The notes under the pieces were generated by a model. It was not told the origin of the DNA. It did no database searches and worked only from the letters and a program-made list of their open reading frames with translations. Below are positions 1-39,035 of a stretch of 39,035 bases of DNA, piece by piece. A program made the position numbers and the translations under genes. The stretch comes from Vallitaleaceae bacterium (GTDB lineage: Bacteria > Bacillota > Clostridia > Lachnospirales > Vallitaleaceae): positions 1-39,035 of the forward strand of contig JAOZKH010000012.1 of assembly GCA_029935405.1 (NCBI GenBank), in the 5' to 3' direction. Positions within the stretch are counted from its first letter, which is position 1; each line of letters begins with the position of its first letter.

Positions 1-60
1 TGTTAAAGAGAAAGACTTACTAAATTATTATCGAAGAGATTAGCAGTTACATATGGTAGC

Positions 61-74
61 GTGATTTATGTCAC
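61..74. promoter_or_regulatory. CRP/FNR-family operator before the sulfite operon
   Basis: The sequence GTGA-N6-TCAC, followed by A, matches the CRP-type consensus TGTGA-N6-TCACA except for its first base. Its centre is at 67.5. This is 41.5 bases upstream of the start predicted from the -10 element at 97-102, which is the spacing of class II activation. A redox- or metabolite-sensing CRP/FNR-family activator is inferred. The regulator is not in this window. Confidence 0.55.
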
Positions 75-96
75 AGAAGTATCTTGAATAGTATGT

Positions 97-102
97 TAAA
101 AT
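97..102 (+). promoter_or_regulatory. -10 element of the sulfite operon promoter
   Basis: TAAAAT differs from TATAAT at one base and predicts transcription starting near 109. There is no good -35 at the expected distance, as is usual for activator-dependent promoters with an operator covering that position. A weaker alternative is TTGAAT at 84-89 with TATGTG at 107-112. Confidence 0.4.
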
Positions 103-143
103 GGAATATGTGTTAAAAAAATAACAAGTATTGGAGGAAAATT

Positions 144-917
144 ATGTTTGTAGAGACAAAAAACACGTTATCAGGTGCAGCAGTAAAAAAAGTTATATTT
201 ATGAAGAAAAGCTTAGGTCGCTACCTTGTGGCATCTTCTTGGGCAGGAGCTTATGTAGGACTTGGAATTATATTAATAATGGTTGTAGGTGGTATCAGTA
301 CGGCGGCAGACTCTGGATTCACTAAAGTTTTTATGGGTTTATCCTTTGGAATTGCACTTAGTTTGGTGATTATGGCGGGTTCAGAGTTGTTTACTGGAAA
401 TAACATGATTCTTATGGTTGGTGCATTAGATAAAAGGGTGACTTGGTTTGATGCAGTAAAAATATGGGTAGCAAGTTATATAGGCAATTTCATTGGTTCT
501 TTTGTTATTGGTGGATTATTTGTAATGACGAACATTTCAGGAACAGCAACAGGGGATTTTATACTAAAAGTTGCTGCAGGCAAGATGAACGGAGAGTTTT
601 TACCTCTTATGGTAAAAGGGATTTTATGTAATTTACTTGTATGTTTAGCAGTATTATGTGCTGTAAAAATGAAAAGTGAATCAGGAAAATTAATAATGAT
701 TTTCTGGTGTTTATTTGCTTTCATTACAGCAGGTTTTGAACATAGCATAGCTAATATGACTATTTTTGCAATGGGATTATTTATGCCACATCTTGAAACA
801 ATATCTATTGGAGGTATGTTTGCAAACTTAATTCCTGTAACCATAGGCAACTTTATTGGTGGTGGTATTATGTTAGGCGGAACTTACTTTTATATGGGAA
901 ACACAAAATCAGATTAA
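144..917 (+). CDS. FNT-family channel, probable hydrosulfide/nitrite/formate channel
   Basis: This 257-residue membrane protein belongs to the formate-nitrite transporter family, whose members form pentameric channels for small anions in the inner membrane. Visible hallmarks are the ELFTGN loop after the second membrane segment (about residue 77) and the GFEHSIANM signature (about residue 198). About six hydrophobic segments are present and the length is typical. The start follows a GGAGG sequence with good spacing. It is the first gene of a run ending in asrABC. In Clostridioides difficile the FNT member next to asrABC was characterised as a hydrosulfide channel (FNT3/HSC), so export of HS- from sulfite reduction is the best guess. 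Nitrite or formate cannot be excluded from sequence alone. Family is certain; substrate is inferred from context. Confidence 0.88.
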   Translation: MFVETKNTLSGAAVKKVIFMKKSLGRYLVASSWAGAYVGLGIILIMVVGGISTAADSGFTKVFMGLSFGIALSLVIMAGSELFTGNNMILMVGALDKRVTWFDAVKIWVASYIGNFIGSFVIGGLFVMTNISGTATGDFILKVAAGKMNGEFLPLMVKGILCNLLVCLAVLCAVKMKSESGKLIMIFWCLFAFITAGFEHSIANMTIFAMGLFMPHLETISIGGMFANLIPVTIGNFIGGGIMLGGTYFYMGNTKSD

Positions 918-944
918 ACATTAATTATAGAGAGAGTGATAAAT

Positions 945-1703
945 TTGAAAAAAGAGTTGATTGTTGTAAACCATATTGGAACATCCGTTATTGAATCGAT
1001 AGAATCTGAGCTTGGTCAAATGGTAAAAATGATTGAAGACGCTCAAATAATAAAAGCGACAAGATATGCTCAAATTGATGATTATGAAGCTGAAACTGTA
1101 CTAACATTTAGTTCGTTAAGAGCAATAAAAAAATTAGAACAAAAAGGCTTTCATGTTCAAGATATCAATGATATTATAAGACAAAGTGGTAAATATGATA
1201 GGATTACGATAATTCCTCTACACGTCATCGGTGGAACTGACTATATGTCCCTAAAGAAGAGTATTGTCTCAAATAATAATATCTCGTTACTTAGTCCGTT
1301 ACTAGTAACAAGAAGTGACTGTCAAGCGTTAGGAATTAAACTTAGCACTATATTAAAAGCAGATAAGGACAAATCTATTTTGTTTGTTGGTCATGGGACA
1401 ACTGACGAAAGTCATAAATTGTATCAATTATTAGAAGAAGAACTAATTAAAATAGGTATAAATGCACGAGTATTAACATTAGAGGATAAAGAGGCATTAT
1501 CATTAATAAAAGTTGAAGATGAAATAGTCATTTTTCCGCTTTTTGCAATAAGCGGACATCATGTAAAAAATGATTTATTCCGATCACAAAATAGTTTTAG
1601 AGCTATACTTTTAAAAAGAGTGAATAAGGTTAAGTCTTATGAACATGGATTACTTTTTTATCCTGAGATAAGAGAAATGTATTTAAGTAAATTAGATAGG
1701 TAG
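945..1703 (+). CDS. CbiK-like sirohydrochlorin chelatase
   Basis: This protein of about 252 residues resembles anaerobic CbiK-type chelatases, which insert Co2+ or Fe2+ into sirohydrochlorin. Supporting motifs are the N-terminal KKELIVVNHIGTS, the central IIPLHVIGG, FVGHGTTDE with a likely metal-binding His, and SGHHVKND with the second His position near the C terminus. The TTG at 945 is chosen as start: the GAGAGAG at 930-936 then lies 8 bases upstream, and the protein begins MKKELIVVN as family members do. A GTG at 936 would touch that SD. It sits between a channel gene and hemA in an operon that ends in a siroheme enzyme. Siroheme ferrochelatase activity is therefore more likely than cobaltochelatase, although both occur in this family. 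Confidence 0.78.
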   Translation: MKKELIVVNHIGTSVIESIESELGQMVKMIEDAQIIKATRYAQIDDYEAETVLTFSSLRAIKKLEQKGFHVQDINDIIRQSGKYDRITIIPLHVIGGTDYMSLKKSIVSNNNISLLSPLLVTRSDCQALGIKLSTILKADKDKSILFVGHGTTDESHKLYQLLEEELIKIGINARVLTLEDKEALSLIKVEDEIVIFPLFAISGHHVKNDLFRSQNSFRAILLKRVNKVKSYEHGLLFYPEIREMYLSKLDR

Positions 1704-1710
1704 GTAACTT

Positions 1711-2955
1711 ATGGAAATAGCTGTTATTGGTATTTCACACAAAGAAGCGACAGTGTCTATTAGAGGATTGCTTTCATTTACAACTACGATGAAGGAAAAA
1801 GCAACAAAAGAGTTGCTTGCTTTAGGCTTATTAGAATTTATGATTATATCAACGTGTAACCGAAGTGAAATATATATCGGTTCAAACAATATGCATAAGG
1901 ATATTGAAGTGGTGAAATCGTATTATATAAAGATTGCCGGACCTAAGATCCTACCTTATATTTTTGTTAAGAAATATGAAGATGCAATGCAGCATATTTT
2001 TCGAGTTGCAACAGGACTTGATTCACTAATTATTGGAGAAGATGAAATACTAGGACAGATGAAAAGAGCATTAAGCTTTGCTGTAGAAAAAGGAAGTTCC
2101 AAAAAGTACTTAACCAAAGTGGTTCGAGAAGGAATAACTTTCTCTAAAAAGGTAAGATATGCATATAAATTATCTGAAAATCAAACATCGGTGGCTTCCA
2201 TAGGTATAAAATATCTCAAAGATTTTATTGGAACTATAAGTGACAAAAAAATTCTACTAATAGGAACAGGAGTAATGGGACAACTAATACTTAGGTATCT
2301 TGAGCAAGAGAATAACCCAAACATATACTTAACTAATAGAACGTTTAATAAGGACAAAGTGAAATACTATGTGGATAAATCAATCAACTTAATTGAATAC
2401 AGTCAGCGTTATGACATTATTAAGGATATGGATATTGTTATTTCTGCGACTGCGTCACCACATACAGTGGTGAAAAAAGCGTGTTTACTTGAATCAAAAG
2501 GGCGAACTCTTTATCTAGATATGGCGGTACCTAGGGATATTGACCCGCTTATTGATCAATTAGATGATACAAAAGTAATAACGATGGATGATCTAAATAC
2601 GATTGCAAATCAACATATGTCTTTAAGAAAAGAAGTGGCTAATCAGATTAACAGACTGATATTAGAAGAGGTTAAAGAACTTGAACTATGGATATTGAGA
2701 GCAAAAGTGGATAGTGTCATTAAGGAGTTTCATGATAAACAGAAACGAATTATAAGTGCTAATACGAAGCAGATTAAGGAACTTGGTCTTTCAATTGAAA
2801 GTGAAAAAAAAGTTAATGAAATTATTAGAAGAAGTACCTGGGAGATGATTAAAGAACCGGTAGAGCAGTTGAAAAGTCTTAAAGAAATCGAAGAAATAGA
2901 TCATTACAAAATGATCCTTGAAAAACTGTTTGATTTTGAAAGTGGTGAAGGTTGA
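1711..2955 (+). CDS. hemA: Glutamyl-tRNA reductase
   Basis: This 414-residue enzyme reduces glutamyl-tRNA(Glu) to glutamate-1-semialdehyde with NADPH, the committed step of C5-pathway tetrapyrrole synthesis. The N-terminal catalytic domain shows GISHKEA and STCNRSEIY with the active-site Cys at residue 49. The block GLDSLIIGEDEILGQ follows, then an NADP-binding segment (LLIGTGVMG) and a C-terminal helical dimerisation region. The length is normal. It starts 7 bases after the chelatase gene and its stop touches the next gene's start. Its place in a sulfite-reductase operon suggests it boosts precursor supply for siroheme. Other tetrapyrrole genes such as hemB, hemC and the uroporphyrinogen methyltransferase are not in the window. 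Confidence 0.95.
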   Translation: MEIAVIGISHKEATVSIRGLLSFTTTMKEKATKELLALGLLEFMIISTCNRSEIYIGSNNMHKDIEVVKSYYIKIAGPKILPYIFVKKYEDAMQHIFRVATGLDSLIIGEDEILGQMKRALSFAVEKGSSKKYLTKVVREGITFSKKVRYAYKLSENQTSVASIGIKYLKDFIGTISDKKILLIGTGVMGQLILRYLEQENNPNIYLTNRTFNKDKVKYYVDKSINLIEYSQRYDIIKDMDIVISATASPHTVVKKACLLESKGRTLYLDMAVPRDIDPLIDQLDDTKVITMDDLNTIANQHMSLRKEVANQINRLILEEVKELELWILRAKVDSVIKEFHDKQKRIISANTKQIKELGLSIESEKKVNEIIRRSTWEMIKEPVEQLKSLKEIEEIDHYKMILEKLFDFESGEG

Positions 2956-3455
2956 TGGCAATACCATTAATGTTAAATTTAAAAGGAAAAAACGCATTAA
3001 TTATTGGTGGTGGAAATATTGCATATCGCAAAATTCAATCACTACTAAAGGCAGAAATGAAGATTACTTGTATTAGTCCGAGATTTAATAACAAAATAAG
3101 TCACGATACTAGGATATCATGTATAAAATCAATATATGAATCAAAATATCTTGATAATATTCAATTAGTTATTAGTGCCACAGATGATGTAGAAGTTAAT
3201 AATAGGGTATATAATGATTGTCGAAAGAGAAATTGTTTATGTATGACAGTTGATAAGAAAAATCCTTCAGATTTCAGCTTCATGGCAACTAGAGAAATAG
3301 AAAAACTTGTTATTGCTGTATCTACTTATGGGGAAAGCCCGATGTTTTCAAAGTACTTAGCAGAACACATAATAAACAATATTGAAAATGAACAGTTAGA
3401 GTTACTTGAAAAAATGATTATTGAACGAAAAGAGAAACTAAACAGAGATGTATAG
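2955..3455 (+). CDS. Precorrin-2 dehydrogenase
   Basis: This 166-residue protein matches the N-terminal NAD-dependent half of CysG and yeast Met8p. It oxidises precorrin-2 to sirohydrochlorin. The dinucleotide-binding motif GGGNIAYRK lies near residue 17, preceded by the typical PLMLNLKGKNALIIGG opening. ISATDD and the later STYGESPMFSKYLAEHI segment are characteristic of the family. The ATG at 2955 is preferred over TTG at 2952 because of its spacing from GGTGAAGG. It overlaps the last base of hemA, implying translational coupling. Together with the CbiK-like chelatase it provides the last steps to siroheme. The protein is short, lacking the C-terminal helical domain of full-length CysG(B)/Met8p, so chelation is probably left to the separate chelatase. 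Confidence 0.88.
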   Translation: MAIPLMLNLKGKNALIIGGGNIAYRKIQSLLKAEMKITCISPRFNNKISHDTRISCIKSIYESKYLDNIQLVISATDDVEVNNRVYNDCRKRNCLCMTVDKKNPSDFSFMATREIEKLVIAVSTYGESPMFSKYLAEHIINNIENEQLELLEKMIIERKEKLNRDV

Positions 3456-3469
3456 TAGGAGGTTACATT

Positions 3470-4492
3470 ATGGGATATAAGTTAAGCAATACAGGCTTTA
3501 ACGAATATATACAACAGCTAAAAGAACGATATAGACTTTTTGCTCCTGTTCTTGAAAGCAAAAAGGGCAAGTTTGCGCAAACAGATGTAATTGCATATGG
3601 TGAAATAGAGAAATTTGATGATATGATATTGGAATCAAAATCATATTACTCACCAAAGGAAATTTTTTTTCCTATCAGAGAAACATTGTTTTACTTTATG
3701 AAAGATACTATTGAGACACCGAAAATCAATGAAAAACCGGTTATTATATTTATAAGACCATGTGATTTAAACGGTATAAGACGACTAGATAGCATATTTT
3801 TGAAAAACGGAGAGGAAGTTGACTTTTATTATTTACGGCGACGCGAGCTTGTGAAATTTATCATGATTGAGTGTTTAGAAGGCTTTGACACTTGTTTTTG
3901 TGTTTCAATGAATTCAAACATAGCATTAGATTATGATGCAGTAATAAGAGTAGAAGAAAACGTAGTTAGTCTTAAGGTTGTTGATGATAAATTAGAAGCA
4001 CCAGTACTGTCTAATACTGATAAGGTTGAATTTGAACCTGAATTTATTAAAGAAAACAAAGTTAAGGTAACGATTCCAAATGTGGATTTAGTATCGAAAG
4101 AAACTTTCAATAATGATATATGGAAGGAATATACAAGTCGATGTATTGCATGTGGACGTTGTAATACTTCTTGTATTACTTGCTCCTGTTATACGATGCA
4201 GGATGTGAAACTCAGTGATGATAAGTCAATTGGTGAAAGAAGACGTGTTTGGGCAGGATGCCACGTTGACGGCTTTTCTGATATGGCAGGTGGTCATAAC
4301 TTTAGGGATAAAAACGGTGAACGTATGCGTTATAAAACTATGCACAAAGTTAATGATTTTTATAAACGATTTGATGAACATATGTGTGTTGGCTGCGGTC
4401 GTTGTGATGATGTCTGCCCTGAATACATATCATTCTCTAAATGTATCAATAAATTGAATGAAATTGTAGAGGAGGGAAAAAACTATGACTAA
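3470..4492 (+). CDS. asrA: Anaerobic sulfite reductase subunit A
   Basis: This 340-residue iron-sulfur subunit passes electrons towards the siroheme subunit AsrC during reduction of sulfite to sulfide. Two ferredoxin-like cysteine clusters are seen in the C-terminal third: CIACGRCNTSCITCSCY near residue 225 and CVGCGRCDDVCPE near residue 306. An upstream IIFIRPCDLNGI segment is also typical of this 4Fe-4S dicluster family. The start lies after AGGAGG with good spacing, 14 bases behind the precorrin-2 dehydrogenase. The 3' end overlaps asrB by 8 bases. Order and lengths match the asrABC operon known from Salmonella and clostridia. Confidence 0.94.
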   Translation: MGYKLSNTGFNEYIQQLKERYRLFAPVLESKKGKFAQTDVIAYGEIEKFDDMILESKSYYSPKEIFFPIRETLFYFMKDTIETPKINEKPVIIFIRPCDLNGIRRLDSIFLKNGEEVDFYYLRRRELVKFIMIECLEGFDTCFCVSMNSNIALDYDAVIRVEENVVSLKVVDDKLEAPVLSNTDKVEFEPEFIKENKVKVTIPNVDLVSKETFNNDIWKEYTSRCIACGRCNTSCITCSCYTMQDVKLSDDKSIGERRRVWAGCHVDGFSDMAGGHNFRDKNGERMRYKTMHKVNDFYKRFDEHMCVGCGRCDDVCPEYISFSKCINKLNEIVEEGKNYD

Positions 4493-5276
4493 TCCATATT
4501 TACCTATTCCTTATAAGATTCTTGAGGTGCGACAGGAAACAGATATTGATTATACCTATAAGGTAGCCTATAGCGGACAACTAATTGGTGGGCAATTTAT
4601 GGAAATATCTATTCCCGGTGTTGGCGAAGCTCCCATATCAATATGTGGTTTTGATGATAAGTCACTAGAAATGACAATACGAAAAGTAGGACGATTAACA
4701 GATCAGATATTTAGCCTAAAAAAAGATGATACATTGTATATGCGTGGACCATATGGAAATGGTTTTGATTTAGAAAAATTTAGAGGCAAAGATGTTGCAT
4801 TTATTGCAGGTGGTACTGGCCTTGCACCGGTAAGAAAAACCATTGATTATTTTATTAGAAACAAGGATGAAGTTAAGAATCTCGAAGTACTTATTGGCTT
4901 TAAAAGTCCTAGTGATCAACTATTTGTTGATGATATTAAACGTTGGTCTGTAGATAACAATATAACAGTTACGGTAGATCAAGGTGATGAAAACTGGACA
5001 AAAGAAACGGGACTGATTACAAAGCATATAACTAAACTTGATTTATCAGATGTTAAAAACAAAGTAGCTGTTGTAGTTGGACCTCCGATAATGATGAAAT
5101 TCACAACTCTTGAACTTATCAAAAAAGGATTTCAAGAAGAAAATATTTGGGTTTCTTTTGAACGTAAAATGAGTTGTGGAATTGGAAAATGCGGACACTG
5201 TAAAATTGATGAAACTTATGTATGCCTTGAAGGACCGGTGTTTAATTATGTCAAGGCAAAAACATTGATTGATTAG
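4485..5276 (+). CDS. asrB: Anaerobic sulfite reductase subunit B
   Basis: This 263-residue flavoprotein feeds NADH electrons to the complex. It has an N-terminal ferredoxin-reductase-type FAD domain, an NAD-binding segment with FIAGGTGLAPVR near residue 106, and a C-terminal 2Fe-2S motif MSCGIGKCGHCKI followed by VCLEGP. These are the features of the dihydroorotate dehydrogenase electron-transfer/AsrB family. The SD GAGGAGG lies inside the end of asrA and the genes overlap by 8 bases, so translation is probably coupled. The function is well supported by family and by its position between asrA and asrC. Confidence 0.94.
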   Translation: MTNPYLPIPYKILEVRQETDIDYTYKVAYSGQLIGGQFMEISIPGVGEAPISICGFDDKSLEMTIRKVGRLTDQIFSLKKDDTLYMRGPYGNGFDLEKFRGKDVAFIAGGTGLAPVRKTIDYFIRNKDEVKNLEVLIGFKSPSDQLFVDDIKRWSVDNNITVTVDQGDENWTKETGLITKHITKLDLSDVKNKVAVVVGPPIMMKFTTLELIKKGFQEENIWVSFERKMSCGIGKCGHCKIDETYVCLEGPVFNYVKAKTLID

Positions 5277-5285
5277 GAGGATATT

Positions 5286-6269
5286 ATGAGTGTTAATAGA
5301 AAAGTAGTTACAAAAAATGCTTATCGTATATCAAAAAAAAGAAATAAAACAGCACTGCGTATTAGAGTCCCAGGCGGACATTTAGAAGCCGAATATTTGA
5401 CTCTTATTCAATCAGTTGCCAATGAGTATGGTGATGGTTCGGTTCATATTACAACTCGTCAAGGATTTGAAGTGCCTGGTATTGATTTTGATAAAATTGG
5501 GGAAATCAATAAAAAAATCAGACCGTTAATAGAATCTTTAGGTTTAGATATTGAAGTGACTGACTATGGCTATCCCGCAGCAGGGACTAGAAATATATCT
5601 GCTTGCATAGGAGCTGAAGTATGTCCATATGGTAATGATAATACAACAAGAATTGCCAAAAGAATTGAAAAAACTGTCTATCCAAATAATTTTCATTTTA
5701 AAATTGCTATTACAGGGTGTCCTAATGACTGTATAAAAGCTCATATGCAAGACTTTGGAATTATATGTACAACTGAACCACAGTACGATGTATCTCGTTG
5801 TATCAGTTGTGAAGCTTGTGTTACTAATTGTACAAAAAAAGTTACAGGAGCTCTTAGCATGAACGAGTTCAATGTAGAACGTGATACTGACAAATGTATT
5901 GGCTGTGGAGAGTGTATATTAAAATGCCCTACAGGAGCTTGGACAAGAAGTGAAACGAATTTTTATAGATTGGTTATTATGGGTAGAACAGGCAAAAGAA
6001 ATCCGAGAATTGCTATGCCATTTATGAAATGGGCAACAGAAGATGTCATTATTCAAGTAATTAAGAATACTTATGATTTTGTGGATAGACATATAGATAA
6101 AACTTTAGCTAAAGAACATATTGGTTATATAGTAGATCGAGTTGGCTACCAGGTATTTAAAGATGAAGTCCTTGAGAGTATTGAGCTTAATAAAGAAATT
6201 GAAATCGCAGAGCATATTCAGTGGAATGGATACTACTATAAACAGGATAATCAATTTAGAAAGCAATAG
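5286..6269 (+). CDS. asrC: Anaerobic sulfite reductase subunit C (siroheme subunit)
   Basis: This 327-residue catalytic subunit carries out six-electron reduction of sulfite to sulfide on a coupled siroheme and 4Fe-4S centre. The siroheme ligand cysteines are visible as ACIGAEVCPYG (C-x5-C) and TGCPNDC (C-x3-C), at about residues 109-157. Two ferredoxin-type clusters follow: CISCEACVTNC and CIGCGECILKCPTG. The N-terminal ITTRQGFEVPG segment fits the sulfite/nitrite reductase ferredoxin-like half-domain. It starts 9 bases after asrB behind GGAGG. It is the last gene of the operon, and a long AT-rich palindrome follows. Confidence 0.95.
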   Translation: MSVNRKVVTKNAYRISKKRNKTALRIRVPGGHLEAEYLTLIQSVANEYGDGSVHITTRQGFEVPGIDFDKIGEINKKIRPLIESLGLDIEVTDYGYPAAGTRNISACIGAEVCPYGNDNTTRIAKRIEKTVYPNNFHFKIAITGCPNDCIKAHMQDFGIICTTEPQYDVSRCISCEACVTNCTKKVTGALSMNEFNVERDTDKCIGCGECILKCPTGAWTRSETNFYRLVIMGRTGKRNPRIAMPFMKWATEDVIIQVIKNTYDFVDRHIDKTLAKEHIGYIVDRVGYQVFKDEVLESIELNKEIEIAEHIQWNGYYYKQDNQFRKQ

Positions 6270-6296
6270 AGATAATTCAAGTAAAAACCATAGCTG

Positions 6297-6332
6297 ATAA
6301 TAATATATGTTATTATTAACATATATTATTAT
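6297..6332. repeat. Perfect 16-bp AT-rich inverted repeat
   Basis: The arms 6297-6312 and 6317-6332 are exact reverse complements with a 4-base TTAT loop. The repeat lies between asrC and the first SPFH gene. It has no following T run on the plus strand, so it is not a textbook intrinsic terminator. It could still form a strong RNA hairpin that ends or stabilises the asr transcript, or act as an operator. TATAAA at its right edge could be a -10 for the next gene. Confidence 0.6.
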
Positions 6333-6357
6333 ATAAATAGAAAAGGAGAACATACAA

Positions 6358-7317
6358 ATGTCAATTGTAATATCAGCAATTATTTTTTGGTTTATCGTCA
6401 GGTGTTTGATAAGAGGCTTTTATGTAATACAACCTGATCAAAGAGCAGTTAAAACATCTTTTGGAAAAGCTAAAAGATTAAAACGAAATACGACTAACTC
6501 TGAATTGCTTAATGATGCAGAAAAAGAACGATATAATTATCCGGCACTACAAGTTATCGAACCAGGTGGTCCCTATTTTAAGTGGCCTTGGGAACGAGTA
6601 TACAAAGTGTCTATTTCGACTAAGACTGTTAATATGGCTTATGATCCAGATAATGCAAAGGCTAATCACAATAACGAATGGATTGATGCGGTTACTAAAG
6701 ATCAACTTAATATTGGACTAACAGGTGAGATTAGGTATCGAACTTCAGAGAAGAACTTATATGCAAGTATTTTTGCCATTAAAGATCCAATTGCTCATGT
6801 TATGGGATATTTTGTAGCTGTTCTTAGAGAGAGAATATCTAATTTTGAAGCTCCTGCTAATGAGGATGATGATGATAGTGGACTTGCTAATGTTGAAGGA
6901 ATCTCTATTAATGACCTAAGAAAAAATCTTAGAGATTTAAATGATCATATGGATAATGAATGTAAGGTTTCAGTTGATAGATATGGGATTGAACTAGATG
7001 CATCTCTTATTATTGAGATTAATCCCCCAGCAGATGTAGATTCTGCACTTGCAGCTATTAATATTGCGCATAATGAGGTTAGTTCTGATATTAGTTTAGC
7101 CAAAGCAAATGCTGATGAGAGAATTGTACAATCTAAGAAGGCAGTTGAAATTGAAACATTAAGAGCTGAAGGTGAAGTTCAGAAGTTAGTTGAACTATCT
7201 AAAGAGTTATCAAATCTTAAACAAAGTGGTGGTAAACTCGCTATTAGTTCATATGTTAAGAATGTGAATCTTAGCTTAATCAAATTAAATCGACGTATTG
7301 TTAGGAGGTCTAACTAA
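6358..7317 (+). CDS. SPFH/band-7 domain protein (first of pair)
   Basis: This 319-residue protein has an N-terminal membrane anchor (residues 1-20). A stomatin/prohibitin-type SPFH domain opens with FYVIQPDQRAVKTSFGKA. There is a later VDRYGIELDASLIIEINPPADV core strand region and a C-terminal helical, charged stretch from about residue 235. An acidic insert (NEDDDDSG, near residue 167) lies inside the domain. SPFH proteins form large rings on membranes and organise lipids or proteases. The start follows AAAGGAG. It overlaps the next SPFH gene by one base, resembling hflK-hflC organisation. No FtsH is nearby and overall similarity to HflK was not established. The specific function is unknown. 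Confidence 0.72.
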   Translation: MSIVISAIIFWFIVRCLIRGFYVIQPDQRAVKTSFGKAKRLKRNTTNSELLNDAEKERYNYPALQVIEPGGPYFKWPWERVYKVSISTKTVNMAYDPDNAKANHNNEWIDAVTKDQLNIGLTGEIRYRTSEKNLYASIFAIKDPIAHVMGYFVAVLRERISNFEAPANEDDDDSGLANVEGISINDLRKNLRDLNDHMDNECKVSVDRYGIELDASLIIEINPPADVDSALAAINIAHNEVSSDISLAKANADERIVQSKKAVEIETLRAEGEVQKLVELSKELSNLKQSGGKLAISSYVKNVNLSLIKLNRRIVRRSN

Positions 7318-8201
7318 TGATAATTGACATAATACTATTTTTGGCTATATTCATAGGTTTGTTTATTACAGAAAAAGTCTTTTTAGGATTTTTAAAATTT
7401 ATCGGATTGTATATAATTGTTAAAGAGAAAGAAACCTTAGTATATACATTTTTTGGAAAAGTTATTGGAGAAATTGATGAACCAGGTATCCATTGTCTAT
7501 GGTTAAAGCTTGGATGGAGAGGTTTCTTCGTAAACATGTTTGGTAAAAAGTACAAAGTAGACATGAGATTAGATCAGGAATACTTACGGAGTTTATCTGT
7601 AAACTCTGAAGAAGGTGCCCCTATGGGCGTAGGTGTTTGGTATGAAATGTATATTACCAATGCATCAGATTATTTATTTAAAAATGCAAACCCTAAAGGT
7701 TCTCTTGCCACTAATGTAGGAAACTCTACGGTAAGAAGCTTAAGTAACCTACCACTTGAGAAGTTAATGATAGATAGACATACAATGAGTAAAACAGTTC
7801 GAAGCGAAGTATCAGAAAAATCACAAAAATGGGGATATAATATTGGTTCGTGTTATATACGTAAAGTTCACTTTAGAGATGAACATATGGTGAAGCAAAT
7901 CGAGAGCAAAGTTGTTAATAGACTTAGACAAGTAACATCAGCCATTAATCAAGATGGGCAAAACCAAGTTAGTATCATACATGAAACGGCTGAAAAACTT
8001 GCGGCAATTGAGTTTGGAAGAGCTGCAACGATTAGACCAAATATTATTGGTCAAGCGCTTCAAAAGATTTCAGAAGATAGTGATGTTGCAAAAGCGCTGT
8101 TTGAAATACTTGAAACAGAAGAAATTATTAATAATAATATTTTATTAGAAACTATTCCAAGTGGAACACAAATAATGGAAGAGTTATTAGTAACTAAGTA
8201 A
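7317..8201 (+). CDS. SPFH/band-7 domain protein (second of pair)
   Basis: This 294-residue protein has an N-terminal hydrophobic segment (about residues 3-35) and an SPFH-like domain with LVYTFFGKVIGEIDEPGIH. The core ends near WGYNIGSCYIRKVHFRDEHM, and a helical tail follows from about residue 190. The start ATG overlaps the previous stop TAA by one base, with AGGAGG 9 bases upstream. Both proteins probably assemble together as HflK and HflC do. A bidirectional hairpin terminator follows. Function beyond membrane scaffolding cannot be read from the sequence. Confidence 0.68.
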   Translation: MIIDIILFLAIFIGLFITEKVFLGFLKFIGLYIIVKEKETLVYTFFGKVIGEIDEPGIHCLWLKLGWRGFFVNMFGKKYKVDMRLDQEYLRSLSVNSEEGAPMGVGVWYEMYITNASDYLFKNANPKGSLATNVGNSTVRSLSNLPLEKLMIDRHTMSKTVRSEVSEKSQKWGYNIGSCYIRKVHFRDEHMVKQIESKVVNRLRQVTSAINQDGQNQVSIIHETAEKLAAIEFGRAATIRPNIIGQALQKISEDSDVAKALFEILETEEIINNNILLETIPSGTQIMEELLVTK

Positions 8202-8209
8202 TAAAAGTC

Positions 8210-8245
8210 AAGCTGCCATTGGAAAATGAATCCCAGTGGCAGCTT
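8210..8245. terminator. Bidirectional hairpin terminator
   Basis: The arms 8210-8222 and 8233-8245 pair over 13 bp with one G-U, around a 10-base loop. The core AAGCTGCCA/TGGCAGCTT is perfect. It sits between two convergent genes. On the minus strand the stem is followed by a T-rich stretch (GACTTTTATTA); on the plus strand the tail is weaker. It probably ends both transcripts. Confidence 0.75.
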
Positions 8246-8303
8246 ATTTATGCAAGTTTTATGGAGATAATATTCATATTTTCAGAGGTATTATTTAGAC
8301 TGA

Positions 8304-9452
8304 TTAAAAAACTTTCCTATATAACATTTTAATATCATCTACAGTTGGAGATTTTGGGTTTCCTGGAGTACAAGCATCTTTCAAAGCTAGTTCTGCTAAA
8401 ATATCAATATCATCTTTATTTACATTCATGTTTTCAAAAGATTCAGGGATATTAACAGATTTAGATAGTGATTTTACAGCGTTTACACAAGCACTATCAA
8501 ATTCTAACTTGTTCATTCCCTCGGTACAAACACCCATAGCTTCTGCGACAGTTTTCATTTTGTCTCCAGTTTCAGAAGCGTTATATTCCATAACGTAAGG
8601 TAATATAATAGCATTACAAACGCCATGAGGTAAGTCGTAGTATCCACCTAGTTGGTGTGCCATAGAGTGAACAATTCCGAGCCCGCCATTACTAAAGCCC
8701 ATGCCTGTTACAAACTGTCCATAAGACATTTGATCTCTAGCATCAATGTTTGAACCATCATCATAAGCTTTTTTGAGATTTTTAGAAATGGTTTTTATTG
8801 CCTCTAGGTTAAATAGGTCTGTGAATTGTGTTGCTCCTGCAGTAAGGTAACCTTCTATTGCATGAGTTAATGCATCCATGCCTGTTGCAGCTGTTAGGGC
8901 TTTTGGCATGCTCACAGTGAGGTTAGGGTCATTTACAGCAACAGATGCAATACAATTGCTATCCACAAGAACCATTTTCACGTTTCTAGTTTCATCTGTG
9001 ATTACGTAGTTAATTGTGGCCTCGCTTGCTGTACCAGCAGTAGTGTTTATTGCTACTATTGGAAGTGATTTATTTTTTGTTAAATTAACGCCTTCATAGT
9101 CAGCAATGTTTCCTGGATTAGTGGCTAAGATAGCAATTGCTTTGGCGCAATCTTGAGGAGAACCGCCACCAAAGCTGATAACATAATCGCAGTTGTTTTC
9201 TTTTAATACTTTATACCCGCCGTTAACATTGTTAACTGTTGGATTAGGTTTAACATCAGAATATACAACATATTCTAAATTTTCATTATCAAGAGTATCA
9301 AATAACTGTGCAGTTGTACCGATTTCAATTAGAACTTTATCTGTTACTACTAAAGCTTTTTTTACGTTCATTTTCTTAATTTCGTCTGGAATAAGTTTAA
9401 TTGCGCCTTGTCCCATTAAGTTTACTGATGGAAAAAAATATGGTTTTGCCAT
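8304..9452 (-). CDS. fucO: Iron-type alcohol dehydrogenase, probable lactaldehyde reductase
   Basis: This 382-residue group III (iron-activated) alcohol dehydrogenase contains FGGGSPQDCAKAIA for NAD binding near residue 95, TTAGTASEAT, and the metal-ligand region MDALTHAIEGYL, GIVHSMAHQLGGYYDLPHG. The length equals that of E. coli FucO. It lies downstream of rhamnulose-1-phosphate aldolase on the same strand. The likely reaction is therefore NADH-dependent reduction of L-lactaldehyde to (S)-1,2-propanediol. An ATG six bases further upstream (9458) directly abuts AGGAGG. The ATG at 9452, 6 bases from that SD, is chosen. Family is certain; substrate comes from context. Confidence 0.88.
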   Translation of the reverse strand: MAKPYFFPSVNLMGQGAIKLIPDEIKKMNVKKALVVTDKVLIEIGTTAQLFDTLDNENLEYVVYSDVKPNPTVNNVNGGYKVLKENNCDYVISFGGGSPQDCAKAIAILATNPGNIADYEGVNLTKNKSLPIVAINTTAGTASEATINYVITDETRNVKMVLVDSNCIASVAVNDPNLTVSMPKALTAATGMDALTHAIEGYLTAGATQFTDLFNLEAIKTISKNLKKAYDDGSNIDARDQMSYGQFVTGMGFSNGGLGIVHSMAHQLGGYYDLPHGVCNAIILPYVMEYNASETGDKMKTVAEAMGVCTEGMNKLEFDSACVNAVKSLSKSVNIPESFENMNVNKDDIDILAELALKDACTPGNPKSPTVDDIKMLYRKVF

Positions 9453-9501
9453 TGTCATCCTCCTAATATTTTTGAAATTTTGAATTATCTAATTTAAATT
9501 A

Positions 9502-10329
9502 TCAAGATTTTTTTCTTAATTCATCTATGATATCTTTTGATGGTTCGAAACCAAAATTTCTGGAAATTGCAATGATTGTATCAAGTGATGGTTTATGTTT
9601 GATGCCACCTAAGCTCTCAGCTTTAATATAAATATCAGACGCTTTTTCAACTGTATCGATTAGCCCGAATGCAGTGTCTAAATTTCTACCAGTTGCAAAA
9701 ACACCATGGTGTTGCCACATAACAAGGTCGTGTTTATAAAAAGCATCAGCAGTCGCATCAGCAATTTCTTGTGAACCTGCCATCATCCATGGTAAATATC
9801 CTACACCTTTAGGGAATACAACAGGGCATTCAACATGCATCTCCCAAAGAAGCTGAGTGAGCGTTGCTGTTGTAAAATCTCTCGCATATGTTAGTGCTAT
9901 AAGGTTTGGTGTGTGCGTATGGATAACAACTCTATCTACACCATTTGAAATTTCTTTTCGTACACTATGTGCTTGAAGATGCGCAGGTGTTTCTGATGTC
10001 GGCTCTCCGCCACCTTCATATCCCCAAAGTATACGATAGCATGCTCCGTTTTCGTCCATCTCAATTATACCAAGATTGCGTTTTGGAAATACAGAGATGT
10101 TTCTAAGGAATTTTCCTGTACCACTAACAAGAAAATACTCACCAGCTAAGTTTGGTAATATTTTTTCAAGTTTAGTCCAATCGTTACTAAAATCAAGTTC
10201 ATCTGTTGCTATGATTTCATTTTTGTCTATGCGTACAGTGATATTACCTGCATTTCTTTCTGCCCAGCCTTTATTCCACATATCAGCGGATGTTTTAATG
10301 ATTTCTTTGATGAATTTTTCGTTTAACAT
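9502..10329 (-). CDS. rhaD: Rhamnulose-1-phosphate aldolase
   Basis: This 275-residue class II aldolase splits L-rhamnulose-1-phosphate into dihydroxyacetone phosphate and L-lactaldehyde. The N-terminal MWNKGWAERNAGNITVRID matches the RhaD opening, with its phosphate-binding GN. The zinc site is seen as VIHTHTPN (HxH) and, further on, WQHHGVFATG. The length is the same as E. coli RhaD (about 274). The start follows AAAGGAG. It is the first gene of a two-gene minus-strand unit with the lactaldehyde reductase, divergent from a DeoR-type regulator that may control both directions. Confidence 0.92.
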   Translation of the reverse strand: MLNEKFIKEIIKTSADMWNKGWAERNAGNITVRIDKNEIIATDELDFSNDWTKLEKILPNLAGEYFLVSGTGKFLRNISVFPKRNLGIIEMDENGACYRILWGYEGGGEPTSETPAHLQAHSVRKEISNGVDRVVIHTHTPNLIALTYARDFTTATLTQLLWEMHVECPVVFPKGVGYLPWMMAGSQEIADATADAFYKHDLVMWQHHGVFATGRNLDTAFGLIDTVEKASDIYIKAESLGGIKHKPSLDTIIAISRNFGFEPSKDIIDELRKKS

Positions 10330-10402
10330 AATTTCTCCTTTCGAATGACCAAATGTTTGTTTGTTTTAGTTTATTGTTGTTATATTGGTTTCGTTTGTGT
10401 AC

Positions 10403-10479
10403 AATAAGTATATAACTAAACTCAATTCATGTATAGTGGGTTGGAAAAATAGTTCGTTTTGCATACTTATTATGAATTG
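10403..10479. promoter_or_regulatory. Divergent control region with interleaved inverted repeats
   Basis: Between rhaD (minus) and the deoR-type gene (plus), AATAAGTAT at 10403-10411 is repeated inverted at 10463-10471. CAATTCAT at 10423-10430 is repeated inverted at 10472-10479. The pairs interleave in A-B-A'-B' order. TTTCGTTT at 10389-10396 and TTTCGAAT at 10333-10340 resemble elements bound by DeoR-family regulators. TTGTGATAACAA at 10476-10487 is a further small palindrome. Operator function is inferred. Confidence 0.35.
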
Positions 10480-10520
10480 TGATAACAAATGAACATAAAT
10501 AGAAAAGAGAGGTAATTATT

Positions 10521-11282
10521 ATGTTTGCGATTGAGAGAAGACATGCTATTTTGGATTACATTAAGGAAAAAAAATCAGTTACCGTCAAAGAACTCTCTAA
10601 GAAATTCTTTATTGGCGAAGCGACTATTCGAAGAGATCTTGAGAAAATTGAAAAAGAGAAAAATATAAGCCGAACGTATGGAGGAGCAGTACTAATTGAA
10701 GGTGCACATATTGAAGTTTCGCTTGCAGTAAGAGAAACTAATTTAAAGAGTGAAAAGGAAATTATTGCAAAACTTGCATGCAAGAAGATAAAAAATGGCG
10801 ACATTATTATTATGGATTCATCAAGTACAGCTATGATGATGATTAATAAGTTCGAAAAGAATGATGATTTAACAGTTATTACAAATGGCGCTAAGACGGC
10901 AGTCAATTTAGCAGAGCAAACTCGTTTCAAAATTTTTGCGACTGGTGGGCAGATGAGGGAAAATACTTTGACATATTATGGGGAATCAGCAAATGTGTTT
11001 ATTAAGAAGTTTAATGCTGATATATTATTTTTTTCTTGTAGTTCATTGTCTATGGATAAGGGGATTGCTGATCCTAATGAAGAAGAAGCAAAGCTAAAAA
11101 GACTTATGATTGAATCAAGTGAAAAATCTATATTGCTGATTGACCATACAAAATTTAATTCCACAGCATTTTGTAAAATTGGCTGTATTGATATTGTGGA
11201 TATGGTTATTACTGATAAAAAGCCAAATGATGGATGGATTAAACATTTTATAGAAAATGAAATTGAATTAGTATATCCATAA
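10521..11282 (+). CDS. DeoR/GlpR-family transcriptional regulator
   Basis: This 253-residue repressor-type protein has an N-terminal DeoR winged helix-turn-helix. The family signature runs from RRHAILDYIKEKKSVTVKEL to IGEATIRRDLEKIE (residues 6-45) and is followed by the typical YGGAV. The C-terminal sensor domain binds phosphorylated sugars, with GDIIIMDSSSTAMMM and ATGGQMRENTLTYYG motifs. It is transcribed away from rhaD and the lactaldehyde reductase and lies at the head of the rhamnose locus. The ligand is probably rhamnulose-1-phosphate or a related intermediate, by inference. The start follows AGAGAGG. Confidence 0.88.
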   Translation: MFAIERRHAILDYIKEKKSVTVKELSKKFFIGEATIRRDLEKIEKEKNISRTYGGAVLIEGAHIEVSLAVRETNLKSEKEIIAKLACKKIKNGDIIIMDSSSTAMMMINKFEKNDDLTVITNGAKTAVNLAEQTRFKIFATGGQMRENTLTYYGESANVFIKKFNADILFFSCSSLSMDKGIADPNEEEAKLKRLMIESSEKSILLIDHTKFNSTAFCKIGCIDIVDMVITDKKPNDGWIKHFIENEIELVYP

Positions 11283-11392
11283 AAGAGAAATAATTTTCAA
11301 TTGTTTTTAATATCCATATAGTTAATATTTTGAATAGAAAATTGAAAAAATGACATAAATCCAAAAAAAAGAATAAAATAGGGAAAAAAGTC

Positions 11393-11421
11393 TTGCAAAA
11401 TTTAGTATATTAGTATATGAT
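11393..11421 (+). promoter_or_regulatory. lacI-type gene promoter
   Basis: TTGCAA at 11393-11398 (-35) and TATGAT at 11416-11421 (-10) are separated by 17 bases. The predicted start is near 11428. The -10 overlaps the palindrome at 11418-11431, as expected for autorepression. Confidence 0.6.
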
Positions 11422-11431
11422 AGCGTTAACA
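11418..11431. promoter_or_regulatory. LacI-family operator TGATAGCGTTAACA
   Basis: This palindrome with a central CG overlaps the -10 of the lacI-type gene. A copy differing at 2 of 14 bases is found before the sugar transporter (12571-12584). It also matches the catabolite-response consensus TGWAANCGNTNWCA at all but one defined position, so CcpA could share it. The pairing with the local LacI protein is inferred from location. Confidence 0.6.
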
Positions 11432-11453
11432 TTATTTATTATAGGAGTAACGT

Positions 11454-12545
11454 ATGGCAACGATTGATGATGTAGCAAAAAAAGCGAATGTATCTAAAAT
11501 GACAGTATCACGTGCGCTCAATAATCCAAAGCTTTTAAAAGATGAAACAAGAAATCGAGTTCTAAAAGCTGTTAAGGAACTAAACTATCGCCCAAATATG
11601 ATGGCGAAAGGACTTGTGACAAAACGTTCGAATACGATTGCTATTCTTATTGCAAGTATTTCTAATCCATATCACCCAAGGTTTGTGCAAGGAGTAGAAG
11701 ATGCATGTTATGAAAATGGATATAATGTAATTTTATGCAACGCAAATGCAAAAAAAAGAGAACATGAATATATAGAAGTTTTGAAAGATAAGTTTGTTGA
11801 TGGAATTATATTTCATCATTTAAATATTACTAAGACAGAGGCGCAGGAGCTTGAGGATACAAACATAAAATGTGTATATATTGATAATGAAGTTTTTTTG
11901 CCAGATGTTACAAACATGTTACTTGATCAGACAGATGGAGCATATATGGCAACGAATCATTTGATAAAATTAGGGCATGAGAAAATTGGTATTATTCATG
12001 GTGCGTTAGCGTTTGATAATCAAGAGAAAGATCAGATATATGAACATGAATTTCAATTCACAATATGGAATCAGCGTATGGAAGGCTATTTAAAAGCATT
12101 AACAAAAAATGGTTACAAGATGAACAAAAAATACATGCTTCTTGGTGACGGCGGCGCAAACAATGGAATTAGAAGAGGTAAAGCTGCTATTGAAAAGATG
12201 GTTGGTGGAAAAGAAGGCAGGAAAGAATTCTTGGCAAGAGCTGACAGACCTACTGCGATATATGCTCAAAATGATCAGATGGCGATTGGAGCGATTAATG
12301 GTGCACTTGCTTGTGGATTGAATATACCAGAAGATGTCTCGATTATAGGTCAAGATGGGCTAGATATAGGAGCAAGTTTGTATCCTACACTAACGACGGT
12401 TGAACAACCGAGATATGAAATTGGATATAAAGCAGCGTTGGCGGTAATAGATATGCTAGAAAATAATAAGGAACATGACACGATGAATATAGAGTCGAAG
12501 CTTGTGGTACGAGAATCCACATGTAAAAATAATAGAGATAAGTAA
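11454..12545 (+). CDS. LacI-family transcriptional regulator
   Basis: This 363-residue regulator has the classic N-terminal helix-turn-helix: IDDVAKKANVSKMTVSRALN at residues 3-22, then hinge helix residues ending NYRPNMMAKGL. A periplasmic-binding-protein-like ligand domain fills the rest, with IGQDGLDIGASLYPTLTTVEQP near the C terminus. It precedes the rhamnose transporter operon and probably represses it together with itself through the TGATAnCGnTAACA palindromes. At 363 residues it is slightly longer than the 330-345 usual for the family. There is an insert in the ligand domain around residues 185-265 (DNQEKDQIYEHEF and GGKEGRKEF segments). The effector is unknown; L-rhamnose or a derivative is likely. 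Confidence 0.88.
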   Translation: MATIDDVAKKANVSKMTVSRALNNPKLLKDETRNRVLKAVKELNYRPNMMAKGLVTKRSNTIAILIASISNPYHPRFVQGVEDACYENGYNVILCNANAKKREHEYIEVLKDKFVDGIIFHHLNITKTEAQELEDTNIKCVYIDNEVFLPDVTNMLLDQTDGAYMATNHLIKLGHEKIGIIHGALAFDNQEKDQIYEHEFQFTIWNQRMEGYLKALTKNGYKMNKKYMLLGDGGANNGIRRGKAAIEKMVGGKEGRKEFLARADRPTAIYAQNDQMAIGAINGALACGLNIPEDVSIIGQDGLDIGASLYPTLTTVEQPRYEIGYKAALAVIDMLENNKEHDTMNIESKLVVRESTCKNNRDK

Positions 12546-12570
12546 TAGAGTAATCTTTTTATAAAAAAAA

Positions 12571-12584
12571 TGATAACGGTAACA
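12571..12584. promoter_or_regulatory. LacI-family operator TGATAACGGTAACA
   Basis: This second copy of the palindrome at 11418-11431 lies 35 bases before the transporter ATPase start, just downstream of a TATAAA at 12560-12565. Repression of the transporter and catabolic genes by the LacI-type protein is inferred. CcpA binding is the alternative. Confidence 0.58.
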
Positions 12585-12618
12585 TTTTGACAAAATAGTA
12601 AGGAAACGGAGAAAAAAA

Positions 12619-14133
12619 TTGTCTGAATACATTTTAGAACTAAAAGGTATCACAAAGATTTTTCCTGGCGTGAAAGCTTTAGACAAAGTGCATTTCCAGC
12701 TAAAAAAAGGTGAAGTACACGCGCTGATGGGAGAAAATGGTGCAGGGAAATCTACATTCATAAAAATAATCACAGGTGTACATCAAGCAGAAGAAGGTGA
12801 AATGTTTTTTAATGGTGAGAAGACACATTTTAAGACACCAAGAGATGCTCGAAAAATGGGGATAGCAGCCATATATCAACATGTTACTTGTTACCCAGAT
12901 CTTACAGTAACAGAAAATATATTCTTGGGTCATGAGGAGGTTTCACCTAAAATAAAGCGTATTCTGTGGAAAAAAATGCACAAAAAAGCTGGGACATTAC
13001 TGAAAGAGATTGGTGCAGACTTTACAGAGAAAACGCTGATGGGAAGTTTGAGTGTTGCTCAGCAGCAGATTGTTGAAATTGCAAAAGCACTATCTATGGA
13101 TGCCAAGTTAATTATTATGGATGAACCAACAGCAGCACTGACTAAACGAGAATGTGAAGAACTATATAATATTATCGATGATTTAAAAGAAAAAGATGTA
13201 TCTATTATATTTATTTCTCATAAATTTGAAGATATGTATAGAGTTGCTTCGCGTGTAACCGTTTTTAGAGATTCGCAATATATCGGTAATTGGAATGTTG
13301 ATGAAATTAGTAGTGATGATTTAATTGTATCAATGGTAGGTCGTCAGATTGACCAATATTTTCCGAAAAAAAAATCAAAAATAGGTGAAGAAGTATTAAG
13401 TGTTAAAGGTCTATCTAAGACAGGCTTGTTTAAAGATGTATCATTCAATTTGAAACGCGGTGAAATTATTGGTATAACTGGATTGGTTGGAGCTGGACGT
13501 ACAGAAGTTTGTCAAACTTTATTTGGAATTATGAAAAAAGATGAAGGTACTGTATCGATAGATGGTAAAGAAGTTCGGATACGTTGTCCTAAAGATTCTA
13601 TGAATCAAGGAATTGGTTATTTGCCTGAAGATCGTCAGAAAGAAGGTCTTGTGATGGAATGGGACATTGGTAGAAATATTACTTTGAGTAATATGGATAC
13701 ATATTCTACAAATGGCTGGATAAATGAATCTGTTGAAAGAAGTATCTCAGGTGAATTTTCTAATAAAGTGCATATTAAGGCTCAGACTATATATGATCTT
13801 GTTTCTTCTTTATCAGGAGGTAATCAACAAAAAGTTATTGTTGCAAAACTGTTGGCCCTGAACCCTAATATAATTATTATGGATGAACCAACAAAAGGTG
13901 TAGATGTTGGTGCTAAATCCGCAATTTATCAAATTATGGAGGAGCTTGTTGAAAAAGGTTGTAGTATTATTATGATTTCTTCAGAAATGTTAGAAGTGTT
14001 AGGAATGAGTGACAGAATATATGTTATGAGAGATGGACGAATATCTGGCATGTTAAATAGAAATGAAGCTACACAAGAAAATATCTTGGAATTAGCTATG
14101 CTTAATAAATCAGCTGACGTGCAAGAATTATAA
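12619..14133 (+). CDS. Sugar ABC transporter ATPase (two nucleotide-binding domains), probable rhamnose importer
   Basis: This 504-residue cytoplasmic ATPase has two fused nucleotide-binding domains, as in RbsA, XylG and rhizobial RhaT. Domain 1 has Walker A GENGAGKST at about residue 39, signature LSVAQQQIVEIAKA and Walker B IIMDEPTAAL. Domain 2 has the degenerate GLVGAGRTE typical of this class, LSGGNQQKVIVAKLL and IIMDEPTKGVDVG. Translation starts at TTG behind GGAGA. It is followed by two permeases and a binding lipoprotein, then by rhamnose enzymes, so L-rhamnose is the expected cargo. Ribose, xylose or autoinducer-2 importers share this architecture. Confidence 0.92.
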   Translation: MSEYILELKGITKIFPGVKALDKVHFQLKKGEVHALMGENGAGKSTFIKIITGVHQAEEGEMFFNGEKTHFKTPRDARKMGIAAIYQHVTCYPDLTVTENIFLGHEEVSPKIKRILWKKMHKKAGTLLKEIGADFTEKTLMGSLSVAQQQIVEIAKALSMDAKLIIMDEPTAALTKRECEELYNIIDDLKEKDVSIIFISHKFEDMYRVASRVTVFRDSQYIGNWNVDEISSDDLIVSMVGRQIDQYFPKKKSKIGEEVLSVKGLSKTGLFKDVSFNLKRGEIIGITGLVGAGRTEVCQTLFGIMKKDEGTVSIDGKEVRIRCPKDSMNQGIGYLPEDRQKEGLVMEWDIGRNITLSNMDTYSTNGWINESVERSISGEFSNKVHIKAQTIYDLVSSLSGGNQQKVIVAKLLALNPNIIIMDEPTKGVDVGAKSAIYQIMEELVEKGCSIIMISSEMLEVLGMSDRIYVMRDGRISGMLNRNEATQENILELAMLNKSADVQEL

Positions 14134-14149
14134 GTGAGGATAAAAGAAA

Positions 14150-15154
14150 ATGGATAAAGTAAAAGAAAAAGTATCAATTAGTGAGATGTTTTCAAAATTC
14201 AGAGAGTTGGGCATGGTGTTATTCATTATCGCACTGATTATATTCATTCAATTTAGAAACTCTAATTTTTTAACATTGGAAAATATTGATGATTTAATTA
14301 CTAATGCCGCTATTCTATCTATATTAGCAATTGGTATGATGATGGTTATTATAACAAGAGGTATTGATCTTTCTATTGGTGCAACTCTTGCTCTTTCTGG
14401 TATGAGCACAGCTTTAATGGTTAGTGCAAATCAGAACATGCATCCAGTTTTAGCGTTACTTATGGGTACAGTTGTTGGTATGATTGCAGGAGGTATTATT
14501 GGGCTTCTAATTGCTAAATTAAATATATTACCAATTATCGCAACACTAGGTATGATGAATGTTTATAGAGGTTTTACGTTTATTATTGGTGATGGCGGAT
14601 GGGTAAGTGCTTATCAAATGCCCGATAGTTTTGTAGGTATTGCAACTAGCTCATTTTTGAAAGTTAATACATTAGTATGGATTGCCATAATATTGTATAT
14701 CATAGCATATTACTTCTTGAACCATACAAGGCTTGGAAGACAAGTATATGCAGTCGGTAGTAATCCTGGTTCAGCTAGAATAAGTGGTGTCAATAATGAC
14801 TTTATAATCTTCATGGTTTACAGCATTATGGGCGCATTGGCAGGGTTATGTGGCGTTTTATGGGTTTCGAAATTTGCATCAGCTCAAGGTGATACTGCTA
14901 CTGGATATGAACTAAGTGTAATTGCAGCTTGTGTATTAGGTGGTGTTAGTATGGCTGGTGGAGTGGGGAAAGTGTCTGGAATTATTATCGGTGTATTACT
15001 TCTGGGTATTTTACAGAATGCATTGCCGTTGATTAATGTTTCTGTTTTTTGGCAGCTAGCGATTCAAGGAGCAATCATATTGTTTGCAGTATTGTCAAAT
15101 GTTTTAATAAAACGTAATTCAGATAAGAAAAATCTTGCTAGGAGGGTACTATAA
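14150..15154 (+). CDS. Sugar ABC transporter permease 1, probable rhamnose importer
   Basis: This 334-residue RbsC/BPD-2-type permease has about eight to ten membrane segments. Visible family motifs are ITRGIDLSIGATLALSGM near residue 67, GRQVYAVGSNPGSARISGV, and VLGGVSMAGGVGKVSGI near the C terminus. The gene begins 16 bases after the ATPase and its stop is directly followed by the start of a second, different permease. The two probably form a heterodimeric channel, as in rhizobial RhaPQ and in LsrCD. Substrate is inferred from neighbours. Confidence 0.92.
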   Translation: MDKVKEKVSISEMFSKFRELGMVLFIIALIIFIQFRNSNFLTLENIDDLITNAAILSILAIGMMMVIITRGIDLSIGATLALSGMSTALMVSANQNMHPVLALLMGTVVGMIAGGIIGLLIAKLNILPIIATLGMMNVYRGFTFIIGDGGWVSAYQMPDSFVGIATSSFLKVNTLVWIAIILYIIAYYFLNHTRLGRQVYAVGSNPGSARISGVNNDFIIFMVYSIMGALAGLCGVLWVSKFASAQGDTATGYELSVIAACVLGGVSMAGGVGKVSGIIIGVLLLGILQNALPLINVSVFWQLAIQGAIILFAVLSNVLIKRNSDKKNLARRVL

Positions 15155-16159
15155 ATGGAAAAACCGAAGGTTTTGACTCATAAAGAGTTTAGTAGCGTAA
15201 GATATTTCCTTCAATGGGAGTGGATATTGTTAATTATATTTATTTTAGTAAACATAATGAATGCTTCTTTTTCTGATAACTATCTAAAGTTTGATGGGCT
15301 GATGAGAGCATCTATGATTTTCTTAGATAAAGGATTTATTGTGTTCCCAATGGCTTTGGTTATTATTATGGGTGATATAGATATATCTGTATCTTCTACT
15401 GTGGCACTTTCATCAGTGGTAATGGCTACAGTTTATAATGCTGGTGTTCCTATGGGTCTTGCTATTCTTATTTGTTTAGGGGTAGGTGCACTATGTGGAT
15501 TAATAAACGGTATATTGGTTGTCAAGTTTAAAGAACTAGCAGCGGTTATTATTACGCTATCAACTATGACCCTGTATCGTGGGATAGCCTACATTATTTT
15601 AAAAAATCAATCAGCAGGTGGATTTCCTAAATGGTTCTCTGAATTATCTTGGGGCTTTGCATGGAAGATACCATATATCTTAATTGTATTTGTTTTTTTC
15701 GCTGCTATATTTACATTAGTGTTGCATAAAACAAATTTTGGACGTTATGTATTTGCAATAGGTAATAATGATATTGCAACTCGATTTTCTGGCATCAATG
15801 TGGACCATATAAAGATAATTGTATTCACTCTTGTAGGTGTTATGGCATCAATATGTGCTATATTTCTTTCGGCAAAGATGATGAGTACAAGACCGAATGT
15901 AGCATCTGGATATGAGTTGGATGTAATAGCTATGGTTGTGCTTGGTGGTATTTCAACAGCAGGTGGAAAAGGAAAAATGATTGGTGTTATAACTGCTGTA
16001 TTCCTATTAGGTTTCTTGCAATATGGATTGGGACTTATTAATGTTCAGTCTCAGATAATAATAATTATTACAGGATTATTATTAATACTAGCAGTAGCAA
16101 TTCCTAATATTCAAGAAATGATAAAGAATTTTAACAAAAAACGAGAGGTTAACCTGTAG
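15155..16159 (+). CDS. Sugar ABC transporter permease 2, probable rhamnose importer
   Basis: This second 334-residue permease of the RbsC type has IIMGDIDISVSSTVALSSV near residue 71, GRYVFAIGNNDIATRFSGI and VLGGISTAGGKGKMIGV. It is the partner of the preceding permease, to which it is clearly paralogous though diverged. ATG follows the previous stop TAA immediately, with TAGGAGG 12 bases upstream. The identical lengths suggest descent from a duplication. It should pair with the upstream permease in the membrane. Confidence 0.92.
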   Translation: MEKPKVLTHKEFSSVRYFLQWEWILLIIFILVNIMNASFSDNYLKFDGLMRASMIFLDKGFIVFPMALVIIMGDIDISVSSTVALSSVVMATVYNAGVPMGLAILICLGVGALCGLINGILVVKFKELAAVIITLSTMTLYRGIAYIILKNQSAGGFPKWFSELSWGFAWKIPYILIVFVFFAAIFTLVLHKTNFGRYVFAIGNNDIATRFSGINVDHIKIIVFTLVGVMASICAIFLSAKMMSTRPNVASGYELDVIAMVVLGGISTAGGKGKMIGVITAVFLLGFLQYGLGLINVQSQIIIIITGLLLILAVAIPNIQEMIKNFNKKREVNL

Positions 16160-16194
16160 ACATTAAGTCTACTTAAATTAAAGGAGGATAAAAA

Positions 16195-17244
16195 ATGAAA
16201 AAAGTATTGGTAATGGTTCTTGCATTAAGCTTGGTGTTGTCGTTGTTTGCAGGGTGTAATAAGGACGATGCAGAAGTAACTGACAAAGAGGTAACAACCA
16301 CTGAAAAAGAAGATGCTCAAGTGCATGCTTTTATTTTCAAAAACACAGGTAACCCTTATGGAGAAAAGCAAATGGAAGGTTTTAGAGAAGCGATTGAGAA
16401 AGAAGGTCATACAGCGATTCTAAAGGCACCAGAAAATCCAACAGTTGAAGACCAAATCGTTATAATTAACGAATTAATTGGACAAGGCGTTGACTCGATT
16501 TCAATAACTGGCAATGACTTTGACGCACTTCAGCCAGCTTTAGAAGCTGCTATGGATGCAGGAATTAAAGTATTGTCTGCAGATTCAGCAGTAAACCCGG
16601 CTAGTCGCATGACTCATATTAACCAAGCAGATCCAGAATTAATTGGTAGAGTTGAGGTTCAGGCAGCTGTGGAAATGATTGGTGGATCAGGTCAAATAGC
16701 AGTATTATCTGCTACATCTCAAGCTTCAAATCAAAACTTATGGATTGAATGGATGAAGACAGAGTTAGAAGAGGGCGACTACGCTGATGTAGAATTGGTT
16801 GAAGTTGTTTATGGCGACGATTTAAGAGACAAATCTGTTGCAGAAACAGAAGCGTTATTACAAAAATACCCAGATTTAAAATGTATCATAGCACCTACAA
16901 CTGTGGGTATTGCAGCTGCGGGAAAAGTTATCACTGATAAAGGATTAATTGGTGAGGTTATGGTTACTGGTTTAGGCCTACCATCTGAGATGGCTGAATA
17001 CATTGAAAATGGAGCATGTCCATGGATGTATTTATGGAATCCACTTGATGTTGGTTACTTATCAGGTTATACAGCGATGGCATTAGTTGATGGTACAATT
17101 ACTGGCGCTCTTGGTGATACATTCTCAGCTGGAAAGCTTGGAGACTTTGAAGTAATCGCTGATGGAGAAGCTACACAAGTTATGCTAGGCGCACCTTACA
17201 AGTTTGAGCCATCAAATATTGAAGAGTGGAAAACAGTGTACTAG
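16195..17244 (+). CDS. Sugar-binding lipoprotein, probable rhamnose receptor
   Basis: This 349-residue secreted lipoprotein has the signal peptide MKKVLVMVLALSLVLSLFAGC with lipobox LFAGC at the end. A short linker of charged and Thr residues precedes a periplasmic-binding-protein-like domain (FIFKNTGNPYGEKQMEGFREA onwards). It resembles RhaS- and LsrB-type receptors, including ITGNDFDALQPALEAAMDAG and VLSADSAVNP. It captures sugar for the two permeases upstream. The SD AAGGAGG is strong. A 15-bp hairpin just downstream may raise the abundance of this message over the enzyme genes. L-Rhamnose is the inferred ligand. Confidence 0.9.
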   Translation: MKKVLVMVLALSLVLSLFAGCNKDDAEVTDKEVTTTEKEDAQVHAFIFKNTGNPYGEKQMEGFREAIEKEGHTAILKAPENPTVEDQIVIINELIGQGVDSISITGNDFDALQPALEAAMDAGIKVLSADSAVNPASRMTHINQADPELIGRVEVQAAVEMIGGSGQIAVLSATSQASNQNLWIEWMKTELEEGDYADVELVEVVYGDDLRDKSVAETEALLQKYPDLKCIIAPTTVGIAAAGKVITDKGLIGEVMVTGLGLPSEMAEYIENGACPWMYLWNPLDVGYLSGYTAMALVDGTITGALGDTFSAGKLGDFEVIADGEATQVMLGAPYKFEPSNIEEWKTVY

Positions 17245-17256
17245 AAAATATAATGC

Positions 17257-17298
17257 AAGTATTATTCTCCATTGAATTATCTTTGGAGAATAATACTT
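17257..17298 (+). terminator. 15-bp stem-loop after the binding-protein gene
   Basis: The arms 17257-17271 and 17284-17298 are perfectly complementary over 15 bp with a 12-base loop. No immediate T run follows; AATTTTTC appears about 20 bases later. It is probably an attenuating or mRNA-stabilising hairpin between transporter and enzyme genes rather than a full terminator. Confidence 0.55.
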
Positions 17299-17353
17299 AA
17301 TGATAACATTGTATGTAATTTTTCGATAATAAATAAATATGAGAGGGTTTTAT

Positions 17354-18844
17354 ATGCTTAGAAAAAATGAAAAAAAAGCAAGAATTGGCTTATATGGTGT
17401 TGGTCTGAAAGCTTATTGGGAGCAGTTTGAGTTATTGAAAGATAGATTAAAGTTTTATACAGAATTTTTAGAAAAACAAATGAAATCGTATGGTGAAATT
17501 TATAATTATGGGTTAGTTGATGATGAAGATACTGGAAACAAAGCAGGTGAGTACTTTAATCAAAACAATGTAGATATAATATTTCTGTTTTCTGCTACTT
17601 ATTGTACTAGCTCATGTGTACTTCCGGTACACCAAATATGTAATGCACCTGTAATTATATTAAATATTCAACCAACTGCACAAATGAATTATTTACATAC
17701 AACAACAGGTCAATGGTTAGCACATTGTGGTGCTTGTGCTGTGCCTGAATTTACAAATGCATTTGAAAGAGCAGGAATTGACTATAAGATAGTTAATGGT
17801 CTTTTAGGCTTAGATTTCACACCAGAATTTTCTGAAACAGATGAAAATACTGCAGATAGACCAGAAGCAAAAACAGCTTGGAGACATATTGAAGAATGGT
17901 CGATGGCAGCAAAAGTCAAAAGAAATCTTCAAGGTGCTAGGTTTGGATTTTTAGGCAATAATTACGGCGGTATGTTGGATATGTATAGTGATTATACGAT
18001 GATTAGTGCACAACTAGGTGTACATATTGAAATACTTGAGATGTGTGATTTGGAAAAACATTTGGAGAGTGTGAGTGAAGAAGAAATAAAACAAAAAAAA
18101 TCTGAGATTAGTCAATTCTTTGAGATTTCAGGAGATTCACCCTCAGATCCAATTGCAAGAAAACCGTCTACTGAACAATTAGAATGGTCAGCTAAAATAG
18201 CTGTTGCACAAGAGAAACTTGTTAAAGAATATAATCTAGATGCCCTAACTTACTATTATCATGGTAATAATGATAATTACTATGAACGTATTCAATCAGG
18301 ATTTATAGTAGGTCATTCTCTGCTCACAGCCAATGGGATACCATGTTCTGGCGAAGGAGATTTAAAAACTGCAGTTGCAATGAAAATTTGCGATCTTGTT
18401 GGAGCAGGTGGTTCGTTTACTGAAATAGTTGCTGCTGATTATAACTACAATACAATGATTTTAGGTCATGATGGACCATTTCATATTCAAATATCAGATG
18501 GCAAACCAATACTTAGAGGTATGGGTGTATATCATGGAAAGAAAGGTAGTGGCGTATCTGTTGAAGCAAATGTAAAAACAGGCGATATTACTACAATGGG
18601 AATCACGCAAATGAAAGATGGTAATTTGAAAATGATTATATCAGAAGGTGAAGCAATTAAGGAACAAACCTTAATGGTGGGTAATACATCTACACATGTT
18701 AAATTTCCTTTGAAACCTGCTGATTATATGGATAAATGGTTTATTGAAGCACCGACACATCATTGTGCTATGGCGGTAGGTCATAGAATAGAGCTATTTA
18801 AAAAAGTTTCTTATATTTTGAATATGAATGTAGCAATTATTTAG
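17354..18844 (+). CDS. L-fucose/L-arabinose isomerase-family protein
   Basis: This protein of about 496 residues belongs to the fucose/arabinose isomerase fold family. Recognisable segments are CVLPVHQICNAPVIILNIQPTAQ, a GQWLAHCGACAVPE region, GFLGNNYGGMLDMYSDYTM and, near the C terminus, THHCAMAVGHR with a likely metal-ligand His. ATG at 17354 is chosen over 17339 because GAGAGGG lies 6 bases before it. A dedicated L-rhamnose isomerase is encoded 3.4 kb downstream, so this protein is either a second isomerase for another deoxysugar or pentose that shares the transporter, or a divergent enzyme. It sits between transporter and mutarotase in the same operon. Exact activity unknown. Confidence 0.72.
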   Translation: MLRKNEKKARIGLYGVGLKAYWEQFELLKDRLKFYTEFLEKQMKSYGEIYNYGLVDDEDTGNKAGEYFNQNNVDIIFLFSATYCTSSCVLPVHQICNAPVIILNIQPTAQMNYLHTTTGQWLAHCGACAVPEFTNAFERAGIDYKIVNGLLGLDFTPEFSETDENTADRPEAKTAWRHIEEWSMAAKVKRNLQGARFGFLGNNYGGMLDMYSDYTMISAQLGVHIEILEMCDLEKHLESVSEEEIKQKKSEISQFFEISGDSPSDPIARKPSTEQLEWSAKIAVAQEKLVKEYNLDALTYYYHGNNDNYYERIQSGFIVGHSLLTANGIPCSGEGDLKTAVAMKICDLVGAGGSFTEIVAADYNYNTMILGHDGPFHIQISDGKPILRGMGVYHGKKGSGVSVEANVKTGDITTMGITQMKDGNLKMIISEGEAIKEQTLMVGNTSTHVKFPLKPADYMDKWFIEAPTHHCAMAVGHRIELFKKVSYILNMNVAII

Positions 18845-18859
18845 AGATGAGGTGTAACT

Positions 18860-19174
18860 ATGAAAAGAATTGCATTTAAGATGAAATTAAAAGATGGATT
18901 TGAAGATGAATATAAGAAGCGTCACGAAAAAATTTGGACGGAGCTTATAAAAGTTCTGGAAGACGCTGGTGTTTGTGATTACTCAATATATTTAGATAAA
19001 GAAACAAATATTCTTTTTGCATTTCAAAAGGTAAAAGATCACAACCAAATAGATGGGTTACCTAATAACGAAATTGTACAAAAATGGTGGGCTATGATGG
19101 GAGACATAATGGATACTAATGTAGATCAGTCACCAGTTGCTACTGATTTAATTGAAGTATTCCATATGGACTAG
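18860..19174 (+). CDS. rhaM: L-rhamnose mutarotase
   Basis: This 104-residue protein is the size of RhaM/RhaU, a small dimeric cytoplasmic protein. It interconverts alpha and beta anomers of L-rhamnose so that the isomerase receives its preferred form. The family sequence is clear: FKMKLKDGFEDEYKKRHEKIWTEL in two parts, CDYSIYLDKETNILFAF, and WWAMMGDIMDTN near the end. The active-site His is probably that of KRHEKIW. The SD GATGAGGTG lies just before ATG. It is 15 bases after the isomerase-family gene and 14 before rhaB, so one operon is likely. Confidence 0.92.
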   Translation: MKRIAFKMKLKDGFEDEYKKRHEKIWTELIKVLEDAGVCDYSIYLDKETNILFAFQKVKDHNQIDGLPNNEIVQKWWAMMGDIMDTNVDQSPVATDLIEVFHMD

Positions 19175-19188
19175 AAAAGGTATAGAGT

Positions 19189-20670
19189 ATGAAGCATATT
19201 GCATTTGATCTTGGCGCAGAAAGTGGAAGAGCTATTGTGGGTGAGATTATAAATAAAAAATTGAATATGAAAGAAATACATCGATTTGTGACAAAAGGTA
19301 TTTATGTTAATGGTCATATGCGATGGGACGTATATCTATTATTTAGTGAGTTAAAGAAAGCGCTTAGTATTTATGCTGATATGTATGGAGAAGAACCATG
19401 TACCATGGGTGTGGATACATGGGGTGTAGATTATGGTTTTCTTGATGAAGAAGGTCAATTAATTTCTATTCCTTATCATTACAGAGATAAAAGAAATTTA
19501 GGCACTGGAGAGATTATTGAAGCTAAATTTGGATTAAATAGACTATATGAAGAGACCGGTGTTCAACAGATGGAGATTAATACTTTGAATCAATTAATTG
19601 CATCTAGAGAAGCCAATGATATTTCTTTAAAAGCAGGTAACAAATTACTTTTTATAGGTGATATATTGCACTATTTTTTATGTGGAAAAGCAAGTACCGA
19701 ATATACCATAGCATCAACATCTAATATGTACAGTATGATTAAACATGAATGGTCAATAGAGGTATTAAAGAACTTCTCAATTGAAGAAAACACTATGGCA
19801 GAAGTAAAAAAAACAGGTGATATTTTAGGAAATATACATTCTGAATTAGCTGTTGAAGTTGGTATTACCAAGGCGTGTCAAATAATAATACCTGCCATAC
19901 ATGATACTGCAAGTGCGGTAGTTGCAGTACCTGCTCTTGGAAAAAATGTTGCATTTATTAGTTCTGGAACATGGTCTTTAGTGGGCATTGAATTAGAAGA
20001 AGCATTTGTGAATGAAGAAACGAAGAAATATAATATTGCCAATTATGGTGGAGCGTTTGATAAAATTTTATTTATAAAAAATGTTATGGGATTATGGCTG
20101 ATTCAACAGTCTAGAAATCAATGGTTAAAAAGTAATTCGGAATTATCCTATGAGCAGATTGTAAATCTTGCAGAAAATGCACAACCGTTTTATGGTGTTA
20201 TTGATGCAAATGATCATATGTTTTTAAACCCAGATAATATGCCAATTGCAGTATGTGAGTATTTAGAAAAGACTGGACAAAAAACACTTAATCCAGAAGA
20301 TATAGGACAAGTTGCTCGTATTATCTTTGAAAGTCTTGCATTTAAATATAGATATGTTTTTGACATAATGAGTAGTGTCTGTGGAAAAAAAATAGATCAA
20401 CTAAATATTATTGGTGGTGGAATTCAAAACCAAATGCTGACACAGTTTGCGGCTAATGTTATGGGTGTTAAAGTCGTAGCTGGACCTATTGAGGCAACTG
20501 CAATAGGGAACATACTAACGCAAGCTTATGGATCAGGTGAGATAAATTCTATCAATGAATTAAGACAGATTGTATTAAATACTTCCATGCCAATGGAATA
20601 TACACCTGCTAAAAAAGAAATTTGGGAAGAAAGATTTGAGTCGTATATAAAAATTTGTGAAATTTATTAA
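19189..20670 (+). CDS. rhaB: Rhamnulokinase
   Basis: This 493-residue FGGY-family kinase phosphorylates L-rhamnulose at O1 with ATP. Conserved parts are the N-terminal FDLGAESGRAIVGE, MGVDTWGVDYGFLD, HYRDKR, the central PAIHDTASAVVAVPA, and the ATP-binding SSGTWSLVGIE and IIGGGIQNQMLTQFAANV segments. The length agrees with E. coli RhaB (489). It lies between mutarotase and isomerase. A weak AAAGG-type SD precedes the ATG. Confidence 0.95.
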   Translation: MKHIAFDLGAESGRAIVGEIINKKLNMKEIHRFVTKGIYVNGHMRWDVYLLFSELKKALSIYADMYGEEPCTMGVDTWGVDYGFLDEEGQLISIPYHYRDKRNLGTGEIIEAKFGLNRLYEETGVQQMEINTLNQLIASREANDISLKAGNKLLFIGDILHYFLCGKASTEYTIASTSNMYSMIKHEWSIEVLKNFSIEENTMAEVKKTGDILGNIHSELAVEVGITKACQIIIPAIHDTASAVVAVPALGKNVAFISSGTWSLVGIELEEAFVNEETKKYNIANYGGAFDKILFIKNVMGLWLIQQSRNQWLKSNSELSYEQIVNLAENAQPFYGVIDANDHMFLNPDNMPIAVCEYLEKTGQKTLNPEDIGQVARIIFESLAFKYRYVFDIMSSVCGKKIDQLNIIGGGIQNQMLTQFAANVMGVKVVAGPIEATAIGNILTQAYGSGEINSINELRQIVLNTSMPMEYTPAKKEIWEERFESYIKICEIY

Positions 20671-20711
20671 TCAATTTCAAGTGATGATTTGATAGAAATA
20701 AGAGGAGAAAT

Positions 20712-21971
20712 ATGAGAGATTTAGATTTAGTACAAAAGAAATATGATCTTGCGAAAGCGGACTATAAAAGTTTTGGTGTGGATACTGAAAAGGCTATGGC
20801 AGCTCTAGATACAATGGCAATATCATTACATTGCTGGCAAGGAGATGATGTTAGAGGATTAGAAGATGGAGCTGGAGATTTAACAGGTGGCATTATGTCA
20901 ACAGGTAATTATCCTGGTATTGCTACTAATATTTCTGAGTTAAGACAAGATGTTGACAAAGCAATGTCGCTTCTTCCTGGAAAACAAAAGCTTAACATTC
21001 ACGCTATGTACCCTGACTTTGCAGGGGAATTGCCTGATAGAGATAAATTGACGATTGAACATTTTCAAGGTTGGATTGATTGGGCAAAAGAACGTGAGAT
21101 AGGATTGGATTTTAATCCAACGATTTTCTCACATGATATGTTCAAAGATGGTATGTCGCTATCACATCCAGATGAGAAAGTTAGAAAGTTTTGGATTGAC
21201 CACACGATTGCTACACGTGAAATATCTAATGAAATAGGAAAACAACTAGGTATAAAATGTATAAACAATATTTGGATTGCTGATGGTATGAAAGATACAC
21301 CAGCGGACCGTGCTTCCGTAAGAAGGAGATTAAAAGATTCACTAGATAAAATCTTTGAAAAAAAATATGATAATGATTATCACCTTGATTGTGTTGAGTG
21401 TAAATTGTTTGGTATAGGATCTGAATCTTTTGTTCCAGGTTCACATGAGTTTTATATGGGATATGCAATGGAAAAGGGTATTGGTTTGACACTTGATTCA
21501 GGTCATTTTCATCCAACTGAAACTATTTCCGACAAAATCAGTTCAGTGTTATTATATATTGATGAGATTTTATTACATGTATCACGCGGCGTTAGATGGG
21601 ATTCTGATCATATCGTTAACTTAACAGATGATACAAAAGCAATAGCTAGAGAATGTGTTCAAAATGGAACTGATAGAATTCATATGGGACTTGATTTCTT
21701 TGATGGTAGCATCAATCGTTTAGCTTCTTGGGTGATTGGTACACGTGCTTTTCAAAAGGCATTGCTTATTGCATTACTTGAGCCAAAAGCAATCGTTGAG
21801 GCAGAAGAAAATATGGATTTTACTATTCGACACGCATTGATGGAAGAATCAAAACAACTTGATTGGGGTTCGGTTTGGGATATGTACTGTATTAAAAGCG
21901 GAGTGCCGTTAGGATATGACTGGCTTTTAGAAGTAAAAAAATATGAAACTGATGTTCAGTTTAAAAGATAG
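20712..21971 (+). CDS. rhaA: L-rhamnose isomerase
   Basis: This 419-residue enzyme converts L-rhamnose to L-rhamnulose using two divalent metal ions in a TIM barrel. The length is the same as E. coli RhaA. Recognisable features are SLHCWQGDDVRGLE near residue 38, the GLDFNPTIFSH segment, ECKLFGIGSESFVPGSHEFY, and the metal-binding LTLDSGHFHPTE and VRWDSDHIV regions. AGAGGAG lies 6 bases before ATG. It feeds rhamnulokinase encoded directly upstream. The following aldolase-like gene begins 9 bases after its stop. Confidence 0.95.
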   Translation: MRDLDLVQKKYDLAKADYKSFGVDTEKAMAALDTMAISLHCWQGDDVRGLEDGAGDLTGGIMSTGNYPGIATNISELRQDVDKAMSLLPGKQKLNIHAMYPDFAGELPDRDKLTIEHFQGWIDWAKEREIGLDFNPTIFSHDMFKDGMSLSHPDEKVRKFWIDHTIATREISNEIGKQLGIKCINNIWIADGMKDTPADRASVRRRLKDSLDKIFEKKYDNDYHLDCVECKLFGIGSESFVPGSHEFYMGYAMEKGIGLTLDSGHFHPTETISDKISSVLLYIDEILLHVSRGVRWDSDHIVNLTDDTKAIARECVQNGTDRIHMGLDFFDGSINRLASWVIGTRAFQKALLIALLEPKAIVEAEENMDFTIRHALMEESKQLDWGSVWDMYCIKSGVPLGYDWLLEVKKYETDVQFKR

Positions 21972-21980
21972 GAAAATATA

Positions 21981-23009
21981 ATGTTTAATGAAAGTAAAAA
22001 AGCAATGACTGCTATTTCACAGTATTGTGGCAACCGTGTAGATTATGTGCAAGGTGGTGGCGGAAATACATCATATAAATTTAATGATAAATTGATGGCA
22101 ATAAAAGCATCTGGGTATACGTTGGCTGATGTTCAGCCTGAGCAAGGCTATGTTACGGTAGATTATAGCAAGATTTCAAGAAAATATGATGAAATAAGTA
22201 AAAAAATGGATATAGATGTTGAAGCAGAGACACTATTAATCAACCTTGATTGTGTGGAGCTTTTGCATGGTATGAAAGATTTAAGACCATCTGTTGAAGT
22301 TGGATTTCACTCGTACTTGCAAAAGGCTGTTATACATACTCATTCGGTTTATTCTAACTTGCTTTGTTGTTCTGATGAAGGACGAGACAATGCTAAATCG
22401 ATATTTGAAAATTCTAAATACGGATATATTTATATTCCGTTTATAAGTCCAGGTTATACTTTATCGATAAGAGTAAAAGATGAAGTAATAGCGTACAAAG
22501 CTGAAAATGGCAAGATGCCGGATTTAATATTTATGGAAAGCCACGGTATGATTGCATCAAATGATGACTATGAAACAGCGATTGAAATTCACGAAACAGC
22601 GAATCAAATGATGATTGATTATTTTAATTCTGTTGAGTTTCCAAAAGCAATAATCAAGAAAACTTCTAAAGGGTTTTCTAGTAAGACAGAAATGATTAAT
22701 AAATTCATTGTTGATTTTAGCGCTGATGAAAATTATTTTGATACAGTAAATATATACCCTGATCAAATAGTTTATCTTCAAAATAATTTAGGAAAAACTA
22801 TATTGATTGATAAAGATAATGCATCTATAGAGTATATTATGAGCGAGAAACAGGCTCAGACTCTTGAAGAAGTTCTATTAGGTGTTGTATATATTATTAC
22901 TGAGATTAAGAGAAATGAATTATCACTTAAACTTCTATGTAAAGAAGGTGAAGATTTCATTAGAAATTGGGAGAGTGAGAAGTACCGTGCATCACTTGTA
23001 AATGATTAA
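21981..23009 (+). CDS. Class II aldolase/adducin-family protein
   Basis: This 342-residue protein has a class II aldolase domain. VDYVQGGGGNTSYKF supplies the phosphate-binding GGN loop, KAVIHTHSVYSN the HxH zinc ligands, and MESHGMIASN the third ligand region. It resembles the N-terminal aldolase half of bifunctional rhamnulose-1-phosphate aldolase/dehydrogenase (RhaE/YuxG type) but lacks any dehydrogenase half. It is last in the rhamnose enzyme run, although a full RhaD is already encoded at the other end. It may act on the phosphorylated product of the isomerase-family protein upstream, or be a second rhamnulose-1-phosphate aldolase. Specificity unknown. Repeats and the riboswitch leader follow. 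Confidence 0.78.
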   Translation: MFNESKKAMTAISQYCGNRVDYVQGGGGNTSYKFNDKLMAIKASGYTLADVQPEQGYVTVDYSKISRKYDEISKKMDIDVEAETLLINLDCVELLHGMKDLRPSVEVGFHSYLQKAVIHTHSVYSNLLCCSDEGRDNAKSIFENSKYGYIYIPFISPGYTLSIRVKDEVIAYKAENGKMPDLIFMESHGMIASNDDYETAIEIHETANQMMIDYFNSVEFPKAIIKKTSKGFSSKTEMINKFIVDFSADENYFDTVNIYPDQIVYLQNNLGKTILIDKDNASIEYIMSEKQAQTLEEVLLGVVYIITEIKRNELSLKLLCKEGEDFIRNWESEKYRASLVND

Positions 23010-23011
23010 TA

Positions 23012-23049
23012 ACAGGTGTCACAGGTGACATCAACAGGTGACAGGCACC
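23012..23049. repeat. REP-like ACAGGTGACA repeat cluster
   Basis: Three copies of ACAGGTG start at 23012, 23021 and 23034. TGTCAC-AG-GTGACA (23017-23030) is a perfect palindrome, and GGTGACAGGCACC (23037-23049) folds as GGTG/CACC. It lies 3 bases after the aldolase stop and is richer in G+C than its surroundings. GGTGCCTGTCACC-like units recur in many Bacillota genomes as short intergenic repeats. It could also serve as the 3' hairpin of the rhamnose transcript. Confidence 0.5.
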
Positions 23050-23093
23050 ATCAAGGGTAATAAAAAAATTATAACAAAAACCAATTAGTATGA

Positions 23094-23099
23094 TATAAT
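23094..23099 (+). promoter_or_regulatory. Extended -10 promoter of the tungsten-enzyme cassette
   Basis: TATAAT preceded by TG with one base between forms an extended -10 (TGATATAAT, 23091-23099). The -35 region is poor. The predicted transcript starts near 23106. This leaves a leader of about 255 bases that contains the cofactor riboswitch. Confidence 0.6.
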
Positions 23100-23107
23100 A
23101 AAACATA

Positions 23108-23120
23108 GTGACTATGTCAC
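23108..23120. promoter_or_regulatory. GTGAC-TAT-GTCAC palindrome at the start of the leader
   Basis: This odd-length palindrome sits just downstream of the -10, overlapping the inner palindrome CATAGT-G-ACTATG (23104-23116). It resembles the CRP-type site at 61-74 but has a 5-base rather than 6-base spacer. It may be a repressor operator or an RNA hairpin at the 5' end. Confidence 0.35.
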
Positions 23121-23162
23121 ATCCGCTTCCTGTAGTATGTGAACAATGATATACAAAACTTA

Positions 23163-23298
23163 ATAACTAATCCGAGTTAGTTTTACCTAAAGTGTAACTG
23201 TAATATGGATTATATGTATTACAGTTATAACCATGATGACTAACCTATGGGTTTTTCAGGAAACTGTTTAACCTCCCGTGTTTGGAAAGGATTGTTAT
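23163..23298 (+). ncRNA. Molybdenum/tungsten cofactor (Moco RNA) riboswitch
   Basis: The 3' part, CCTCCCGTGTTTGGAAAGG (23272-23290), matches the conserved block of Moco RNAs such as the E. coli moaA leader (CCTCCCGTATCTGGAAAGG). Supporting stems are P1 (23163-23173 with 23289-23298, one bulged C) and an inner stem GTTAG/CTAAC (23176-23180/23240-23244). There is also an 11-bp hairpin at 23195-23227 and a GGTT/AACC plus CAG-GAAA-CTG hairpin (23250-23273). A tungsten-type oxidoreductase gene follows. Sensing of the metal-pterin cofactor by the leader is established for this RNA class; the ligand form here (Mo or W) is unknown. Confidence 0.82.
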
Positions 23299-23313
23299 GT
23301 AACTAATAACAAT
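23291..23313 (+). promoter_or_regulatory. Anti-P1 hairpin, candidate riboswitch expression platform
   Basis: ATTGTTAT (23291-23298) is the 3' side of P1. It is also perfectly complementary to ATAACAAT (23306-23313), with a 7-base loop between them. P1 and this hairpin are therefore mutually exclusive. There is no long U run, so it is not an obvious terminator. In addition, AACCTCC of the aptamer (23270-23276) can pair with GGAGGTT at the Shine-Dalgarno site (23351-23357). Confidence 0.5.
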
Positions 23314-23362
23314 TTTATGCGTGTATTATTAGGCGTATAAGACCAAATGAGGAGGTTTTTTG

Positions 23363-25153
23363 ATGTACGGATATGTAGGAAAGATTTTAAGAGTAAATCT
23401 TACAGACAAGGTAACAACAGTAGAAGACTTAGATGAAAAGCTGGCAAGAAAATTTATTGGTGGTAGAGGACTTGCAACAAAGATGTTTGCTGATGAAGTA
23501 GATCCTAATATAAATCCTTTTGATGAAGCTAATAAGATGATTATTGCAACTGGTCCATTAACAGGAACTCCAACTCCAACAGGTGGCCGATACATGGTAG
23601 TAACTAAGTCGCCACTTACAGGAACTATTGCATCTTCAAACTCAGGTGGATATTGGGGACCTGAACTGAAATTCGCAGGATATGACATGATTATTCTTGA
23701 AGGTAAATCTAAAGAGCCTTGCTATCTTATGATAGAAGATGACAAAGTTGAATTTAGAGATGCATCACATGTTTGGGGCAAGGTTGTTTCAGAAACAACT
23801 AAACAATTAGAAACAGAAGCACCAGAAAAATCAAGGATACTTGCAATTGGACCTGCTGGAGAAAATCTTTCTAAGATGGCAGCTATCATGAACGATTATG
23901 ATAGAGCGGCAGGACGTTCAGGTGTTGGTGCTGTAATGGGTTCTAAAAACCTTAAAGCTATTGTTGTTAGAGGTTCAGGAAAAGTTGAAGTAGCTGATAA
24001 AGAGCAATTAAAAGCAGTAGTTCGAGATTGTAATAAGAAAATACGTGAAAATGGAGTTACAGGACAAGGTTTACCAGCATATGGTACAGCAGTTCTTGTT
24101 AATATTATTAATGAAAATGGTGTTTTCCCAACAAATAACTTCCAAGAAGCTCAGTTTGATAAAGCTGAAGATACTTCTGGAGAATTATTAGCTGAGAAGT
24201 ATTTAGTTCGTAAAGACCCATGTTACCGCTGTCCAATAGGATGTGGACGCCATTGTAAAGTTGGGGATATTGAAGGTGGTGGCCCTGAGTATGAAACAAT
24301 TTGGGCTTTTGGTGGAGACTGTGGAATTGATGACCTAGAAGAAATAATTAAAGCTAATTACTGGTGTAATGAAATGGGTATTGATACAATTAGTGTTGGT
24401 GCTACTATTGCATGTGGTATGGAATTATATCAAAAAGGATATATTAAAGATGCAGATCTTGATGGTGTGCCACTAGAGTTTGGAAATGCTAAAGCAATTG
24501 TTGAATGGACAAAACGTATTGGTATGCGTGAAGGTCTCGGAGATAAAATGAGTGAAGGCTCATATCGATTAGCTGATAGTTATGGTGTACCTGAATTATC
24601 AATGACAGTTAAAAAGCAAGAAATACCAGCTTATGATCCACGTGCGATTCAAGGTCAAGGATTACAATATGCAACTTCAAATCGTGGTGGATGTCATGTT
24701 CGTGGATACTTAATTTCTCCTGAAATTTTGGGTCTTCCTGAAAAACTTGATAGATTTTCACTTGAGGGAAAAGCTGCTTGGGTAAAAATATTTCAAGACT
24801 TTACAGCTTTTATAGATTCTTCAGGATTATGCCTATTTACTTCTTTTGCTATGGGCGCTCCTGATTATGCAGCTATGTATAATGCGGTAATTGGTGCTGA
24901 GTTTGATGCAAATGATGTACTTCATGCTGGTGATAGAATATGGAATATTGAAAGAATATTTAATCTAGCAGCAGGAGTAGATCCTTCGCAAGATACTCTT
25001 CCAAAAAGACTTCTTGAAGATCCTATTCCAAGTGGTCCTTCAAAAGGTAATGTAGCTAGACTTTCAGAACTTCTTCCTGAGTATTATGAACTTCGTAAGT
25101 GGTCTACTGATGGTATTCCTACTGATGAATGCAAGAAGGAACTTGATTTATAA
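23363..25153 (+). CDS. aor: Aldehyde ferredoxin oxidoreductase (tungsten enzyme)
   Basis: This enzyme of about 596 residues uses a tungsten bis-pterin cofactor and one 4Fe-4S cluster to oxidise aldehydes to acids with ferredoxin, or the reverse. The cluster ligands appear as CYRCPIGC (Cys287, 290, 294) and the distal Cys490 in SSGLCLF. The pterin-binding regions IGPAGENLSKMAAIMNDYDR and AAGRSGVGAVMGSKNLKAI are present. ATG at 23363 is preferred over TTG at 23360, with GGAGG 7 bases away. A cofactor riboswitch precedes it, and a radical SAM, MoaD-like and ThiF-like set follows. Physiological substrate is unknown; lactaldehyde from the neighbouring rhamnose pathway is a plausible guess. Confidence 0.95.
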   Translation: MYGYVGKILRVNLTDKVTTVEDLDEKLARKFIGGRGLATKMFADEVDPNINPFDEANKMIIATGPLTGTPTPTGGRYMVVTKSPLTGTIASSNSGGYWGPELKFAGYDMIILEGKSKEPCYLMIEDDKVEFRDASHVWGKVVSETTKQLETEAPEKSRILAIGPAGENLSKMAAIMNDYDRAAGRSGVGAVMGSKNLKAIVVRGSGKVEVADKEQLKAVVRDCNKKIRENGVTGQGLPAYGTAVLVNIINENGVFPTNNFQEAQFDKAEDTSGELLAEKYLVRKDPCYRCPIGCGRHCKVGDIEGGGPEYETIWAFGGDCGIDDLEEIIKANYWCNEMGIDTISVGATIACGMELYQKGYIKDADLDGVPLEFGNAKAIVEWTKRIGMREGLGDKMSEGSYRLADSYGVPELSMTVKKQEIPAYDPRAIQGQGLQYATSNRGGCHVRGYLISPEILGLPEKLDRFSLEGKAAWVKIFQDFTAFIDSSGLCLFTSFAMGAPDYAAMYNAVIGAEFDANDVLHAGDRIWNIERIFNLAAGVDPSQDTLPKRLLEDPIPSGPSKGNVARLSELLPEYYELRKWSTDGIPTDECKKELDL

Positions 25154-25165
25154 GATTTAAAAATG

Positions 25166-25198
25166 GGTCGTCATCAGTAGTGAAAACTGATGGCGACC
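25166..25198 (+). terminator. 12-bp hairpin after aor
   Basis: The arms 25166-25177 and 25187-25198 pair over 12 bp with one G-U around a 9-base loop. No T run follows. It may protect or partially end the aor message, making the downstream maturation genes less expressed. Confidence 0.5.
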
Positions 25199-25235
25199 AT
25201 TAAACATAAGATAATAAACTGAAATGGGTGAATAA

Positions 25236-26270
25236 ATGAAAAAAGTTTATTTTGAATTAACTAATCGATGTAACTTAAATTGTATTATGTGTTACAGGAA
25301 GTCATGGCATGAACAGGTAAGTGATATGGATGATGGTATACTTCGTAAGTGTGTTAGAGAAGTGAAGGGACTTGAGTCTGTAGAGGAAGTGGTTCTTGGA
25401 GGTATAGGTGAGCCATTGTATTCTAAGAATATTGAATGGGTTATTGAAGAACTAAGAGATAAAAGGTTGGTTATTACGACTAATGGAACCATTATGCCTG
25501 AAAAACTTATGGATCAATTTATTGAATGTGTTGACGAATTGGTCATATCTATTGATGGTATGAATGAGAATTTTGAATCAATTAGGCATTTTCCACTTGA
25601 AGAAATATTAAATAATATTAGTACATTAAATCAACATAAGAAAAAAAATAAGAGTAAAACGCCAAAAATTTCATTTCAAATGGTTATTACAAGTAAAAAT
25701 TATCTTGACATGACTAAGGTTGTTGAACTAGCAGATGAATATGATGTAGATAAGGTTATTTTTAGTAATATTGTTCCTGCTTCGTTAGAGGATGTAGACC
25801 TAGTTATGTATGAAATGTATTCGAAGAAAAAACTTGAAAAACATATGCAAAAAGCTATAGTAAAAGCTTTGGTCAAAAAGATAGAGTTAGTTATACCTGA
25901 GATAATGTTAAAAACGGAACGTCGTTGTAAATTTATTGATGACGACGCAACAATGATAACGGTCGATGGTCATGTTGTACCTTGTTATCGTTTAGCACAT
26001 GATGGTACTGAAGTTGTTTTTGGTAGAGAAAAAGAGCTAAAAGCTCATTATTTTGGGAATATTGCAGAGGATACTCTATTGGATATTTGGAATAAAGACG
26101 ATTATTACAATTATCGTATGACAGTATATAATAACCAATATCCTTCTTGTATGGATTGTGATCTGCTTGAGGGCTGCGATATGGCTAAGGTGGCAGATGT
26201 TGACTGTTTTGGAAATGTTCCATCTTGTGCTGATTGTCTATGGTCTAGAAGAATAGTTTATTGTGTATAG
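25236..26270 (+). CDS. Radical SAM/SPASM-type maturase of tungsten oxidoreductase
   Basis: This 344-residue radical SAM enzyme has the cluster motif CNLNCIMC (Cys12, 16, 19) and a GGIGEPLYSKNIEWVI segment for SAM binding. The C-terminal third holds about nine cysteines (CKF, PCYR, SCMDCDLLEGC, DCFGNVPSCADC, YC) typical of SPASM/Twitch auxiliary iron-sulfur clusters. Genes of this type lie next to aldehyde ferredoxin oxidoreductase genes in many anaerobes and are named tungsten cofactor oxidoreductase radical SAM maturases. The reaction is not known to me. It begins 82 bases after aor, behind a hairpin, and is followed closely by the MoaD-like gene. Confidence 0.82.
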   Translation: MKKVYFELTNRCNLNCIMCYRKSWHEQVSDMDDGILRKCVREVKGLESVEEVVLGGIGEPLYSKNIEWVIEELRDKRLVITTNGTIMPEKLMDQFIECVDELVISIDGMNENFESIRHFPLEEILNNISTLNQHKKKNKSKTPKISFQMVITSKNYLDMTKVVELADEYDVDKVIFSNIVPASLEDVDLVMYEMYSKKKLEKHMQKAIVKALVKKIELVIPEIMLKTERRCKFIDDDATMITVDGHVVPCYRLAHDGTEVVFGREKELKAHYFGNIAEDTLLDIWNKDDYYNYRMTVYNNQYPSCMDCDLLEGCDMAKVADVDCFGNVPSCADCLWSRRIVYCV

Positions 26271-26285
26271 TCTGGAGGTAAGAAA

Positions 26286-26510
26286 TTGGAAGTAAAAGTC
26301 AAATTATTTGCAACATTAAGAGACGGAAGAGGAAAGATAGTATATATACCGTTTTTTGATGGAATTACACCAGCCTATATTCTTAAACATTTGAATATAA
26401 GACATGAAGATGTTGCTATATTGTTGGTAAATGGACGTGACGGAGAATTTGAACAAAAGTTATTAGAAGAAGATTATTTATCCATTTTTCCACCAGTAGG
26501 AGGCGGCTGA
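26286..26510 (+). CDS. MoaD/ThiS-family sulfur carrier protein
   Basis: This 74-residue ubiquitin-fold protein ends in DYLSIFPPVGGG. The FPPVxGG ending is that of MoaD, whose terminal glycine is adenylated and thiocarboxylated to bring sulfur to the pterin dithiolene. Translation starts at TTG, 7 bases after GGAGG. It lies between the radical SAM maturase and the ThiF-like activating enzyme, its presumed partner. A role in making or modifying the tungstopterin of the upstream oxidoreductase is likely, in place of or besides a housekeeping MoaD. Confidence 0.88.
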   Translation: MEVKVKLFATLRDGRGKIVYIPFFDGITPAYILKHLNIRHEDVAILLVNGRDGEFEQKLLEEDYLSIFPPVGGG

Positions 26511-26511
26511 T

Positions 26512-27189
26512 ATGAAACGATATTCACGTAATCATAGCTGTATTACTGAAATTGACCAACAATTACTCGCAAAGTCCAAAGTGTGTGTATTAGGTGCTGG
26601 TGGCCTTGGTGGATATATTGTGGAAATGTTAGGGAGAATTGGAGTTTGTGATATTACTGTTGTTGACGGTGATGTCTTTGATGTGAGTAACCTTAATAGA
26701 CAATTGATTTCTAACAATCTAAATATAGGTATGAGTAAAGTGCTTTGTACCTATAATCATATGCGTGAAGTTAATGATGAAGTTAAAATTAATCCAGTAA
26801 ATAAATTTATAAATAAAGACAATTCAGATAAAATTATCAAGGGCCATGACGTAGTTGTTGATGCACTTGATAATAATAATATAAGAAAAATAGTTTTTGA
26901 TTCATGTAAAAAGTTAAATATTCCTTTTGTATACGGTGCGATAGCAGGTTGGTATGGTCAGGTGACAACAATATATCCTAGCGATCAAACCCTTGATATA
27001 CTTCTTAAAAAGGCATCAAATAAAGGTAAAGAAAAGCTACTTGGAAATCCTTCATTTACTCCAGCTTTAGTAGCTTCAATTGAAGTTTCTGAAGTTATAA
27101 AGATATTAACACATAAAGGGGAATTACTTCGAAACGGGTTCTTGTATATAGATTTATTAGCTAATGAATATGAGTTTAACAAATTTTGA
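26512..27189 (+). CDS. ThiF/MoeB/HesA-family adenylyltransferase
   Basis: This 225-residue E1-like enzyme has the nucleotide-binding loop VCVLGAGGLGGYIVEMLGRIG near residue 25. It also has VVDGDVFDVSNLNRQL with the catalytic Arg, and DVVVDALDNNNIRK with the conserved Asp. It should adenylate the C-terminal glycine of the MoaD-like protein encoded directly upstream, one base apart. It is shorter than MoeB (about 249). It has no cysteine after about residue 132, so it lacks both the CxxC zinc site and the sulfur-transfer Cys of many relatives. MoeB likewise only adenylates. Sulfur would have to come from another protein. Confidence 0.85.
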   Translation: MKRYSRNHSCITEIDQQLLAKSKVCVLGAGGLGGYIVEMLGRIGVCDITVVDGDVFDVSNLNRQLISNNLNIGMSKVLCTYNHMREVNDEVKINPVNKFINKDNSDKIIKGHDVVVDALDNNNIRKIVFDSCKKLNIPFVYGAIAGWYGQVTTIYPSDQTLDILLKKASNKGKEKLLGNPSFTPALVASIEVSEVIKILTHKGELLRNGFLYIDLLANEYEFNKF

Positions 27190-27243
27190 GAATAATCTAG
27201 CATGTGATATACTTGTATTGATTGAAGCAAAGGAGGAGGTATT

Positions 27244-29406
27244 TTGAAAAACATTAAAGAACCAACGTCTATGTTACAACTATTGATTATGTTACTTCTA
27301 GGATTACCTAAGATGATATTTTATAGCATTAAGAGTCGTCTCAAGAAAATGCTTATTATTATTCCAATTGTTATTATCTTTAATACTATTATTTTAGTTG
27401 GTCCAAATGAAGGCTTTGCAAGAAGTTTTAATTTGATTGTTGAGAATATTTTATTAGTAAGACAAAAATATTTATCGGGAATTTTCTTTTGGCTTGTTTT
27501 TCCTGCCGTCTTATCTGGATTTTTAGCATCTAGAAAGGCTAATCAACTAGATGAATTAAAAACAAATATTAAATTATATTTTGGAAAACTTAAGGATAGT
27601 ACTGTGTCTGTACTTAGCTATCGTGGTCAGAATAAATATTTGGCTTTTTTATTAGGATTAGCAGTTGCATTTTTAATTGGTGCCCTTACAACCAACCCTA
27701 TTGCACTGACATTTTTTGTAATATTACTATTAATGTCTTATAGTCAAAAAACGCAAAGTCTTATAAAACTTATGGTGTCACTTAGTTTAAGAGACTTTTC
27801 AAAAGTATTATCAATTAAAAACTTTTCTAACTCTGAAAATGTATTATTTGCATATGCAGGGTTAATTACAGGGAGTATCTTTAATATTATAATAACATTG
27901 ATACCATATGTTCTGATTAGAACTCTTGGATTATTTAACTCATTTGCAATTTTGCGAGGGTTTATATGGTTATTATTTATTATTACAGTAATTATGATTT
28001 TTGTTGATAAAGGTAAAAAAATAGTACCACCAAAAACCGCACTTTTTGCAATAGCTATAATTACATTTGCAAGAATATTTGTTATGACAGTATTTGCTGA
28101 TGATGGCGGTTGGTTAGAAGCAGGTGGAACACTTAGTGGTTGGGTTGCTAGCGAGGGAGCTGTAACAGCAGTTTCACATTCAATTATTACAGCAATTATT
28201 GGAGTAGGTTCAGTTGTTGGAGCGGATATATTAGTAACAAATCCAAATATAATGTTTCCTCCAGATTTCATTATTCCCCCTGAAGCTTGGCCTGGAGATT
28301 ATGAGGAATATGAAGGCTATGAAGGTGGAGAAGGCTACGAAGGCTATGAAGGTGGAGAAGGCTACGAGGAATATGAAGGTGAAGAAAGCTACGAAGATTC
28401 AGAGGATGTAGTAGTCGATGACGAAACAGATGTCGAAAATGAAACCGAAGCTGATGATGAAACTAAAGCTGAAGAAGAGAGAAAGGCTGAAGAAGAAAAG
28501 CAAAAGGCTGAAGAAGAAAAGCAAAAGGCCGAGGAAGAAAAACAAAAGGCCGAGGAAGAAAAGCAAAAGGCCGAGGAAGAAAAGCAAAAGGCTGAAGAAG
28601 AAAAGCGAAAAGCCGAGGAAGAAAAGCAAAAGGCTGAAGAAGAAAAGCGAAAAGCTGAAGAAGAAAAACGTATAGCCGAAGAAAAAAAACTTGCAGAGCA
28701 AGAGAAAAAGCGAAAAGAATATGAGGAATGGAAGAAAAAGAGAACTGCTGAGTTGAAAGCTGAACAGAAAAAGCATATGGAAGAAGCGGCGAAACATAAT
28801 AAAGATGCTAATTTTTGGGGCTGGATGGAATGGGGCGCTAGTGCTGTGAAACATACAGCTGATATGGCTGTTGATGGATTATCTAAAGTGACAGGACCTG
28901 TTGGGAAAGGAATAAAAGCAGGTTATGATGTTTTGTCAAAAACAGGAGAAAAGGTCGGCACAGCCTTTGCAGATGGAAAATCTATGACTCAAGGATTACA
29001 AGACGGTCTTGTTGAAGGAAGTATTGACGCAGCAGGAAACTTTATTGAATCAGATAAAATAAAAGCAGCATATAATGTAACTTCAGAAGTGACTAAAGAA
29101 GTGTATAATAAAGGACTCTCTTTAGAAAGCCTTGGAAAAGGCACTGGCAAGGGTATTGTGAAAGCGACAATAGATTATGGTGCAAGTAAAATTCCAGGAG
29201 TTGATGGACCTGATCAATTAAAGTTTGGTAAAGGTTACGGTAATATGAACATAGGTGGTATTACTAAGAAGGTGTTTAGCGATAATAAACATGTGGTAGT
29301 AACAAATCTTCAATCTAGGGTTACAAATGCAACTATTGACGCAGTTAAGGGGAAAGTCGGAGCTGAGACAACTAATCTATTAAACGGAGCAGCGTTTGGT
29401 AAGTAA
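27244..29406 (+). CDS. Multi-membrane protein with DDGGW motif, acidic repeats and coiled coil
   Basis: I do not recognise this 720-residue protein. Residues 1-335 hold about seven hydrophobic segments. The motif DDGGWLEAGGTLSGW starts at Asp286 at the end of a membrane segment. A tyrosine/glutamate/glycine-rich stretch follows (about 353-387; a 27-base unit is repeated at 28315-28368). Next comes an acidic linker and a charged coiled coil of nine KAEEEK(Q/R) heptads (about 414-476). A Gly/Lys-rich helical C-terminal region closes the protein. It resembles TolA only in having membrane segments plus a coiled coil. Translation begins at TTG, 5 bases after GGAGGAGG. A second protein with the same motif is encoded at 34163. 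The motif-bearing end is followed by a hydrophobic segment. Function unknown. Confidence 0.7.
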   Translation: MKNIKEPTSMLQLLIMLLLGLPKMIFYSIKSRLKKMLIIIPIVIIFNTIILVGPNEGFARSFNLIVENILLVRQKYLSGIFFWLVFPAVLSGFLASRKANQLDELKTNIKLYFGKLKDSTVSVLSYRGQNKYLAFLLGLAVAFLIGALTTNPIALTFFVILLLMSYSQKTQSLIKLMVSLSLRDFSKVLSIKNFSNSENVLFAYAGLITGSIFNIIITLIPYVLIRTLGLFNSFAILRGFIWLLFIITVIMIFVDKGKKIVPPKTALFAIAIITFARIFVMTVFADDGGWLEAGGTLSGWVASEGAVTAVSHSIITAIIGVGSVVGADILVTNPNIMFPPDFIIPPEAWPGDYEEYEGYEGGEGYEGYEGGEGYEEYEGEESYEDSEDVVVDDETDVENETEADDETKAEEERKAEEEKQKAEEEKQKAEEEKQKAEEEKQKAEEEKQKAEEEKRKAEEEKQKAEEEKRKAEEEKRIAEEKKLAEQEKKRKEYEEWKKKRTAELKAEQKKHMEEAAKHNKDANFWGWMEWGASAVKHTADMAVDGLSKVTGPVGKGIKAGYDVLSKTGEKVGTAFADGKSMTQGLQDGLVEGSIDAAGNFIESDKIKAAYNVTSEVTKEVYNKGLSLESLGKGTGKGIVKATIDYGASKIPGVDGPDQLKFGKGYGNMNIGGITKKVFSDNKHVVVTNLQSRVTNATIDAVKGKVGAETTNLLNGAAFGK
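28315..28368 (+). repeat. Tandem 27-base repeat coding for GYEGGEGYE
   Basis: Two 27-base units, 28315-28341 and 28342-28368, differ only in the last base. They lie inside the tyrosine/glutamate/glycine-rich stretch of the 27244 gene. Confidence 0.85.
28483..28671 (+). repeat. Nine tandem 21-base repeats coding for KAEEEK(Q/R)
   Basis: Nine consecutive 21-base units encode KAEEEKQ or KAEEEKR, with mostly synonymous changes (GCT/GCC, GAA/GAG). This forms the coiled coil of the 27244 gene. Such exact repeats invite copy-number change by slippage or recombination. It is in frame, so changes alter rod length in steps of about 1 nm. Confidence 0.9.
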
Positions 29407-29417
29407 GGAGGAAAAAT

Positions 29418-30563
29418 ATGGCTAAACAATTAGTAATACATGGAAGTGTTCTTGGCGAATTAGGGAATAGATTTAGTAATAAGACTGATATATCGCCGTT
29501 ACATCAACAAGAGAAGTATAAAGATATAGGACAAAATGAATTGATTAAATCAAATATTATTAAAACGAATAAAGAACTTGTAGATTCGGTTTTTGAGAGT
29601 ATGATAACAAAACTTGCTAGGCCAAGATTTTTTGGAAGATATAGATATACTCAGGGCGTTACTATTAAAGAAACAACAGTTTTTTATGATGATGACAATA
29701 AATTGATATGTGGTATGACAACAGGTGAAGAAGAAATAGTTACATTAGATCCTGAATTTAACATTGGAGATGATATAGATCAGATTATTCAATTAATTGG
29801 TCAATCGGTTATTCAATACAATGAATTTGATTATGAACTTAATATTATGGAAGCGTTATCGTTAGGTGCTATGATCGATTTGTATAGAAAAGAAATGTAT
29901 AGTAGCTTAGGAAAAGGTGAAAACTTTGATCCGATTCCTTCACAGCCAGGTGAAATATATGAAGAAATTAATAATGAAAAGGCACAGTGGATTATGTGGC
30001 TGACTTTTATTATTAAACAATCGCTAGCTACTGAGTTGACATGTGATATAAACGATGTTGATAAATCGCTTAAGAGTTTAGTTGACAAAAATCTTCTTGA
30101 AAAAGATGGGACAGGCTATAAGATTACGAAGGAAGTAGAAGGTGTTGCAATTCGAATGCATCTAACCGATAATATTATCGTAGCAAACTGTGGGTTCGCT
30201 AGTTCAAGTAAGGTCAATGTAATGAGCTTTATTAGTGCTCAATATGGAGTAAAAGATATTATTATGATTGATGCAAGTGGAGAAATGATAGAATTATCTT
30301 GTGTTTCAGCTGGACAAATTGTTAAGATGTTAATGGACTTCATGTATAATCCAAAAGGATTTTTTATTGAAGAATTCAAAGAATTTATTGTGAAGGAAGT
30401 AAGTGAAATCCAGACTGAAACAGCTAAAGCTGAAATAGTAGTAGAGCCTGTTGTTAAAACTAAGGATAAGACAATCATTGAAACTAAATTTTGTGTACAC
30501 TGTGGACAAAAAATTCCAAGGTCATCAAAATTCTGTCCTTTATGTGGAGGAAAAACGCAATAA
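29418..30563 (+). CDS. Unknown protein with C-terminal zinc ribbon
   Basis: I do not recognise the main part of this 381-residue soluble protein. The C terminus CVHCGQKIPRSSKFCPLCG is a zinc ribbon (CxxC...CxxC) that is probably attached by a flexible linker (about 325-355). A segment around residues 212-240 (DVDKSLKSLVDKNLLEKDGTG) looks like a winged helix. It is followed by a strand-rich region with IRMHLTDNIIVANCGF. No signal peptide or membrane segment is evident. It is 11 bases after the DDGGW-protein gene and 15 before the binding lipoprotein, so probably cotranscribed. It might be a cytoplasmic partner of the membrane proteins. Confidence 0.6.
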   Translation: MAKQLVIHGSVLGELGNRFSNKTDISPLHQQEKYKDIGQNELIKSNIIKTNKELVDSVFESMITKLARPRFFGRYRYTQGVTIKETTVFYDDDNKLICGMTTGEEEIVTLDPEFNIGDDIDQIIQLIGQSVIQYNEFDYELNIMEALSLGAMIDLYRKEMYSSLGKGENFDPIPSQPGEIYEEINNEKAQWIMWLTFIIKQSLATELTCDINDVDKSLKSLVDKNLLEKDGTGYKITKEVEGVAIRMHLTDNIIVANCGFASSSKVNVMSFISAQYGVKDIIMIDASGEMIELSCVSAGQIVKMLMDFMYNPKGFFIEEFKEFIVKEVSEIQTETAKAEIVVEPVVKTKDKTIIETKFCVHCGQKIPRSSKFCPLCGGKTQ

Positions 30564-30578
30564 GAATGGGGATTAATT

Positions 30579-31607
30579 ATGACTAAAATATTTGTTGTAA
30601 TAGGTTTTGTTATAATGAGTATAATATTTGTTTCTTGTAATAATGAGGATAATGAACTAATTGTTTATACTTCAGTGGATCGAATATATTCAGAGAAAAT
30701 ATTTGATATGTTTACAGAAAAAACAGGAATTAAAGTGAAAGCAGTTTATGATGTAGAGGCAACAAAAACCACAGGGCTGGTGAATCGCATTATTAGCGAA
30801 AAAGATAATCCAGTCGCAGATGTATTCTGGAACGGTGAAATTATTTATACGATGAAGTTAAAGGAAAAAGGATTACTTGAGGCATATGAATCACCGAACA
30901 ATGTAACGCTACCTGATAAATTTATTGATGATGACGGTATGTGGACCGCTTTTGGTGGTAGGGGAAGAATTATTATTGTTAATTTAGATAAAGTAAATAG
31001 TAAAGATATTAATCCTTCTATAACTGCTTTTGCTAAACAGTCTGAAATATATAATATTGGAATAGCTAAACCAATGTTTGGAACAACAGCCACCTATGTT
31101 GCAAGCTTGTACTCCAAATTTGGAGAAGAAAAAGGTGTTAAACTGTTTGAAGATATTAAGAATAGTTCAGTTTATATTGTAGACGGCAATGGAGCAGTTA
31201 GAGATATGGTTGTAGCTGGACAGTTAGATTTTGGATTGACGGACACTGATGATGCACTTATGGCAGTAGAAAAAGGTGCAAATGTTGATTTGATATTTCC
31301 AGATCAAGGAATAGATGAAGTGGGAACACTTATTATTCCAAATAGTGTTGCAGTAATAAAAGAATGTAAACATGTTGATCAAGCCCATAGATTTATAGAC
31401 TTTCTTCTAGAAAAAGAAACTATGGAAACAATGATTGATATTGGTTGGTTTCAATTAGCGCAAGGAAAAGAATTAATGATTGATGAGAAGTTAAAGCCAT
31501 ATTTACCCACAGATGGACAACTGAAGTTAATGGATGTTACATTTGAAGAAATAGGTTTTTACTTAGGTAAGTCGTCTTTAGATATGACAGAAATATTCTT
31601 AGATTAG
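30579..31607 (+). CDS. Iron-type ABC substrate-binding lipoprotein (family 1)
   Basis: This 342-residue lipoprotein has signal peptide MTKIFVVIGFVIMSIIFVSC with the lipid-anchor Cys at residue 20. The body matches FbpA-like binding proteins for ferric iron and similar ligands: ELIVYTSVDRIYSEKIFDMF, VFWNGEIIYTMKLKEKGLLE, DGMWTAFGGRGRIIIVNLDK and TDTDDALMAVEKGANVDLIFPDQG. It precedes a permease of the matching type, but no ATPase gene is nearby. The ligand (ferric iron, another metal complex or a small anion) is not resolved. The protein may act as a receptor for signalling rather than only for uptake. Confidence 0.82.
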   Translation: MTKIFVVIGFVIMSIIFVSCNNEDNELIVYTSVDRIYSEKIFDMFTEKTGIKVKAVYDVEATKTTGLVNRIISEKDNPVADVFWNGEIIYTMKLKEKGLLEAYESPNNVTLPDKFIDDDGMWTAFGGRGRIIIVNLDKVNSKDINPSITAFAKQSEIYNIGIAKPMFGTTATYVASLYSKFGEEKGVKLFEDIKNSSVYIVDGNGAVRDMVVAGQLDFGLTDTDDALMAVEKGANVDLIFPDQGIDEVGTLIIPNSVAVIKECKHVDQAHRFIDFLLEKETMETMIDIGWFQLAQGKELMIDEKLKPYLPTDGQLKLMDVTFEEIGFYLGKSSLDMTEIFLD

Positions 31608-31660
31608 TAGGTAATAACCTGATAAATAAATTAGACAAATACATCACGGGAGATCGTAAA

Positions 31661-34159
31661 ATGAAAAGAACAAAATATAAGATGTATGTGTTATTACTCC
31701 TTATCATATTACCATATTTAGCAATTATACTAACAATAATGGAGGAAAATCCAGTTTTTTCTCCTCTTTTTTCTGTGCGCAGACTTGGAATTATGGGTAA
31801 AACATTAGGGTTTTCCATAGTTGTTGGTATTATTGGGGTTATAGTTTCGTGGATTATAGGCTATTATTTGAATCGAATATTTAAGGGAAAATTATGGATA
31901 AGTGCAATATTGATTGCACTTGCTGTTATGCCTTCTTTTATGCAGGCATACTTATGGATGAATACCATGTATGTTGTATTTGATAGAGTAGCTTTATCTG
32001 GATTTTGGATAAGCGCTTTTGTTCAACTTATCTATTTGTTACCGATTGGAATATTAATGTGGTACCATGTATTTGCTATGTTTGATGATGAATATTTTTA
32101 TGAAGCATATATTAATACAGCAATAAAAACTGGATATACTAGAGTAGTGTATGAACTGAGTAAAGGTCCTGGGACAATACTTCTAATATTATATATTCTT
32201 TTATCAATGACAGATTATACAATACCTTCAGTTTTTGCGTTTAATACCTATCCAATAGAAATAATGACAGTTTTTGCTGGCACACTTAATATATATGAAC
32301 CGGTATTTGTTAGTATTCCTATGATACTTATTACTACTATTCTTGTAAGCATAATAATCAAGAAAAATAATTCTAAGTTAGAGGGAACAAGTGGTGTAAG
32401 TAGTATAATAGTAAAAACCTGTAGTAAAGACTATATTATACTGTTAATTATAATTGTATTGATGTTTATTCCATTTATTCTGATGATTGTAGACAGCCTT
32501 ACATCAACTAATATAGTTGAGTTAATAAGTAATTATAGTGAGGATTATATTTTTACGTTAGTTAGCTCAATAACTGGAGCAGTTGTTGTGTTATTGATAA
32601 GTTACAATTTGAATCTATATATACTTGATAATAGAAAACTTAAAAGAACTATGATACTTGTTATGATAGTACTTCTTGGAATTCCTGGAACTGTAACGGG
32701 AATTACAATTAATAATTTTTACAGTGAATTAAGCAATTTATCGCCTATACTTACAGAATTAAGGAATAGTTTTCTACCTTTGTCCCATGTAAATGTGCTA
32801 CGTTTTCTGCCAATTGGATATTTTTTAATGGCCTTTGGTTTTGAATATATGCCAATTGAATATGTTGAACAGGCAAAACTTGATACAAATAATTTGTTAG
32901 TAATGTTAAAACACGGTGTATTTAATAGGCTTAAGCCCTACTTAATAACAACATTTTTTATTGTAGTTATATTAAGTTTTAGTGAACTAAGTGGAGCGAT
33001 TATGGTTGTGCCTCCAGGAAGGTCAACAATAACGGTTACTATTTATAATTATCTTCATTATGGTAGTACAGATGTTGTTGCTACACTATGTATGACATTT
33101 ATGCTGTTAATTGTTTTGGCAACATTAATAACCTATAAATTAATAAAAAAAAAATCAAAAAAAAGAATAATAAATATACTAATTGTTGGAATAATAGTCA
33201 CTTCATTTAGTGGTTGCAGACAAATCAATGATACTACAAATGTAATACAATCATTAGATTATACTTTAGACGTTATGACAATGGAAGTATATAATGGCAA
33301 AATATATTTAGGAACAACAGATGGTCTTTATTATATTGATGAAGAAAGATTAATAAAGGTACCACTTGTTGTTACTACAACATTAATACACGATCTATAT
33401 GTAAATCATAATCAAGAACTTTTAGTTGGCAGTATGGAAGGATTGATTGTTATTGACGGTGATAATCAGATATATTATGGAAAAGACAGTTTTCTCCCTG
33501 ATATTAGAATTAACGTTATTGCTGAAGATACTAGCGGCAATATCTATATTGGTACCTGGAATGGACTTGTAGTTGTGGATCAAGAGTTTGAAGTGATCGA
33601 AAAAGATATAAAATTATTATCATCAATGGTTAATATAATTGATTTTGATAGTTTAGATAATATTATAATTGGTTCTTACAATGTTAGAGATGGTGGCTTA
33701 ACGATTTTATACGAGAATTTGCCTGATGAATATATTGAAAAAAGCTACGATGGTAGTAGCCAATTAACAACGATTAATTTTACTGGAATTGTAGTGAAAG
33801 AAGATTTGTTTTTAGTTGGTGGAGGTATGTATGAAAAAGGTGGATTTGATAAATTCGAGTATAAAGAAGGAACATATTTTTTAACAAAATCTTATAAACA
33901 AGAAGATGGTTTAGCAGGACCAAAAATCAGAAGTATGTATTCCCTAGGAAATACTTTGATAGTAGGATCTGAATACGATGGTTTATCAATTATGAAATTT
34001 GATGATGAATTTAGTGAAGTGATAGATTCAAGAATTTTGACTTCAAAAGACGGACTAGCTCACAACGAAATTAAATGTATAATAGAATATGAAGGATGGT
34101 TATATTTTGGAACAAAGGCAGGTATATCAAAAATAATTATTGAAAATGAATGGAGGTAA
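31661..34159 (+). CDS. FbpB-type ABC permease fused to a lipobox and beta-propeller domain
   Basis: This protein of 832 residues has an N-terminal part (1-500) that is a double-length iron-type permease with about twelve membrane segments. It has loops resembling the EAA coupling motif (EAYINTAIKTGYTRVVYEL and VEQAKLDTNNLLVMLKHG). After a Lys-rich stretch coded by A10 (33145-33154) and A8 (33157-33164) comes a hydrophobic segment. It ends in FSGC, a lipobox with Cys519. Residues 520-832 repeat LGTTDGLYYID, VGSMEGLIVID and IGTWNGLVVVD, which are blades of the two-component-regulator propeller type. The C-terminal GL..NEIK.I motif is shared with the protein at 35612. A fusion, frameshift or slippage explains this; see findings. 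Confidence 0.75.
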   Translation: MKRTKYKMYVLLLLIILPYLAIILTIMEENPVFSPLFSVRRLGIMGKTLGFSIVVGIIGVIVSWIIGYYLNRIFKGKLWISAILIALAVMPSFMQAYLWMNTMYVVFDRVALSGFWISAFVQLIYLLPIGILMWYHVFAMFDDEYFYEAYINTAIKTGYTRVVYELSKGPGTILLILYILLSMTDYTIPSVFAFNTYPIEIMTVFAGTLNIYEPVFVSIPMILITTILVSIIIKKNNSKLEGTSGVSSIIVKTCSKDYIILLIIIVLMFIPFILMIVDSLTSTNIVELISNYSEDYIFTLVSSITGAVVVLLISYNLNLYILDNRKLKRTMILVMIVLLGIPGTVTGITINNFYSELSNLSPILTELRNSFLPLSHVNVLRFLPIGYFLMAFGFEYMPIEYVEQAKLDTNNLLVMLKHGVFNRLKPYLITTFFIVVILSFSELSGAIMVVPPGRSTITVTIYNYLHYGSTDVVATLCMTFMLLIVLATLITYKLIKKKSKKRIINILIVGIIVTSFSGCRQINDTTNVIQSLDYTLDVMTMEVYNGKIYLGTTDGLYYIDEERLIKVPLVVTTTLIHDLYVNHNQELLVGSMEGLIVIDGDNQIYYGKDSFLPDIRINVIAEDTSGNIYIGTWNGLVVVDQEFEVIEKDIKLLSSMVNIIDFDSLDNIIIGSYNVRDGGLTILYENLPDEYIEKSYDGSSQLTTINFTGIVVKEDLFLVGGGMYEKGGFDKFEYKEGTYFLTKSYKQEDGLAGPKIRSMYSLGNTLIVGSEYDGLSIMKFDDEFSEVIDSRILTSKDGLAHNEIKCIIEYEGWLYFGTKAGISKIIIENEWR

Positions 34160-34162
34160 CAA

Positions 34163-35611
34163 ATGGATACAAATCAAAACGTGAGATATTATATTGATTA
34201 TGATGATTTAGCAACGGTTAAAGAATTTCCTAAGACAAGAGGAGCATTTATTATTAGTATTTTAAAAAATGGTAGCAAAAATTTTCGTCAAGGATTTCCA
34301 AAAACATTGATATTACCTATGGTTACAGGGTTGATATTTTTTATTCTTTCGGTAATTTATGTAGCAGGATTTGTAGATACTATGTATGTAACAATACATA
34401 TGTTTGATGGGCCTATTACGGAGTTTGTACCATATTATGCTCCGGGATTAGTTGACACTAGAAGCTATATAAAAGGTTTTCAACATGATAATCTAATAGG
34501 AAATAACTTATATTTGGTTATGCCTTTGTATTTCTTTATAATGTTATTAGCAAAATCTTTGATAAAAACAATATTTAGTAAAGGTGCTATAAAACAATCA
34601 TTTAGCAATATTAAAAACACGAAACTTTATACTAAAAGATATTTGGAAATGGAAAGTAAAGGGATAAGTAGAATTATACTTGGAATAATAACGGCTATAG
34701 CGCTGGGATTTATTATTAAAAATCCACTAACCTTTATACCGATTGCAATTGTATTATATCTTAGTTATATTAAAACCACTGATTCTAGTTTAATTATGTT
34801 TATCGTTATGTTTAAGGTAAGTGGTCAAATAAGAAAAAAACATAAATACGTTAGTATTGGAAAAGTCGCACTTTTTGTATTAGGTTTAGCAATTGGATTT
34901 TTAATATATTTTGTAATTGCTATGGTCATGTGGTATGTCTTTAAATATAACCTTATTGCTAGAATTATATTTACAAGTGCTTTTATAGGATTATTTATAT
35001 TTTTCTATATTCAGCAATATTTTTCGAAATCTAAAAAGACTGTTGATGCAGGATTATTTGTATGTATGATGGTTCTTATTGGTTCTCTTGGAAGTTATGT
35101 AGTATTAGGTGATGACGGTGGGTGGGCTGAATCAGGTGGAAACTTATTTGCTTGGCTTGGAAATGCAGGTTCTAAGATTATCGCAGCCCTTGGCTTTGTT
35201 GGCAGTATAGGTGCAGCCCTTGGAATGACAGCAGACTTGGTTTTAGGTGGGGTATTTTCAGCAATAGGTATCGATGCTCCGCTTAAAATGGGGTCAATAC
35301 TAGCAGGATTTGGACAGCCGCGAGGTTCAGATGCAGCAAATCTTACCTTTGCAAATGCAGCGATAAAAGCAGCGTTTGGAAGTGTAGGCCCATTAGGAGA
35401 AATGCTTACAGGTATGGTGGGAGATATTAATAGTGGATTATCAGGACAAACAGGTAGTGCATCAGGAGATGCAGCTAATACAGGAGATGCGGGTAATTCA
35501 GGAGACTCTGGAGGAAATACAGGGACAGGAAATGGAGGAGGAGAAGATCCTTTTGAACCAAGAGATCCCTTTAAACCAAAAGACCCATTTGAAGATGAGG
35601 ATATTAATTAA
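34163..35611 (+). CDS. Second multi-membrane DDGGW-motif protein
   Basis: I do not recognise this 482-residue protein. It shares DDGGWAESGGNLFAW (Asp317) and general layout with the 27244 protein: an N-terminal cytoplasmic stretch, several membrane segments, the motif just after a hydrophobic segment, another hydrophobic region (ALGFVGSIGAALGMTADLVLGG), then a low-complexity tail. The tail is Gly/Asp/Ser-rich (430-460) and ends in the short repeats DPFEPRDPFKPKDPFED. It starts 3 bases after the permease-propeller gene behind GGAGG and abuts the next gene. The two DDGGW proteins probably form a membrane complex. Function unknown. Confidence 0.65.
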   Translation: MDTNQNVRYYIDYDDLATVKEFPKTRGAFIISILKNGSKNFRQGFPKTLILPMVTGLIFFILSVIYVAGFVDTMYVTIHMFDGPITEFVPYYAPGLVDTRSYIKGFQHDNLIGNNLYLVMPLYFFIMLLAKSLIKTIFSKGAIKQSFSNIKNTKLYTKRYLEMESKGISRIILGIITAIALGFIIKNPLTFIPIAIVLYLSYIKTTDSSLIMFIVMFKVSGQIRKKHKYVSIGKVALFVLGLAIGFLIYFVIAMVMWYVFKYNLIARIIFTSAFIGLFIFFYIQQYFSKSKKTVDAGLFVCMMVLIGSLGSYVVLGDDGGWAESGGNLFAWLGNAGSKIIAALGFVGSIGAALGMTADLVLGGVFSAIGIDAPLKMGSILAGFGQPRGSDAANLTFANAAIKAAFGSVGPLGEMLTGMVGDINSGLSGQTGSASGDAANTGDAGNSGDSGGNTGTGNGGGEDPFEPRDPFKPKDPFEDEDIN

Positions 35612-36703
35612 ATGAGGGGTAAACTATTACGTGTTATGAGTGTACTTATCATGATTAGTATTGTTTTTGTTATTAGTTTTATTATTGTGCAGAATATTTT
35701 AAATAAACAAAAAGAAATAAAAGAAAAAGAAGTTATAGAAGGCATAGAAATATATTTGATGGATGAAGAAATATCAGCTTTAATAATAGATGGAAATACA
35801 ATTATTGTCGGTGGAAAAAACGGCGTATACAGATTTGACACGAAATCAGAAACAATTGTAGAAACGATAACTGATGAGTTAAGCTTAATATATACAGCAG
35901 ATATGGTTATGACAAAAGATAGAGTTTTGTGGATTGGTCATGATAATGGTTTGTCACTATATTATGAGAATAATGATGAAGAGAATAAATGGAAGCATTT
36001 TATTAGTCCGGATATTCCAAAAGGTAGATGCAATACCCTTAAGATTATTGATGATAAGGTTTATGCAGGTTTTCAAGAAGGCGTAGCAATATTTAGACTT
36101 AAAACAGACTGGGATATTATGAAGTTGATAACAATAGATGATGGTTTGATTGAGCCTGTTGTGCAAGATATTGAATTTAACAACAGTGGAATATGGTATG
36201 GATCCTATTATTGTAATAAAATTGGTGGTATTAGTTTAGCAAAAGATAATTCATGGGAATATCTTTCTCTTGAAGACGGATTACCTCATAAGTATGTTAC
36301 ATCAATGCTGCCTGTGATATACGATGATAAGGAATATATATTGGTTGGCACAGGGCATTTAGAAAGTGGAGGGTTAGCAGTTGTTGAAGTAACAATAGAA
36401 GGGTTAAATGTTGTAGCAACTCATGATATACAGTCAAACCTACCAGGAGAAAAAGTTAGATTTTTATATCAATCTAAGGAGAATGTTTTTATTACAACAG
36501 AGTCTGATGGAATACTGATTACTGATTTATCTAAGATTATTAAAGGTGAATTACTTGATGGTATTTATCTTAATACAAATCATGGACTTTCAAGTGATGA
36601 AATAAAAGTAATAGTTGAAAACAATGATAGTTACTGGCTTGGAGGGAAAGTAGGATTAACAAAAATACCTAAGGAAGTCATATTGTTAATAAATGCCACA
36701 TAG
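35612..36703 (+). CDS. Membrane-anchored beta-propeller protein
   Basis: This 363-residue protein has an N-terminal hydrophobic anchor (about residues 6-28) and an extracytoplasmic propeller. Blade-like repeats include IIVGGKNGVYRFD, LWIGHDNGLSLYYE, VYAGFQEGVAIFR and YWLGGKVGLTKIP. These resemble the Reg_prop repeats that form extracellular sensors of hybrid two-component kinases. The C-terminal GL.SDEIKVIVENN.SYW.GGK.GLTKI aligns with the end of the fused permease-propeller (31661). The ATG follows directly after the stop of the previous gene. No lipobox is seen, so it differs in anchoring from the fused copy. It precedes a two-component system and is probably a sensor component. Confidence 0.72.
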   Translation: MRGKLLRVMSVLIMISIVFVISFIIVQNILNKQKEIKEKEVIEGIEIYLMDEEISALIIDGNTIIVGGKNGVYRFDTKSETIVETITDELSLIYTADMVMTKDRVLWIGHDNGLSLYYENNDEENKWKHFISPDIPKGRCNTLKIIDDKVYAGFQEGVAIFRLKTDWDIMKLITIDDGLIEPVVQDIEFNNSGIWYGSYYCNKIGGISLAKDNSWEYLSLEDGLPHKYVTSMLPVIYDDKEYILVGTGHLESGGLAVVEVTIEGLNVVATHDIQSNLPGEKVRFLYQSKENVFITTESDGILITDLSKIIKGELLDGIYLNTNHGLSSDEIKVIVENNDSYWLGGKVGLTKIPKEVILLINAT

Positions 36704-36795
36704 CTGTCACAGAACAATTATAGAATTAGTTAAGGTGTCATAAGTAAGTTTGAGATCTTAACCATAATTAAATAAAAATATAGGAGTGGTTTATT

Positions 36796-37470
36796 GTGTA
36801 TGATTTGAATATTTTATTAGTAGAAGATGATATAAGGATTAGAGAGATCATAAGAACATATTTAAAAAGAGAAAACTACAAATTATATGAAGCAGGAACC
36901 GGTGAAAAAGCCTTTGAATTACTTGAAGAAAAGGAATTTCAATTGGTTGTTCTTGATGTTATGCTTCCAGATACAGATGGGTGGTCAATTCTTAGAAAAA
37001 TACGAGCTAAATCCCAATTACCAGTTATCATGTTAACGGCGAGAGCAGAAGAGACAGATAAACTTTTTGGTTTTGACCTTGGAGCGGATGATTATATGAC
37101 AAAACCTTTTAGTGCTAAAGAGTTATTAGCTAGGATAAAAGCTCTACTGAAACGAAATCAAATTGCAACAGCTAATGAATTGGTGCAGATTGGAAATATT
37201 AAGATTAATACATCGTATCATCAAGTATATATTAATGAACAGGTTATTGAATTAACACCACTTGAATACAGTTTATTATCCTATTTAGTTGATAATAAAA
37301 ATCTTGCCATGTCAAGGACACAGATTTTAGATGGTGTATGGGGATATGACTATTTTGGTGATGAAAGAACTGTAGATACACATATTAAACGGTTACGCAA
37401 AAAACTGCTGTCAGAAGGGGACTATATCAAGACTATTAGAGGTGTTGGGTATAGAATGGTGATTAAGTAA
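36796..37470 (+). CDS. OmpR/PhoB-type response regulator
   Basis: This 224-residue regulator has a receiver domain with acidic residues Asp11-Asp12, phosphorylation site Asp54 (LVVLDVMLPD) and Lys103 (TKPF). The winged-helix DNA-binding domain includes LTPLEYSLLSYLV and ERTVDTHIKRLRKKL, ending in IKTIRGVGYRM. It starts at GTG behind TAGGAG. The gap of 92 bases from the propeller gene has GTTAAG/CTTAAC arms and could hold a promoter or weak attenuator. The 3' end overlaps the kinase start by one base. Target promoters probably include the 27244-36703 operon, by inference. Confidence 0.93.
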   Translation: MYDLNILLVEDDIRIREIIRTYLKRENYKLYEAGTGEKAFELLEEKEFQLVVLDVMLPDTDGWSILRKIRAKSQLPVIMLTARAEETDKLFGFDLGADDYMTKPFSAKELLARIKALLKRNQIATANELVQIGNIKINTSYHQVYINEQVIELTPLEYSLLSYLVDNKNLAMSRTQILDGVWGYDYFGDERTVDTHIKRLRKKLLSEGDYIKTIRGVGYRMVIK

Positions 37471-38876
37471 TGCGAGCATCTATTTCAAATAGAATAACAC
37501 TATATTTGGTGGTTTTCTCAATTATAATTATTGGGATTATTGGTATTGCAGGCAAGTTTTTTCTGCCAAATTATTATACTAATTATCAATTGGATATTAT
37601 TAACTCTAAAACTTCGGAAATAGTAGAACTCTATAACGTTAACGAACCAGATGCTGCACTTTCTATAATTGAAGAATTACGACAATTAGTAGGTGGAGAG
37701 ATCTATTTACAAAGCGAAAATGGGCAAATCAATGGGTTTGTGACAGGTAGAGGCAACAATAGCAGTATCATGGGTAAAAACCAAGGTCATATACTTAAAA
37801 ATAGTGAAAGTTTTATCCCTAACGGTGATATTACTTATTATAATTACGAGAATAAAATTGGTCTTGAAGTATATACACTAGGTATTAATGTTAATGATGA
37901 ATACATTGTTTATGAAGTTACTATACAGTCGCTAAATAAAGCAGTGGATGTAGTGCTTAGTTTTTTATGGATACTTTTATTAGTTGTTTTAGCTATTGCA
38001 GTTGGTGTTGCTATGTTTTTGTCACGTACAATATCAAAACCTATTAAAGATTTAAACAATCTTGCCAAAAATATGATGAATAAGAAGGTTAAAGCAGTTA
38101 TGGTTACTAATAATGAAGATGAAATTGGCAAATTAAATCATTCCCTTAATGAATTATATGAGGAATTATTATCTAGTATTTATCAGTTAGAATCAGAACT
38201 TAATAAAGAGAGAAATGCAGAAAACCTTAAGAAACGTTTTTTAGCTCAGGCAACACATGAGTTAAAAACGCCCATTGCTGTTATTGGAGGATATGCTGAA
38301 ATATTATACGATGGCATGTATAAGGATGAAGATGACAGAGATAGATATCTTAAAAATATTTATGAAGAGACACAGGCAATATCACATTTGATTAAGGATG
38401 TGCTTGATTACACGAAGATGGAAACAGGTAATTATGAGCTACTCATAGAAAAAGTTTCGGCTAAAAACTATTTTGAAGGGATAGTTAATAGATTCGAAGA
38501 CTATGTGAAGGAATATGGATTGAATTTTCTTAAAAGCATTGAACTAGATAATCAGTTTGAATTAAATATCGATAAAACTAGAATTGAACAGGTTATAAGG
38601 AATTTACTAAGCAATAGCGTGGAACATGGTGTTACTAAAGTGATTGTTAATGTTGCAAGATTGCAAGATAAAGTTAAGATTCAAATAAGTAATGATGGAC
38701 CGTTGATTGAAGAAGAAGATTTACCTTATATCTTTGACAGTTTTTATAAAAAGAAAGGTAAACAGTCAGGAACAGGATTAGGACTTGCAGTTGTGAAAGA
38801 AATTGTTTTACTACACGGTGGAGATTACCGCGTTGAAAATAGTGAAGAGGGTGTTATTTTTACGATTATAGTGTAA
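37470..38876 (+). CDS. Sensor histidine kinase
   Basis: This 468-residue membrane kinase has one hydrophobic segment near the N terminus (about 10-30), an extracytoplasmic domain to about 160, and a second segment (about 162-188). A HAMP linker follows (SRTISKPIKDLNNLAKNM), then a HisKA domain with His263 in ATHELKTPIAV, and an HATPase domain with NLLSNSVEHG and GTGLGLAVVKEIV. It is the partner of the preceding response regulator, sharing one base. The sensor part has no propeller, although two propeller proteins are encoded just upstream. Confidence 0.93.
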   Translation: MRASISNRITLYLVVFSIIIIGIIGIAGKFFLPNYYTNYQLDIINSKTSEIVELYNVNEPDAALSIIEELRQLVGGEIYLQSENGQINGFVTGRGNNSSIMGKNQGHILKNSESFIPNGDITYYNYENKIGLEVYTLGINVNDEYIVYEVTIQSLNKAVDVVLSFLWILLLVVLAIAVGVAMFLSRTISKPIKDLNNLAKNMMNKKVKAVMVTNNEDEIGKLNHSLNELYEELLSSIYQLESELNKERNAENLKKRFLAQATHELKTPIAVIGGYAEILYDGMYKDEDDRDRYLKNIYEETQAISHLIKDVLDYTKMETGNYELLIEKVSAKNYFEGIVNRFEDYVKEYGLNFLKSIELDNQFELNIDKTRIEQVIRNLLSNSVEHGVTKVIVNVARLQDKVKIQISNDGPLIEEEDLPYIFDSFYKKKGKQSGTGLGLAVVKEIVLLHGGDYRVENSEEGVIFTIIV

Positions 38877-38894
38877 TTAATCCGCTAAATAATG

Positions 38895-38900
38895 TATAAT
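38895..38900 (+). promoter_or_regulatory. Candidate -10 for the gene at the right edge
   Basis: TATAAT lies 19 bases after the kinase stop, about 70 bases before the next likely start. No convincing -35 was identified. Confidence 0.35.
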
Positions 38901-38968
38901 AGAAGTGTGCTTGCATATTTACTAAAATATGGAAAGCTAATATTTATAAGCATATGAGGAAGATGAAT

Positions 38969-39035
38969 ATGCCAAGATTAATGAGTGGAGCTTCATCGTT
39001 TCTTGTTAAACCATTTCAAAAGGATAAGTTGATAG
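38969..39035 (+). CDS. Partial gene running off the window
   Basis: An open reading frame starts MPRLMSGASSFLVKPFQKDK and continues past the edge. GAGGA lies 8 bases before ATG at 38969. In-frame ATGs at 38954 and 38963 are alternatives. Only 22 codons are visible, too few for a family assignment. Confidence 0.45.
   Translation, partial: MPRLMSGASSFLVKPFQKDKLI

What the first reader, a model, noticed from the sequence alone, without database searches (positions are those of the whole stretch)
27244..38876. Possible undescribed envelope sensing/transport system
Six genes with gaps of 0-53 bases encode two DDGGW membrane proteins, a zinc-ribbon protein, an iron-type binding lipoprotein, a permease-propeller fusion and a membrane-anchored propeller. 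A two-component system follows after 92 bases. Seen: gene order, motifs and propeller homology. Known: Reg_prop-type propellers are normally the sensor parts of hybrid kinases. Inferred: here the propellers are detached and placed on separate envelope proteins that signal through the plain kinase, or they read out the state of a transport complex. I know of no described system with this combination.
Basis: partly seen in the sequence, partly recalled or inferred. Interest (0 to 1): 0.78.

Follow-up and report, generated by a model that had tools for sequence, protein, structure and literature searches.

The report
ABC importer with propeller and EspG-fold partners
This gene cluster is one copy of a widespread, apparently undescribed bacterial and archaeal envelope cassette that joins a nutrient-importer-type transporter to an outside-facing propeller protein, a large membrane protein and a cell-interior protein folded like a tuberculosis secretion chaperone; what it imports or senses is unknown.

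Summary
The six genes (27244-36703) have gaps of 0-53 bp. They are not a local curiosity: the same gene families recur together in many phyla, including methanogenic archaea, mostly in the order SBP - permease - ABC ATPase - propeller - large membrane protein (DDGG in many) - zinc-ribbon protein. Five genomes not used to build the models, picked by SBP alone, all carry the transporter plus propeller, and three carry all six. Four genomes with only a paralogous SBP carry none of the extras. The zinc-ribbon protein has a confident EspG chaperone fold: Foldseek's 18 best hits are all EspG (E 5e-9 to 3e-6), Z 10-12 over about 230 residues. No type VII secretion system was found in four host genomes. 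The propeller is tied to the transporter, not to the kinase: it is fused to the permease here and to the SBP elsewhere. The two-component system is not conserved. The window copy lacks the ATPase and has degenerate coupling loops. Best reading: an ABC importer (or importer-derived receptor) with an outside propeller and a membrane/cytosol adaptor pair. The ligand is unknown.

The parts
27244..29406 (+). LARGE/DDGG1: multi-helix membrane protein with VFA-DDGGW loop, then a further hydrophobic helix, E/K-rich coiled coil and helical C-terminal region
   Evidence: no Pfam family; homologues beside the EspG-like gene and transporter in many loci
28096..28116 (+). ADDGGWL motif of DDGG1; DDGG and a later Gly invariant in 12 aligned N-terminal modules
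29418..30563 (+). EspG-fold protein (residues 1-320) with C-terminal zinc ribbon (358-377); no signal peptide or TM, so predicted cytosolic
   Evidence: AF2 pLDDT 83.5; Foldseek top 18 hits all EspG; Z 10-12; zinc ribbon; no TM
30579..31607 (+). SBP: solute-binding lipoprotein (FVSC lipobox), orthologous across phyla at 35-49% identity
31661..33205 (+). Two-half ABC permease part of the fusion (residues 1-515); coupling (EAA) loops degenerate
33143..34159 (+). Propeller part of the fusion; junction keeps a lipoprotein-type signal (KKKSKKRIINILIVGIIVTSFSGC) and has A10/A8 runs; no ATG/GTG/TTG start for a separate propeller at the junction
34163..35611 (+). DDGG2: second, shorter paralogue (VLG-DDGGW) without the coiled coil
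35612..36703 (+). Membrane-anchored extracytoplasmic Reg_prop-type propeller
36796..37470 (+). OmpR/PhoB-type response regulator; neighbour, not a conserved member of the cassette
37470..38876 (+). Histidine kinase with HAMP and ordinary periplasmic domain; neighbour, not a conserved member

Best explanation
The six genes are a lineage-specific version of a conserved envelope cassette built on a type I ABC importer. SHOWN BY SEQUENCE/COMPARISON: (1) an SBP lipoprotein, a two-half permease and, in most relatives, an ABC ATPase form the transporter; (2) a membrane-anchored Reg_prop-type propeller gene travels with it and is sometimes fused to the permease or SBP, so it acts on the outer face with the SBP; (3) a large membrane protein (many with the invariant DDGG loop) is encoded next to the propeller; (4) next to that is a protein with an EspG chaperone fold, often with a zinc-ribbon tail and with no export signal. 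INFERRED: the large protein exposes its DDGG loop outside and its coiled-coil/helical C-terminus inside; the EspG-like protein binds that C-terminus as EspG binds helical PPE tips; the propeller collects a conserved ligand and passes it to the SBP, or reports the SBP/transporter state to the large protein. The pair would then gate uptake or relay occupancy to the cytosol. In the window the ATPase gene is absent from the cassette; a shared ATPase in trans may drive the permease, or it may now serve mainly as a receptor.
For: Conserved order and adjacency in 60 loci from many phyla. Independent test: G017, G010 and G680 carry SBP-PERM-ATP-PROP-LARGE-EspG contiguously; G603 carries all but the EspG-like gene; G899 carries SBP-PERM-ATP-PROP with an EspG-like ORF upstream (by eye, not by HMM); four genomes with paralogous SBPs (about 150 bits against 440-527 for orthologues) carry none of PROP/LARGE/EspG. 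SBP has 35 invariant columns across bacteria and archaea. L084 joins zinc ribbon-TM-propeller-SBP in one polypeptide; the window joins permease-lipobox-propeller. EspG fold. Homologues of the large protein in L049/L050 have an N-terminal hydrophobic segment like a signal peptide, one further TM and then the coiled coil, which puts the C-terminus inside. Precedent: AztD, a beta-propeller encoded in an ABC operon, hands zinc to its SBP (PMC6689063).
Against: Nothing here shows a ligand, transport, or any physical contact. The AF2 model of the large protein is poor (pLDDT 63.6, pTM 0.43), so its topology rests on hydropathy and homologues. The EspG-like + LARGE pair also occurs without a visible transporter (L048, L049, L050), and the EspG-like gene alone beside type IV pilus genes (L046, L047), so the pair may have its own role. 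Some loci have SBP-PERM-ATP-PROP with no LARGE/EspG visible (L064, L068, L070, L089). AztD zinc ligands have no counterpart: no His is conserved in the propeller alignment.
Confidence: 0.5

Rival explanations
1. One reading: the envelope propellers are detached sensor parts that signal through the adjacent histidine kinase and response regulator.
For: The two-component genes follow 92 bp downstream, and an RR-HK pair also precedes the DDGG gene in L062.
Against: No HK/RR homologue of this kind was found among predicted genes of the other related loci searched. The kinase has its own periplasmic domain and HAMP. Propellers follow the transporter, not kinases.
Confidence: 0.1
2. A type VII-like export or effector system: LARGE is a substrate or effector with a variable C-terminus and the EspG-like protein its dedicated chaperone; the transporter is a neighbour.
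For: EspG fold; helical C-termini with one weak LXG match (E 0.007); two C37 LARGE copies in G157 and one in L054 end in an HExxH peptidase-like domain; EspG-like proteins occur in T7SSa, b, c, h and i (PMC11217815).
Against: No WXG100 and no EssC above cut-off in four genomes carrying the cassette. LARGE has many TM helices. Transporter and propeller co-occur too often to be bystanders. No PADLOC match beyond coiled coil.
Confidence: 0.15
3. In this lineage the transporter no longer pumps: without its ATPase and with degenerate coupling loops it is a receptor whose SBP/permease/propeller state is read by the DDGG proteins.
For: ATPase gene absent from the window cassette and from complete genome G467's cassette; coupling loops of window, L118 and L062 lack the LP element that most ATPase-containing relatives keep.
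Against: L054 and L083 lack the ATPase gene nearby but keep intact loops. The genome has a stand-alone MalK/MsmX-like ATPase (46% identity, L150:7392-8504), and shared ATPases are known, so far only for CUT1 sugar importers (PMC7658222). The window contig ends 159 bp after the HK, so an ATPase further on is not excluded.
Confidence: 0.15
4. An ordinary iron or phosphonate importer with accidental neighbours.
For: SBP resembles AfuA/FbpA/PhnS2-type proteins.
Against: The neighbours recur across phyla in the same order, the SBP family stands far apart from paralogues, and the same-superfamily controls lack the extras.
Confidence: 0.08

Closest known systems
Type I ABC importers of the FbpABC / AfuABC / PhnSTUV group
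   Same: SBP (PF13343), BPD_transp_1 permease with both halves in one chain, MalK-type ATPase with TOBE in relatives
   Different: Three extra conserved partners; window copy lacks the ATPase gene; SBP forms its own well-separated orthologue group; ligand unknown
AztABCD zinc importer (AztD beta-propeller metallochaperone; PMC6689063)
   Same: An extracytoplasmic beta-propeller encoded with, and acting on, the SBP of an ABC importer
   Different: AztD binds zinc through conserved residues; no His or Cys is conserved here; different SBP cluster; no LARGE/EspG partners; homology to AztD not tested
EspG chaperones of mycobacterial type VII secretion; TscG/TshG/EsaE in other T7SS (PMC11217815)
   Same: Whole-domain fold, about 230 residues aligned, Z 10-12; encoded beside a protein rich in helices
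   Different: 7-10% identity, zinc-ribbon tail, no EssC or WXG100 in four host genomes, encoded with an ABC importer, also in archaea
Reg_prop hybrid sensor kinases (HTCS type)
   Same: Reg_prop-type propeller repeats on the outer face of the membrane
   Different: No kinase in the chain; associated with SBP/permease; signature GEKVRS...GSEYDG...NEVK, absent from the two other propeller proteins examined (L038, L039)

Membership tests
Type I ABC importer | Extracytoplasmic solute-binding protein | tested here: met
   PF13343 E 3.9e-14, lipobox
Type I ABC importer | Permease with BPD_transp_1 fold and coupling (EAA) loops | tested here: inconclusive
   PF00528 met in the second half; coupling loops degenerate in the window copy, intact in most ATPase-containing relatives
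Type I ABC importer | Cognate ATPase encoded with the permease | tested here: not met
   Absent from the window cassette and from G467; present in most relatives including G010/G017 of the same family. A stand-alone MalK/MsmX-like ATPase exists elsewhere in the genome
Type I ABC importer | ATP-driven uptake of a ligand | not testable with these tools
   Needs biochemistry
EspG chaperone fold | EspG tertiary fold over the whole domain | tested here: met
EspG chaperone family | Sequence family match (Pfam EspG model) | tested here: not met
   No EspG family at E<=0.05 for the window member, nor among the 25 families shown for 20 members
Type VII secretion system | EssC/EccC ATPase | tested here: not met
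   Only partial, below-cut-off matches to ORFs of about 810-890 aa, as expected of FtsK/SpoIIIE, in G000, G232, G467, G157. T7SS subtypes with divergent ATPases were not searched by their own models
Type VII secretion system | WXG100 protein | tested here: not met
   0 of 4 genomes
Reg_prop hybrid two-component system | Propeller in the same chain as a histidine kinase | tested here: not met
   Propellers are in the permease chain and in a stand-alone anchored protein
AztD | Conserved zinc-ligand residues in the propeller | tested here: not met
   No column with conserved His (best 10 of 16) or Cys (best 7 of 16)
Anti-phage defence systems | Match to a PADLOC model | tested here: not met
   Only coiled-coil matches to JetC, E 0.0025

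The most novel reading that the evidence does not exclude
A previously undescribed kind of envelope machine, shared by bacteria and archaea, in which an ABC importer, an outside propeller, a DDGG membrane scaffold and a cytosolic EspG-fold adaptor form one transmembrane complex. It would mean the EspG fold works outside type VII secretion, in transport-coupled signalling, and that in some Clostridia the complex has become an ATPase-less receptor.
Probability: 0.35. Interest if true: 0.85.

Novelty: new variant of a known kind. Interest (0 to 1): 0.7.

Why it matters
It would turn a set of unannotated genes in many phyla into one testable system, name two protein families that have no Pfam or NCBIfam model (LARGE/DDGG and the EspG-like protein), and show an EspG fold linked to an ABC importer rather than to type VII secretion. 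It would also give a second example, after AztD, of a propeller working with an importer's binding protein.

Tried and rejected
(1) DDGG2 alone as query: no homologue in 146 relatives and none in genome contigs. This looked like a one-genome oddity until the permease/propeller and ZR queries found syntenic relatives. (2) Tungsten link: the upstream aldehyde ferredoxin oxidoreductase, its radical-SAM maturase and a ThiF protein are adjacent, but none of these was seen beside the cassette in the relatives read, so it is treated as a chance neighbour. (3) T7SS membership: rejected for four genomes. (4) Defence system: no support. (5) LARGE fold: AF2 model too poor for a fold search, not run. (6) Dedicated ATPase elsewhere in the genome: five MalK-like ATPases found; four sit with other transporters, one stands alone, suggestive only. 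(7) Promoter scan: number of sites no higher than in shuffles, not used. (8) Literature: no paper found in the held open-access library describing this combination; subscription papers are not covered.
Full report
WHAT IS THERE. Genes 11454-23009 are rhamnose uptake and use, followed by a tungsten-type aldehyde oxidoreductase, its radical-SAM maturase and a ThiF protein. The finding begins at 27244. All eight genes exist as described, on one strand, with the stated gaps. Pfam recognises the solute-binding protein (SBP), the permease, the Reg_prop propellers, the zinc ribbon and the two-component pair, and nothing in either DDGG protein.

IT IS A CONSERVED CASSETTE. Queries with the zinc-ribbon protein and the permease fusion found syntenic clusters in the same class. 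In complete genome G232 the order is SBP, permease, propeller, ABC ATPase, DDGG protein, zinc-ribbon protein. In complete genome G467 it is DDGG protein, zinc-ribbon protein, SBP, permease, propeller, which is the window order with permease and propeller separate and no ATPase. G157 has the set split over contigs with extra DDGG and propeller copies. An SBP alignment searched against one genome per species gave 54 loci from Clostridia, Syntrophomonas, Chloroflexota, Proteobacteria, Acidobacteria, Planctomycetota, Sumerlaeota, Fimbriimonadia and methanogenic archaea; the weakest SBP matches (L096-L099) show none of the other genes. With HMMs made from the first loci read, direct same-strand adjacencies over 60 loci were SBP>permease 40, permease>ATPase 25, ATPase>propeller 19, propeller>LARGE 14, LARGE>EspG-like 14, EspG-like>SBP 8, permease>propeller 5. 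'LARGE' here means the family that holds the DDGG proteins; not every member has the DDGG motif.

INDEPENDENT TEST. The SBP profile separates orthologues (440-527 bits) from paralogues (about 150 bits) in whole genomes. Five orthologue-bearing genomes had not been used to build any model: G017, G010 (same family as the window), G680, G603 and G899. All five carry permease, ATPase and propeller next to the SBP. G017, G010 and G680 carry all six genes contiguously. G603 carries LARGE and propeller back to back with the SBP operon. G899 has an EspG-like ORF upstream of the SBP, judged by eye and not by HMM. Four paralogue genomes (G049, G020, G015, G021) have only an ABC system: none has propeller, LARGE or EspG-like genes. 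The cassette is patchy: the three other genomes of the window's genus lack an SBP orthologue.

THE ZINC-RIBBON PROTEIN HAS AN EspG FOLD. AlphaFold2 on a 20-sequence alignment gave pLDDT 83.5 and pTM 0.75. The 18 best Foldseek hits in the PDB are all mycobacterial EspG chaperones (E 5e-9 to 3e-6, probability 1.00) and the next hit is at E 0.02. VIA-align gives Z 10.3-11.8 over about 230 residues for 14 EspG entries, and unrelated rows match only a winged-helix half. No Pfam EspG match was seen at sequence level. Relatives carry zinc ribbons in about half of cases and, rarely, FHA or GYF_2 domains, which fits an adaptor. EspG-like proteins are known in type VII secretion variants, there with the EssC ATPase (PMC11217815). 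Four genomes with the cassette have no WXG100 protein and no EssC above cut-off. So it is EspG-like in fold, but this is not a recognised type VII system.

THE PROPELLER BELONGS WITH THE TRANSPORTER. In the window the permease runs into the propeller with a preserved lipoprotein-type signal at the junction (KKKSKKRIINILIVGIIVTSFSGC) and no alternative ATG/GTG/TTG start there. The junction holds A10 and A8 runs, so slippage or an assembly indel deserves a check. In G467 the separate propeller is a lipoprotein whose start overlaps the permease stop. In Acidobacteria locus L084 one polypeptide holds zinc ribbon, TM, propeller and SBP. These fusions place the propeller on the SBP side of the membrane. 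Its conserved R283, E297 and E330 are invariant in 16 aligned propellers and may mark a binding site. The nearest known working parallel is AztD, a propeller in an ABC operon that gives zinc to its SBP (PMC6689063), but no His is conserved here.

THE LARGE/DDGG PROTEINS. N-terminal modules share an invariant DDGG after a hydrophobic helix, often as V-x-A-DDGG, followed by another weakly hydrophobic helix. Homologues in L049 and L050 have an N-terminal hydrophobic segment like a signal peptide, an outer domain, one TM resembling that second helix, and then the coiled coil. From this I infer that the coiled coil and C-terminus are cytosolic, where the EspG-like protein is. The whole-protein model is too poor to confirm this.

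THE WINDOW COPY IS UNUSUAL. It has two DDGG proteins, two propellers and no ATPase. The coupling loops of the window, G467 and L062 permeases have lost the LP element that most ATPase-containing relatives keep, but two other ATPase-less loci (L054, L083) keep it. A stand-alone MalK/MsmX-like ATPase is encoded elsewhere (46% identity to the G232 ATPase). Sharing of such ATPases is documented only for CUT1 sugar importers (PMC7658222). An ATPase beyond the contig end cannot be excluded.

THE KINASE PAIR. A blastp search with the window RR and HK against the predicted genes of the related loci found an HK/RR pair only in L062, at 37% and 31% identity, which is ordinary for these families. It is a neighbour, possibly a regulator, and not a conserved component.

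VERDICT. The kinase link is not supported. The new facts are the cassette's breadth, the EspG fold, and the propeller-SBP and propeller-permease fusions. Function remains inferred: ligand, transport and contacts are untested.

Noticed in passing
L119:3991-5784 and 6482-8197; L054:4887-5999: DDGG proteins whose C-termini carry an HExxH ... ERDAD metallopeptidase-like domain (weak DUF6782 match), accompanied by a small zinc-ribbon protein: a possible variable-tip arrangement.
   Followed up: partly
L046:8299-9255 and L047:5022-5978: EspG-like proteins without a zinc ribbon encoded inside a type IV pilus/type II secretion-like operon (GspE-, PilT-, PilC- and pilin-like genes), right after a receiver-domain protein.
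   Followed up: no
L048:8058-9491: LARGE relative starts MKIRSDFVTNSSSTSF and follows a radical SAM/SPASM-like protein (7116-8048); the leader-like start suggests a shared N-terminal tag.
   Followed up: no
window 33120-33170: A10 and A8 runs at the permease-propeller junction: possible slippage site that could also yield an unfused permease, or an assembly indel.
   Followed up: partly
window 23360-27189: Tungsten-type aldehyde oxidoreductase, TIGR04317 radical SAM maturase and a ThiF/MoeB-like protein form a small unit directly upstream of the cassette.
   Followed up: partly
L043, L048, L049, L050 flanks: Further small conserved zinc-ribbon and membrane proteins (clusters c6, c7, c10, c12, c13) recur near the EspG-like/LARGE pair.
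   Followed up: no
L059, L081, L104, L088 LARGE N-termini: LARGE proteins outside Clostridia start with a short helical plus 'GxWWQxdPxtGxWxxWdG' module, possibly a WW/GYF-like domain.
   Followed up: no
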